Source: Gracilariopsis chorda
Taxonomy: Eukaryota > Rhodophyta > Florideophyceae > Gracilariales > Gracilariaceae
NCBI GenBank assembly: GCA_003194525.1
Contig: NBIV01000128.1
Span: 1-64,000 of the forward strand
Length of the DNA: 64,000 nucleotides
Direction of reading: 5' to 3'
Below the pieces are notes generated by a model. The model was given only the letters and a program-made list of their open reading frames with translations. It made no database searches and had not been told where the DNA came from. Positions 1-64,000 of this stretch are shown here, one piece after another (the first letter of the stretch is position 1; each line of letters starts with the position of its first letter). The translations under genes and the position numbers were made by a program.

Positions 1-14
1 CGCTCGGCGGCAAC

Positions 15-3000
15 GTTACCCCAACTTGGGCATTAACCAGCGTGGCTGGGGCTGCAGTTCCCGTTTGACGGTGGTATCGCACGATCTGCGACCGTGGGAG
101 GTGTTCAATTGGCTCCCACGTATCCCCACTGGGGTCGTACCCGTACCAGCGGACGCGGTATTGTAGAATACCATCCTGGTCCCAGGTGTGTCCGACAAGT
201 CGGTCTACTACGAACTCTCGTTCGTAGACCTGCCGGCCGTGCCGGGTGGTGGTTGTACTCCCTTGCGAGGGTTGTCCGCGGTGCGGTATAATGTCCCTTA
301 GCAGGGTGTTCGGCGATAACTCCGACGTTGCCGTGCGCTGTCCTAGTGGCCGCTGCTCATGCGGGAAAATATCCCTCAAGAGGGTATGTGGTGTCACGGT
401 TTTCCCCGGCAGTCATTCCCCATTGGGGTGTCGTTGTTCCCGTCTTCACGGTAGGCCAGGCGAACCGCCAACCGGCGGGGGACTTGAACTCTGCATTCGC
501 GGTTGAACTCACGAACCGCGAGTTTGCGGGAAGATGACCGCTCCTGCGGAATCGGCGTTTCCACGATCCCCTGGGGGGTCCCGTGCGACACGGTGGTTGG
601 ATGGCAAACCGCCTCCCTGCCAGGCGCACGAGCGCTCTGCACCGTACGTTCCGGCGGCGCCGTGGTGTCCCCGGCTACTGGGGGGTTGCCTAAGGCTAAC
701 TCCGGTACACCGGTATTTTGGTCAAAATTCCCCTTTGGGGGGTGCCGGGCAGGTGCCGATGACACCCTTTTCAGGGGCCTGGCCGCTAAGTGCGGTGCAC
801 CGTCTCCATGAGGAGGAGCAGCGTCCGGTACGACCGGTTTCGAGCGTGCGATGGCGCGCGTTTTTTCCCGAGTTCCTCGGTTCTTCGCCGCAGCGTTGCG
901 GTAGTTGGCGCAAATTATTCCCCGGAACGGGGGCTTCGATTCCGTCTGCGACGGGGAGCGTTTCCGAGCGCTGCGCGCCAGGGCCTGAAGCTTTGGATGC
1001 GGCTTGGCTACCCTTTTCCCCGATAGGGGTGTGGGTATTTCCCAGCGGCGCTGGTGTATCTGGGCGCCTCTTCTCCGCGGGGCGCGGGTCTGAGCGACCT
1101 GATTGAACCGCTTCCGCGGGGACTTCCGCCAATGGCGGCTTTGAGGCATATCCCTGCTCAGGGGATTGAGGGCGATTGTCGCCGTACTCCCGTATCGAGG
1201 ATCCTTCCCTGACAGGGGTGTGCGGTAGCTGCGTTTCAGCTTCCCGTGTAACACGGTGTATTTGCCGCCTTTGCGGGACCTGCGCGTCTGGTTCCTGTTG
1301 CACAGCGCTGCCCGAGGACGGGGGATTAGTGTCGCGTGAGATACTCCGTGCTCCACGGTCAGTTGTCCGTATGGTACGGCGTGTTTCCCGTTGCGACGGC
1401 GATCTCATTCCTCGAAAACGAGTGTTCTCCTCCCCCTCCTGAGACGGAGCGGCGGGATAAGGGATAACATGCCCCGCCTGGCGGGTGTAGATTCGCGCCA
1501 TAGGGGCGGGCACAGAGAGGCCCGAATTACCCGGCTGAGCCGGTGAGTCCGACAGGGTCGGTAGGTCTGAGAGTCCCCGGGAGGGGTGTGGTAGCACGGT
1601 AGGCCGTCTCACCACCGATGTATCGGATGCAGAGCCATATTCCAGCGTAGGGTCTAGCGTAGCTGGTGCAGCCTCAGTCGAGGGTGGCGGAGCTAGCACG
1701 ATGCGATCGCGAGATAACCGCTCATGCGCGTCACCCATTTCCACAACCACTGTGTCCGTCGTGACGGAGATAACCTTGAAAGGACCATCCGCCACAGGCG
1801 AGAGCTTATGGTGCTTCTCCCTTTCAGGGTTGTAGTACTCCTTGCGGACGAATACGAAGTCCCCGGAGTTGATCTGTTCCGGTTTGCCTCCTCGCAAGCG
1901 AGCATCGAAATTCCGTTTGTAGACGGCTTGGGCGTGGTCCATCGCCTTCCGCGCTGCGGGTACCAGCTTGGTCAGCCATGCTTTCCACTTCTGGCGGTAA
2001 TCCTTCACAGAAGGGAACGCGTCCAACGTAGGTTGGGATTCCAACGCCATTGGCGGGGGTGTCCGTGAAAGGACCAACTCGAAAGGGGATATTCCGGTAG
2101 TCCGGTGTACCTGCGTATTGTACGCAAAGGTCACGGCATCCGTGTAGATATCCCAAGTCTTGGGGTGGTCAGCCGTGTAAGCACGGAGAGCTGCGAGCAT
2201 TGTCCGGTTGAAACGCTCGACCTGCCCATTAGACTGGGGATGATACGTGGTCGTGAAGAGATTCTTCACGTCCAGTATCCGACAGACGTCCTGGAAAAAT
2301 CGCGATGCGAACTGTTTCCCGTTGTCGGAAAGTAGCTCCAAAGGAGGTCCGTAGGCAAACACCCAATGCCGCACAAAGGCGTGAGCGACCGTGTAGGCGG
2401 TAATCCTCTTTAGAGGGACTGTCCGAACTAATTTCGAGAACCTGTCCGTAATAACGAGTAGGAACTTGTTGCCTCTTCTGGTAGAGAGCAATGGTCCGAG
2501 AATGTCAATTGCGACAAACTCGAGCGGCGCCCTGGCGGGGAATAGCTTCATCCGTTTGGAGTGCTTCCGGAGTTTGACCCGGTTCTTCGCGCATTGCGTG
2601 CAAAACCGCACCGTAGCGTAGCAATCAACCGCCATGGCGGGCCAGTAGAAATCCCTGCGAAGGGTTAGATAAAGCTTCCTCCCACCGGAGTGTCCCCCGA
2701 GTTTCGGGTAATGCGAAAGGTGCAATATCCGCTTCTGTAGCGTGTGCGGTACCACAACTTGTGGGGTAGCCTCGACGGTCCTCACGAGGTAACCAATGTC
2801 GTTCACCCCGAAGGGGAGGTTCTCTCCGCCGTTGAGGCGTGCACGTATCCTTGTACAGAAGGGGTCCCCGAATTGTTCTCGGATCATTTCCTCGGTCTCA
2901 ACCGGTACATAATTTCCCGGTATGGGTTTCTCAGAATCATCTCGCGATGCGAGTAGGTAGTCGAAGTCAGCATCTTCGTCCCAGTTTTCTGGCCTAGCCT

Positions 3001-5632
3001 CGACGGCATGTTCCGGATCATCCGGGTCTATAGCCATGAAGCATGGGACTTCATCATCCTCCGTTGGGAGTGCTTCCCCACTTGTGGGTAACCGCGATAA
3101 AGCGTCGGCCTGAGTGTTCTGCGCACCCTTTTTATAAATGACTTGAAAGTCATATTCCGCGAGGCGGAGTCTCCAGTGCATGAGGCGTCCCGACGGGTCG
3201 GAGATATTCATCAACCACCTCAATGAGGAATGATCCGTGTACACGGTGAAGTGAATTCCCATAAGGTAGGGGCGCAGAGTGGTCATCGCCCATACGACGG
3301 CGAGGCACTCTTTCTCCGATACGGAGTAGTTCCGCTCATGGACATTGAGCGAGCGCGACCAATAACCAATTGGGAGTCGTTCCCCCTCGGGGGTGGTTTG
3401 AAAAAGAGCACACCCGACTTGGTAGTCGCTCGAGTCCGTATCTACGGAGTATGGCAACCCAAGTTTTGGGAGATGTAGGATTGGTGCTGATGTGACAGCC
3501 TCCTTCAAGGAGTTAAAGGCTTCCGATTGCTCGGGCGTAAATGTTCCCAGTTTTGGGGGGTTCCCCTTTCGCAACAACGCGTTCAGGGGCGCTGCAGTAT
3601 CCGAAAAGTTCGGGATAAACCGTCGATAGACGTTGACCAGCCCCAGAAAGGAGCGCAGTTCCGTTTGAGTACGGGGTTCTTTCGCCTCAACGAGGGATTT
3701 GACTCGAGCTTTCTCGATCGCTAACCGTCCAGGACGGATAATGTGACCCAGATACTTCACAGTATCTGTGAAAAACTCGCATTTCCTCAACTTGAGGGTA
3801 ATTCCCGCATCGCGGAGTACGGTCAGCACGTCTCGGACGTGAGTGAGATGGTCGTCCAACGAGTTGGAGAAGATGATAATATCATCAAGGTAGACCAGAC
3901 AACTCCGCCACTTAAAGCGGTTGAGTAGAATATCTACTGCACGCTGAAAGGTGGCGGGGGCGTTGGTTAACCCAAATGGCATCCGCTTGAAGCGGTACGT
4001 TCCTGCATGGCAGGTGAATGCGGTTTTGTCGCGATCCTCCTGTCTGACAGGTACTTGCCAATATCCCCAATTGGCATCAAGGGCCGTGAACACGGTGGCG
4101 TCTCCAAGGGAGTCAATGCACTCGTCCATACGAGGGATGGGGTACGTGTCCCTAACAGTCACGGCATTGAGCCGGCGGTAGTCGACACAGAACCTCCAGG
4201 TTCCGTCAGCCTTTAAAGCCAGTACAACTGGGGATGCCCAGGGCGATTGAGCGGGCTCAATCACACCTGCGCGGAGCATCTTGTCCACCTGGGACTGCTC
4301 CTCTTCCCGAGCTTTCGGACCTGCCCTGTAAGGGGGTTGTGCAACCGGTCGCGCACCGGGGATTAAATCGATCCGGTGTTCCGTTGCATCAATCTCGCCA
4401 AGCGAGCCATCCCACATTGTGGTGAATTCCCGTAACATAGTACGGAGTTTGTTGCGGTGCGACTCTGGCACGTGGCTGAAGTCCAGCGCTTCAAGTGCTT
4501 TTTCCGGATCAATCCGGTCATTGCTCGATGGAGCATTGTCCTGTGGAACAGGTGTGGTTCGCAATTCCGAGTTACTCGGTATGTTCGACGCTGAAGTAGC
4601 GGTTTCCTCCCCCTCCTTAGACTTGACGTCTTCGGACGGCGGGGTGAACTCCTCAGAAGAGGTGGTAACTCCGAGTACATCGGCGGCTGTCATCTTTGTT
4701 GGCAGCATTCCCATAGGATGGGGGGTTACACTCCCAATTACTTGGTGTTTGACCAGATACTGGGGGTGTTTGCCAAGGTTGGCAACCAATATCCGGAAAG
4801 GGACATCCGGGGAAATGGAGACAATTCCATTAGCCAGCGCCAGCTGGGATTTCTCGTACAACGAGCTGAGGGGTTGTATAACCCGAAGACCGTGTTGACG
4901 GGAATTTACCTGTACCCAGACTTGGGACTCAGCCGGTATAGAAACCGAGGCAGCGACGCGGAGCTTGGTGGACTCGCGGGACGCGGGCGGTGGTTCCTGC
5001 GCAGCATGGAGCGGAACTTGTTTCCGAGAGGACCGCTTTAGCGGGCGGCGAACAATCGGAACCGACGATCCGTCGTCAAGTTCTACACGCCTGAGGCGGG
5101 GCCTGATTGCGTCGACAAATCTGTCGCAGTAATCACATCCCAGTATGACTGGTGCTGCCAGTGAACGGCAAACGATGAAGTCCAACTTCACCACAGAGGT
5201 ACCAAGTCTCACGACGAGGTCCACCGTGCCCACCGTTTGTAACGGGTTGTTATTCGCATCCGAAATGTCGGGGACCGCGTCAGAGCGGATACGCGACCGC
5301 ACAAGCGGGGGTAACAATGATTCCACGACAAAGTTGGGGCCTGCACCTGTATCCAGGACGGTGAGAAACCTCACCATAAACTGGGGGTCAAGGCCAAGGT
5401 CGGCATAGACCTTATAATTGCGCTTGGCCAAGACCAAGACTCTACCGGGAATCCGGGGATTTTTACTCCGTATCCACGGGCGACGCAACACACCGAGGTG
5501 CGCAGAGTCCGCGTCAACGGTGTCTTTCCTCGAGAGGACTTTCACCGGGGAGCGAGGCGAGGACGCCTCGGGCGCCAACAGCCTCGTTTTTGAGGACGCC
5601 TCTCCCAAAGGGGAGACTCCCTCAGTTAGTTT
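15..5632 (-). pseudogene. pol: Pol polyprotein with chromodomain, copy A (two frameshifts in the tail)
   Basis: Continuous from the frameshift site to 722. It contains an aspartic protease (DTGAG near 5353), RT (YLDDIIIFS near 3893-3870), RNase H (VDTDSSDYQVG), an integrase HHCC zinc finger (HLSHY...CTQCAKN, about 2720-2580), the DDE core (AIDILGP, LLSDNGKQF, then the Glu near QSNGQVERFNRT), and a GPY/F-like module (KLSPVADGPFKVISV). A long low-complexity linker follows. A one-base insertion in an A-run near 865-870 shifts the frame; reading continues in the neighbouring frame to about 405, where a one-base deletion restores it. The chromodomain follows at about 230-70 (YEREFVVDRLVGHTW...VRWYGYDPSGDTWEP). 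The ancestral product was therefore one long PR-RT-RH-IN-chromodomain protein. Only the tail is damaged in this copy. Confidence 0.88.
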
Positions 5633-5635
5633 TCC
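5601..5635 (-). promoter_or_regulatory. Predicted -1 ribosomal frameshift signal between gag and pol
   Basis: Pol lies in the -1 frame relative to gag. At the last gag codons the minus strand reads G GAA AAC followed by the TAA stop. Slipping back one base gives AAA CTA ACT GAG..., which stays open into pol. Twelve bases downstream of the heptamer is a perfect stem TCTCCC-CTTT-GGGAGA (5616-5601). The P-site slip is non-canonical because GAA to GGA mismatches at the second position, so efficiency is uncertain. There is no ATG at the head of the pol frame, which favours frameshifting over re-initiation. Confidence 0.65.
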
Positions 5636-7800
5636 GCCTTCGGCGGTGGGTTGGTTTCCTCGACAACGAGTGCTTCATCCCGTTGACGGGGGTTTCTATC
5701 CGCATAAGCGGGGGTTGCAACGGATGGTTGCGTGATCTCCCGAATCGGGGTGTATGAAGCTTGCCGCGCACGCGGGGTCTGTGGTAGGGCGTGAGAAAAG
5801 TCCGTTTTAGCACGGAGGTAGGAAGCCGTCGGGACGGAACGTTTCTCCTCTGGAGTGAGGGCCTCATAATTTGCCACCACCTTGGCCATATCCTTCAGTG
5901 AACAAATACACTGAGGAGAGGTATGGCCATGGGCATAGCACAGGTGGCAAATGAGAGCCAGCACCGCGACACGCGGATTATTATTCCGAGTATCGGAGAA
6001 GCGAACCGCAGGGCGGGTGTCAGTCCATCCAGGCCGTTGATAACGGGATTGACCGTTTGAAAACGGGAGTCGTTGGGGTTGAACCCGACTGTTACCACCG
6101 TATAGAACGGGATCTTCTGTTCCCGTATCATGGGTCATCTCCGTCGTTGACGGTAACTCACTGGTGGGTATCGACACACCATCCCCCTGCGCTAAATGCA
6201 CGGTATCAAATCCCTGTCCAGGGTTCCCATCCGCGGTGAGCGGGAGAGAGGAAGCTTCGCTTTCCAGCAACAACGCCTTGGCGGATTTAGACCGATTGTT
6301 CGGAGTTCTTGCACGAAGTGCATCCCCTTCCGCTCGAGCGTGTTGGACCAGCTCGAGGTAGGTGATCCTTCGCTTGTCCTCCCGATAACGGGTAACTAAA
6401 CTCCGGATTGCCGGGTCAAGACCATCAATGAACATGGTACTGCGCTCCCCAGCGGGGTATACGTTACCACATCTGTGGAAAGCCTTGTTAAGGCGCACCG
6501 AGTAATCGGTCTCGGTCTCTCCAGCACGCTGGCGTGTATCTCGCAAAGCGAGGATAGCCTGCTGAATAGCGGTGTTGGTGGCGTAGGAGCGCAGAAGATA
6601 CTGCACAGCCTCCGGCCAGCAAGTAACTCCTCCCTCGGAGGCGCGAGAAGATCCTCGGACAGAGGTGTATTGGTCCTCGGCCACTCCCCGTAAGAAATAC
6701 GGTAAAGCCAAATAGGCTTGTCCCTCATTCATACCGAGGATATCGGCCTCCGCTACAAAGCGGGATAGGAAATCCAGTACTAAGACTGGGTCCTCTCCAG
6801 TAAAATACTGGTTGCGGAGCGAGAGCTGCATTCGCTTAATGCATTCTCGCACCTTTCCCGTACCACGGGGCGTACGTCCAAGTGACGAATCTTCAAGCCG
6901 GTAGTACCGGTATGATAAAAGCTTCCGGTAATTCGGGTTTGTCGGTTTCAATTCCCGGAGACCGGGGTGTCTTCTCCCCTTCTGGCGGGTTCGGACCACA
7001 CCTTCAGTGGCCGATGACCGCTTCGAGCGGGAGGAGTAGCCTCGCTTCTCGTCCTCCGAGTCGGAGTCCGAGGAGCTCGAGCTAACCGAATGGTTTCGGG
7101 GTGAATCCGACGATGTCGAAGAATCGGAGTCCGAATATTTTCGGTGATGTTTCCGTCGGTGACGGCGTTTCTTCTTCCCAGCAAGCTGGTCGTTGTGCGA
7201 TGCCTCGTTTACCGGATCACCCGGGGATGGTTTGTCCATGAGGACGAACTGCTCCAGCGTCTCCAGGCGGGCACCAATCCGATCAAATCGGGCTTCAACT
7301 CCTTCGATGAAGGCGGCGGGTTGTCCCAAACTCTCCAACACGGAGTTGACGTCAGACCGTAAAATACGGAGCTCCTCGGCGACCTCCTTTACGGGGGTTG
7401 CCGAGACCACCTCTTGGAGGGATTTTAGTTCCCCTACAAGGGTGTCGTGGGCGGTCCACAGAGCGCGGACCTGGGATTCCAGGGAAGTCCCCTGGGGGGT
7501 GTTATCGCCCGTTCCACGGGGGCTTGAAGCCGCGACAGCGGGAGCAGGCCAGGGTGCCTGGGGCACTGCGGCAACAGCCGGAGTCGATGCTGCATTCCCC
7601 TGCGGGGGTGATAACGAGGGCAAAAGGAGGTTCCGGGGTTCCCGGTCGGGGGTATCATTCCGCGATGAAGCGGCGCCAGCACGGCTGGAACTTGTCCGTA
7701 TAGGGATACGGGGTACGAACCGAACTTCGGAAGTGTCCGCGTTGTCGCGGGAGCGACTACGCGTAACCACTGGCTCCGCGTCGGAGGGATTTCTCGACAT
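5626..7800 (-). CDS. gag: Gag polyprotein, copy A
   Basis: Intact 724-residue ORF starting at ATG 7800, 85 bases inside the PBS. It holds a basic, serine-rich N-terminus, a region with coiled-coil character (about residues 105-205), a Ser/Asp/Glu-rich basic patch (about 215-265), the retrotransposon capsid domain (about 290-480, containing ...YFTGEDP..., ...CWPEAVQYLLRSY... and ...RLNKAFHRCGNVYP...), and one CCHC zinc knuckle of the CX2CX4HX4C type (CHLCYAHGHTSPQC, near residue 615). It forms the virus-like particle and packages element RNA. It ends with TAA immediately after a slippery heptamer. The same domains occur in copies B and C. Confidence 0.92.
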   Translation of the reverse strand: MSRNPSDAEPVVTRSRSRDNADTSEVRFVPRIPIRTSSSRAGAASSRNDTPDREPRNLLLPSLSPPQGNAASTPAVAAVPQAPWPAPAVAASSPRGTGDNTPQGTSLESQVRALWTAHDTLVGELKSLQEVVSATPVKEVAEELRILRSDVNSVLESLGQPAAFIEGVEARFDRIGARLETLEQFVLMDKPSPGDPVNEASHNDQLAGKKKRRHRRKHHRKYSDSDSSTSSDSPRNHSVSSSSSDSDSEDEKRGYSSRSKRSSATEGVVRTRQKGRRHPGLRELKPTNPNYRKLLSYRYYRLEDSSLGRTPRGTGKVRECIKRMQLSLRNQYFTGEDPVLVLDFLSRFVAEADILGMNEGQAYLALPYFLRGVAEDQYTSVRGSSRASEGGVTCWPEAVQYLLRSYATNTAIQQAILALRDTRQRAGETETDYSVRLNKAFHRCGNVYPAGERSTMFIDGLDPAIRSLVTRYREDKRRITYLELVQHARAEGDALRARTPNNRSKSAKALLLESEASSLPLTADGNPGQGFDTVHLAQGDGVSIPTSELPSTTEMTHDTGTEDPVLYGGNSRVQPQRLPFSNGQSRYQRPGWTDTRPAVRFSDTRNNNPRVAVLALICHLCYAHGHTSPQCICSLKDMAKVVANYEALTPEEKRSVPTASYLRAKTDFSHALPQTPRARQASYTPIREITQPSVATPAYADRNPRQRDEALVVEETNPPPKAEN

Positions 7801-7884
7801 GAGAAAATACCGTTACGACGGGAAACGATCACGGAACTTCCGGTGAATGAAAACAAACCTCGTAAGAGGGAAAGCAAAAACCGA

Positions 7885-7902
7885 TTCTAGGTCGGGAGAC
7901 CA
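7885..7902 (-). other. Primer-binding site, copy A
   Basis: Three bases inside the 5' LTR end, the minus strand reads TGGTCTCCCGACCTAGAA, complementary to a tRNA 3' end terminating CGGGAGACCA. The implied acceptor stem has C1-G72 with discriminator A73, as in eukaryotic tRNA-Tyr; yeast tRNA-Tyr ends the same way. The tRNA identity is inference; the PBS position is well supported and repeats in copies B and C. Confidence 0.8.
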
Positions 7903-7905
7903 CTT

Positions 7906-8712
7906 TGTGGTGCAATGCCCCAAAGGGGAAAAACACCGAAAGACGTCCGGGATCTTCCTCTCACGAGGTGAACCCAGTTGGGTAGAGCCCTCCCAGAGGT
8001 GTCACGGCGAAGCCGGTTTGTAAGACCAGGGACACCTGTCGCGACTCGCGCAGGGAGGTGAAGGCGAAGAATCGGTATCCGCGTGAGCGGGGTGTGATCC
8101 TCAGTAGAGGTATGTTTCCACGTAAGTGGGGGTGTGTGAGCGGATGCGCACACGAGGGCCGCGGATAGCGGGAGGTGCTACCCTAAAAAGGGGAAAGAGG
8201 AAGGACGAGTGGGTCGCGAGAGCGACGAGTAGATACGGCAATGCCGGTGGACAGGACTCCCTATACAGGGCGAAACACCAATATGACTGGAACAATTAGT
8301 ACTCCCAATGATGGGTCTCCTTTAGATGTGCAAGGGGGGTGAACTTCCGTACGCTACGGTGCTTCCCTCCAAGGAGGAGTTGAGAACACGCGGAGGCGGT
8401 CAAGCTCAGAGCCAATTCCCCAGGTTGGGGTCCCTTGTTGGGGAAGGTTTACTGGTGCGACGGCAGTGCGCCGTCGCACTAAGTACTAGCTTCCCAGAAA
8501 TGGGTGTGAAAATAATAAATAAAATTAACTAAAATACTCCACATTCCGTGGCAACATCCACTACTGTGGCCAACCGCCAATTGACCCAAAACCGTGTCCC
8601 ACGTGTCCATACCCACCGTAGTGGGGCGTAGTTCATATACACACTACACAACCGATAATATCGGGAAAACAATCAAGTACCAAGAATCCCTCCCTGAGGG
8701 CGTTGCACTTCA
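7906..8712 (-). repeat. 5' LTR of gypsy copy A (807 bp)
   Basis: Boundaries come from comparison with the 3' LTR of copy B (52939-53765): similarity begins at TGTGGTGCAAT and ends at CACTTCA, giving TG...CA ends on the element strand. Flanking sequence differs on both sides: PBS on the inner side, hAT coding sequence on the outer side. It is 20 bp shorter than the copy B LTR because of an indel near 8195. It contains many short inverted repeats, the largest at 8455-8479. Confidence 0.9.
8455..8479. repeat. 10-bp-arm hairpin in the LTR
   Basis: Perfect inverted repeat GTGCGACGGC / GCCGTCGCAC with a 5-base loop, the longest of many inverted repeats in the LTR. It is identical in the copy B 3' LTR (53508-53532). 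The solo LTR at 38305 keeps it with one wobble and one mismatch among its nine outer pairs. It lies just downstream of a T/A-rich stretch on the element strand, so it may affect transcript start, end or folding; function unknown. Confidence 0.8.
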
Positions 8713-9865
8713 TAACTTTTTGTAGTATACCACTTATCCACTTCACACTACCCAGATCCTGCATAAGTAGATTTGCCACATGAGTCTGGTCTTGACAGGA
8801 CAACAGATGATTGTGCTTGTCGATTAATAACTGCTTGGCCTTCACGCAACAGCTTGTGTTGTCGCTCACGACAGCACAAATGTTCACCATAGACCCAAAC
8901 GAACCCATGAACCCTTCAAGTGCAGAGGCATAGAACTGAGCTCCGCACTTTTGTGAACCAGTGTAAATGGAACGCAAGAAAAAAGTCTTGCGTACACGCT
9001 CCACCCCAGTGATCGAAAGCAAAACATTAACCACGCTTTCATTGGAAATATCAGTCCATCCATCAACCAAAAGCGTGCCGTAACTGCTGTTGAACGCAGA
9101 AGTTATGGAGCACTTCACTCTATTAAGCATAGAGTCCTAGTAGGCAGACAAATTCCTCTCTGACATCTTGTACGCCGTTGGAAGTTGCTCCGACAACTCT
9201 GGATTCAGAAGTTTAGCGATCTGGAAGAAAAGATCCTTCCCGGGACGGCGTGAAAGCGTGGAAAAAGGAAGCATGTTGTTGATAACAAACCGTGTTACCA
9301 GCTCATTTAATGTTGTCCGTTTTCGATATGATTCTTCGCTTTCCACCCTCACATTCACTGGCAGAGTAGCATCAGAACCGAAATCCAGTGTGCCGTAATT
9401 GGAATCGTTTCGTTGGATAGTATTACTAGGTTGAATGTTTTCACGGCTAAGATACAAAGATGATGAGCGCGGCTTTGTAGGAGTGATTTGCGTTCCAAAA
9501 AGTTGCGAATGTCCTCTTCTGCGTTTGCGGTCATGCTTGAGTAATGTATTTTCCTGTAGAAGTCTCGTTTTAACGTCTTTTGGGACTTGAGGACACCAGA
9601 GAAGGTGATGGCCAAGTTGAGTAGCATTGTCTACTTTCGCATACGATTGCCATTCGCAGCTCACGCAAGTTGTGAATAAAGGCGGTGAGTCGGTTGAAGT
9701 TTCATGCAAAGAATTCGGGTCTTTTGGAATACGAGTGTCTCTGCGACGTTCGAACCATTCGGACAGATACCATTTTCTCTTTTTGCCTCCACTAGAGGTC
9801 GTTTCGTTTTGGTTGCTGTGTGCTAATGCCGTAACCGAGACATCATTAAAATTAGAACCTTCCAT
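8713..9865 (-). pseudogene. hAT transposase, N-terminal part, cut by gypsy copy A
   Basis: From ATG 9865 the protein has a basic N-terminus with a possible degenerate BED-like Cys/His region (CVSCEWQSYA...HHLLWCPQ). It then runs into the DUF659 region typical of hAT transposases (NNMLPFSTLSRRPGKDLFFQIAKLL, then SSYGTLLVDGWTDISNESVVNVLL and VVSDNTSCCVKAKQLL). An in-frame TAG at 9137-9139 interrupts it. At 8712 the reading frame passes straight into the gypsy LTR and stops at 8633, adding about 26 LTR-encoded residues. The catalytic C-terminal half lies beyond copy A and outside the window, so it is broken twice. Confidence 0.85.
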
Positions 9866-10296
9866 GTTGATCCTGTTTCGAACAAGAGGAGAGGAAAACT
9901 CGCACTTGTTGTGTAGAAAGAAAGGAGCTAGAGTTTGTGAAAGGTAGTCTCTCGCAAGCGCGGAGAGGGAACCAGGAAGTGGTGCGCAGAACGAGATTAT
10001 AACATGGACTATGGCGGATTAGGTCTAAGTGCTGGAGAGTCAAGACTGCAGAATACAGTTTGCAGAAAGATGACTTTGCTGTGCTCACATGATATCATTT
10101 TGTATTCGACAAACGAGATGGGTATTCATTAACTTGTCATCCAAATTTTCGAACATCTAAATGTTCTGCACATATGTGTCATATGTTTTCAATGTGGACA
10201 GGTAGCAGAAAATTGCCGTCAAGCGTTGAAAAGTTGCCTTCAAGAAGATTCCTGGACTAGTAGTGGTTTTGGTTATCACAATCTCTTAGGCCCTTT
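9866..10296. other. No gene seen
   Basis: Sequence upstream of the hAT transposase ORF, probably its leader and 5' end. No convincing terminal inverted repeat matching the other hAT element of the window was found. Confidence 0.4.
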
Positions 10297-10448
10297 CTAC
10301 ATATGGACATGGACAAAAATCTATCTTGTATTGTCCACAATTTGGGCTCTATCAGATTTGTTTTTAATTCTTCGGTTTGTAAACATGAATTATTTTTAAT
10401 TCTGTTCCTGGTGCAGTGCCAAAAACGCATGTCCATGTCCATATGTAG
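10297..10448. repeat. Small fold-back / MITE-like element
   Basis: Identical 19-bp arms, CTACATATGGACATGGACA at 10297-10315 and its reverse complement at 10430-10448, enclose 114 bp of A/T-rich DNA. Outside the arms TTT and AAA continue the symmetry after a 3-base interruption. The size and structure fit a short non-autonomous DNA transposon; no clear target duplication was recognised. Confidence 0.6.
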
Positions 10449-11111
10449 TGTAGAAACCTCACAAGAGAGAGATGCCTCTGCCGAAGGTAGGGGTTATCTT
10501 CGGTAACGGACCTTTGGTGGATAGAGGGCTTCCTTCGTTTGTCAAAGATAACGGGAGTGCAGCAAAGAGCACCGGAGTAAAACGTTATCGCTATAGCCCT
10601 GGTAGCCTTCCCCTCGCCTTTTCTTTGTACGTGGCGGAGTTGGAGACGACAACACAGGATACGCGACGCGTACTACGCGCTCTGTCGGCTACACCGCTGG
10701 ATATGGATGGCGATGCTGGAAGGCAGCGCGCAGCGTAACGACAGGACAATATCGCTCCTCTACGGAGCAAAACTATGACACATTCATGTTAATCCTTGTT
10801 CCGCAACACTGCGCACCGAATCGGAATAGGAGACGAAGCAAGGAGTGCCGCAAACCGCAAACTGAGCGCAGCGCTTTACGCAACTTCTCTTCCGCAACAC
10901 GTGTACAAGGTCCGTAGGATACGTGCTCGCAAACAAGCGCAGCCAAATGCGCTGCACTGGAGATTGGATTCGATACGCAACGGGACGCTTTCACGTCTTC
11001 CCTCTTTTACAGATCGATATATACAACGTACTAATATACAACGGGAGTTCCATAGATGTAGCCAACGGTAGATAACACAACACCGCATGACGCTCTCAAA
11101 GGCAACGTAGC
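10449..11111. other. Intergenic, no recognisable gene
   Basis: Short open frames exist on both strands (for example 10472-10738 +), but none resembles a known protein. The right end is the 3' flank of the bHLH gene. Confidence 0.35.
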
Positions 11112-11864
11112 TTACTTCTCGGCTATGTGAGCTGAGTCGGGCTGCGATTTGATGCAACGTGCGTCCACATGCGCCACTGGAAACGGTGCAATGTGCGCGT
11201 GATCGCTTGGTAGACTAGTAGCGGCCGTTTGTTGATGTTGATGTTGATGTTGCTGCACGTGTTGAAAATGCGGAACGGTGGTTTGTACCACGTGAGCATG
11301 CGACTGAGCAGCAGCATGTACCGAAGCTCCCTGCGATAAACTCGCTTCACAGCAGCTTGAATTCAGCGTATTCCACGCGCCATTTCCCGCACAACACCCC
11401 GCCTTCCCATTTCGATAACTCATACCACCCTGAAACTGCGCCATGCAACTGGTGCCGCCACGAACGCCACCCGCAGCAGCACCATCATGGCACGTCGAAC
11501 AAGTTCCAAAGGTTCCATTTGTCCCCGTCTGAAATGACCGCAAGATGTTCGGATCCACACCGGCAACAAGAGTAAGTAGTCGGGCATGTTCACTCTGCAG
11601 CCATCTCAAACTACGTTGCAAGCAGTGAATCCGCATCTGAGCCTCCTTCACAAACGCCACAGACCGCTTCAGAATCGAAACCTTATCCGTCTTCACGTCA
11701 CTAGCATCGGACACACATTGTTTAAGTTGCGAAATCTGTTCTGATATCCTCATCCTTCGTTTCTGCTCCACCTGTCGGTGAAGTTTTTTCGGCTTTGAAA
11801 TCGCGCGGTTCGTCATTTGCGGCGTCGTCGAAGAGGACGGCTTGGAATCATGAGCGGCTTCCAT
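11112..11864 (-). CDS. Basic helix-loop-helix transcription factor
   Basis: 250 residues from ATG 11864, no intron needed. A bHLH domain spans about residues 27-77. Its basic region HRQVEQKRRMR has the H-x3-E-x2-RR pattern (His29, Glu33, Arg36/37) that contacts E-box DNA. Helix 1 is ISEQISQLKQCV, a short loop follows, and helix 2 is KVSILKRSVAFVKEAQMRIHCL. The remainder is low complexity: a Gly/Cys-rich middle and a His/Gln-rich tract near residues 195-215, a typical disordered or activation region. It should act in the nucleus as a dimer. Its start lies head-to-head with the ARMT1 gene, 314 bp away. The target set cannot be inferred; the family call is firm, orthology is not. Confidence 0.85.
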   Translation of the reverse strand: MEAAHDSKPSSSTTPQMTNRAISKPKKLHRQVEQKRRMRISEQISQLKQCVSDASDVKTDKVSILKRSVAFVKEAQMRIHCLQRSLRWLQSEHARLLTLVAGVDPNILRSFQTGTNGTFGTCSTCHDGAAAGGVRGGTSCMAQFQGGMSYRNGKAGCCAGNGAWNTLNSSCCEASLSQGASVHAAAQSHAHVVQTTVPHFQHVQQHQHQHQQTAATSLPSDHAHIAPFPVAHVDARCIKSQPDSAHIAEK

Positions 11865-12178
11865 GGCGACGATGATATCCGGCGCGGCGGGATGAGAGGG
11901 GGAGGGGCGCGGAGAGAGGGAGGGACGCCTGTGGCGCCTTCAACGCGGCACTTATGGCGTGCACGTAGTCCTGCGCCGTGAGCAGCGCGACGCCCGTGCC
12001 GCATCCGCCGCATCCGCACACCCGTGCTACTGTGCACCCATGCCGCCGGACATGTCATCCACGTCGCCACGTTGCCACGTCGCCAGTACTGATCTCGCCC
12101 CCCCCCAAAACACCTCACAGCTCAACCGCCGTCACGCTCGCGCGCTTCTTCGTCGACAAGCGGTCGGTGGCGCTGGTC
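11865..12178. promoter_or_regulatory. Divergent intergenic region between bHLH and ARMT1
   Basis: 314 bp between two start codons on opposite strands, so it must hold the promoters and 5' UTRs of both genes. It is GC-rich with a polypyrimidine/C run near 12099. No TATA box is obvious. Confidence 0.5.
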
Positions 12179-13589
12179 ATGATGCATCAAACGCAGCCGC
12201 GCGTCCCGCTTCCGCCCCCTCTCACCTCCGATGTGCCTGGAACATGGGCATTTGATACCATGTCCCGTCGAGTCCGCACAGACATTCTCGCGCGCATCTT
12301 CAGGGAGAATCAATTTCAATCGCACGTTGTGCTCCGTCTTCAGCAGCTGGATACGGAGTTGAGCGCTGCGGCTACGACACCTCTATCCCTTCTGCCCCAC
12401 GATGGCGGCCCGGATATCATCGTGTGGAATGAGCATATTCTCAAATCATTCGTGCAACAACGCTGTACATGGCTTTCCGCCCCTTGGGCCGTTGCAGAGT
12501 TTTACCTGTAAGTGCCACTTTTAATGTTCTTGTCCCTTGCTTGGGGGCTCACCTCTTTTCGCTCTTGCTGCCGCGCTTTGTTTTCGTAGATATCGCCGTA
12601 TCATGACCGCTATCGATTACTTCAAAACGCCCGTCGATCCGTTTCAACTCCAGAAAGATCTCGGTTTAACATCCTCAATCGATTCAATCTCCGCTTTGGC
12701 GACCCGAGTCAATCAAATTTTGCATAACCCTTCCATCCCCATCACATCCGAATCTACTCTACAACATCTGCAAACGTTCGTCTTCATCTCGCTGTGGGGA
12801 AATCGAATAGACCTCAGCCTATGGCCCGTAGGCGGCGCAGACGAGCACACCGTAAAAGCCACAGGTGGTCAAAGATCTTCTCAATCCTTCGCCTCAGTTC
12901 TTCAAGCAGGACAGAAAATGATCTTATCCAACCATATGACACAGCTTGTGTCTTACATCTCGCAACTTTCCGCTCCGTGTCGATTTGATATCATCGTTGA
13001 TAACGCCGGATTTGAACTGTTTTGCGACCTGTGTCTGGCCGATTTTCTCGTATGCACGGGTATTGCTAACGTTGTTCATATTCAGTTAAAGGCGCATCCT
13101 ACCTTTGTTAGTGATGCCATGGCCAAAGATGTTTCCGCTACAATCTCCTTCTTACAGTCCATTCAATCCCAACAAGGAGCTGACACATCTGCAAGTATTC
13201 TTGGTCATCGATGGGCAAAACATCTTTCCTCTGGTAAATGGAAGTTGTGTGAACACTTTTTCTGGGTGCAACCACAGCCCATGTGGCAAATGCCATCTGA
13301 TTTGCATGCCGATTTGTCTCAATCTGCGCTTGCGTTTGTCAAGGGTGATGCTAATTATCGACGCTTGTTGGGTGATTTGCATTGGCCGTTTAGCACACCG
13401 TTTGCTGATGTGCTTTGTTACTTTCCCTCCCCTGTGTGCGCTTTGAGAACGCTCAAGGCTGAGCTTGGATGTGGCATGGATCCTGTGCAGACTCAACGCG
13501 CTGCTAGGGAGGATGATAAATGGCTCGTTGCTGGAAAGTATGGAGTTGTACAGTTTTGTGATACACGATCTTCTGCTAGGAGCCAGTAG
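12179..13589 (+). CDS. ARMT1: ARMT1/DUF89-family metal-dependent carbohydrate-phosphate phosphatase (two exons)
   Basis: Exon 1 is 12179-12507; an 82-bp GT-AG intron is 12508-12589; exon 2 is 12590-13589. Joined, they give 442 residues, close to the usual length of the family. The join restores ...AVAEFYLYRRIMTAIDYF..., a recognisable family segment. Diagnostic blocks follow: FDIIVDNAGFELFCDLCLADFL (metal-binding Asp-Asn pair), KGDANYRRLLGD and HWPFSTPF...VCALRTLKAELGCGM. Members are cytosolic damage-control phosphatases acting on phosphorylated sugars; a carboxyl methyltransferase activity has also been claimed for the human protein. Start chosen at the ATG ATG pair at 12179, ahead of the conserved PPPLTSDVPGTWAF block. 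The gene converges on TRM6 with 140 bp between the stops. Confidence 0.88.
12508..12589 (+). other. Intron of ARMT1
   Basis: Starts GTAAGT and ends TTTTCGTAG after a T-rich stretch. Removing it keeps the frame and joins two conserved segments. It is the only intron that can be placed confidently among the host genes of the window. Confidence 0.85.
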
Positions 13590-13729
13590 TGTGCTGCGCA
13601 CACCCTATTTTGGAAGTCGTGGACTCTTTGTGTATGGATGCGACTGCTTGTAAGATGACAACTTGCGCAGGACTTTGTAAGACAAAACGTTATGTTGCTT
13701 TTTCCTGTTGGTGGGTTGTTCGTTGTTTG

Positions 13730-14989
13730 TTAGCTTTGTTCTTCCGGTTCCTCTTCATTGGGGGAGAGGATGCGAATTCCGGATACGATGTATCCACCGG
13801 TTGCACTATCCGTCATCGCGGGGTGAGATCTTCCGGGCAAGATTTGGTGATTCACCATATTCACCTCCATAAGTTCCACGCGTATGGCCATCTTCGACAG
13901 TTGGAGCGCGTACTGCAGGTCCGCTGCGTCCTGCAAATGCGTGCAGTACGCCGCGAAACAGCCCGACGGAGCGACATGTTTCAGCAGCACGTCGAATACC
14001 TTCACCACATCAAAGCGCGTGGCAACGATCAAACAGTCGCATCCTCGTCGAATCCACCGCTTTACCTCCCCACGTTTAGGCCGCTGCGCAATCGCTTCAG
14101 CGCGTTTTGCGCTTGGTACGTGTTCGTTGTTCCCGTTCGCTGTGCCGCCTGCTTCCTGGCCCTCTCTTGGTCCGTATTTCAGCGGCTGGTCGTCCTCCAC
14201 TTCGCGTTCGTGTACGTGGCTTAGCAGTTCTACAGGCGTGTGTGCGATTGTTTTCATGCGGGTTTCACCGAGATTGAGCATGCGAATGATCTCGATGCCC
14301 GGTGGAGTATGCCCGGTAAACACGTTGATGACCGTCCCATTTCCTCCCAACCTCTCTGCAACGGCTGCTGTTAACAGCCCAGTGCAGTTTTCGTACAGCA
14401 GTACACGAGCACCTGAGCGCACGCCTGAGTAGCCTAGCACCATGCCTAGTGCGTCTGCGCGCAGACTCATCGTCTTTTCTGGCGACTTTTCGAAGTACGT
14501 TTCGCAAACGGTGAGCGCAGTCGGTTTGAACACGCGTACGCGGATATCGAACTTTGCCCGTTTTCGCTGTAGATACTTGTGTTGGGAGAAGGGCGTCTTG
14601 CTATGAAAGGTGCTCGAGTGTTTTACCACCGTCTGCACAAGTGATTCGCCGTGTACGCCAGCTTCCTTGAGCTTGAGAATGGCGCTTTGTCGCAGTGTTT
14701 GGTTGGCGTTGTCGTCCTGTAAATGTTGATTGTTACGCGCGGTGCCCATATCTTTTTCATCGGGCGTTTCTTCGGGTATGTCTGCGACTGGTTGCAAAAA
14801 ATCTTGTGCAGTTACTGCAAAAGTGTCACCCCAGTGCTTACCTAGTAGCGCACCTATCTTGCGCTTGCGTTTGCCGATGCGCACCGAAGAATTGTTTGTG
14901 ACGTTTCCTAGAACTTTTTTCCCGTCAGACGATTGTAGTACGACCCAGTCGTTCTCGCAAATTGTGTCGCGTTCAGGTTCTGATCCCAT
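13730..14989 (-). CDS. TRM6: tRNA (adenine-58-N1)-methyltransferase non-catalytic subunit TRM6/GCD10
   Basis: 419 residues from ATG 14989. The frame is open further upstream but without an ATG. The family signature KTPFSQHKYLQRKRAKF is present near residue 130, following an N-terminal barrel-like region (DWVVLQSSDGKK, ...RIGKRKRKIGALLGKHWGDTF). The C-terminal half is a degenerate Rossmann methyltransferase fold (RADALGMVLGYSGVRSGARVLLYENCTGLLTAAVAERLGGNG), in which the SAM-binding glycine loop is not canonical, as expected for the RNA-binding partner of TRM61. The complex makes m1A58 in the T-loop of tRNAs, including initiator tRNA-Met, in the nucleus. The gene is head-to-head with MRD1 and tail-to-tail with ARMT1. 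Confidence 0.9.
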   Translation of the reverse strand: MGSEPERDTICENDWVVLQSSDGKKVLGNVTNNSSVRIGKRKRKIGALLGKHWGDTFAVTAQDFLQPVADIPEETPDEKDMGTARNNQHLQDDNANQTLRQSAILKLKEAGVHGESLVQTVVKHSSTFHSKTPFSQHKYLQRKRAKFDIRVRVFKPTALTVCETYFEKSPEKTMSLRADALGMVLGYSGVRSGARVLLYENCTGLLTAAVAERLGGNGTVINVFTGHTPPGIEIIRMLNLGETRMKTIAHTPVELLSHVHEREVEDDQPLKYGPREGQEAGGTANGNNEHVPSAKRAEAIAQRPKRGEVKRWIRRGCDCLIVATRFDVVKVFDVLLKHVAPSGCFAAYCTHLQDAADLQYALQLSKMAIRVELMEVNMVNHQILPGRSHPAMTDSATGGYIVSGIRILSPNEEEPEEQS

Positions 14990-15579
14990 GATGCCAATTG
15001 TGAGCAAAACTGTGCCGCTTGGTTGCGTTGAGAGGATAGTGTCTTCGGGAGCGCTCCAGGTGCCGTGGCTCTTGCCTTAGCGAATTGATTGATGTTGGAG
15101 CCGGTTTTGTAGTGGAAGTTGGCGGATGGAAAGATCTCTCGCATCCCCGATGTGCGCTCCTGAGCTCAAGACATGCGTCGACGACGGTCCAACTCTTGTC
15201 GCGACGAAGAGTACGTCATCACAGCGATTTCCTTTGGTAATCCACGGCGGGGTATGAAATCTGTCTGTGGGCTATAGCAGATTGCTAACCCAGCCTCGTA
15301 CTTCAAAACGAATCCCAATGGATCTATCTGTACAGTATTTGTCTATTTTCGGTAAAAATCTAAGAGGATATCGATTGCTATATTACGGCGGTGCCAGAAG
15401 GCCAGTGAAGTATGGTCGTCGTGTTTCGACTCCCGTCAAGTCTGCCAAATGATGCTAATGCGTTAACAACAGCCAGGTATATTAGCCCATCAATAGAGCT
15501 TATGAACTTGACTTCTATCCCTCGCATTCTCACTGTTTACTGCTTTTTCCCCGCGCGTTCAACACGTCACTGATGTCAA
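14990..15579. promoter_or_regulatory. Divergent intergenic region between TRM6 and MRD1
   Basis: 590 bp between opposite start codons, expected to contain both promoters. No further gene, clear TATA box or RNA gene is seen. Confidence 0.45.
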
Positions 15580-18360
15580 ATGTCAAGACTTATCATCAAG
15601 GGTTTACCAGCCCGCTATAAGGATGAAAACCTGCGTCAGCTCTTCTCCTTTGCCGGCCAAGTTACAGATGCAAAGGTCATGCACACTAACGACGGTAGAT
15701 CTCGTCAATTTGGATTCGTCGGTTTCCGAACCGCGAAGGAAGCAAGACTCGCCAAAACTCGCCTGCACAAATCTTTCGTCGACACTTCCCGCGTAACTGT
15801 AGAGGAGGCACGTGCGGTTGGAGCACAGGATTTGCCCAGGCCTTGGTCAAAGTACTCGAAGGGAAGCAGTCGCTTTGAACTGCGCCAGGACAAGACAGAG
15901 GAGAACGAACGGAAAACGTTTCTGAAGAAAGAAAAAGAGCGATTACAACGGCTCAAAGAGGAACAGCAGCAAGCCAAGGACAACCAAGTCTCCAAAAACC
16001 AAGCCAAAACTTCCCGTGCAGCCGATGATCATGTATGGGATGCATTTCAAGAAGTTGCGGAACGACGCTCTGCAAATCCTGTGTGGGCTGACGGTGCAAT
16101 ACGTGCAACACAAGTTACGTCGTTGGTAGAATCTCGTAAACATGGGAGCAAAGGCAAGATGTTGGAACGAAAACATGTCACCTTTGGAGATTCGGATGAT
16201 GACGATGACGATGAAATGTACGAGCAACTACCAAAGCAGGAATCGCGAGAGAAACAAGACCAAGACATCTGCGGCAAAGTCGCCCTTGATCAAAAAGTAT
16301 CTGATATGGATTACTTCAAGTCCAAAATCGTGAGCGGCACTGAGCTAGACCAAGGCGATCAAGAAAATGATGACAGCTCTGATGCGCGTATAGAACAAGT
16401 TGATGGTAATGGCTCCCATCAAGACTCTGATGAGGAATCAGAATCGGATGAAGACAGTGACGTGAATTCGATAGATAGTCCACATACTACGACAGGACAG
16501 TCTAAGCTCATTGACAAACCGATTCCAGGGAACAGCGGCGAGAAGAGAGACAGCTCAGATCAAAGTGTTGACAATCGACTTACTGCTCCAAGAAAGAATG
16601 ATCGTGCCAGATTCGACTCTGAACAAGCGGACGCTAGTGAAACCGGAAGACTGCTGGTGAGAAACATTGCATTTTCTATGACAGAAGAAGAGCTCGAAAC
16701 CATTTTTGAACCTTTTGGTGTTCTTGCTGACGTTCACGTTGTTCGCGACAAGACTACATCTAAATCTCGTGGAATGGCGTTTGTGCAGTATATGCATCCG
16801 GAAGATGCTGTGCGCGCAATGACAGACCTTGACGGCAGTTTTCAAAGCGGACGTATTCTACACATTCTGCCCGCAAAACCTAAGCCACAAACGCCTACCG
16901 CTCACAAGATGAAGACAACTCCCGGAACAAGCGCTTTCAAAGAGAAACGGGAGTCGGAACAGAAGGACGCTGCGAGATCGGGCCTAGACTCTGTCGCTCA
17001 AGACCCAATGCATGTATCGGCAAATGCAGTTGCAGAAATCGTTGCGGATCGGCACGGTGTGTCTAAAGCAGAGCTCCTGGGTACCACCTTGGGAGAGTCA
17101 GGTACTGCTGCTGTTCGACTGGCGGTAGCCGAAGCAACCATCCAAAGTGAAACGCAAAAATATCTTGCTCAGAGAGGTGTGAACTTGGTCAAGGCTTTGG
17201 CAGTTGCCGAAGAAATCGCGGCCAACACCGGTGTAGCAAAACGAAAACGCCTGTCCCGTACTGCTTTTCTTGTAAAGAATCTTCCAGCGAGAACAAGAGA
17301 AGCAGACTTAAAACAAGTGTTCGGTAAGTTTGGGAATCTGGCAAGAGTGATCGTTGTCCCGTCCGGACTTCTTTCAGTCGTAGAGTTCAAAACAGCAACA
17401 GATGCAAAGCGCGCGTACAACAACCTCGCCTACACCAAGTTCCGAGATACACCTCTTTATCTTGAGTGGTTACCTTCTGAAGCAATTGGGCCTGTTTTGT
17501 CCGACGATGGTAAGAACACAGCCGCTGAAGCAGATGATGCGGAAGATGATATCAGGAACAAAGCAGCGGATACTGAGGATCCCACAGATGAGGTGGACAC
17601 TTCGTCAACCGTTTACGTAAAGAATCTAAACTTCGAAACCCGGGATGCTCAGCTCAAGGAACATTTCCTTGGTGCCCTGAGAAAACGACCAAATTTGGCT
17701 CGAAGCCTCAGGTCAGCCAAAGTAGCCATGAAGAAGGGGCCGCCTGGAAAGGAAACTGAAATGCTTTCCATGGGTTTTGGATTCCTTGAGTTTGTTTCTA
17801 GAGCGGATGCCATTGAAGCAGTCAAAGTAGTGCAAAACAGCAAGCTCGATGGGCACGTTTTACAGCTCAGACTGTCAAATCCGACGGGCGTTAATTCTTC
17901 TCCGGGATCAAGAAAACGGCGTAAATCGTCCTCGAAAAACACCAAAGTCGGGCCGAAGCTAATCGCCAGAAACCTGGCGTTTGAGGCTACTCGCAAGGAT
18001 GTGCGACAGCTGTTTTCATCATTTGGGCAGCTTAAAACGGTCCGACTCCCAAAGAAGGCTGATGGCTCTCACAGGGGTTTTGCGTTTGTCGAATTCGTCT
18101 CCAAGAGCGAGGCGAAGGCAGCAGTTAAGGCGCTTCAATCAGCTCATTTGTATGGTAGGCATCTTGTCGTAGACTACGCAGATGAAACTACCATGGTAGG
18201 ATCATCTGTGGAGGAGCTTCAACACAGAACTGCAGTACATGTTCAGAAGAAGCGAATACGATTGAATAACGGGTCACTCGGTGCGCTGAGTAATGAAGAA
18301 GAACATGGCGAGTACCAAAAGGATGAAGAGGAGCGCATGAGGGACGCATTGTACGCATAG
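15580..18360 (+). CDS. MRD1: Multiple-RRM ribosome biogenesis protein MRD1 (RBM19 family)
   Basis: 926 residues, single exon, ATG at 15580. Five RRM domains at about residues 2-78, 356-432, 562-635, 676-762 and 792-868; the fungal Mrd1 protein also has five, animal RBM19 six. The first RRM is followed by the family hallmark RPWSKYSKGSS (residues 87-97), then a basic coiled-coil-like stretch and a long acidic linker (about 195-330). RNP1 motifs are visible, e.g. SRQFGFVGF, KSRGMAFVQY, SMGFGFLEF and HRGFAFVEF; the third RRM has a degenerate RNP1 (LLSVVEF). Mrd1 binds the pre-rRNA and U3 snoRNA in the small-subunit processome and is needed for cleavages leading to 18S rRNA in the nucleolus. Its stop is only 39 bp from that of the convergent rhodanese gene. 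Confidence 0.95.
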   Translation: MSRLIIKGLPARYKDENLRQLFSFAGQVTDAKVMHTNDGRSRQFGFVGFRTAKEARLAKTRLHKSFVDTSRVTVEEARAVGAQDLPRPWSKYSKGSSRFELRQDKTEENERKTFLKKEKERLQRLKEEQQQAKDNQVSKNQAKTSRAADDHVWDAFQEVAERRSANPVWADGAIRATQVTSLVESRKHGSKGKMLERKHVTFGDSDDDDDDEMYEQLPKQESREKQDQDICGKVALDQKVSDMDYFKSKIVSGTELDQGDQENDDSSDARIEQVDGNGSHQDSDEESESDEDSDVNSIDSPHTTTGQSKLIDKPIPGNSGEKRDSSDQSVDNRLTAPRKNDRARFDSEQADASETGRLLVRNIAFSMTEEELETIFEPFGVLADVHVVRDKTTSKSRGMAFVQYMHPEDAVRAMTDLDGSFQSGRILHILPAKPKPQTPTAHKMKTTPGTSAFKEKRESEQKDAARSGLDSVAQDPMHVSANAVAEIVADRHGVSKAELLGTTLGESGTAAVRLAVAEATIQSETQKYLAQRGVNLVKALAVAEEIAANTGVAKRKRLSRTAFLVKNLPARTREADLKQVFGKFGNLARVIVVPSGLLSVVEFKTATDAKRAYNNLAYTKFRDTPLYLEWLPSEAIGPVLSDDGKNTAAEADDAEDDIRNKAADTEDPTDEVDTSSTVYVKNLNFETRDAQLKEHFLGALRKRPNLARSLRSAKVAMKKGPPGKETEMLSMGFGFLEFVSRADAIEAVKVVQNSKLDGHVLQLRLSNPTGVNSSPGSRKRRKSSSKNTKVGPKLIARNLAFEATRKDVRQLFSSFGQLKTVRLPKKADGSHRGFAFVEFVSKSEAKAAVKALQSAHLYGRHLVVDYADETTMVGSSVEELQHRTAVHVQKKRIRLNNGSLGALSNEEEHGEYQKDEEERMRDALYA

Positions 18361-18399
18361 TATCGCGGTGGTGCCATATGTTCAGCGAATTCGGTATGA

Positions 18400-19341
18400 T
18401 CATGGTCCATCAGTTAACTCCTTGTTTCTGACATCAGAATGTCGCTCTTGAAGACGGCATGATAAACACAGTCCATTTCTATTCTCTATGAACACGCCTG
18501 TGCAGCTTAACTCGTTGCATATTAGAACGCGCACGCGGCAATAGGCACACCTAAAGTTGTTAGAATAATCATCCCATTTCGTAGAACAGATGATACAGCG
18601 ACCAACAATTGTTGGATTGGATATTGGTTGCACCATCCTGGTATCGAACACGAGGTTCTTTCCTTCAAATACATTTCCCCCATCCGGAAACCGATTTAGA
18701 AAACGATCGATACCACCGCGTAGTTGGACTATTGATTTTGCGATACCTTTGCTTGCTAAAAAAGCCGACGCCCTTTCACACCTGATGCCCCCCGTACAAT
18801 ACATGAGCACCCGTCTACCTCGGAATAGCTCTTCGTTCGTGCGAACGTACTGTGGAAAATCTGAAAACTGTCGTATAGGAGGCAGAATTGCTCCCTTGAA
18901 CCGTCCGATTGCTGACTCGTATTGGTTGCGGACATCGAGTACGATCAAGTTTTCCTTAACATCTTCCTTCCGATTCAGGATCTCTTCTCGGAATTGTTCA
19001 GGAGCTACGTGCGGAGCAGCTTGCTTCCATGAAGCAACTTCTGGCTCAATGCCCATGGTCACCAGTTCTTTGCAAACACGAACCTTCCATCCCTCTGGAA
19101 AGTTTCTTTCGGAACCCTCTGACACTTTGAAGTCAACATCTGGACTGTTTAAGCGACTACCTATAAATGCGTGAAAAGCCTGCACCGCAGATTCAGTGCC
19201 ACCGAACGTCCCGTTGATTCCTTCGCTGCTAATACGTATTCTTCCAGCTAAGTTGTGTTTCATACCAAACGATCGTAGATCCCGAGCGAAAAGCTCAACA
19301 TCTTCAAGATCTGTGTAATGATAAAATAGAGAGATAGGCAT
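18400..19341 (-). CDS. Rhodanese-domain protein, TSTD2 / TrhO (UPF0176) family
   Basis: 313 residues from ATG 19341. The N-terminal acylphosphatase-like domain of the UPF0176 family spans residues 3-95 (ISLFYHYTDL...GRIRISSEGINGTFGG). A rhodanese domain follows (VLDVRNQYESAIGRFKGAI...), with catalytic loop CTGGIRCERA placing the active-site cysteine at residue 182. The C-terminus is cysteine-rich, with CX2C pairs (CIIC, CAYC, CLSC) probably binding metal. Bacterial TrhO/YceA hydroxylates U34 of tRNAs; the animal homologue is TSTD2. Its role in algae is unknown. No transit peptide is evident. It is notable that TRM6 and MRD1 are close by, giving three RNA-maturation genes in about 6 kb, probably by chance. 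Confidence 0.88.
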   Translation of the reverse strand: MPISLFYHYTDLEDVELFARDLRSFGMKHNLAGRIRISSEGINGTFGGTESAVQAFHAFIGSRLNSPDVDFKVSEGSERNFPEGWKVRVCKELVTMGIEPEVASWKQAAPHVAPEQFREEILNRKEDVKENLIVLDVRNQYESAIGRFKGAILPPIRQFSDFPQYVRTNEELFRGRRVLMYCTGGIRCERASAFLASKGIAKSIVQLRGGIDRFLNRFPDGGNVFEGKNLVFDTRMVQPISNPTIVGRCIICSTKWDDYSNNFRCAYCRVRVLICNELSCTGVFIENRNGLCLSCRLQERHSDVRNKELTDGP

Positions 19342-20291
19342 GATGAACTCTTCCCGCTCTGACGAAGCCTGTGGACGTAGATTTCTCTCAGGTGATGCGA
19401 CGTACCGAAGCTGGAAAACCGTTCTCTGCTGACCAATTTCCTTTTTGGCTTTATTTCTACAAAGAAGTTAGATACGTGCCGTTGGCACCAACCGTGCCAC
19501 CGGCAGCAATCACACGCGAAGAGCAAATCGCAGGAAGCTCAAAAGAAGATGCAACATCAGCTAACTACGGTAGCTCCCCATGAAGAAGCGTTTATGTTGT
19601 ATCCATACTCGGACCAGCAACGGTGAAATCCGACCGAGGCCCCCTCGTGAAAACAAGCCGAGACAGGCTCCTTAGACCTAGACAGTGTACTCTGTACAGT
19701 CATGCCGTTCTTCAGATTGCTTGGTATTGCCGGTCGTATACAGATACAGCTAGCTTCATGGTAGTCGCTGATGAAAGATGGAGCTCAAACTTACAAGAAG
19801 AACTGAGTAACAAGGTTACCCCGCATAACGGTACCGGAATTCGACAACAGTCCTTCGGAGGCGAGCAACCAGTCTCCCGTACACTGGCCAGGGCGAGCCG
19901 AGAGTTCGCGGTATTTGAATAGAACAGCTCTCGTCCTCATGCCCTTGGGGTATAAATACTTCTTTTCTTCCTGCTCTGTCAGCAAACTGTTAATCAGGTT
20001 GTTTATCGTTGATGTCCCTGCACTGACAAAGTTAGGTTCACTTCAGCAGAGTATCATGTGGCTTGTAGCCCGCATAGGGAGTGTGCAGGACTGAGGTGCT
20101 TGCGGCGCGAGTTGCTCCTTCAATTCGATAGTCGTTCTAATTATCTTTCTCCTGCAACACAAAACCCATCAACACCTTAAATAGATGACCGTCGCTTGTC
20201 ATCCCATCCTCGCGTCTCCTCCCTCGCAAGAAAGTCTTCATTGACCGAACCCCCAACGTTTCAAACTATCAAACAATCTTCAACAAAAAAA
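19342..20291. other. Intergenic, no recognised gene
   Basis: Upstream flank of the rhodanese gene. A plus-strand frame at 19371-19583 is short and has no recognisable similarity. The segment 20019-20140 is half of a dispersed duplication described separately. Confidence 0.35.
20019..20140 (+). repeat. Dispersed repeat, copy 1
   Basis: Aligns over about 120 bp, at roughly 75% by eye, with 25287-25408 in the same orientation. Shared landmarks are CTGACAAAG, CGAGTTGCTCCTTCA and TTCTAATTA. Identity unknown; it may be an old transposon fragment or a duplicated promoter. Confidence 0.55.
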
Positions 20292-20576
20292 ATGAGCTGT
20301 TTCTCTGAGCAAGATCATCAACAAGTGCGGGACTACCTCGTTATTGATCTAAGCGAAGACGAATCGGGTCAACAACCGCAGCCTCCAGTGCCGGAGGAGC
20401 AGGCTGCAGAAGAGCCGTCCTACTCAGAGACGACACAAAGCATTTGGATTACCGTGGTGGTTTTAGGTACGGTTCTGAGTTACTACGTCACTCTTCTGTA
20501 TTTTGTGACTTTCGCGTACTGGCTGTTGCAACAAGTGGGTGTTGCTCCCAGCAACCCCATTCTGATGTTGATTTGA
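20292..20576 (+). CDS. Small hypothetical membrane protein
   Basis: 94 residues from ATG 20292, preceded by an A-rich stretch. The N-terminal half is acidic and proline-rich (LSEDESGQQPQPPVPEEQAAEEPS). The C-terminal half is one long hydrophobic segment (SIWITVVVLGTVLSYYVTLLYFVTFAYWLL), a plausible single or double membrane span. Not recognised. The composition contrast between halves looks protein-like, but the gene could be spurious or one exon of a longer gene. Confidence 0.35.
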   Translation: MSCFSEQDHQQVRDYLVIDLSEDESGQQPQPPVPEEQAAEEPSYSETTQSIWITVVVLGTVLSYYVTLLYFVTFAYWLLQQVGVAPSNPILMLI

Positions 20577-20960
20577 ATGAATCGCATCGTCCCACTGTGC
20601 TGGTTTTTCTTTGGGTTTTTGTGTTGGTGGACGGGACCGACACTTCGTTGGCACCTGTGCGAGTCATTACAAGCTTGTTGCAGTCTCGTACATTTGTTAA
20701 TGACGCTGTTTTGCTACAAGCTTGTGATGATTCTCACAAGTGGTAACGGGGTGTCGGTCCCGTTCAACTACATACTTCCGTATTCATTCCTCCATGCCTG
20801 CCAGTGTGGGCTCGCCTTGCAGGGAGAGGAACCCATCACCTACAAAGTCATCCATGATGATCTCTTTTTCATTAGCCATCTCGTTAGACTCCACCTAGTA
20901 TCTTCATATCCAGGGCTGGAATTAGCATTTTGGCTCCGTCCGGATACAGTGAAGAATTGA
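20577..20960 (+). CDS. Hypothetical hydrophobic ORF
   Basis: 127 residues starting at an ATG that directly abuts the stop of the preceding ORF (TGA ATG). It is rich in Trp, Phe, Leu and Cys, with hydrophobic stretches near residues 3-18 and 35-55. No family recognised. The abutting arrangement could reflect a missed intron joining the two frames, or chance. Confidence 0.22.
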   Translation: MNRIVPLCWFFFGFLCWWTGPTLRWHLCESLQACCSLVHLLMTLFCYKLVMILTSGNGVSVPFNYILPYSFLHACQCGLALQGEEPITYKVIHDDLFFISHLVRLHLVSSYPGLELAFWLRPDTVKN

Positions 20961-21498
20961 GTCTACGTGTGGAGCTTAGTGAAGTACGGATTAGCTTCTT
21001 CTGAGTTCATATATCATCCTTAACCTTACAAAAGACGTAGAGTATACACTGTGAAAAGCATTGTAGAACAAATACACTTCCATATTCAAGGACAAATCAC
21101 GTTGACATAAGGTGTCGCCTTGAAACAAAGTCGAGGAACAAGCTTTTCCAGTATCATAACCCGCTGATCAAAATAGATGGTCTCGAGGAAGAGAGAGAGA
21201 GACATCGGAATAAGGAAGTGAGGAATCTTGAGCCGCAAAGTACAATACAAAAAAAACTATTCCTCTTTTGTATTCGAAGGAAATATTACAGGAGGCGGAG
21301 TGACGGAACGTGCGCTAGGTAGGTAAACGGAATATTCTGGTGCATGTATTGATGCTGTTGAAGTTGTCATGTGTTTTAAGGATGTGTCGACTGCCTTTTT
21401 TTCAGAGTGCTTTGGCTGATATCTTTGCCGTTGTTCTTGTACAAGATGCTCGCAAAATGGATAAGATCTTATCTTATCTGAGATATGCAAAGGGAAGG
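20961..21498. other. Intergenic, no gene seen
   Basis: AT-rich spacer with a short GA repeat near 21186-21202. No coding or RNA feature recognised. Confidence 0.35.
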
Positions 21499-21506
21499 GT
21501 AAAAAT

Positions 21507-21526
21507 CAGGCCCGTATTTGTGACTG
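21507..21526 (+). repeat. Left terminal inverted repeat of the hAT element
   Basis: First base follows the 8-bp target duplication; pairs with 24304-24323 with a single mismatch (ATTT versus GTTT on the same strand sense). Confidence 0.9.
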
Positions 21527-22595
21527 ACTGACTAATGCTCAAAAATGCATGACTTCTGACTGACTGACTAGTACTATCAGGAGAAAGTTAATCACTGCTA
21601 CAACGAACATCAAGGGCGGTGTTTGCACTATATCGAGCGACATACATAGCTTAGAAGTAGATCAGAAATAATCAAAATGTTTCCATATTTTGTAAAACAT
21701 TTTGAAAGCTTCTTTGCAAATATTACACGAAAATCAGAGCCCTCATCTTTTCTGCGGGAGACGAAACCGTTCAACGACCAGAATTACCTCCGTCAGCCTG
21801 TTCATACTCCCTGCTTTGCGTGATGTCTACCACAAAGTTCAGTGCCGTTCCCAATGGGAAGAAGGCCAATCACAAACCAAAATCAAGACAAAACTTTGAT
21901 TGCCAAGCAACAACGACATCAACACCGACGCAGATCTAAGAAGAATAGAAGAGGTTCAAGCACAAATACTTCAATCTGAAGAATGCACGCCAATATTGTT
22001 ACGGATAACAACAATCAACCACAATTTAAATAAAAGATATGCAACAACGTTGTTGCACTGCACATAAACATGTCCACATCAAACATTATTGGCCATTATG
22101 TTTTCAGACACAGCGAAACGCATCAAATGTCTTTGCTTCTCACCAAACGCAATACCCCTCTGATAGCCGTAGACTCTTACTTAAAAAGGCTCAAACACAC
22201 TGTAATCGAGTACATCGGGGTAAAGAACTACAATTTTTCTCACCAAAGAATGTTGACGAAACCAACAGTAGCGCAGACTCTGAACGTGACAGTTTCCGGG
22301 AGGGTTCTGCAAACTGTAGGTGTCGTATTGTTTGCATGTCAAATTGAGACTCCACGGTCATGAATTGAATGCCCACTTTTTCAAGGGCTAGTTCATGTGT
22401 TTGGTGTCGAGCTCCGTTTTCCAGCAAAACATCACTTGATAAAGCTTTGTTTTTGAGACGTACAACGCGGTTTGCTAATCCATTAAGACTTCTGCAACGG
22501 CTGCAAGGACTAGAAGTCATACTTTTGACGGCTGGAGCTCAGCATTAGGTACTCCTATACTTTAAATGACCTGGAATGTCATTGCTGAAAGCTGA

Positions 22596-24011
22596 GTGAT
22601 ACGTAGCTTTCATCTCTATACGGTGAACACTGGAGATGCCTCTAACCATTCTAAACTGTTGAGATCAATCATGGAGAATATGTTTTGTGTGATTGCTGTT
22701 CTCGGTAGCCACAGAATTCAAGTATCTATAGCTACGAGTGATTATGAGGCCTCTACTGCTCGTACCGTCGATTTGCATGCAGATTACGTTAGATCTGTAC
22801 GGTGTGTCGTCCACATAATTGCGCTTGCGTTGAATGACGTTTTCGAGGAAGGAACCGCTCGGAAAAAATTTTGACACATGTGAATAAGGCTACGTCATGT
22901 TTCAACCACCACGCCAGAGCCTTACAGCTTTTGTATCAGAAACAACTGGAGGAAGGAGTACCAAATGATCGAATACAGAAACTTGAGCATTACATACCGA
23001 AGCGATGGCACGCAAGCCTTAGTAAAATGCTAGCATACCTAATATGTATGAGAACAATTGGTTGTGTGGCGGAAGACCTGGTTATTGGACCCGATGCTCT
23101 ACCACAACTATTTCCTGAACAAGAAAACACGATGTCGGATTTTACTTTTGTTCTGGCGAAAGTAAGTCGTTTAGCTCTTCCATTGGAAGCTGAGAAAAAG
23201 ATGACCCTTTCAAGAACGCCTGGAATGTTGAGAGAACTCTACGAGACTTTAAAAGAATTGGCGGGCGCAATGAAACCTTGCTCTGAAAACGGCGCACTGC
23301 TCCCGAGCTTTTAAATGGCTTTGTTGGAGATTCTGACTCCGTTGCTCTGGACTGCCGCCTGAGCAGTGCAAAACCAGATGCTGAACGCAACTTTGCCCGT
23401 GCATGCGGAACGCAAACGTTGCACGCAAAACTGCTTTCGTTTCAAATCGCGGAACGAATTGAGCATCGCTTAGGGTATCTTTGGCAACTTTTCCATTAGT
23501 GCTGCCACCTAGAGGCCTGGAGAGGCTGCAATATCACACGAAGAACGAAGATCAAACGTTTGATAGCAATTTATTCACGAATGCAACGCCTTTTCACATC
23601 AGAAAACCCCGCCAAGTCTTTTTGTTCCATATTGCCTTTTGTTTGGATGTGAATGAGTGTGATTTGGACTTTCGAGATTGTTCTGAAACAGAAAGGAAAG
23701 AATAGAAACTGCTTTTTCAAGGTGCTGTTGTGATAAAATCAGTTGAATTGGACAATTCACTTTCTTCTGAAGAGTGAGAACTGAAAGTTGGTTTTGGACT
23801 TTTCCATCGCCATATGGTTTCTACTTTAGAACAATATAGAAGACGAGAGCCGCAAACTTCGTTACACTTTTGGAAGACAGCAAACGAGGCTACAGGATTA
23901 ATCAGTGTTGTACCATCTAATCCCGTTGCGCTTGCTGTTTTGTCTGGCCAAGCGTTCTTGGCTTTTGCAGAGAGTGTGGTCAGTGATTTTTGTAGAGTGG
24001 AAGGAAACTAG
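22596..24011 (+). pseudogene. hAT transposase remnant
   Basis: Pieces in different frames follow hAT order: GDASNHSKLLRSIMEN with RSVRCVVHIIALALNDVF (RNase H-like core around the Cys-x-x-His motif, 22596-22874), a middle helical part (22871-23314, ...DRIQKLEHYIPKRWHASLSKMLAYL...), and the C-terminal dimerisation region (23814-24011, LHFWKTANEATGLISVVPSNPVALAVLSGQAFLAF...). Stops and frameshifts separate them. The usual SAERVFS block is eroded. It is not autonomous. Confidence 0.75.
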
Positions 24012-24303
24012 CGTCAGTCTGTTCTCTCGGGAACTGTAATACTGACTGAAGTAATTTGTGCGTTTGTGTGGAGTGAGCTTGGATTGATCAGACTACATCA
24101 ATCATCTGCTTTGCATTCAACGGCTGTGGCATTTTGCGAAACTGTTCAGATGGTTGCAAGGCATCTGTGCTGCTGAGATTGTATAAATGCTAATTGTTTG
24201 GTTCGTCTTGCTGAAGAAATGGATATTGTGACTACCATCTGACTAATATGACTGACTTGCTTCAAATCCGGTGACTAAATGACTGCAAGTCCCTGAAATT
24301 CCG

Positions 24304-24323
24304 CAGTCACAAACACGGGCCTG
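24304..24323 (-). repeat. Right terminal inverted repeat of the hAT element
   Basis: Reverse complement of the left repeat with one mismatch, followed directly by GTAAAAAT. Confidence 0.9.
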
Positions 24324-24331
24324 GTAAAAAT

Positions 24332-26395
24332 ATGTTCCAGGTCACTTAAATGCAACACTCAATTTATGGAATGCGCATTGCATTGGATTTTGAAAGAAAG
24401 GTTGTTGGTCCCCGTGAGAGACCCAATCGCCTGTCCATTTCGCTTCCCTCGTTGGCGGAAGGAAGACGGGTACACCTCGTGAAGACAGATCGGCTTGTAC
24501 CTATTGTATTTTGTTTGCTCTTAAAGATTCATTGTTGCCTCACGCTAGAAACATATCCTTAAATGTTCTTCCCTCTCCGTTAAAATGCCTTAAACATATT
24601 TTGGAACATTTATAACAAGTTCTGGCGGTATGTATGTATGTTTATGGGGCGCATACTATTAATTCCGGAGGGGTAGTATTCCTACCAAAGAATCTTTCTT
24701 CTTCTCTGCTGTGGGTCCTTGATGTCTAATTGGAACACAAGGGTAAAACATATCTGGATAAACATACTTCTCTCTCCGCAGGAAAGAACTTCGTTTTCTT
24801 CAAGTACTCCAACAACCTAGCCGCGATTCCAGGATCCCTCAGTGCAGTACTAATCCAGCAGAAAGCGACTTGGCACCGCAGCTCTGGAGATGTATTTTGA
24901 TCTTCAACTGACCCACTTCGCTTAGCACAGTCAGATACATGTTTCTACGTTTATCCACAACAGGAGATGCTTCTGCGCGCTCGGATTTGGGCTGAACATA
25001 CTAAATAATGTAGACCATTTCGTTCTTAGATGCCGCAGAAGAGCAGGGTCCCGACGTCGAGAACTTCCACCTCTCCGAGAGAGGCAACGTTCTGACGCCG
25101 AATCAATAGTAAGAGCATGGCCAGAAAAATTCTTGGTTTATCTAGAGAGAGGGGTTCTTTTCAATCTTACCCATACCGTAGTCTTGGAATTAGAGACACA
25201 GGCTCATATAAAGACACAAGCATTCATAGCGAGCAACCTGAACGACGCTTTGAGCGTTGTTCAGATTGCTCGTCGTGGATTTGACTGTGCTGACAAAGCT
25301 AAGTTGTCGTCAGTAGAGTATTGTACTCAGTTTTGTCCGCCTAAGGAATGTGCATGACTGAAGTGCTTGCAGCCCGAGTTGCTCCTTCAGTTCGAGAGTC
25401 TTTCTAATTAGCTAAGTAAATAAGTAGCTGGGCGTTGTATGTGATCCCTACATTTCATCCCTTCCCATGTTCCATCCAGATGGTCGTAACATCGAGAAAA
25501 CGTTTTCCCGACATGTTGGGGCAATGGATTAGGCTTCCTGAATAGGCCGGACCAGGTTTGTGTTTGCAGAATGTCCTGACCTTTCCTGATCAGCAGTGAT
25601 GCAAAAAGCCCCACGACTCCAGCATATCCACTACGTTGAAATGTTACCCTTACACCATTTGCAGATCCAGGCACTCGCAAAAATTTGCTCTGTGGACCTT
25701 CCGGACTGAAGAGGTAAGTTCAGAATTGAATTCACGTCTTTCCAGAGCAGTGAGTGCTGTGGTATATGGCCTGAGAATTGCATGGCTTGCGACGGTACAA
25801 GGGTACTCCGTCAGTGCCGCCAATGAAGTCACCAAGACTTCAGCCGCAGTGCTCAGAGGGATCCAGTTTGCTCATCATCGAATGGAGCATATGACATTGT
25901 TTTGATTGTGCCAAAATGGTCCTCGTTGCTGCACAAACGGCACAGGACTGCGTGGGACGGCGCATTGGGTGGGAGAACATTCACCGTCTTCGCATCCCTT
26001 TGTGAAACCTTCTTCAAGTCCTCACACTCCGATAAAGCTTTCGACCAAAGTCGGAGGTAGGCAACACCGCTACGTCCCATTGCATATCTTCCACATTGAT
26101 ATCTCAATTCTTGTGTGGGCCAGGCGCCGCCCCGGGTGAGGACCGATGGAACTATTGTATAGGATACCGAGGTGACCCTAGATGGTTAACCGCAGGGGAT
26201 ACAGCGGTGAAGAGGCGAATCGATGCTGGCCACGCCGATTAGTTATGGAGCACTGCCAAGAATCGATCATCGACCATCAGTTGCCCATGCATGATCACAC
26301 ACATCCCACACATCGTTTTGTTCTCGATCGCGATCTTGCCTCATTCCTGCTCCCCACGAAGACTTCGCAGTTATCCCCAATTCACCGCCCGAACC
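24332..26395. other. Intergenic, apart from one dispersed repeat
   Basis: Two kilobases without a recognisable gene. The frames at 25133-25357 (+) and 25636-25905 (+) are short and match nothing known to me. 25287-25408 is copy 2 of the dispersed repeat. The last part must include the promoter of the ATP synthase gene. Confidence 0.35.
25287..25408 (+). repeat. Dispersed repeat, copy 2
   Basis: Same orientation as and alignable to 20019-20140, about 5.2 kb apart, with the hAT element lying between the two copies. Confidence 0.55.
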
Positions 26396-26692
26396 ATGTC
26401 GCATATACTGCGCGGTGTCGCTCGCCGCTCCAGCTCCCTGATCGTGAAAGCACAGACTCCCCAAGCGTGGGAGACCACCTCCCAACTCCGATCGCAATAC
26501 ATTTATACAACCATGGACTCCATGCCCGCCCGCGTCGCAGAAGCCTCTCAGGAATGGGCTCAGCTCCGCCAAAAGGTCAAGTCAATGGACTTCACCGTCA
26601 ACGACATCGGCGTCGGCATCGTCCGCGCTCTCGAGTTGTATGGCTTTTACATTGCCGGTCGTATAATTGGTACACGATCACTCACCACATAG
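26396..26692 (+). CDS. Mitochondrial ATP synthase subunit g
   Basis: 98 residues from ATG 26396. It has an Arg/Ser-rich N-terminus suited to mitochondrial import (MSHILRGVARRSSSLIVKA), an amphipathic helical middle (ARVAEASQEWAQLRQKVKSM), and a C-terminal membrane helix with the family pattern ALELYGFYIAGRIIGTRSL, which corresponds to the F-Y-V-G-E-I-I-G type motif of subunit g. It belongs to the membrane part of F1Fo ATP synthase and helps dimerise the complex in cristae. Length agrees with the family. It converges on the PsbQ-like gene with 253 bp between. Short families like this diverge quickly, so some doubt remains. Confidence 0.75.
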   Translation: MSHILRGVARRSSSLIVKAQTPQAWETTSQLRSQYIYTTMDSMPARVAEASQEWAQLRQKVKSMDFTVNDIGVGIVRALELYGFYIAGRIIGTRSLTT

Positions 26693-26945
26693 AGCACTCC
26701 CTTCTCCCATCCAATCCGTCTGCGATCTGCGCTACTAGCAACTCATTAAGCTATACCACCCCTTTTGTCGTGCGTTCAACACGCATCGAATGTGATATGC
26801 CACTTTACTTCTCACAAGTGTCAAACATCTTCAAACTGTTCTATTTGCTGTCGTATGCAACTGCTTGGCGAGAATAATGACAAGATTATGCCCTTGTCAG
26901 ACCGAACGGACCTGGGCACAAAACCCTATCGTGCGCAACCATTCA

Positions 26946-27536
26946 TCACTTCGTAAACCGTTGTATACTTGGCAAAGCCAAAAACTCTTCCGCGCTTTCG
27001 ACATACTCATCGAGTTCCCTCAATACTCGATCTCGATTTCTTCCCTTCGCCTCCATAGAAAGCTCCAGCAGATGTCCCAGGGTGGCCGCAGCAATTCTCT
27101 TAACAGCGTCCGAGTCCGCCAATACCACACCAGTCTGTTCTGCAATGTAGGCCATAGCTACTCTTCCCGGCTCGAGCCACACCGATTGATACCTCAACAC
27201 AAACAAGTAATCCTCTTCTCCCAAGTTTTCGTTCAGTGCTTTCACCTCCGTTATGAGCGCCCCAGCCTTACCAAGTGCCAGTTTTATTCTTGCAACGTTC
27301 TGTTTCACTGCATTTTCAGCTAGACTGGCTGCGTGACTACCGCCGGGCATCAAGTATAACCCGATTGATAGCGCAGCGAGCTTCACCGCAGTTCGACGTG
27401 AAACGCCTGGCGCCTGACAAAGAATTATGGAAGTCCGAGCGGTGAGTGGCTTCTTCTGAAGACGTTTATCAACTGATTGCGTTGACATTTTCAGAGGCGC
27501 AGGACTTATGAAGCATAGCTCACGTTTGGTTGACAT
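26946..27536 (-). CDS. psbQ: PsbQ-family extrinsic photosystem II protein, thylakoid lumen
   Basis: 196 residues from ATG 27536. A chloroplast transit-like N-terminus (about 1-45) is followed by a twin-arginine thylakoid signal: SRRTAVKLAALSIGLYLMPGGSHAASLA, with the Arg-Arg pair, a hydrophobic core and an A-x-A cleavage site near residue 70. The mature part is about 125 residues, all helical, with pattern NVARIKLALGKAGALITEVKALNENLGEEDYLFVLRYQSVWLEPGRVAMAYIAE, as in the four-helix PsbQ/PsbQ' family. In red algae PsbQ' is the 20-kDa extrinsic subunit stabilising the oxygen-evolving complex. This is the strongest clue that the organism is photosynthetic with a Tat pathway in its plastid. An internal Met at residue 17 is an alternative start. 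Confidence 0.75.
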   Translation of the reverse strand: MSTKRELCFISPAPLKMSTQSVDKRLQKKPLTARTSIILCQAPGVSRRTAVKLAALSIGLYLMPGGSHAASLAENAVKQNVARIKLALGKAGALITEVKALNENLGEEDYLFVLRYQSVWLEPGRVAMAYIAEQTGVVLADSDAVKRIAAATLGHLLELSMEAKGRNRDRVLRELDEYVESAEEFLALPSIQRFTK

Positions 27537-27948
27537 TCTGGATGGGGCCGTCCGTGGGTGCTTTTGCCTCGGAAATCGTTATCGCCCTACCCAGCTGGCC
27601 CTGTGCACTATGCCTTCAAAGTTTCTCTGGGAAGTTCAGCCTTTTACCCCTGTGGAAATGTGCGATGACAATATGATAGCAAATATTCCTGAATAATGCA
27701 TGATTGAGGGCCTGGTGATGCGCATTCCCAGATCTGCGGCAATGGCGTAGTCAAAGACTATTCTCGAGTGAGCTCGATTGCCGGCGGTAAATCCCGCAAC
27801 TGAATTCATTCTGACACAGGTATTTCATGGGCGTGCTGTCTCAGGCTCGTCATATGAGTTTTTGAAACAGGAAATATGGAAAATATGAAAACCTTCTAGC
27901 CAATAAAAATTGTCCACCTGTTTCAGACCGATTTCCAACTTCCATGCC
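27537..27948. other. Upstream region of the PsbQ-like gene
   Basis: No further gene recognised. It should include the promoter of the PsbQ-like gene. Confidence 0.35.
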
Positions 27949-27977
27949 TGTCGGGGAAATCTAGGATTTCCCCGACA
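27949..27977. repeat. Perfect 13-bp-arm palindrome
   Basis: TGTCGGGGAAATC, three-base loop TAG, then GATTTCCCCGACA. It would form a very stable hairpin in DNA or RNA. It stands alone between the PsbQ-like gene and the minisatellite. It could be an insertion footprint, a fold-back element centre or a transcript-end hairpin; undecided. Confidence 0.8.
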
Positions 27978-28019
27978 TGCAATGAAACAATGAAAGTGAC
28001 AGGTTCGCTTCGATTTTTC

Positions 28020-29150
28020 GCGGCCGACACCAACAACCCACATACTCTCACAATTACCATCCAAACCGCAACCACCCACATCCTCGCCTTAGCCAACACC
28101 TTTCACGCGTGGACGGCGCTTTTTCCAAGTTTATCCCTCTACCACGGTCGCCTCCAGACCTGTCCGCCCATCACTCACGAGATTCACCCACAGCTGCAAC
28201 TATCCGCCTCCACATTATTACCGACTATCGCCCGCACCCTCAGCCGAACTATCACAGTCGACATCCAACGTCCTCACCCTCAACCATCCTTTGTCCGAAA
28301 CCTCAACCATTCGCCGTCATTACCCGTCCACCATCCCCAAACTCGATCATCCGCCGTCATCATCCACCGTCCGCAATCCCAATCATCTTCTGTCCTCATC
28401 CATCCACCGTCCCTAAACCCAACGATTCACCGTCATCATCCTCCATCCTTAACCCCAACCGTTCCTTATCCAAAACCGCAACTATCCCGCGTCATCTATT
28501 TTCCATTTTCCGCAACACAAACTATCCGTTGTCATCAACCATCTACCTTCTACAACCTCGCCACCTAACGTCGGCAGTCCTAATAATCTAACAATCGCAA
28601 CGCCAACTATCCAGCGTCATCACTCCAACCGTTCGTTGTCATCATCGATCCCCTGTCCGCAACCCCAACCATCCGCCTTCAACATTCCACTGTCCCCAGC
28701 CCCATCTCTCCGACGTTATTTGCCATCTACCCTTCGCAACCTCAACTATCCAACTTCCACACCCGGACTCATCCAACATCCGCCGCAACCCGAACCATCC
28801 AGCGTTATCAACCCTAATCATCCGCCGCACCAACCCCCGTCTCAAAACTCAACCATCCGCTGTCATCATCGACCGTCCCTAACCGTTCATCATCTGCAAC
28901 GCCAACCATACGCCGTCATCATCCATTCACCGTCCGCAACCCCAACAATCCGCCTTCATCATCCTCCGTCCCCAACCCCACCTATCCATCATCCTCAACC
29001 ATCTACCGCGCTGAACCGTGCTCATTCTCAACCATTCACTATCCTCACCCTAACCATCTACCGTCCGCAACCTCAACTATCTACCGGCCTCAATCATCCA
29101 CAGTGCCGTCCAACTCCCCCACCGAGGCCAAACAGACGACATAACACGGC
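28020..29150. repeat. Degenerate C/A/T-rich minisatellite
   Basis: About 1.1 kb built of imperfect copies of units like CCGTCATCATCC and CAACCATCCGCCGTC, with irregular spacing of very roughly 25-36 bp. The plus strand is extremely poor in G, so most frames stay open and yield Pro/Thr/Ser/His-rich pseudo-proteins (e.g. 27990-28568, 28636-29250). These ORFs are most likely by-products of composition. Strong strand asymmetry of this kind is seen in minisatellites and R-loop-prone DNA. Confidence 0.7.
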
Positions 29151-29297
29151 TCTACTATCCACTCACCGTCCTACTGCGTCTGCAACCGCAAACAAACGTT
29201 TCCAAAGCCAGCAAGCCGCAGGGATACCCGCGCGGCTGGCCTTTCAGTAGCAACCCGTTTCTAACGTTGACCTTCTGCCTCCGCTTTTCCAGTACCA

Positions 29298-30758
29298 ATG
29301 CAAGTACCGTCCACTGGTGCATCTAATGTGGAACCGTCCACACCGCAGCAAAACTTTGCTGAACGTTTGGCGTCTGAGATAGCACCACGTCACAATGCTT
29401 CAGAAGGCATTGGGGAGAGTGAGAGCGGTAATGTAAATGCGCATGAAGACTTTCTTTTTGGCAGACCCGGTGCTCCTTCTCAGCAAGCACCTGCTGGGGC
29501 ATGCGTGATTGAAGATGCAGACAGAGATCCCAGATGTGTTGTGCCCTGTACAGTCGAGGAAGGGAAAGAACTATTTAGGAAGTATCCACTTGACAATAGC
29601 ACTTGCAAGGCTCTGTTGCGGGCTCTAAAAATAACTGGTGCTCAAAATAGTAAGATGAAAACGAAGGTGAATGTGCTCATTGTTAAAATGGTTCAGAGGG
29701 AGTTCAGCATCAACGATGCAATACAGGTTCTGGATTTTGTTGAGGCAGGGGAACAAGGGGAACGACCTCGCATGTATTCTATCGCAGCAACAATTGTCAA
29801 GGTGAAGAGAACAGCAGCCGGCGAGGAGCATGTGGAGTGGATGCGAGGAGACGTTCCGTTATTCGATGGTGACAATGTTAAAGTTGGTCAGCCATTTGTT
29901 GGGGAAGGTAGCAATATGAATTCAGGGACTGTCGTTAGGGAACCAGACTTCGAAGCCAATGAATATTGCAGGCTGTTGCATGTGCTCGCAGATGATCGCA
30001 TGACCACTGCTCGTGCCCAGCTTATGGAACCGCGAACTAGAGAAGAACTTGATGCCGATAATATCGACCCTTGGTCTGATCACATCACTCCACTTTTCAA
30101 TGATGACACCTTCCAACCTCCACCTGTTACATTGCTGGCTGGAGGAGTGACTCGAGGTGATATCGCGTCTATAGACACTCGTATTCGACGGTATGAAAGG
30201 CCTGCTGGTGTTCTTAAACGGAAGTTTGCGGAGTTCAAAAGCTTGTATGGGGCATGCCTTAACAAACATGAATCGTCAGGGCAAGGAGACCCTGACGCAT
30301 TTGTTCTCTATGCCACCGGAAAGACCTACATTATGTACGCCTTTTGCTTCTTGAAGAAGTATCCTATTATTAGCCCTTTGGCTACTCGCGCATTGCAATC
30401 GGACGCGCAGCGTGAAGAAGGCGTCGGCGAAGGATTGGAACCACGCCGAGATAGTGGGAGAGACTCGGGTCGTAAAAGGAAAAGAGAACCACAAGAAATC
30501 AGCATTTTAGGCATTGATGCTCTATCTTCGGTCCTAAAGCCTTGCTCCGTGGATGTAGCGAGAGAAACCGAAAAAGCTGAGAGGGATAAAGCATTCTATG
30601 AAGCAGCTGAGGCTAGGGGGAGATCGGCACAGTCGCTTCTTTCCGCAATCTCTCAAGCCAAGGATATGGAGGCCAATGCCAACTCGGCAGAAGAGAAAGA
30701 AATGTATTCGAAAGTGGTACAAGAGCTATTCAAGAATTTGTGCAATCAAGAACCTTAA
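29298..30758 (+). CDS. Harbinger accessory DNA-binding protein (trihelix/NAM-associated-like)
   Basis: 486 residues, uninterrupted, ATG 29298. The N-terminus is low complexity. Residues about 300-355 (RPAGVLKRKFAEFKSLYGACLNKHESSGQGDPD..., then LYATGKTYIMYAFCFLKKYPII) follow the helical pattern of plant Myb/trihelix transposon partner proteins, with the S-G-x-x-D-x-D core. A basic stretch GRDSGRKRKREPQ near residue 395 looks like a nuclear localisation signal, and a C-terminal coiled-coil-like Glu/Ala-rich part follows. In Harbinger elements the partner carries the transposase to the nucleus and to terminal sites. Assignment rests on weak similarity plus position beside the transposase. Confidence 0.6.
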   Translation: MQVPSTGASNVEPSTPQQNFAERLASEIAPRHNASEGIGESESGNVNAHEDFLFGRPGAPSQQAPAGACVIEDADRDPRCVVPCTVEEGKELFRKYPLDNSTCKALLRALKITGAQNSKMKTKVNVLIVKMVQREFSINDAIQVLDFVEAGEQGERPRMYSIAATIVKVKRTAAGEEHVEWMRGDVPLFDGDNVKVGQPFVGEGSNMNSGTVVREPDFEANEYCRLLHVLADDRMTTARAQLMEPRTREELDADNIDPWSDHITPLFNDDTFQPPPVTLLAGGVTRGDIASIDTRIRRYERPAGVLKRKFAEFKSLYGACLNKHESSGQGDPDAFVLYATGKTYIMYAFCFLKKYPIISPLATRALQSDAQREEGVGEGLEPRRDSGRDSGRKRKREPQEISILGIDALSSVLKPCSVDVARETEKAERDKAFYEAAEARGRSAQSLLSAISQAKDMEANANSAEEKEMYSKVVQELFKNLCNQEP

Positions 30759-30766
30759 ACTTAAAT

Positions 30767-32050
30767 CTAGCATCGCCTAGTTCTCGGGCGTGCATATCCC
30801 AGTTCTGTTAACCGCCTTGCTACCCTGTCTCTAACAGTTGAGTTTTCCCTTCCCCGCTGTCTTGTTCGCTGTGCGTCTTGTTCCGTATGGAGAAAATTCT
30901 GCAAGTGAACCACTGGTGTTCCAATTACATTGTTCTCCTCCGCGATGCCCAATATGTTATGCATGCCATTAGGAGAGTTGTCAATTATGAAATTGTGAAG
31001 CTTACATGCGACCATGATGATAAGAGTACTCTTAGATAAAAGATGTTTGAGCGGTGACCAAAAAATACCAAAGCGGTTGACAAGCATACCAAAGACTTGC
31101 TCAACGGTGATTCGGCAAGAAGAAAGGTAGAAGTTAAAAGTATCTTTCTCTTGAGAAAGATTGTTCCCAGAATATGGCGTTAATATGTGGCTCCCGCATG
31201 CATAAGCATCATCAGCTGCAATGCATGCCCAATCTGGTAACCTACCACTTTCAACCAATGTATTCAGCGATGAAGATTGAAAGGCAGTGGAATCATGAGT
31301 CGCGCCGGAGTGCCTAGCTGAAACGAATAGGAACTTATAGTTCGCGGACACAGCTGCTTGAACGCAAATGGCGTAGAACCCCTTTCTATTGTAATACTTC
31401 CGGGGATCTGGGGCATCTGTCAACTTTGGTTGCTGAATAGCAATTGCTATTCCATCGAGTGCTGCAACAATCCCTTTAATGGGACTCCTTCGCATTCTTT
31501 GATATTGTTCAGAACGCTGTATACATTCCTCTTCAGACTCCGGAAAAGCAATCCTCGGAAGAATATCATTCAATGCGTCTAATGTTTCTTGGAAGATGTA
31601 GAAAGGGGTATTTCTACCAACACCGTATGGCCAACCTACATCCAGATAGCTTGCTCCAGCTAGTATTCGCAATGTGATACACAGCATAAGTTCAACTGTT
31701 AGAGTAGAAGCTGGGCAGTTTCTGCGTAGTTGTTTCCGCTTAAGTTTCGGCGTTAAAAGCGAAACCAATATATGAAATTGTGCAATGCTGACGCGGTAAA
31801 GACGTTGAAATAGTTCTTCTCCAATATCATTCACATGTTTTATGAAATCGAAGGGATGTCTTCGTTTCACTGTTCTATCGGATCTTCCATCTTTCACAGG
31901 AAAACGTGCCCCCAATACGCTGTAGGAAACTAGTATTGCCGACGCATACAGAGCTCTCTTCTTCGACGAGGAAAACTTCATTGCCTTCTTGATCGCTTGC
32001 GATCGCTTTGCCACCCTTCGGATAGCACGGTTCATGTCTCTTGACTGCAT
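30767..32050 (-). CDS. PIF/Harbinger transposase (DDE_Tnp_4)
   Basis: About 428 residues from ATG 32050; the frame is open upstream to at least 32107 without an ATG. It could begin in a separate exon, for example from the ATG at 32168 with an intron. The catalytic triad is visible: first Asp in GIVAALDGIAIAIQQP, second Asp in FVSARHSGATHDSTAF, and Glu in SSCRITVEQVFGMLVNRFGIF. The sequence WACIAADDAYACGSHILTPYSG and the end CKLHNFIIDNS are standard Harbinger features. No stop or frameshift is present, so this transposase may still be functional. Confidence 0.88.
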   Translation of the reverse strand: MQSRDMNRAIRRVAKRSQAIKKAMKFSSSKKRALYASAILVSYSVLGARFPVKDGRSDRTVKRRHPFDFIKHVNDIGEELFQRLYRVSIAQFHILVSLLTPKLKRKQLRRNCPASTLTVELMLCITLRILAGASYLDVGWPYGVGRNTPFYIFQETLDALNDILPRIAFPESEEECIQRSEQYQRMRRSPIKGIVAALDGIAIAIQQPKLTDAPDPRKYYNRKGFYAICVQAAVSANYKFLFVSARHSGATHDSTAFQSSSLNTLVESGRLPDWACIAADDAYACGSHILTPYSGNNLSQEKDTFNFYLSSCRITVEQVFGMLVNRFGIFWSPLKHLLSKSTLIIMVACKLHNFIIDNSPNGMHNILGIAEENNVIGTPVVHLQNFLHTEQDAQRTRQRGRENSTVRDRVARRLTELGYARPRTRRC

Positions 32051-32168
32051 AAATGTTACAACTTTCTCGTACTTCGCGGGGGAAGGGCATGAACTGGAGG
32101 AGCTCACAACCTGAGATCCTCAAAATGCCTTGCAATGGTACTTTTTGGCACCGTAATGGGCAGTTCAA

Positions 32169-33193
32169 ATAATTATTTCACTTTTACCATACCAACACCT
32201 AGAACGGAATCGTCGTAGAAATTTTGAAATTCATGACTTTGTCCTGATTCATGATTTCCGGTTTTCAAAATTTCAAGGAGTCATATGACGACCATCAGGG
32301 GGGAGGCTGAATCTACTTGTAGTAAAAACAGTAGAAACTCCACCAATCACAAGCACGAGTTCACCCTTGATCAGCGAGTGCAGTAGCCTGGGGGACCGCT
32401 TCCAACGTGTGCCACGGCATGATTGCAAATCAGCCAATCATAAGTAAGAGTTCATCCCGTCATGGCGTCCATATCCATCTGCAACCAATTAAGAAACACC
32501 AAGTCATAGCAGTCCACATTCAAACCTTGCAAAACGCGCGCTTTCTGGTACTGCTCGCACCAAGCATTTTTCTCAGCCAGAACACCTTGCCGTGCGTCCC
32601 AAAATCTAAGGAATGCCCTCATGTCACTGTGTTCTTCCCGATTAGTGCCAATCTTCATTTCACCTCTTTGCTCTGATTTTTTGTCCGGTTCGCGCCAGTT
32701 AAACTCTCGCATCGCATCTACTACACCCCTGCTCTACAATGAGCCTTCTCTAGCTTTTTTGCAATTTCCTAGGTCGCCTTTTGCAGTCATTGTACTCATG
32801 TCTTCTTTGAAAACCTATATCTCACTGCAAATTTGCTTCTTTTCTCCTCTTGCGTGCTTAATCTATTTGTTCTACGCCGTGTGACGTTTTTGTCTACTGA
32901 ACCTAGTTTCGTAGCTCTGCTACGGGCTACCATTGCATGTGTGCTGTATTCGTCCTAGGTTCTTACTTACGTTCAAAGCCACCTTAATATCAGCATTGTG
33001 CTCATCATTGCTTCGCCTGTATGTTTCTTTTCTACACCTGTTAAGCACCTGAATTACACTTTAGAGATCCTTGCTTACTAGTTTATTTCCCATTTACCTT
33101 TCTAATACATATTTCGTATATTAGAAATGGTACTGAGTGTCACCAAAAAGCTACGTTAGGCTCTAATCAAGAAGATCGAAGAAATTTTCCAAG
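32169..33193. other. No gene recognised
   Basis: About 1 kb beyond the Harbinger transposase. It probably holds the outer end of that element and AT-rich spacer. A T-rich region around 32750-33130 has short hydrophobic frames without similarity. Confidence 0.35.
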
Positions 33194-33913
33194 GTGTGTA
33201 GAAAAATGCGCAATTGGAGTTTCCACAAGACGATGAAGCGCAGAAGTTTTGATTTCACTGTCTATACGTGTATTGCAACGCTTGTGTTGAACGACCGCAA
33301 CCACTCAACATCAAATGTTTCCATTCGTAATTGTGAATTGGGTGAGTATATGTGTAATTTGCTCATTACTGCTGGTACCAAAGAAATAGAACCGGTATCT
33401 GGAGTGGTTCTTTGCATATGCAATACCGCGGCCTACCTCATGGAAATGTCAAAATCGTTGTACTCCAAGAACCGCTTAGCTGGGTTCAAATTAGAACATC
33501 TGGAAACTTTCGTTCGGTCATTCTGGTACTCATTGTCTGGGGATAATTCAGAGATACCCACTGTGGTCATACCACTGAGAATTAGGGAGGCTCACTGGTG
33601 GATGATAGTCGGAAGACGATCCTTGAGTAAACTCAGCACGTTGGATACCAGAACTGTGTACTTTGGAGACAGTTTTGGTTGGACTTGTGGAGCAAAACAT
33701 CTCCTTTGGGAGTTGCTTTTACACTCCTTAGAGGCATTACCAATCCACGGATTTGCCCCAATTGTGGGTTCAATTGTGGCAATCTTTGCTGTGAATTTTC
33801 ACCTTCGGGTGAATTTTAGATGGCCTGGTACAGGACAAACGCGTGGCAGGCGTGGGAATTTTTGGCTCCGATCTCGGAATTTCTTTAGTATGTTAGCTCA
33901 GTTTGGCCCCTGA
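33194..33913 (+). pseudogene. Ulp1-like C48 cysteine peptidase fragment
   Basis: The middle of this 239-residue frame resembles the C48 (SUMO protease) fold: VVIPLRIREAHWWMIVG holds the catalytic His in the H-W pair, and TVYFGDSFGW has the catalytic Asp. The Gln/Cys part that should follow is lost from this frame after about 33760; an NCG that could belong to it appears in a neighbouring frame, suggesting a frameshift. Such domains are common in plant-type DNA transposons (Mutator- and CACTA-like), which fits the repeat-rich surroundings. The parent element could not be identified. Confidence 0.45.
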
Positions 33914-34019
33914 CACTGGGTTCTTTACTGTTATGGCCCTGAGAAGGTATGCACTAGTTCATTTAATTAGTTTAGATATTTATAGTGAACCTTATTTAGG
34001 TGGCAGTGACCTCGCAGTC

Positions 34020-34430
34020 GCGAGCGAAAAGTAAACTGAGCCAAGGTTGGTCTTCAAAACCATTGCTCTAGTCTGACAAACTAGAGCGGGCTCTGGTTGC
34101 AACTGCCTTCGTAGGTTCTACTGCGGAAAAGCCATGACATGGCTAAAGAGAATTTTTGCGAAATGGTGAATGAAACCATTGTGGAAGATGAACCGGGCAA
34201 GATTTATCCCATACCGGTATTCAGTGACAGCTCTACTGCGTTATCAATGGTCCAAAATGCCCGAACGTCTGAGTGTAACAAACATATTGCTCTGAAGTTC
34301 CACGATGCAAAATGAATTGTTGACGAATAGAATTGTTTGCATGGAATATTTGCGAACTTACATGCAGCCTGCGGACGTGTTTACTAATTCATTGATGCAA
34401 TATTGTCTGCAAACATTGAGTATGATTTCT
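34020..34430 (+). pseudogene. Ty1/copia RNase H and pol C-terminus remnant
   Basis: Translated pieces PVFSDSSTALSMVQNARTSE, then NKHIALKFHDAK, stop, then in another frame MEYLRTYMQPADVFTNSLM follow the conserved end of copia polyproteins (the S-A-L... N-K-H-I block followed by Q-x-A-D-x-F-T-K-x-L). Several stops and shifts are present. The 3' LTR should follow to the right. Confidence 0.7.
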
Positions 34431-34689
34431 GGGGTACATCGTCACTTCTAATGTCTTTTGACAACTTTTCTAGCGCTTGTGTTTTCTTTTTATGTCTTCA
34501 TTTTGTCTTGATCTGTGTAACAGAAATAAGCACCAGTTGTAGCGTTCTACCCATCTGGGTAGTATGGAGATTGCTGTACCGCTTCCTTTCGGGGCAGTTT
34601 TTTCTTACAAGGATTTGCTGCGCAAGAAGGATACTAACGGGGGCAGCCTTTGTCAATTTATAGAGATAGATACTAGTAGTACGCGATCA

Positions 34690-34880
34690 TGGTACTTGGT
34701 TCATAACTGCAATGGTGAAAATGGCTGTGCCAGCCGTTCAGTGAAACCTGTAGACGTACACGTTTCACTGAAACTGACAGTCAGATTATCAATAAAGCAC
34801 CGCCGGTGGCTCTGGCTGACCTCGTGTGTCGGTCAAGCCGGGAGGCACCAACCCCATCTTTCTCATTTCGTGGTATGTAG
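34690..34880 (+). repeat. Probable copia LTR fragment, shared with 51355-51545
   Basis: Aligns with the reverse complement of 51355-51545. Shared blocks include GTCAGATTATCAATAAAGC, TCTGGCTGA and GAGGCACCA. It lies just downstream of the copia pol remnant, and the AATAAA inside it would suit an LTR polyadenylation signal. Confidence 0.6.
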
Positions 34881-34889
34881 CCTCACTTG

Positions 34890-37600
34890 GTTCATCTAAT
34901 GACTTAAGGAGAGTTGCTCTAATTTCCACTGGGAAGCCATTTTGCTGTTGCCCGTACAAACGACTGGTAAATCATATGCGCATGCGAGAGTATTCCAGAA
35001 AGCTCACGCAGCGCAAGCGTAAAACTACGTTGATCGTCTTCTCATGTTGTATAGAAAGCTTCTCTGAGCAACGCCTTGCTAATAGAATTGCAAGTATCTT
35101 GCGTGCTGACCCTAATCACAATTTTTACCTCTCATTGCAGGCTTGGCCAATAGCACAGTGCAATAAACTTTTGCTAGTTTGTGCACTGTTGCTGGCTTCG
35201 GCTGAAGGCAGGGCAGTGCTTCTAGGCGGGCGCGCGTTAGCCAATCAATGCAACGCGCACTGAATTCCTCAAATTTCATTGTGTAACATAAATAAGATGT
35301 GCTGCCGTGCTCTACCCTTCAGAGTGAAATTTCGGTGGGCAGCAAGGTCAATACAAAGTTTTTATGATATTACTTCAATGGGTCAAGTCGTAGCCTCGGT
35401 TTAATTATAGAATATAAACAGCAATATTGATCTTCAGACAAAATCGGCACTGACTGCCACTGCTTGTCTTTGGTGATTCAAAACGGTTCAAACCCGGCAC
35501 ACAAAAGTTTTACCTTCTTGCCTGCGCTTATTATCATATCTGCTTAGGACTAAACCACAAGTCATACCCCCATGGCTTCCTTGTTCTTTCGTTAAGGTCC
35601 AGGTTTTTGCAACCAACTTGTGTGACAGCTGCTGATCACCATCCTGGCTCACTCGCCCTTCCAGTGACACCTATGTGTCGCACGCAACTCCCGTCATCAA
35701 TGGCTCACTCGCCTTTGAACCTTCTTCACTTTCGCCTATTACACTGACTGGCAGTCTCTTTCAGCTTCTTCCCCTCACACATATTGGAGTCGGCCGCTGC
35801 TGAACAGCATTGAACTGCCACCTCCACTCCATGCATTTGGTCAGCTACCAATCTCGGGTGCAGAAAAGCAGGATCTGAACCAACCGGAGACTTATAAAAA
35901 GATCTGAGTAAGTCGTAGCCTATCCTTACCCCGCAACGGAAGTGGAGTATAAGCAGAGCTAATGAGACCTAAAGACAAGGTGATGGTATTCATTATCCTA
36001 CAAGGAAACGTCAATTAGAAAACGAGATAATCTTTCCAAGTCCAGTATAAGACTCACGCTGGTATTGCCCCAAAAAGACAGGTAGCACGTTGGCTAAGCC
36101 AGACTTCCGTAAGCCAAAGAGCGGCAATAAATCGAATTTCGACTTGAAGTATGCCTGTGGGTAGTGCACTGGCAGTCTAACTGGCTAGGTCGGGATTATT
36201 GTTGCTAACCGTAAGGGATCAGGGTTTTTCGGTGTTTGGCATGGACTCTAACTGTAGAGCAATGCGTTCGCGCATACCCTCTAGAAGAGGTGGATCATGA
36301 ATGATTCAGTACCGACGTGGCATCGGTTCAACTCAGCTATGAAGGGACCCTCGGAAATATTAGGTGAAATTCGATATGAATTAGAATTAGAATTTTTTGA
36401 ACGTTCGTGGATAAAATCTGTGGTATCTGGAATAGATGGAGGCGTGGCAAGCGTACGGATATTATTCATGGTTGGCATGATTCAAACGTTTCGTGTTGCG
36501 CCGTGGCTGGCAGTGTCGCCAAGTGACACAAGTGTGTGGAACACAAGTATGGCTCACTACAGTAGTAGTATTCTTAGTTTATAGTGACTCAATAGTACTT
36601 AAGTATGGACGGCCCTGCAGTTTCACCCTGAAGTGAAGTTAAGCTGCGACTCGGCTATGAGTTTATAGCCTGCGCGAACTGATCAACTCTTTCCGGGTTT
36701 TCAATACATCCCGCCTCGTTATAGTCACTCGCATTGTGTCAGCAATGACCGCTGATCTGTTTTAACCCGTGGGTTTGCCCATTGTTTACTGTTTTTACTG
36801 ATTTATTTATTTTGTATTGTGGGAACCGATAGCTGTTCGACTCAGTATTGGGTTTTGCGGTGCTGGCTGAATAAGCAACACCACCAACCACCGTGTCTCT
36901 TTTGGCTTTCGGCACGACCCGCAGAGTTGTACATTCCCTTTGGTTTCTTCCCCTTTTTCTCTTTTTCGTTTCTGGATTCTTCGTGGACCGGAACACCGCT
37001 CGCACGGACATGCGCCTTATGTTGAACAGATGGAAACGCGATTCTCGTTGCACCTCCGTCGGTACAGCTGGAACCCACCTCGGTTTTCCACCAGAACACC
37101 GTGTGGTACAAAGGGCCTTGTCGCTGTGCCTACCTTGCAAGAGAGCAAGGACGCAAACACATTGGGAGGATCTCCAGCCTGGTGATATTGCTCCAAACTA
37201 ACCAGGACAAGAAAGTAATATGCAGAACGTTCGTCGCGCAAGCAACAGCCAGGGATCAGAAGGAGTTTAACTGATGAAAGCATATCCTGCTGTTAGTAAC
37301 CTTCCCCGGATATTCCGTAAGTTGCTCGCGCCTAAACTCTGGCTTGCGCCAAACATAAGTAAGAAGTTGAAAACACATCTCACAGAGAGAGTCTAACTTG
37401 TAAACAGGGTTCTGACCATAGGGGGACCAGTGAAACATACTGCAAGCAGCCCTGGCTACTCTGCAGAGTAGTACAAAGATCCCTCACCCGGTAGGGGACC
37501 GGTGAAGATTATCATCTACAATATACTCCACCTCGCGTAGATCTCCTTCATTGGTGGACGTAGAGAAAGGCCATTATAGTAAACACATCCTGCATTTGAA
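34890..37600. other. No gene recognised
   Basis: About 2.7 kb with only short unconvincing frames. Given the neighbours, this is probably decayed transposon DNA. No RNA gene could be supported. Confidence 0.35.
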
Positions 37601-37639
37601 TGGTATGACACACCAATACACCTGTCGCATATATGTGCG

Positions 37640-38304
37640 GGATCTTATGTAATGCCTTCAATCCTTCTTCGCCTTTACAGAACCACGACCATCTCACAGC
37701 ACCAATGGCCGCACGAAAGCGATGGGATGATGCCCATCGGAAATCAAGATCTGCTATTGTGCAGAAATTTGGCCCGAAAATTGTCACCGCAGTCTCGGAG
37801 CTACAATGAAGAGATTACTGCTCTGCTTTGCGGGTTTGTACAAACCTCGAAGCGACCAAAACAAGGATAACATGCAGTCCAAGCTCAAACTCTGCCAAAA
37901 GCTGAGTACGATGGCGTTCAGAGACTGACAATACATACAAAAGTTCCTAGTAGAACTTGAAAGAATCTAATTTGAGCTAGCCAGACTTCATGATCCTCTC
38001 ACTGTCAAAGAAAGAAACGCTACCTGACACTGGCGGAATCTTTGATGGCCATAACAATGCTTGCGGACGCAACATATATGGACGAAGATCAAGTGACATC
38101 TCTTGCCTGGTCAGAAATGGACCGATGCATGCACTGCAGCTCCACAATAAGAACAAAGAAGGTCGCAATTAGGACTGAACGTACGCCTTCGCACCATGCC
38201 ACGATGAACTCATCCACACACCGTCACCAACGACGCCAAAAGCCCAATAAGAAGGAATTAAAATGTTGGAACTGCGGTCGAATGGGACAAAGTCGATTTG
38301 AATT
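37640..38304 (+). pseudogene. Ty1/copia gag remnant
   Basis: Frame fragments resemble a copia gag: W-x-x-W/D-x-x-A-H-type text early (about 37690-37810), then LAESLMAITMLADATYMDEDQ and a broken zinc knuckle ELKCWNCGRMGQSRFE. There the first two cysteines remain but the His/Cys half has been replaced because a gypsy LTR begins at 38305. Stops are frequent. This cannot be the same element as the pol remnant at 34.0 kb, because gag lies downstream of it. Confidence 0.5.
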
Positions 38305-38840
38305 TGAAGTAAAACGCCCTCAGAGAGGTATTTATGGCCCTTGATTGATTTCCCGAGAGTTTCAGTAGTGAGGTCATTACGTAAAATATGGTCCACTAAT
38401 AGTAGACTCTACACGTGGGACACGGAAATTTCAATTGGCTTTTGGCTACAGTAAAGGGCATGAACCACCAAAGGGGTGTAGTGTTGTTTATTTTATTTAT
38501 TATTTTACACATACTGCTGTGAAGTTTGGTATTTAGTGCGACGGTGAATTGCCGCCGCGCCAGTAACCCTTTCCACGAAATGGGACCTTAACCTTCGCAT
38601 TTTGCTCTAGCCCTTACTACCTTCACGTGCTTTCCAATCCTTTTTGGAGGGAATTACCGTAGCCTACGGAAGATCTATCCTTCCTGCCCGTCTGAAGGAA
38701 CCCCGTAAAGGGACTGTTATTCCAATTATGTTTGTTGTTTACCTTTGAAGAAGTGTTATTTACCGGCATTGCCTTTTTTTGTAGCCACCCTTGTGACTCA
38801 GCCTCCTCTCACTCATTCCCCACTTCTCTTTTCTTCTATT
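38305..38840 (+). repeat. Diverged solo LTR of the gypsy family
   Basis: Plus-orientation match to the LTRs of copies A and B, beginning with TGAAGT, then ACGCCCTCAG, GTTTATTTTATTTATTATTTT, AGTGCGACGG and CGTAGCCTACGGAAG. No internal gypsy sequence accompanies it. The 5' end is precise; the 3' end is eroded beyond about 38840. It interrupts the copia gag remnant inside its zinc knuckle. Confidence 0.8.
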
Positions 38841-39981
38841 TTAGATGTATTTCATGACATATGCGGTGCAATACTCTGAAGAGGTGAAAGACACACGAGG
38901 GTGTTTGAAATCCTTCGCTGTAGGGTAGCAACAGTAAATAGAGCCAACTGAGGTGGGCGCGCTATTCAGGCATACTTCCGGGGCTCACTGTCCCAACAGG
39001 GGTTCAGCTGTACGGTGAATGCCGAAAACGGGTCGCTGGACAGTGAAAGAAAACAAAATAGAACATCTGTAGACAATGGAGGGTTTACCTGTATAAAGCA
39101 CAAATAGGTAAGAGTTAAGAACACGCATTGCGGATAGAGATGAAGAAGTGGTATGTGGTTCGATATGCAACGAGGTGAAATATCTACTCCCGCACCTGGA
39201 CTTGGCTCTCAAATGTAGTTTAACAAGTACTAGGGGTTTTTGAGTCAGAGCCGAACACTCGTTTGTTGCGTTTACCTTCCCAAGACGTCAGGCGGCTGCA
39301 CACCTAAGTGTTGGTGGTGCAGGCCCACGGTCAAGCGGTCATTATTAGAATAGCTAATTAAAGATAGAACTATTCTTAAGCATTAGGTGCAAACACCACT
39401 AAACGTTTGCTAAGAGTGCCAAAGTGGCAAGTGAAATAATAACCAGTAAAAAAAGCGCAACTGGCCTCGAAAGCGAGTAATTGATCTCGTATTCATATAT
39501 GGAGCTAATACGCCGCGGTGCGTAACTCAAGTAAATCAGTCACATCATGCAAGAGCCTCCCGCAAACGCGTTTCAATACAGTTTGCAAGTGAGGTTATGA
39601 TTCAGGTTTGTCAATTAAAATGAACGGCACAAAAACGCCGAACTGCACAAATAATAGCTTAAAAACAAGGTGCTTGCAACGGGAACATAAAGGTATAAAG
39701 TTTTGTGCGATGTGGTGAAGCTGCGTGTAGCAGAAGAATGCGCACAATGGAGGACGTTTGGCGCCGCTTCAAGACGTAGTGCAAACGAAGCGCGGACTGA
39801 AGAAGCTGTGGCAGGACGCGTGTCAAAGTGGAAGAAGCGCACGCAGGAGCAGTAGAAACCGCAGATATGCATGGACGCGGATGAAAAGCGCAGAGAGGGC
39901 GAAGAGGTACGTAGGTACTCGTTGGGAGACCGGAGAGGGAAGACCAGAGAGAACCCAGGGTGGGACGTTTGTACAGCGATG
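38841..39981. other. No gene recognised; left flank of gypsy copy C
   Basis: Includes open but unrecognised frames on the minus strand at 39615-40088. Because copy C sits in DNA that continues at 51347 with a copia-LTR-like repeat, part of this segment may belong to the same copia element. Confidence 0.35.
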
Positions 39982-39986
39982 CTACA
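39982..39986. repeat. Target site duplication CTACA, left
   Basis: Identical to 51342-51346 on the far side of copy C. Five bases is the normal duplication for Ty3/gypsy integrase. Confidence 0.9.
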
Positions 39987-40703
39987 TGTAGTGCAACGCG
40001 TTTGCAGAGGGTTATCGCATATTGCAACTAATATACACGGAGTTACAGCATCACGGCAAATGCGTTCGATATATGAATTGGAGGTCAATTACTCGACGCC
40101 GAGGTTACTTGCACATTTTTAATGGATATTAGTTTACATCCAACTTTCGCACACGTATCACACGTGTATTGTTTTTTGCACCTTTTATCTAGGAATAGCT
40201 ATATTCTATTTAGCTAATTTAATATAGCTGCCTGACAGTGTGCCGGCACCGTCTATACTTAGGCAGGCGACCGTGACCCCACGGCAGGGGAGTAAACACA
40301 AGAACCGAGTGTTTGGCTCTGACCCAGTAACCCCTGGTGCTTGGTAAACTCCATCGGAGAGCCAACGCTTCGTGTGGGACTAGTTACTCTAACTCGTAGT
40401 ATCTCGAACTGCATTCCGCGTCGCGTTATCATCCACTCTGCGTGTTCCATTTTCTCGTCTATACATCCCCTGATACGGGCAGCAACCCCGTGTTTGCTGG
40501 TGATTCCTTACTTCTTTCTCGCTTTTCTCGGGCTTCCTTTCCGGTTATACCGTACACCAGCACGCCAGTCGTGAAGGTGAGCCTCGGACTTACACCCGAC
40601 TAGCGCACCCACCGCAGGTTGCTCCGTTTACTGTTGCTACCCTTTAAAGAGGAGGAACCGAACGCCTTTGCGTGTCTTTCTCTTTGCAGAGTATTGAACC
40701 ACA
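39987..40703 (+). repeat. 5' LTR of copy C
   Basis: Starts TGTAGTGCAACGCG and ends ATTGAACCACA. Pairs with 50626-51341. The ends correspond to TGAAGTGCAACGCC and ATTGCACCACA of copies A/B. Confidence 0.92.
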
Positions 40704-40706
40704 AAC

Positions 40707-40724
40707 TGGGCTCCCGACCTACAG
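40707..40724 (+). other. Primer-binding site, copy C
   Basis: TGGGCTCCCGACCTACAG, three bases after the LTR. It differs at few positions from the copy A/B site, so the same tRNA (probably tRNA-Tyr) primed this older lineage. Confidence 0.8.
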
Positions 40725-40813
40725 GGTGGTACGAGACTCAGGTCCTCTGGATCGCTTTTCGTGTATACCATTCATTGCCCCATTGTTGGATTTGTGTTGT
40801 GGTTTTTTTTGGT

Positions 40814-42850
40814 ATGTCGTTCTCGATTGGAGGTTCTTCTAGTGAAATCACAATGGGTTCTGGAAAGAAGCCGTCCTGAACTTGGAACAACTCACGACCG
40901 AGGTCTGTAGGTGGAAATTTGCGGCCACGCTCGTGGTCAGCTCCCGATAAGCAGTATTTTGCGGGAAGAAAGGCTGAGGATTGGAAACAAGGTGCTATTT
41001 CGGCAGATTTCACGGTTGTTGGGCCTTCTACCGTTCCTAAGGAGGTCTCTCTGACCACAACTGTGGATAATGATGCACTCCCTGTCGCAATGGAAGCACA
41101 AGCACAAGTTCGTCACTTGGAGGCTCAGATGTCTGTCCTACAGAGCTCTCATGCTGCCCTCGTCAGTGAGATCGATACCCTCCGTATGAGGTTTGATACC
41201 GAACTCATCGGTGGTGTATCCGAAGACATTCGTGTTTTACAAACTGATGTTAAATCTCTTTTAGAGGTTTTACGTGTATACGCTCACATAGTGATGGGGA
41301 TCGACTCTAAGGTTTAATATCGTATTGGCTCGTATCGAGAGGTTGGAGAATACCATCCGTGATGAAGAGGCTGGCCCTGGTTCAAAGGCTGAAGTTTCCC
41401 ATCGGGGACGTGTCAACCAGCGTGGGAAGAAGTATCCCTAGCGGGGAAATGATCGTGATTATGAATCTGATTTGTCCCGTTCATCGGATCATTTTAACCA
41501 CTCGGTGGGCTGGCGTCGGTCTGAGGCCACCTACGGTGTGATTTGATTCCGTTATAAGGGCAGGCGCCACGCCAGATTGAAGGAACTACGGCCTACGAAC
41601 CCCTTGTATACCGAGCTTTTTCCCTATCGGTACTAACGCTTGGAAGATTCTTCTTTGTATCGGACACCCCGTGTTACGGGCCAGGTGAAGGACTGCATCA
41701 AGTGGATGGCTCTTCTATTTCGTAACCAGTTCTTTACTGGGGAAGACCCTATCCTTCTCTTGGATTTTTTTGCATGCTTTCTAGCGGAAACAGATATCCT
41801 CGGCATGAATGAGGGACAGGCGTTCCTTCCCTTGCCTTATTTTCTATGGGCAATCGCTGAAGATCAATTCAACTCTATCAAAGGATCTTCACGGCAATCT
41901 GACGGAGGTGGTACTTGTTGGCCAGAAGCAGTTCAATATTCAATTTTCTCGTATGTGACAGGAAATGCCATTCATGGGGCCACCCTCGCGCTACGCCACA
42001 CTAAGCAACGCCCGAAGGAAACGGAAAAAGAGCACCAAGTCCGACTGAACAAGGCTTTCCATCGTTTTGGTAATGTTTACTCGTCGATAGAGCCTTTTAC
42101 CATGTTTATTGACGGACTGGATGAATCTATCCGCGCCTTTGTCGCTCAACGTTGCGAAGTTAAGTAGAGGGCTACCTACGTGCAGCTGATTCAATACGCA
42201 AAAGCGGGGAGAGACGCTATGCTGGCACGTTCCAGTAATCGGGTGAGGTCTAGAGCACTACATCTGGAGGCTGCCCCGTCCTCGATATTCATGATGCCCC
42301 AGGACTACTTCCGCTCTAAGGTGGATAATCTACACCTCGCTCGTATGGATTTGGTGTGGATCCCCACTACGTAGCTTCTGTCTACCACAGAAGCCTTGCA
42401 GTGCGAGGATACTCAACTTATGTATGCTGGTTTTCCTCGTGTTCGAGCCCCACAAGTTCACCATGCCACTGGATGGGTTCTCGGAGGCCTGGGTGGGTCA
42501 ATACGTGCACTGCAGCGAAGTTCCAAAACAATAGACAGAAGGCCGAGCTCATGTGGAAGTTCAATATGTCATATTTGCTATGACCATGGACATACGTCTC
42601 CGAGCTGTAGTGTCACGGTGAGGGAGATGTCCTCCATCGTGGTTCTATATGAAGCGTTGATTCTCGAGCAGAAGGCATCAGTTCCGATAGCTTCATATCT
42701 TCGTGCTAAAGTGGATCTGACTCATCAGCATACCGCTCACGCGTCAGCACCGGCTGTGCCGTCAGTCACAACCCGGTTCCTACCCCCGTTCGGGCTGACC
42801 CACAGCCACTGCTGGCACAGAATGTTGCCCCCGTAAGGGAAGTTGCTCAC
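40814..42850 (+). pseudogene. gag: Gag remnant, copy C
   Basis: Segments match copies A/B in order: a coiled-coil part (40919-41317), the capsid domain (41640-42167: YRTPRVTGQVKDCIKWM, FFTGEDPILLLDF, GTCWPEAVQYSIFSY, RLNKAFHRFGNVY), and the zinc knuckle in the frame CHICYDHGHTSPSC (about 42567-42608). A stop at 42165 and several shifts inactivate it. The gag end and the start of the pol frame align with the frameshift region of the young copies, though the heptamer is altered. Confidence 0.88.
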
Positions 42851-42859
42851 AGAAAATGA

Positions 42860-45800
42860 ATGGGGAAATTTCCGTTGGAGAGGCGCCCGAGTAGAGGCCT
42901 AAGGCGCCCGAGGCGTCAAAGCCTCGCTCCCCGGTAACTATTCTTTCAAAGAAGATGGCCAACACAGACCTGGACGTGACCACAATTGATGCGCTGCGTC
43001 GCACGTGGATACGGTTCAGAAACAACCGGATCCTGGGTATAGTCATAGTTATGGTCAAGAGATATTACAAAGTCTTTGCTGACCCTGGCCTTTCCACACA
43101 GTATATAGTGCGTCATCTGTTTATGTTGGATACAGGTGCCGGGCCGAATTTAATTATTGAATCGTTGTTGCCGCCAGCACTTCTTGCTCAAGTTTGTCAA
43201 GGACCTGATATCGACATTGCCGAAGCTAACAATAACCAGTTGAGGACGGCAGGTATTGTTTCACTCTTTGTGGGGATTGGAAACTGCTTCGTGCAGCTGG
43301 ATTTCATCGTTTGCAAAACGCTTGCCACTCCCATTATCTTGGGTTGTGAATTTTGTTATCGATTCGTCGATTTGACTTGGCCGCAGTCGCGGGGGTTTTA
43401 AACCCACGATGGTTCGATACTACGGATTGTACGTCACTCCCTGCGTAGAGCGTCCTCCAAGTTGGTTCCTTTGCACGCTAACGTGGAGAATTCCACACCT
43501 CCGAAAGAGTCGCCGAAGCTTCGTGTCGCAAGACCCGTCGCTATTCCTCCTGAATCCCAGGTATTGATCGATGTCACAGCCGCTCCTCGACGGTTACGAG
43601 TTGTTGAACCGCTGAACTCAATGTATGAGAAGGATCAGCTTGCCTTAGCGAATGTTTTAGTTCAAATATCGAATGAACACACCTTCCAAGTCTTGATTGC
43701 CAATCTTCATAAGCAGGCCCAGTACCTCGCGAAGAACCAAGTTGTCGGAACCGTTGTAACGCATCCGACAGCTTTGATACCCACCAATATGTCAGCCTCT
43801 GATATAATTGGATTCACTCTGACTACAGAAGAGCCTTCTCATTCTAATGAGGGAGATAATGGTGACTATGTTTCTCAGCAGGTGAAAGACAAGAGCGATT
43901 CGGAAATGAAGGCCATTACTATGAATTATGATAAGCTCGACCCTGTTCAGGAGTTGAAAACGTTGTAACTCGAACATGTTCCGGAATCGCAACGAAAGAA
44001 AGTGTGTGATATGTTACGTGAGTTTACACCTATGTGTAATGGATCTCTAGGAGAGTTTGCAGCCACAGAACACTGTATTGATCTCGTGCGTGGCGCGCAG
44101 CCGATTGATCACCATCCGTACCGAGCAGGCCCAACAGCATGAAAGGAGGAACAATTTCAAGTCGATAAGATGCTCTGCGCAGGTTTGATTGAGCCCGTTC
44201 AGTCCCCTTGTGCATCTTCAGTCGTACTGACCCCGAAACTAGACGGTTCCTGGCGTTTTTGTATCGATTCGCGACGCCTCAATGCCGTTACTATCAAAGA
44301 TGTGTATCGGATACCCCGTATGGACGAGTACGTCGACTCTCTTGGTGAGGCAACAGTGTTCTCTACATTGGATGCGAACCGGTGTTACTGACAAGTACCC
44401 GTCCGACCGGAAGACCCTTATAAGACTGCATTTGTATGCCATTCTGAACTTTACCGCTCTAAGCGTATGCCGTTCGTACTAACGAATGCCCCCGCTACAT
44501 TTCAGCGTGCGTTGGATATCGTTCTCACCCGTTTCACATGGCGGAGTTGTCTCGTCTATTTTGACGATATCATTATATTTTCCGGTAATCTGGATGATCA
44601 CCTCGAACATCTTGGAGGAATCATGGCCACGTTACGTGATGCTGTAATCACCTTGAAGTTAAGGAAGTGTGAATTCTTTACCAATTCGGTCAACTATCTT
44701 AATATTATCCGTCCAGAACGGCTCCTGATCAAGGAGGCTCATGTTACGTCCCTCAAGTAATCTACGCACCCAACCACACAGACTGAGCTCCGCTCCTTCT
44801 TGCGACTTTGCAATGTCTATCGACTCTCATTTCTGGCTTTTCCAGAATCACTGGACCACTTAACGAGCTCCTGAAGAAAACACAGCCACCAAAACTGGAT
44901 GCCCTTACACCCACTCAAGCGGAAGCCTTTGATTCTATCAAAGAGGCAGTTAATTCTACGCCCACATTATCGTTATCCAAGAAACACCTACCATTCTCCG
45001 TAGATAGGGGTTCTAGTGCTTACGAGATTCGTTGTGCTTTGTTTCAAACCACATCCGATGGGGAACGAAAGCCGATTGAATACTGGTCACGAACGCTAAA
45101 CGTTCATGAACGGAACTATACTGTATCAGAGAAGGAATATCTTGTCATGGTATGGGCTTCGCAGTTATTGCGGCCATATCTTATGGACACCCGTTCTACC
45201 GTCAAGACGGATCATTCTGCCTTGCGTTGGTTGACGTACATAAACGAACATTTCGGACGTCTAATGCGTTGAAGGCTTCGACTGGCGGAGTTTGACTATG
45301 AAATGGGCAATAAAAAAGGTAGTTTCAACGCTCAAGGGGATACATTATCTCGTTTACGAACGGAAGGTGAAGCCCTCCCCGTCGATGAAGACGACGAGGA
45401 TATACCCTGATTCCTCCTTCAGGAGGATGACCGAGACTGGGATCTGGTTTCAGAAAATGTCAGTGATGACCTACTCGTTTCGAACGGAGAACACCTGGAG
45501 CGCGATCCTTTACCCTGATTACTCCCGAAGAAATGCTTTACGAAAAGTTCGGAGATCCATTTTGTACGAAGATACGCGCCCAGGCTAATGGCGGTGCTTA
45601 TATCCCCTTTAGAGTCAATTCACAGGGATATATGGGGCGAACAGTGTGTTGAAACCCACATATCGTCGTTACTCACTGGGTGCAATAGCAAGCTTTAATC
45701 TATCCCATCGCTCAAAAATTTCGGCTCACCCTGGGGCCAGGAAGCTTAACAAGACGCTTCGTCGGGATTTCTACTAGCCCGCATTAGCGATTGATTGTTA

Positions 45801-48240
45801 CTCAATGTGGAAACGTTGTACGCACTGTGCTCGCGAACGTGTTACGTTTGGTTGCCACGCGAAGAAATTGACAATGTTCTGGGCACCGGCTCTTTTGGAA
45901 TTTGTGGGTATCGATACTCTAGGTGCATTCTTCGGGACATCCCATGGACATACGTATTTGCTCGTGATCACAGATAGGTTCTCTAAATTAGTACAGACAG
46001 TTCCGTTGAAGAAGATTACCGATCGCAGAGTTGCGGAAGCTTTTGTACGTCACTGGGTCTTGGTTTAAGGCCCGCCGGTTATTCCTCTTTCGGATAATGG
46101 AGTACTATTTGTGGCTCGCTTCTTTCAAGATGTTTGTCGAATTCTCGATGTGAAGAATTTGTTTACAACAACATATCACTCCCAATGTAATGGGCAGATG
46201 GAACGGTTTAACCGAACCCTTTTATCAGCACTCCGTGCTTAGACGGTTGAAAATCCAAGGACGTGGGATCTTTTCATGGATACAATTACGTACAAATATA
46301 ATACGCAAGTCCACAGAGTTACTGGTTTGTCTCCATTTTAACTGGTTCTCTCACGGTCACCACCACCTGTGGCGGTCGAATTTCAACCTACGTTGGATAA
46401 GTTTCTGTCTGTAACGGATCACTACACCCAGTGTAAGAATTGGCTAACTACGATTATACCGTTTGCTAAGTCATCTATGGCAAAAGCAAAAACCCTTAAA
46501 AGCGGGATTTCGATGCTAGGATCCGCCGGCCTCTTCCATCCCTTGAAGAAAGACAATTGGCCTCCACTCGCAAGGAATACTATAATTCTGAGAAAGAGAA
46601 ACGCCACAAACTTTCACCCATCGCGGATGGCCCTTATAAGATCGTCAATTTCGACAAGAACACAGTGGTACTGGACGTTGGTGACAATCACGAACACTTT
46701 TCTTGAGATTGAGTGGTTCAAGCCCCTACACTCCATACGGAGGCAATAATTCCCCGTATTGAACTGGAAGATACCGCGGTAGATAAAACTACACAGAAGG
46801 ACATTTTAATCACCCATACAGGGGTAGTGATTCTTTTGCGAGGTCCTACCGACATACCGTCGTTTTCTTCAATCGATTCTTCGGTTACGAACCACTTGGT
46901 TCATACGCGCGCTTTAGCCCCTGTTAATCCGCCACTGGACGTACTGTTGGCTCCCGATGTCGCTCCACCTGAGGAGAGAGAAAAGATTGCCCACTCCGGC
47001 GAGGAACATTTACCGCTGTCACGACGTTTGTCTAGCGCTCGTGATACACGGATTCCTGAAGTGGAACAGCCCCTTGGGGATATCCAAGTCGGCTCAGCTG
47101 AGAATGCTTCGAATGTCGGCACCGCAACACTGCATTTGCGTGCTAACGCTAAACTGCATACTACACTCGTTGCGGGGGATAGTGACATTGTTAACAAGGA
47201 CGTTTCGAGCTCATCAGATGACAACCATTTGCCTCAAACTGCTGCAGTATCTCACAACGTCAAGGATGTATCACTATTTGTTGATCACTATCTCGAAGAT
47301 TCCTAGACGTAGTCGGATTCGGAAAACGACATCCCTGATAGACAAGAGATAGTGGACACAAATTCTCTGGTTAGTTTCAGTTTGGTTAACCCGGATACTC
47401 CGTAATCCATAGAACACACCATCACTGATGTTTGCTCGTTATCATAGCTCGCTGCGCGCTTTTAAACGGTCATGGTAGATCTCGGTCTAATCAGAATCCG
47501 TTCTTCGGATTACGAGGCACACTATGAAGGGGAAATATTCGCCCTAATATGGGTCATGCCAAGCTACCATCACCATGTAATGTAGTAAATGAGCATGAAA
47601 TCCGTCAACACGGCCAAGAACATCAGGAGATGGATGTTCAACGTTCAGTGACAGCCCGGTGTAGGGAAATCGACACTGTAACGGCAGGAGCACTGTTGGG
47701 CGGCACGCCACGCGACTTGCCACGCCCCAACACCAGTGAAGGTTCGTTGCCACCAGTGCGCATTGCTGGCACCACCATCGCGGATGCGCCGCTATCACTA
47801 TCACGTGATCTCCGTACCACCCATCCACCTACCCAATCTGAACCGTCGCAGCCCGCGAACAGAAACCCTCGTCAACCCACGGAATCTAGGCCGCTCGCAC
47901 TTGAGAAATCTTGGCGCCTTTCAATGAAGAAGGTAACAGGTACTCATCAGAGTTCCTCGACTCTGTCTCAGACGTTAGTATTACCACGCCAGGTGGTCAC
48001 AATACCGGCGAAGCCGTCGAATATATCGGTAACCCAGACGCTGGACGACACTGCGACGTAGAAAGTTTATCCACAGGAGTTTGTAATCGGCCACATCGTA
48101 GGACACAGTTACCACCCTGATTGGTTCATACAATACCATGTCCGTTGGTACGGCTTCCCACCATCAATGAACACGGATAAAGCGGCTGAACTCTCCCCCG
48201 ATCTGTTATCGTACAATACCATCGTCGTAGTCACTCGGAC
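42860..48240 (+). pseudogene. pol: Pol with chromodomain remnant, copy C
   Basis: Pieces in order: protease (LDTGAGPNLIIESLLPP, about 43126), RT (YRIPRMDEYVDSLGEATVFSTLD; MPFVLTNAPATFQRALDIV; YFDDIIIFS), RNase H (YWSRTLNVHERNYTVSEKEYL), integrase (GIDTLGAFFG...YLLVITDRFSKLVQTVPLKKI; then PLSDNG and TTYHSQCNGQMERFNRT in a shifted frame), and a chromodomain at about 48066-48220 (EFVIGHIVGHSYH...FIQYHVRWYGF). Many stops and shifts are present. It confirms that the chromodomain was already part of this family before the A/B and C lineages split. Confidence 0.9.
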
Positions 48241-48750
48241 CTGCCACGAAACATTGATCAAACCCTCGTAAGTTAGTCTCACGCCGTAGCGACACGGTTA
48301 CACCCAAGATGAGGAGTGAAGAGCCTACCACTACTGTAATGGAGAAGAAGAACAAGGAGGAAACCCTGGAAGGGAATGAAGAAATGAAGCCTTGAAGAAG
48401 GAAAGAAGACTGTGGGCAAAGAAGATCAAATGGAATACAATATATAAGTGCATACCCCGAAGGGGAGAAGAAGAAAAAGAATATTAGAGAAGTACAGTTC
48501 AGTGAAAGCTCATTGCTATGTTACTACTCCCTATTCGGACTCGCAACAGCCAAGCTAATTGGTAACTCAACAAATCTGTATATGCTCAGAAGGAAGGTCC
48601 AGCGGAACCTGGTTAGTTCCCATCGTTCTCTCCCATTCTCGACTGGAGTGCACATTGCATTTATGCGACATCACTTCACAAGATGTCAGATAAGCCAGCC
48701 TCCTGGAGCAACTGAGAGATCAAAGCGGCACGCAGGGCATCATTCATCGT
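48241..48750. other. Non-coding spacer between pol and antisense ORF3, copy C
   Basis: About 500 bp, A/G-rich near 48330-48480, with no frame similar to copies A or B. The matching spacer in copy B is about 190 bp. Confidence 0.5.
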
Positions 48751-50543
48751 TCATGCGTCCGATGGACGCGATGTGGACGGAACTGGAACCGGCGCAGCCG
48801 GAGGGGGCACAAGAGCTGGCGCCGAAGCTACAGACACTGAAGGTCTTGCTTTATGGCCCATCGGATCTCCCGTAGACACGGGAAAGTTTCCGTAATCATC
48901 ATCAAGAACAACATCCAACATTGGATCGTGCACATCCGCCGTGTCAAAGAACTCGTCTGTAACGACAAACCCGGTTGGGTGTCCCGCAGGGGTGGTTCTT
49001 TCCACATCTCGAAGAATGAAGACCTCGTCTTGAGTAATTCTCACCCTCGTCCACGGATCGTAATGGATGAAATCACCCGCTAGGGAAGTCCTCCCTCCCA
49101 ATGATCGGTCACTTTTATCCAGCTCATTTTCACGAGCCGCCCAGTCCACTTCCACTGTCTTCCAATCGATATTATCGATAACCTTGAGGAGACGTACTAC
49201 CTCTGAAAAGTGTCCGCTGCTGCCGAATGGGATTCTGAGATCCAGGGACCAGATGCAACGACGAAGAGTCGGTGAGATATACCAAAGACGATATTGGTCG
49301 TAGACCTCTTGGAGAAGATGTACCGCCGTTTGCGCAGCTCATTCCGTGTTCAAAACAGACCACCATCTGATGAAGGAGTTGCTCATTAACTGGCTACCAA
49401 CGTACGTGATGCAAGGCAGAAGCTCTACGTAGCATCCTCGGCACACCTCAGTGGAGCCCCAAGCGAATGGAATCGCAACCTATCTTCCACGCATGTGGCG
49501 CGGGCGAATCCTATCCGCTTCAGTGTTCTGATAAGGTATAAGATATTCCCAACGGCACCGGCTTCTTCGTTCGAAACGGATCATCCTTTGAAGGTACGAC
49601 GACAGTGATTCACTTGGAAGATATCGAAACTACGCAAGCAATAGCGAACGCGTCCAACACAATATCTTGTTGTGCACAGAGACAACCTGGTACTGTTCAA
49701 CGGTGTTCGCGAGACGCACAAGATTCTCTCCATTTGGGATCTCTCCGAGATTTCGGTAGAAGGCCACGTCGAAATGGAAGTTAGTTAGAATTGAACGGTC
49801 TGAATAAGCTCTGTGTAGCGGCTGATGCGCCACCTTGATGAGAGCTGCTCGCGCGTTCACATCGTTTTCCCCACGATAATGGATAATGGACAGCCAAGGA
49901 ACGGCGATCCGGTGTGACTAGTTAATTTTAGAAGTCAGATAGACATGCAACTCACCCGCTAACCGGCCTAAACAATCTGCATATTATTCCATTGTCATCG
50001 TGAGGCGGACCCGTGAGGGTGAAACCAAGGAGCCCGTAGGTACGGCACTTCTTTCTGTCAAGAATAGACCGCTTCTAACTATTCATAAGATGCCCATGGT
50101 CCCGGAGGCAGGTTTCCTATTATCAATTGTTGTGAAGGCCCCTGCCACCTCTCTGGATTCGGTTCTTGAGGCTGCATAGCAGATTGATAGACCTGCTGGG
50201 CGGGTTGGTAGCTGGATGGGTACGCCGCATCAGTCACTGAACGATGACTCGCTTGAGATAGAGGAGATGCGGTGAAGCCGCTTACGAGTTGCGGAGGATA
50301 TCACTGCATCGCAGGTTGAGTTTCAGCGTTGCTGGGAGCTGCCGATGGGTTCTGACCGTTTGAAGTCCGGCCTTGCGGCTAGGTAGCCCAGTTGTTCGGA
50401 TTGATGTTCATAGAGACCAGAGGAATCAGAGATGAAGCTGCGGATGACGAAAAAGAAGTTTGTAAGCTTGGAGGCGAAGATGTAATCCCGTTGCGCGGAA
50501 AAGACCTGTGCTGATCGCGAGAAGACGAGACAGAATCAGCCAT
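48751..50543 (-). pseudogene. Antisense ORF3, old version in copy C
   Basis: Runs opposite to gag-pol. ATG at 50543 lies 82 bp inside the 3' LTR, and the last segment ends at 48751. Segments align in order with ORF3 of copy B: 49860-49640 (FHFDVAFYRNLGEIPNGENL against FGFDVSYFRTRREIGYGENL), 49490-49400 (EVCRGCYVELLPCITYVG against EACRGCYIELPPVLTYLG), 49370-49200 (VYDQYRLWY...SLDLRIPFG against AYDQYRLWF...NLDLRIPLG) and 49190-48870 (TSLAGDFIHYDPW against TALAGDFIYFDPW). Stops and shifts break it. Extent (1793 bp) equals that in copy B (1788 bp). Confidence 0.85.
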
Positions 50544-50612
50544 GCCAAGGAAACGGCTAAGTAGGCACGTGTTGCTGTATCGCTAGTTCCTTAAGAGGAA
50601 GTTTTCGTGCCT

Positions 50613-50625
50613 AGAGAGGGGAATA
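50613..50625 (+). other. Polypurine tract, copy C
   Basis: AGAGAGGGGAATA directly before the TG of the 3' LTR, the expected site for plus-strand DNA priming. Confidence 0.8.
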
Positions 50626-51341
50626 TGTAGTGCAAAGCGTTCGCAGAGGTTTATCGCATATTGTGACTCATATATACAGAGTTACTGCATCGCAGTGGAG
50701 ACGTTCGATATATGAATCGGAGTTCAATTACTCGAGGCCGAGGTTACTTGCACAATTTTAATGGATATTAGTTTACTTCCCACATTGGAGCACGTATCAC
50801 ACGTGTACTTGTGTTTGCACCTATTATCTACGAATAGCTGTATTCTATTTAGCTAATTTAATATGCTGCCTGACAGTGGGCCAGCGCTGCCTATACTTAG
50901 GCAGGCGACCGTGACCCCACTGCGGGGAAGTAAGCACAACAACCGAGTGTTTGTCTCTGACCCAGGAACCCCTGGTGCTTGATAAACTCCATCGTAGACC
51001 CAACGCTTAGTGCGGGACTAGGTACACCATCTCGTAGTATCTCGAACCGCATTCCTCGTTGCGTTATCATGCGCCCTGCGGGTTCCATTATGTCGTCTAT
51101 ATCTTCCCTGACACAGGCAGCAACCCCGCGTTCGCCGGTGTTTCCCTGTTTCTTTCTCGCTTTTCTGGCGCTTCCTTTCCATCTATACCGTACATTTGCA
51201 CGCCTATCATGACGGTGAGTCTCGTACTTACACCCAAGTAGCGCGCCCACCGCAGGTGGCTCTGTGTACTGTTGCTACCCTTTACTGAGGAGGATCCGAA
51301 CGCTTTCGCGTGTCTTTCCCTTGGCAGGATATTGCACCACA
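50626..51341 (+). repeat. 3' LTR of copy C
   Basis: 716 bp, TGTAGTGCAAAGCG to ATTGCACCACA. It differs from the 5' LTR at many scattered positions, indicating an old insertion. Confidence 0.92.
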
Positions 51342-51346
51342 CTACA
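51342..51346. repeat. Target site duplication CTACA, right
   Basis: Same five bases as 39982-39986. Confidence 0.9.
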
Positions 51347-51354
51347 CTGAAAAA

Positions 51355-51545
51355 TACGAAGGTGGTGCCTCGCGGCTTCAACGACATACGAGATCAGCCA
51401 GAGACGCCGGCTAAGCTTTATTGATAATCTGACTTTCAGGTTCAGTGAGACGTGTACGTTTACCCGCATCACAGAACTGCTGGCAAAGCCATTCACACAA
51501 ACAGCTGAAGTACTGGTCCATTAGCACACATTTGCGTTTGAAAAT
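51355..51545 (-). repeat. Copia LTR-like repeat hosting copy C
   Basis: Inverted relative to 34690-34880 and alignable over nearly 190 bp, including the AATAAAGC region. Copy C inserted at its edge. Confidence 0.6.
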
Positions 51546-51783
51546 GGCTATCCCTGCAGCTTATTAGAATAGCATATCATCAAGTGCACCAAATCCAGGT
51601 CAGTGCACTAAAATTGGTCGCTTTGGTGCATACAATTGGAAGCATTTGCTCAAAACTGATGATTTGCAGGTCGAAAAAACTATTCTATCGTAACAACGGC
51701 TCATATCATTTGAATTCTGATACAATAATCTGTTTTGCCACCATTTTCTCCATCGTACAGCCACTTCTCGTTCCCACCCGTCA

Positions 51784-52600
51784 TGCACATCTACTCACAA
51801 CAGCCTCGTGATTCCTTCCGAACCCCTGTACAACTCAAAGCTCCAGTCAGGAATCCACATGCCACCCAAACTCCTGTCTGCTTCAAAATACGGCGACCTT
51901 TCTCTCGATGGTCAAAGCGCACTCCTCGAACTCCATGGCGCCCCCATATCCATTCCAAAATGCGCCAAGCTTCACAATATTCCTTACTCAACGTTGCAAA
52001 GACTACATCGAAGGCAAAACAGTACCATATCTCCAAAAAAAGGGGACAACAACCTTTATACACAAGTACCGAGGATAAGCTAATCACCGAATCAACGCTC
52101 TCATCCTCACACAGCGGAACATCTTTTTCTAGAGTCGGTTTCAAAGATCTTGTGCAGCATATTTTCCGTTCGTTGCTGCATCATAGTAGATCAAAACTTC
52201 CATTTTAAGACGACAGACCAGGTGATGGTTTTGTTCGGAACGTCTTGAGGCGATATTCCCAAGCTTCGCTTGAGCGTCGTTCAAACTTGGAAAAGCCGCG
52301 GATATTGGAGATGCTCCCCACAAGCCATGCCAAGCTGTATGCCCGTCTCATCCACGTTTATAAGGGGTATAAGATAACATCTGCTGCCCAGATATTCAAT
52401 ATGGGAGAGAGAGGCTTCTTGAAACGAACGGAATCATGGTTGCGTGCAAAAGCTCTGTTTGAGTCAAAGGGAGGAAGCAATTCTGTCGAACTGAAATGGG
52501 AAGCAAATGCCCAACACGTCACTATCATACCTGTCGTCTCTGCAGACGGTCGGGCGTGGAGCTCGTTGGCCGTATTGCCTGGAAAGCAAGCAAAGTATCG
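51784..52600 (+). pseudogene. Pogo-like (Tc1/mariner superfamily) transposase remnant
   Basis: Begins with a psq-type helix-turn-helix (APISIPKCAKLHNIPYSTLQRL, about 51930-52000). After frameshifts the start of the DDE_1 domain follows (AAQIFNMGERGF, then HVTIIPVVSADGRAWSSLAVLPGK, about 52380-52590). In active relatives the first motif is I-[YF]-N-[ML]-D-E-x-G-F. Here the catalytic Asp position is Gly, so the copy is dead irrespective of its frameshifts. An old gypsy LTR cuts off the remainder. Confidence 0.7.
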
Positions 52601-52938
52601 TGACTCAGCTCCCCCTTTTGTTTTCCCTTTAAAGAGTGACTTTCCCGCTACACACAGCTCGTGTTCGCGCGTGCCACTACCGTGGAAACTTCACCTCTCT
52701 AAAAGACGACCAATCCCCGTAAACCGCTCCTGCGGATACTTTGTTCTCGTCTCAACCTCCCTGTGCAAGTCGCGACGGGTGGCTCGGCCTTACAACCAGC
52801 CGTAGTCGTGCACTCCTGGGAGGGCTCTACCCAACTGGGCTCACGAGGAAAGATCCCGAGCATCTTTGGGTGCACTCGCGCTTCCGATCATTTCGGTACA
52901 GGTACGGAGCGTACTGCACGTTCACAGTATTGCACCTC
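52600..52938 (+). repeat. Old inverted gypsy LTR fragment
   Basis: Matches the LTR of copies A/B in the opposite orientation: GTGGAAAC, CTGCGGATAC, CAACCTCCCTG..GAGTCGCGAC-type text, CTGGGAGGGCTCTACCCAACTGGG, and an end ATTGCACC. It is strongly diverged. Copy B inserted at its very end, so two LTR tails of opposite orientation now abut and form an 8-bp-arm palindrome (52930-52950). Confidence 0.75.
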
Positions 52939-53765
52939 TGTGGTGCAATGCCCCAAAGGGGAAAAACACAGAAAGACGTTCGGGATCTTCCTCTCACGAG
53001 GTGAACCCAGTTGGGTAGAGCCCTCCCAGAGGTGTCACGGCGAAGCCGGTTTGTAAGACCAGGGACACCTGTCGCGACTCGCGCAGGGAGGTGAAGGCGA
53101 AGCATCGGTATCCGCGTGAGCGGGGTGTGATCCTCAGTAGAGGTATGTTTCCACGTAAGTGGGGGTGTGTGAGCGGATGCACTCACGAGAGCCGCGGATA
53201 GCGGGAGGTGCTTCCCTAAAAAGGGGGAAAAGGAAGGGCGAAGAGGAGGAAGAGAGGATGATGTGAGTCGCGAGAGCAACGAACAGATACGGCAATGCCA
53301 GTGGACAGGACTCCCTATACAGGGCGAAACACCAATACGATTGGAACAATTATACTCCCAAGGATGGGCTTCTTTAGATGTGCAAGGGGGTTAGATGTCC
53401 CGTGGTTTACGGCGTTTCCCTCCAAGGAGGAGTAGAGTACGCGCGCAAGCGGCAACAACTAGAGCCAATTCCCCAGGTTGGGGTCCCTTGTTGGGGAAGG
53501 TTTACTGGTGCGACGGCAGTGCGCCGTCGCACTAAGTACTAGCTTCCCAGAAATGGGTGTGCAAATAATAAATAATATTAACTAAAATACTCCACATTTC
53601 GTGGCAACATCCACTACTGTGGCCAACCGCCAATTGACCCAAAACCGTGTCCCACGTGTCCATATCCACCATAGTGGGGCGTAGTTCATATACACACTAC
53701 ACAACCGATAATATCGGGAAAGCGTTCAAGTACCAAGAATCCCTCCCTGAGGGCGTTGCACTTCA
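52939..53765 (-). repeat. 3' LTR of copy B (827 bp)
   Basis: Element-strand ends TGAAGTGCAACG and ATTGCACCACA; matches 7906-8712. The five bases outside it (52934-52938, ACCTC) should be the target duplication, but the partner lies beyond the window. Confidence 0.92.
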
Positions 53766-53778
53766 TATCCCCCCCTAA
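53766..53778 (-). other. Polypurine tract, copy B
   Basis: On the element strand TTAGGGGGGGATA immediately precedes the TG of the 3' LTR. Confidence 0.8.
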
Positions 53779-53820
53779 GATGGGAAAACGACCGCGGACG
53801 CGGAGGATTCCCAGACGAAA

Positions 53821-55608
53821 ATGGGTGATAAAAGCGCGTGCTCTGTCTCCGGTTCTCCGGTAAATCCCTCTGCACCAGAGTCACCGAGCGCACAAACGAC
53901 AACAACAGCCACCCTCGAAAAGGGAGAAATGAACAACAACAACAACATCAACGACCACAACCAACCTCCGAGGCCTCTCGGGTGATACAACACCGGTTTG
54001 CGGTCAGTTCCCCTGCCTCAGGCCGATCGACATCCGGTACAACCGGGGAATATGGCTGCTGCAGCCGACCATCCCTTCGCACTAGCACCTTCGGTGGGAT
54101 CCTCCGCAACCGCTCCGGCATTCAACTGGCCAACCTACAACACCCTGGTGGGGCTCAACCCGATGAATCGTAATCACGCGTCGTGCCTGCGCCTTGCCCC
54201 GTGGTTTCACCCGGTCGCTGTCCTCAATGAGGGATTGGTCACCGCTTATGCGGATGGCTCAGACACCCTTCCGGGGGATCTGCCCAGAGCAGTCACCACA
54301 TCGTGGGATTGGCGTCACCGGATCGCGATTCCGCGTCACCACCTCCGAAGAAATTCGGGCGAGACCGTCGCTGCGGCGCAGACCGCGTTGACGCGCATGG
54401 CGTACCAACGGCAGAGCCGGGCTCCATTCGATGTACCGGTCCCACCGGAGTTTGGCTTTGACGTTAGCTACTTCCGCACTCGCAGGGAGATTGGGTACGG
54501 CGAGAACCTGTTCCGCCTCGAGACCCTCGCTTGGAGGAATTTCCCCGCAGCGCGGCAAGAAGCCCTTTGCTGGGAGCGACCGATTATTGGGGCGGAGTTC
54601 AGGTACCTTCCCTGGCAATACCGGTCCAACTTTCTCCAAAACTTCATCCGCTACGAGCGGCGTTGGCGATCCCGATTCGGGTATTTTATCCCGTATCAGA
54701 ACGTGGAGATAGAGCGGATTGCGCCGCCTCACCGACTAGGTCGGTATGTAGCACTCCCCGAGTGGTGGCGCTTCCATGAAGCCTGCCGGGGGTGCTACAT
54801 AGAACTCCCGCCGGTACTTACGTACCTCGGTTCGCTGCTCATGCAGGATCCCCGGTCGGGGTTGTGGTCCGTAGTGGTTACGGAGTGGGCGGCCCGCACT
54901 GCGGCTTATATGCTCAACGAGGCGTATGACCAGTATCGTCTCTGGTTCCTTCAATCGCGTGTGCGGGCAGCGATCCGAAACCTGGATCTTCGCATCCCCC
55001 TTGGGGGCCAGGCCAACAATGAATAGGTCCTCCAATTACTTGGGTACATCGACAGCGTTAGCTGGAGTGAGGTCCGGCTGGAGCAAAGCGGTCGTCTGGA
55101 TGGCGGCAGCGGTAACACCGGTGGTCCGGGACTCGGTAGAAACACCGCCCTTGCGGGGGATTTTATCTACTTCGACCCCTGGGAGTTCCGGGAAATTTCC
55201 TCCGAGGAGGCGCGCGAGCTTCGCGATGCGCCCCGGCATGTGCCGGAAGACCACCCAGTGGGGTACGTCGATTCTGACGACTACTACCGCGCATACGGCG
55301 GAGATGACCCAATGGTCGATAACGAACCGGAAGAACCCGGGGAGATGGACGTAGAGGAAACCGGCGCTAGCGCGGAAGCTTTCCCAGAGGGGGTATCTCC
55401 AGCCGAGCCGGCTGCTGACCCTTCGGCGGCAAGTGCCGGACCTTCTATCCCCAGCGGGGTGACGGCGAATGAAAACGAGATCATCGCACGTTTTCTCCGG
55501 GGTGCCGGTCTTAGCACTGCCGAGGTATCGGGGGATGTCACCACCATGGCGGACGCGTTGGACTACCGCCTTGCTGGGCGTTACGCCCCGGACGATGGGG
55601 GTGAGTGA
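53821..55608 (+). pseudogene. Antisense ORF3 of gypsy copy B (two in-frame stops)
   Basis: Runs opposite to gag-pol, starting at ATG 53821 only 56 bp from the inner edge of the 3' LTR and ending 192 bp before the end of pol, so the two genes converge. One frame covers 1788 bp, interrupted by TGA (53983) and TAG (55024); internal ATG 54052 opens the long uninterrupted part. The encoded protein has a Ser/Thr/Asn/Gln-rich N-terminus, a central 330-residue Trp/Tyr/Arg-rich globular part (e.g. NWPTYNTLVGLNP, LPWQYRSNFLQNFIRYERRW, EACRGCYIELPPVLTYLG, AYDQYRLWFLQSRVRAAI), a GDFIYFDPWEF motif, and an acidic Pro/Ala tail. No signal peptide, membrane span or known domain is recognisable. Conservation in old copy C shows it is a genuine family gene of unknown function. 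Confidence 0.8.
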
Positions 55609-55799
55609 AACCTCTAGTCCAGTTTCCTGGTTCTTCTTTCCCTGGCTATGCCAGTTAGTGTATTTTAGTATTGTGGGGAGCTAGCTGCTCCCTTGAATAA
55701 ACTTTCCCGTTTAGAACGGTGCTTCTCGGTTAAGTTCCCCGTCTTCGACGGACCCTGCCTTGTTATCCTTTCCTATCGCTCTCCGCTCGCGCGGCCACG

Positions 55800-58700
55800 T
55801 TACCCAACTTGGGCATTAACCAGCGTGGCTGGGGCTGCAGTTCCCGTTTGAGGGTGGTATCGCAGGACCTGCGACCGTGGGAGGTGTTCCATTGGCTCCC
55901 ACGTATCCCCACTGGGGTCGTACCCGTACCAGCGGACGCCGTATTGTAGAATACCATCCTGGTCCCAGGTGTGTCCGACAAGTCGGTCTACTACGAACTC
56001 TCGTTCGTAGACCTGCCGGCCGTGCCGGGTGGTGGTTGTACTTCCTTGCGGGGGCTGCCCGCTGTGCAGTATAATGTCCCTTAGCAGGGTGTTCGGCGAT
56101 AACTCCGGCGTTGCCGTGCGCTGTGATAGAGAACACTGCTCATGCGGGAAGATATCCCTCAAGAGGGTGTGTGGTGCCATGGTTTTCACCGGCAAGTCAT
56201 TCCCCATTGGGGCAGGTTCATTTCCGCTTTCGCGGTATTGCGGGCGAACCGCCAGTCAGCGGGGGACTTGGGCTCCGCCTTCGCGGTTGAGCTCACGAAC
56301 CGCGAGTTTGCGGGAAGATGACCGCTCCTGTGGAATCGGCATTTCCACAATCCCCTGGGGGGTCCCGTGCGACACGGTGATTGGGTGGCAAACCGCCTCC
56401 CTGCCAGGCGCACGAGCGCTCTGCACCATACATTCCGGCGATGCCGTGGTGTCCCCGGCTACTGACGGGTTGCCTGGGGCTAACTCCGGTACACCGGTAT
56501 TTTGGTCAAAATTCCCCTTTGGGGGGTGCCGGACAGGTGCCGATGACACCCTTTTCAGGGGCTTGGCCGCTAAGTGCGGTGCACCGTCTCCACGCGGAGG
56601 AGCAGCGTCCGGTATGACCGGTTTCGAGCGTGCGATGGCGTGCGCTTTTTCCGAGTTCCTCGGTTCTTCCCCGCAGCGTTGCGGGAGGTGGCGCAAATTA
56701 TTCCCCGGAACGGGGGCTCCAATTCCGTCGACGATGGGAGGCGTTTCCGGCGCTTGCGGGCCAGGGCCTGAACCGTCGGCTGCGGCTTGGCTGCCTTTTT
56801 CCCCAGGAGGGGTGTGGGAATTTCCCAGCGGCGCTGGTGTATCTGGGCGCCTCTTCTCCGCAGGGCGCGGGTCTGATCGACCTGATTGAACCGCTTCCGC
56901 GGAGACTTCCGCCAACGGCGGCTTCGAGGCATCGCCCTGCTCAGGGGATTGAGGGCGATCGTCGCCGTACTACCGTAACGGGGATCCCTCCCTGACAGGG
57001 GTGTGCGGTGACTGCGTTTCAACTTCCCGTTGCGACGGCGATATCGTTCCTCGAAAACGAGTGTTCTCCTCCCCCTTCTTAGACGGGGCGGCGGGATAAG
57101 GGATAACATTCCCCGCCTGGCGGGTATAAATGCGCGCCAGTGGAGCAGACGTGGTAGGGGCGGGCGCTGAGAGGCCCGAATTACCCGGCTGAGCCGGTGA
57201 GTCCGACAGAGTCGGTAGGTCTGAGAGTCCCCGGCTGGGGTGTGGTAGTACCGTAGGCCTAGTACTCCCGGATGGTTCCGGTGTTGCAGAGTTTGTAGAA
57301 ACGGGGTTGCCTGGATCCAGGACTACCTCTGACGAGGTAGGAGGGGCAAGGACAACACGATCACGGGAAATCCGTTCGTGCGTGTCGCCCATCTCTACCA
57401 CGAAAGTGTCGGTGTTTACAGAGATGAACATGAATGGTCCATCCGCCACAGGCGAGAGTTTATGGCGCTTCTCTCGTTCCGGGTTGTAGTACTCCTTCCT
57501 GATGAAGACGTAGTTATTCGCCCGAATCGGGGACGGTTTCCCTCGCAAGCGAGCATGAAAATCCGGCTTGTAAGCGGCTCGGGCCCGTGCCATAGACTTC
57601 CGCGCAGCGGGGACCAGCTTGGAAAGCCATTGCTTCCATTGCTGCCGGTAGATACCCACGGATGGGAAATTGTCCAAGGTAGCTTGGGGTTCCAGCGCCA
57701 CAGGCGGGGGTGTTCTAGATAGAACCAACTCGAATGGCGAAACTCCGGTAGTCCGGTGTACCTGCGTATTGTACGCGTAGGTTACCGCATCAGCGTAGAG
57801 ATCCTAATTCGTTGGGTGTTCAGCGACGTAGGAACGTAACGCCGCGAGTAACGTCCGGTTAAACCGTTCAACTTGCCCATTACACTGGGGGTGGTAGGTA
57901 GTCGTGAACAAGTTCTTGACATCCAGGATGCGACAAATATCCTGGAAGAACTTGCTCACGAACTGTTTCCCGTTATCGGAGAGCACCTCCACAGGGGGAC
58001 CGTAGACAAAAATCCAGTGCCTCACCAGAGCCTGGGCCACCGTGAGAGCGGTTATCCTCCGAAGAGGGACAGTCCGTACCAGCTTAGAAAAGTGGTCGGT
58101 AATGACAAGTAGGAACTTGTTTCCACGTTTCGTGGTGAGTAATGGTCCGAGAATATCGATCGCGATAAACTTGAGCGGCGCCCTTGCGGGGAATAGTTTC
58201 ATCTTCTTCGCATTTTTGCGGAGCTTGACGCGATTCTTCGCGCATTCGCTACAGAACCGCACAGTTGCGTAGCAATCCACCGCCATGGCCGGCCAATAGA
58301 AATCCCTTCGCAGGGTTAGGTAGAGTTTCCTCCCACCTGGGTGACCTCCGATGGGGGCGTAGTGTGATAGATGTAACACCCGCGATTGCAGGGAATGTGG
58401 TACCACAATCTGTGGGCGGGCTTCGACCTTTCTTGCGAGGTAGCCTTTGTCGTTTACCCCGAAAGGGAGATCTTCACCACCGTTGATACGGGCACGAATT
58501 CTCGTACAGAATGGGTCGCCGAATTGTTCTCGGATCATTTCTTCCGGTGATACCGGTACAAAGTTTCTCGGTAACGGGTTCTCAGATTTATCTCGCGATG
58601 CGAGTAGTTCGTCAAAGTCAGCATCCTCGTCCCAGTTTTCTGGCCCAGCCTCGACGGCACATTCCGGATCATCCGGGTCTATGGCCATGAAACATGGGAC

Positions 58701-61282
58701 TTCATCATCCTCCGTTGGGAGTGCTTCCCCACTTGTGGGTAACCGCGAAAGAGCGTTGGCTTGGGTGTTCTGCGCGCCCTTTTTATAAATGACTTGAAAG
58801 TCATATTCCACGAGGCGGAGTCTCCAGCGCATGAGGCGTCCCGACGGGTCGGAGATATTCATCAACCACCTCAATGAGGAATGATCCGTGTACATGGTGA
58901 AGTGAATTCCCATAAGGTAGGGGCGCAGAGTGGTCATCGCCCATACGACGGCGAGGCACTCTTTCTCCGATACGGAGTAGTTCCGCTCATGAACATTGAG
59001 CGAGCGCGACCAATAACCAATTGGATGTCGTTCCCCCTCGGGGGTGGTTTGAAAAAGAGCAGAACCGACTTGGTAGTCGCTCGAGTCCGTATCTACGGAG
59101 TATGGCAACCCAAGTTTTGGGAGATGTAGCATTGGTGCTGATGTGACAGCCTCCTTTAAGGAGTTGAAGGCTTCCGATTGCTCGGGCGTAAATGTTCCCA
59201 GTTTTGGGGGGTTCCCCTTTCGCAACAACGCGTTCAGGGGCGCCGCAGTATCCGAAAAGTTCGGGATAAACCGTCGATAGACGTTGACCAGCCCCAGAAA
59301 GGAGCGCAGTTCCGTTTGAGTACGGGGCTCTTTCGCCTCGATAAGGGATTTGACTCGAGCTTTCTCGATCGCTAACCGTCCAGGACGGATGATGTGACCC
59401 AGATACTTCACAGTATCCGTGAAAAACTCGCATTTCCTCAACTTGAGGGTAATTCCCGCATCGCGGAGAACGGTCAGCACGTCTCGGACGTGAGTGAGAT
59501 GGTCGTCCAACGAGTTGGAGAAGATGATAATATCATCAAGGTAGACCAGACAACTCCGCCACTTAAAGCGGTTGAGTAGAATATCTACTGCACGCTGAAA
59601 GGTGGCGGGGGCGTTGGTTAACCCAAATGGCATCCGCTTGAAGCGGTACGTTCCTGCGTGGCAGGTTAATGCGGTTTTGTCGCGATCCTCCTGTCTGACA
59701 GGTACTTGCCAGTATCCCTATGGGCATCAAGGGCTGTGAACACGGTGGCGTCTCCAAGGGAGTCAATGCACTCGTCCATACGAGGGATAGGGTACGTGTC
59801 CCTAACGGTCACGGCATTGAGCCGGCGGTAGTCGACACAGAACCTCCAGGTTCCGTCGGCCTTTAAAGCCAGTACAACTGGGGATGCCCAGGGTGATTGA
59901 GCGGGCTCAATCACACCTGGGCGGAGCATCTTGTCCACTTCGGACTGCTCCTCTTCCCGAGCTTTCGGACCTGCCCTGTGAGGAGGTGGTGCAACCGGTC
60001 GCGCACCGGGGATTAAATCGATCCGGTGTTCCGTTGCCTTAATCTCGCCAAGCGAGCCATCCCACATTGTGGTGAATTCCCGTAACATGGTACGGAGAAT
60101 GTCGCGGTGCGACTCTGGCACGTGGCTAAATTCCAGCGCTTCAAGTGCCTTTTCCGGATCAATCCGGTCGTTGCTCGATGGAGCATTGTCCTGTGGAACA
60201 GGTGTGGTCCGCAATTTCGAGTTACTCGGTATGTTCGACGCGGAAGTAGCGGTTTCCTCCCCCTCCTTATACTTGACGTCTTCGGACGGCGGGGCGAACT
60301 CCTCAGAAGAGGTGGTAACTCCGAGTACATCGGCGGCTGTCATCTTCGTTGGCAGCATTCCCATAGGATGGGGGGTTACACTCCCAATTACTTGGTGTTT
60401 TACCAGATACTGGGGGTGTTTGCCAAGGTTGGCAACCAATATCCGGAAAGGAACATCCGGGGAAATGGAGACAATTCCATTACCCAGCGCCAGCTGGGAT
60501 TTCTCGTACAACGAGGCGAGGGGTTGTATAACCCGAAGACCGTGTTGACGGGAATTTACCTGCACCCAGACTTGGCACTCGGCCGGTATAGAAACCGAGG
60601 CAGCGACGCGGAGCTTGGTGGACTCGCGGGACGCGGGCGGTGGTTCCTGCGCAGCAGGGAGCGGAACTTGTTTCCGAGAGGACCTCTTTAGCGGGCGGCG
60701 AACAATCGGAACCGACGATCCGTCGTCAAGTTCTACACACCTGAGGCGGGGCCTGATTGCGTCGACAAATCTGTCGCAGTAATCATATCCCAGTATGACT
60801 GGTGCGGCCAATGAACGGCAAACGATGAAGTCCAACTTCACCACAGAGGTACCAAGTCTCACGACGAGGTCCACTGTGCCCACCGTTTGTAACGGATTGT
60901 TGTTCGCATCCGACATGTCGGGGACCGCGTCAGAGCGGATACGAGACCGCAGAAGCGGGGGTAACAATGATTCCACAACAAAGTTGGGGCCTGCACCTGT
61001 ATCCAGGACGGTGAGAAACCTCACCATAAACTGGGGATCAAGACCAAGGTCGGCATAGACCTTATAATTGCGTTTGGCCAAGACCAAGACTCTACCGGGG
61101 ATCCGGGGATTTTTACTCCGTATCCACGGGCGACGCAACACACCGAGGTGCGCAGAGTCCGCGTCAGCGGTGTCTTCCCTCGAGAGGACTTTCACCGGGG
61201 AGCGAGGTGAGGACGCCTCGGGCGCCAACAGCCTCGTTCTTGAGGACGCCTCTCCCAAAGGGGAGACTCCCTCAGTTAGTTT
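55800..61282 (-). pseudogene. pol: Pol polyprotein with chromodomain, copy B (one frameshift, three stops)
   Basis: From the frameshift site the frame carries protease and the RT N-terminus to about 59720. A one-base deletion there (compare 4062-4080 of copy A) shifts the frame. RT (YLDDIIIFS), RNase H and integrase continue in the next frame from 59633. Nonsense changes follow at 57804 (Trp codon to TAG), 56970 (Glu codon to TAG) and 56256 (TGA). The chromodomain is intact at about 56018-55858 (YEREFVVDRLVGHTWDQDG, then VRWYGYDPSGDTWEPMEHLP), ending at TAA 55800. Chromodomains of this class guide integration to marked chromatin. The copy is not autonomous. Confidence 0.9.
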
Positions 61283-61285
61283 TCC
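61251..61285 (-). promoter_or_regulatory. Predicted -1 frameshift signal, copy B
   Basis: Identical to the copy A signal: GGAAAAC at 61285-61279 before the gag TAA, and a TCTCCC-CTTT-GGGAGA stem 12 bases downstream. Confidence 0.65.
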
Positions 61286-63450
61286 GCCTTCGGCGGTGGG
61301 TTGGTTTCCTCGACAACGAGTGCTTCATCCCGTTGACGGGGGTTTCTATCCGCATAAGCAGGGGTTGCAACGGATGGTTGCGTGATCTCCCGAATCGGGG
61401 TGTATGAAGCTTGCCGCGCACGCGGGGTCTGTGGTAGGGCATGGGAAAAGTCCGTTTTAGCACGGAGGTAGGAAGCCGTCGGGACGGAACGTTTCTCCTC
61501 TGGAGTGAGAGCCTCATAATTTGCCACTACCTTGGCCATATCCTTCAGTGAACAAATACACTGAGGGGAGGTATGGCCATGGGCATAGCACAGGTGGCAA
61601 ATGAGAGCCAATACCGCGACACGTGGATTACTATTCCGAGTATCGGAGAAGCGAACCGCAGGGCGGGTGTCAGTCCATCCAGGCCGTTGATAACGGGATT
61701 GACCGTTTGAAAACGGGAGTCGTTGGGGTTGAACCCGACTGTTACCACCGTACAAAACGGGGTCTTCCGTTCCCGTATCACGGGTTATCTCCGTCGTTGA
61801 CGGTAAATCACTGGTGGGTATCGACACACCATCCTCCTGCACCAAATGCACGGTATCAAATCCCTGTCCAGGGTTCCCATCCGCAGTGAGCTGGAGTGAG
61901 GAAGCTTCGCTTTCTAGCAACAACGCCTTGGCGGATTTAGACCGATTGATCGGAGTTCTTGCACGAAGTGCATCCCCTTCCGCTCGAGCGTGTTGGAGCA
62001 GCTCGAGGTAGGTGATCCTCCGCTTGTCCTCCTGATAACGGGTAACTAAACTCCGGATTGCCGGGTCAAGACCATCGATGAACATGGTACTGCGCTCCCC
62101 CGCGGGGTATACGTTACCACATCTGTGGAAAGCCTTGTTAAGGCGCACCGAGTAATCGGTCTCGGTCTCTCCAGCACGCTGGCGTGTATCTCGCAAAGCG
62201 AGGATAGCCTGCTGAATAGCGGTGTTTGTGGCGTAGGAGCGCAGAAGATACTGCACAGCCTCCGGCCAGCAAGTAACTCCTCCCTCGGAGGCGCGAGAAG
62301 ATCCTCTGACAGAGGTGTATTGGTCCTCCGCCACTCCCCGTAAGAAATACGGTAAAGCAAAATAGGATTCTACCTCATTCATACCGAGGATATCGGCCTC
62401 CGCTACAAAGCGGGATAGGAAATCCAGTACTAGGACTGGGTCCTCTCCAGTAAAATACTGGTTGCGGAGCGAGAGCTGCATTCGCTTAATGCATTCTCGC
62501 ACCTTTCCCGTACCACGGGGCGTACGTCCAAGTGACGAATCTTCAAGCCGGTAGTACCGGTATGATAAAAGCTTCCGGTAATCCGGGTTTGTCGGTTTCA
62601 ATTCCCGGAGACCGGGGTGTCTTCTCCCCTTCTGGCGGGTTCGGACCACACCTTCAGTGGCCGATGACCGCTTCGAGCGGGAGGAGTAGCCTCGCTTCTC
62701 GTCCTCTGAGTCGGAGTCCGAGGAGCTTGAGCTAACCGAGTGGTTTCGGGATGAGTCCGACGATGTCGAAAAATCGGAGTCCGAATATTTTCGGTGGTTT
62801 TTCCGTCCATGACGGCGTTTCTTCTTCCCAGCAAGCTGGTCGTTGTGCGATGCCTCGTTTACCGGATCATCCGGGGATGGTTTGTCCATGAGGACGAACT
62901 GCTCCAGCGTCTCCAGGCGGGCACCAATCCGATCAAATCGGGCTTCAACTCCTTCGATGAAGGTGGCGGGTTGTCCCAAACTCTCCAACACGGAGTTGAC
63001 GTCAGACCGTAAAATACGGAGTTCCTCGGCGACCTCCTTTACGGGGGTTGCCAAGACCACCTCTTGGAGGGATTTTAGTTCCCCTACAAGGGTGTCATGG
63101 GCGGTCCACAGAGCGTGGACCTGGGATTCCAGGGAATTCCCCTGGGGGGTGTTATCGCCCGTTCCACGGGGGCTTGAAGCCGCGACAGCGGGAGCAGGCC
63201 GGGGTTCCTGGGGCACTGCGGCAACAGCCGGAGTCGATGCTGCATTCCCCTGCGGGGGTGATAACGAGGGCAAAACGAGGTTCCGGGATTCCCGGTCGGG
63301 GGTATCATTCCGCGATGAAGCGGCACCAGTACGGCTGGAACTTGTCCATATACGGATACGGGGTACGAACCGAACTTCGGAAGTTTCCGCGTTGTCGCGG
63401 GAGCGACTACGCGTAACCACTGGCTCCGCATCGGAGGGATTTCTCGACAT
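61276..63450 (-). CDS. gag: Gag polyprotein, copy B
   Basis: Intact 724-residue ORF from ATG 63450, equal in length and nearly identical to copy A gag, with the same capsid region, Ser/Asp-rich patch and CCHC knuckle CHLCYAHGHTSPQC. Differences are scattered substitutions (e.g. GQAYLALPYF in A against VESYFALPYF in B). Because gag is intact in both A and B while pol is damaged, these copies may still supply particles or be mobilised by a partner copy. Confidence 0.92.
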   Translation of the reverse strand: MSRNPSDAEPVVTRSRSRDNAETSEVRFVPRIRIWTSSSRTGAASSRNDTPDRESRNLVLPSLSPPQGNAASTPAVAAVPQEPRPAPAVAASSPRGTGDNTPQGNSLESQVHALWTAHDTLVGELKSLQEVVLATPVKEVAEELRILRSDVNSVLESLGQPATFIEGVEARFDRIGARLETLEQFVLMDKPSPDDPVNEASHNDQLAGKKKRRHGRKNHRKYSDSDFSTSSDSSRNHSVSSSSSDSDSEDEKRGYSSRSKRSSATEGVVRTRQKGRRHPGLRELKPTNPDYRKLLSYRYYRLEDSSLGRTPRGTGKVRECIKRMQLSLRNQYFTGEDPVLVLDFLSRFVAEADILGMNEVESYFALPYFLRGVAEDQYTSVRGSSRASEGGVTCWPEAVQYLLRSYATNTAIQQAILALRDTRQRAGETETDYSVRLNKAFHRCGNVYPAGERSTMFIDGLDPAIRSLVTRYQEDKRRITYLELLQHARAEGDALRARTPINRSKSAKALLLESEASSLQLTADGNPGQGFDTVHLVQEDGVSIPTSDLPSTTEITRDTGTEDPVLYGGNSRVQPQRLPFSNGQSRYQRPGWTDTRPAVRFSDTRNSNPRVAVLALICHLCYAHGHTSPQCICSLKDMAKVVANYEALTPEEKRSVPTASYLRAKTDFSHALPQTPRARQASYTPIREITQPSVATPAYADRNPRQRDEALVVEETNPPPKAEN

Positions 63451-63534
63451 GAGAAAATACCGTTACGACGGGAAACGATCACGGAACTTCCGGTGAATAA
63501 AAGCAAACCTCGTAAGAGGGAAAACAAAAACCGA

Positions 63535-63552
63535 TTCTAGGTCGGGAGACCA
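63535..63552 (-). other. Primer-binding site, copy B
   Basis: Same 18 bases and 3-base offset from the LTR as in copy A. Confidence 0.8.
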
Positions 63553-63555
63553 CTT

Positions 63556-64000
63556 TGTGGTGTAATGCCCCAAAGGGGAAAAACACCGAAAGACGTTCGG
63601 GATCTTCCTCTCACGAGGTGAACCCAGTTGGGTAGAGCCCTCCAAAAGGTGTCACGGTGAAGCCGGTTTGTAAGACCAGGGACACCTGTCGCGACTCGCG
63701 CAGGGAGGTGAAGGCGAAGAATCGGTATCCGCGTGAGCGGGGTGTGATCCTCAGTAGAGGTATGTTTCCACGTAAGTGGGGGTGTGTGAGCGGATGCGCA
63801 CACGAGAGCCGCGGATAGCGGGAGGTGCTACCCTAAAAAGGGGGAAAAGGAAGGGCGAAGAGGAGGAAGAGAGGACGATGTGAGTCGCGAGAGCAACGAA
63901 CAGATACGGCAATGCCGGTGGACAGGACTCCCTATACAGGGCGAAACACCAATATGATTGGAACAATTATACTCCCAAGGATGGGCTTCTTTAGATGTGC
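63556..64000 (-). repeat. 5' LTR of copy B (partial)
   Basis: Inner 445 bp of the LTR, matching 52939 onward with few differences, running off the window. The similarity of the two LTRs (e.g. the same 20-bp segment absent from copy A) indicates a fairly recent insertion. Confidence 0.9.

Follow-up and report, generated by a model that had tools for sequence, protein, structure and literature searches.

An antisense open reading frame conserved in chromodomain Ty3/gypsy elements of the red alga Gracilariopsis chorda

Elements in the window

The window analysed here is a stretch of 64,000 nucleotides, the first 64 kb of one contig in the 91.3 Mb assembly of Gracilariopsis chorda (1081 contigs) in which the genome searches were performed. 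It contains LTR-element copies designated A, B and C (Table 1). Copy B, which has gag-pol on the minus strand, is a chromodomain-bearing Ty3/gypsy element. It displays the gypsy order of domains, a C-terminal chromodomain and, as read by eye, LTRs with TG...CA ends, a primer-binding site and a polypurine tract. Pfam families RVT_1, RT_RNaseH, Integrase_H2C2 and rve were found in this order in one frame and Chromo in the last frame, and Pfam gave no credible match for the gag frame. The reading of pol is split by stops and by a change of frame, and a long spacer separates integrase and chromodomain. The LTR pair is 97.1% identical over 448 bp (K2P 0.030).

A frame of 595 codons, ORF3, separates the chromodomain from the 3' LTR; its position and its layout on the strand opposite to gag-pol are confirmed as given in the initial annotation. 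ORF3 starts 55 bases inward from the 3' LTR and its far end lies about 190 bases from the end of the chromodomain frame. The ORF3 of copy B itself contains in-frame stops at codons 55 and 402, which had gone unrecorded in that annotation.

Copy A belongs to the same family, and the contig starts immediately beyond the site of its ORF3. Copy C, whose gag-pol is on the plus strand, is older than copy B according to the divergence of its LTRs (K2P 0.164 against 0.030). The same frame had been thought to persist in copy C from 50543 to 48751. A degenerate antisense relative was indeed found within this interval, but when read whole in the conserved frame the interval is interrupted by nine stops, and the ATG at 50543 belongs to a different frame.

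Table 1. Positions of element features within the window
Feature	Position	Strand	Remarks
Copy A	1..8714	-	same family as copy B, about 91% identical
Copy C 5' LTR	39986..40703	+	gag-pol of copy C on +
Copy C ORF3 relic	48913..49983	-	42.5% identity to intact B-family ORF3, E 3e-86
Copy C 3' LTR	50625..51341	+	LTR pair K2P 0.164
Copy B 3' LTR	52939..53765	-	TG...CA ends on minus strand, edges read by eye
Copy B polypurine tract	53766..53779	-	between 3' LTR and ORF3 start, by eye
Copy B ORF3	53821..55608	+	595 codons and stop, antisense to gag-pol
Copy B pol, chromodomain end	55803..56255	-	convergent with ORF3, about 190 bases between
Copy B pol, RT, RNase H and integrase	57807..59717	-	frame differs from protease/N-terminal RT part
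Copy B pol, protease and N-terminal RT	59669..61324	-	motifs by eye
Copy B gag frame	61279..63450	-	capsid-like stretch and CCHC-like knuckle by eye
Copy B primer-binding-site candidate	63531..63552	-	22 bases, begins TGG; by eye, without matched tRNA
Copy B 5' LTR	63556..64000	-	cut at window end; inner edge by eye

Openness of ORF3 among copies of the family

Copies of the B family were collected by DNA search, 30 being fetched out of 40 scored from 817 first-pass candidates, with the copy of the window counted in. Seventeen of these 30 show neither stop nor indel across the 595 codons, and the ATG is aligned in 16 of them, the start codon being altered or unaligned in the remaining one. Two further copies lack a single base at codon 586 and have no other defect; the remaining eleven, that of the window among them, are broken. 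In parallel, 60 of the 74 best-scored places of the family, a listing that favours good matches, are free of in-frame stops over the matched stretch. The initial annotation had regarded the lack of an open frame in any young copy as a reason for doubt; open frames are present in closely similar copies, which are so probably young.

ORF3 in other families of the genome

Genome searches with the ORF3 proteins P0006, P0003 and P0005 gave 68, 82 and 98 best matches, respectively. Among the matches listed, the main ones outside the query's own family share about 36-71% identity with it, and frames of 560-690 codons are numerous. The matched stretch is uninterrupted by in-frame stops in 52 of the 68 best-scored places for P0006 and in 86 of the 98 for P0005, again in listings that favour good matches.

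The P0006 and P0005 listings were merged into 125 ORF3 places and compared with the 150 best of 3346 candidate places for Pfam rve, allowing a pairing distance of at most 6 kb. In 66 of the 67 ORF3-integrase pairs found within 6 kb, the two are on opposite strands and ordered alike, the integrase sitting past the 3' edge of the matched ORF3 stretch at a distance of 2.06-2.59 kb. The one deviating pair involves an integrase that lies near the ORF3 on C536 and on the same strand; this ORF3 also has a properly placed partner. Such a partner is missing among the places listed for 84 of the 150 integrases and for at least 59 of the 125 ORF3 places. The antisense layout therefore extends beyond copies B and C within the element group, as judged from the position of integrase.

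Selection on ORF3

Variants were compared among 48 distinct copies from 60 fetched loci. The ratio of non-synonymous to synonymous changes (N/S), relative to neutral, is 0.85 for singletons, 0.66 for variants found in two or three copies and 0.22 for those found in at least four, in a set that favours intact copies since half of the 60 loci were picked by protein score. The variants found in at least four copies comprise 31 synonymous and 16 non-synonymous changes and no stop. In the same way, the 30 DNA-found copies alone gave 0.85, 0.58 and 0.25 for these classes (Fisher test of singletons against common variants, p 4.5e-4). A ratio near neutral across many copies had been named beforehand as an argument against a conserved gene, and the shared variants are far from it (0.22-0.25).

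The constraint is unevenly spread along the frame. For variants present in at least two copies, N/S is 0.29 in the core, 0.32 in the C-terminal tail and 0.76 in the N-terminus, and the corresponding singleton values are 0.78, 1.18 and 0.82. The adjoining pol spacer is looser than ORF3, its common variants having an N/S of 0.75; in the chromodomain the sites are too few for N/S to be judged. Mean dN over mean dS within the B family is 0.34. Between families, synonymous sites are near saturation (pS 0.73-0.79) with pN at 0.34-0.44.

The low N/S of shared variants, with singletons at 0.85, means that ORF3 was evolving as a protein during the active period of the family. A gene that is kept by purifying selection in active elements and then left to near-neutral decay once inserted would produce this variant pattern. 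Running counter to the simplest reading, three stop variants are common to two or three copies each, at a rate near neutral, and some copies with a broken ORF3 may thus have been copied on, perhaps in trans. Altogether, the suggestion that a conserved antisense gene exists in an algal Ty3/gypsy group has held up, on the evidence of open copies, of purifying selection on shared variants and of a layout repeated in several divergent families.

The ORF3 protein and its relatives

Nine relatives were found in protein-database searches in which 8000 candidates were scored each time: two from G. chorda, one from Gracilaria domingensis and six from contig sequences. One of them, P0003, is the NCBI hypothetical protein BWQ96_03215 of G. 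chorda, with a 100% genome match over residues 1-491. Aligned relatives share 35-61% identity. The alignment of nine members delimits a core at about residues 119-455 of P0001, and the columns that are invariant with at least seven members present are rich in Arg, Pro, Leu, Gly, Trp and Tyr. The core is followed by a tail with a DPMVD-like motif in nine of the ten members examined (it is absent in P0009), and then by a last conserved stretch. Past this motif the tail is acidic in eight of the nine motif-bearing members and mixed in P0006. All ten members examined contain short basic runs, which are most numerous in P0006. No membrane-span-like stretch was found in P0001, whose 19-residue hydropathy maximum is 0.95.

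No credible match to the ORF3 proteins was obtained in Pfam or among PDB sequences. The earlier impression that the protein resembles nothing recognisable thus stands for Pfam, for PDB sequences and, with 8000 candidates scored per search, for the protein database beyond Gracilariales and the six contig-encoded relatives. Comparison with gag and pol of copy B gave no credible similarity either. Structure prediction from only eight and nine sequences was poor (mean pLDDT 37 and 46), and no nucleic-acid-binding fold was recognised in these poor models. By the searches made, the ORF3 proteins form a new family, although the kind of genomic place that they occupy is known.

Proposed role of ORF3

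ORF3 is almost certainly real as a coding antisense accessory gene, carried by a group of chromodomain Ty3/gypsy elements in Gracilariales red algae. It is probably transcribed antisense from the edge of the LTR: a promoter in the 3' LTR or at its inner edge would drive ORF3 in the direction opposite to gag-pol, so that the protein could be made apart from the gag-pol mRNA. Its product would be a soluble protein composed of a disordered N-terminus, a conserved core of about 340 residues and a usually acidic tail. The most likely role for such a protein would be that of a nuclear regulator associated with nucleic acid or chromatin and acting on the transcription, silencing or export of the element, a best guess offered tentatively and at somewhat less than an even chance. 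It may act in the manner of the antisense proteins of Grande, Retand or HTLV, a likeness of working that entails no claim of kinship. Taken as a whole, the combination of accessory gene, antisense transcription from the LTR edge and nuclear regulator is evenly poised between being right and wrong. A bolder version, in which an undescribed family confined to Gracilariales chromoviruses would be expressed from an antisense promoter in the 3' LTR and would control or shield the element in trans from the nucleus, as an independently evolved HBZ-like circuit and one reason for the burst of red algal retrotransposons, is considered doubtful.

Other functions have to be weighed against that of a regulator, a particle factor and a silencing suppressor being live rivals; activator, repressor, silencing suppressor and particle factor would fit the data alike. 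A structural or particle component that is packaged with Gag, or a factor for movement within the cell that is packaged likewise, would suit a large protein with a strongly conserved core, and the tools applied gave no functional signature for or against it. The lack of credible similarity to gag or pol of copy B speaks against this option, and antisense transcription would uncouple the dose of ORF3 from that of gag-pol, which would better fit a regulator; a particle role is considered unlikely. A comparably low likelihood is given to a suppressor of host chromatin or small-RNA silencing, which would itself be one form of regulator. Pairing between an antisense mRNA and the genomic RNA would attract siRNAs, and a gene kept all the same may repay this cost, a reasoning prompted in part by a remark on double-stranded RNA in PMC7264820; against it, neither a credible Pfam domain nor a fold was recognised.

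That ORF3 is a captured host gene, or the gene of a nested transposon, carried as cargo is quite improbable. Its orientation opposite to gag-pol would suit an origin by insertion, but it occupies a like position in divergent families and protein searches that scored 8000 candidates each found no relative with a known place outside such elements, the context of most relatives being unseen.

There is hardly any chance that the frame is a by-product, namely non-coding antisense sequence, or a mere reflection of another frame, that chance or base composition has left open. In favour of this idea, the window's own ORF3 bears its two stops, GC is high locally (0.60 at 54-56 kb), and the sense strand of copy B shows three consecutive segments in one frame (214, 99 and 158 codons). 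Moreover, when the common variants are scored in the other five frames, one sense-strand frame, which has its third positions in common with the ORF3 frame, is also low, at 0.32. This sense frame is nevertheless broken: against the 595 codons of ORF3, the longest sense segment within it reaches 214 codons in copy B and 158 in L006, an intact copy, and the remaining four frames give values of 1.46 to 6.0, without any low-ratio signal. Protein matches also bridge families whose synonymous sites are near saturation. The 17 open copies out of 30, the N/S of the variants and the protein-level matches across families all contradict a by-product.

An envelope-like gene, which the place after pol would suit, is just as hard to credit given the antisense orientation and the lack of a membrane-span-like stretch in P0001, since such a gene would be a sense frame with a transmembrane stretch, barring some other anchoring in the membrane.

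Comparison with known antisense genes

The accessory gene proposed here has counterparts in plant LTR elements, in which antisense ORFs between pol and the 3' LTR, termed aORF-3R, are described for Grande (gene23), RIRE2 and PvRetro13 (PMC7264820). In that account they occur in most copies of a family and are conserved, without an established function, and the Grande antisense protein is reported as nuclear and as having its own promoter (PMC7264820). ORF3 shares with them its place, its orientation, its keeping in most copies and its conservation as a protein: both copy B and the relic of copy C have it antisense between pol and the 3' LTR, and it is conserved in most copies. It differs from them by its red algal host, its chromodomain element and the absence of a credible Pfam domain, the comparison with gene23 and RIRE2 being one of descriptions only.

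The TRP28 antisense ORFs of Retand are likewise situated in the region between pol and the 3' LTR; they are described in nearly all recently active elements and proposed to be a regulator (PMC11963269). They and ORF3 are both antisense in this region, Retand being a non-chromovirus. PF04195 (TRP28) gave no match in nine ORF3 members with E up to 10, in a test limited by the HMMER filters, which drop most matches above E of about 0.1. In fungi, Boty of Botrytis cinerea is described with an antisense accessory ORF at a like place (PMC7264820); its host is fungal and it is likened to ORF3 by description, not by sequence.

Outside these elements, the HBZ and APH genes of HTLV are antisense genes expressed from the 3' LTR, presented as mostly nuclear regulators, and an antisense promoter in the 3' LTR is described for some retroviruses (PMC10186651). 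The likeness to ORF3 resides in an antisense gene at the 3' LTR, the promoter of ORF3 being putative, and Pfam scans of the ORF3 proteins revealed no bZIP family. The ORF3s of LTR elements in bdelloid rotifers, among whose types are env-like, GDSL esterase and DEDDy exonuclease proteins (PMC5408684), resemble the algal one as extra ORFs beside gag and pol; none of these three domains was detected by Pfam in the ORF3 proteins scanned.

The algal ORF3 family looks unrelated to the known antisense proteins and is now found in red algal chromoviruses. The algal case is unusually clean, with many closely similar open copies, several divergent families in one genome and a selection signal confined to shared variants, so that conservation, domain mapping and strand-specific expression lend themselves to direct tests. 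As its protein resembles nothing described, ORF3 is a good subject for learning what the backward-running genes of such elements do. Antisense extra ORFs occupy this place in plant and fungal LTR elements (PMC7264820) and now in red algal ones, which suggests that the antisense layout has been favoured repeatedly, with different proteins.

An annotated ORF3 protein

The annotated Gracilariopsis chorda protein BWQ96_03215 is itself an ORF3, the frame lying antisense to gag-pol in these Ty3/gypsy elements, and it is encoded at contig C30:292265-293737. Sister copies of this locus are present on contigs C231, C219 and C2. In these copies, matches to the protein run up to residue 491 and restart at residues 479-480 after 24-27 bases, and the gene model therefore appears to leave out a short stretch that the sister copies have kept.

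Other features of the window

In copy B, the pol spacer is under weak constraint, with a ratio of non-synonymous to synonymous common variants of 0.75 relative to neutral. The complement of the primer-site candidate, as judged by eye, would extend into a tRNA T-loop.

Features in the window
Feature	Position	Strand	Description
Ordinary host-type gene cluster	11112-19341		HLH, ARMT1-like, Gcd10p, UPF0176/rhodanese, five-RRM protein
ORF run	28001-30758	+	strong GC skew
DDE_Tnp_4 transposase frame	30767-32107	-	446 codons
LTR-like pieces	38302-39580		~68-71% like LTRs of copies A/B and C
Long spacer before chromodomain, end of pol	56255-57803	-	~400 residues
Primer-site candidate	63531-63552	-	22 bases, by eye

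Within the host-type cluster, the five RRM stretches lie in one protein. GC skew reaches -0.318 at 28-30 kb, across the plus-strand ORF run, whose longest ORF (486 codons) had no Pfam match at E 0.01. The transposase frame belongs to a DNA transposon, perhaps of the Harbinger type, and the LTR-like pieces are remnants of families related to copies A, B and C.
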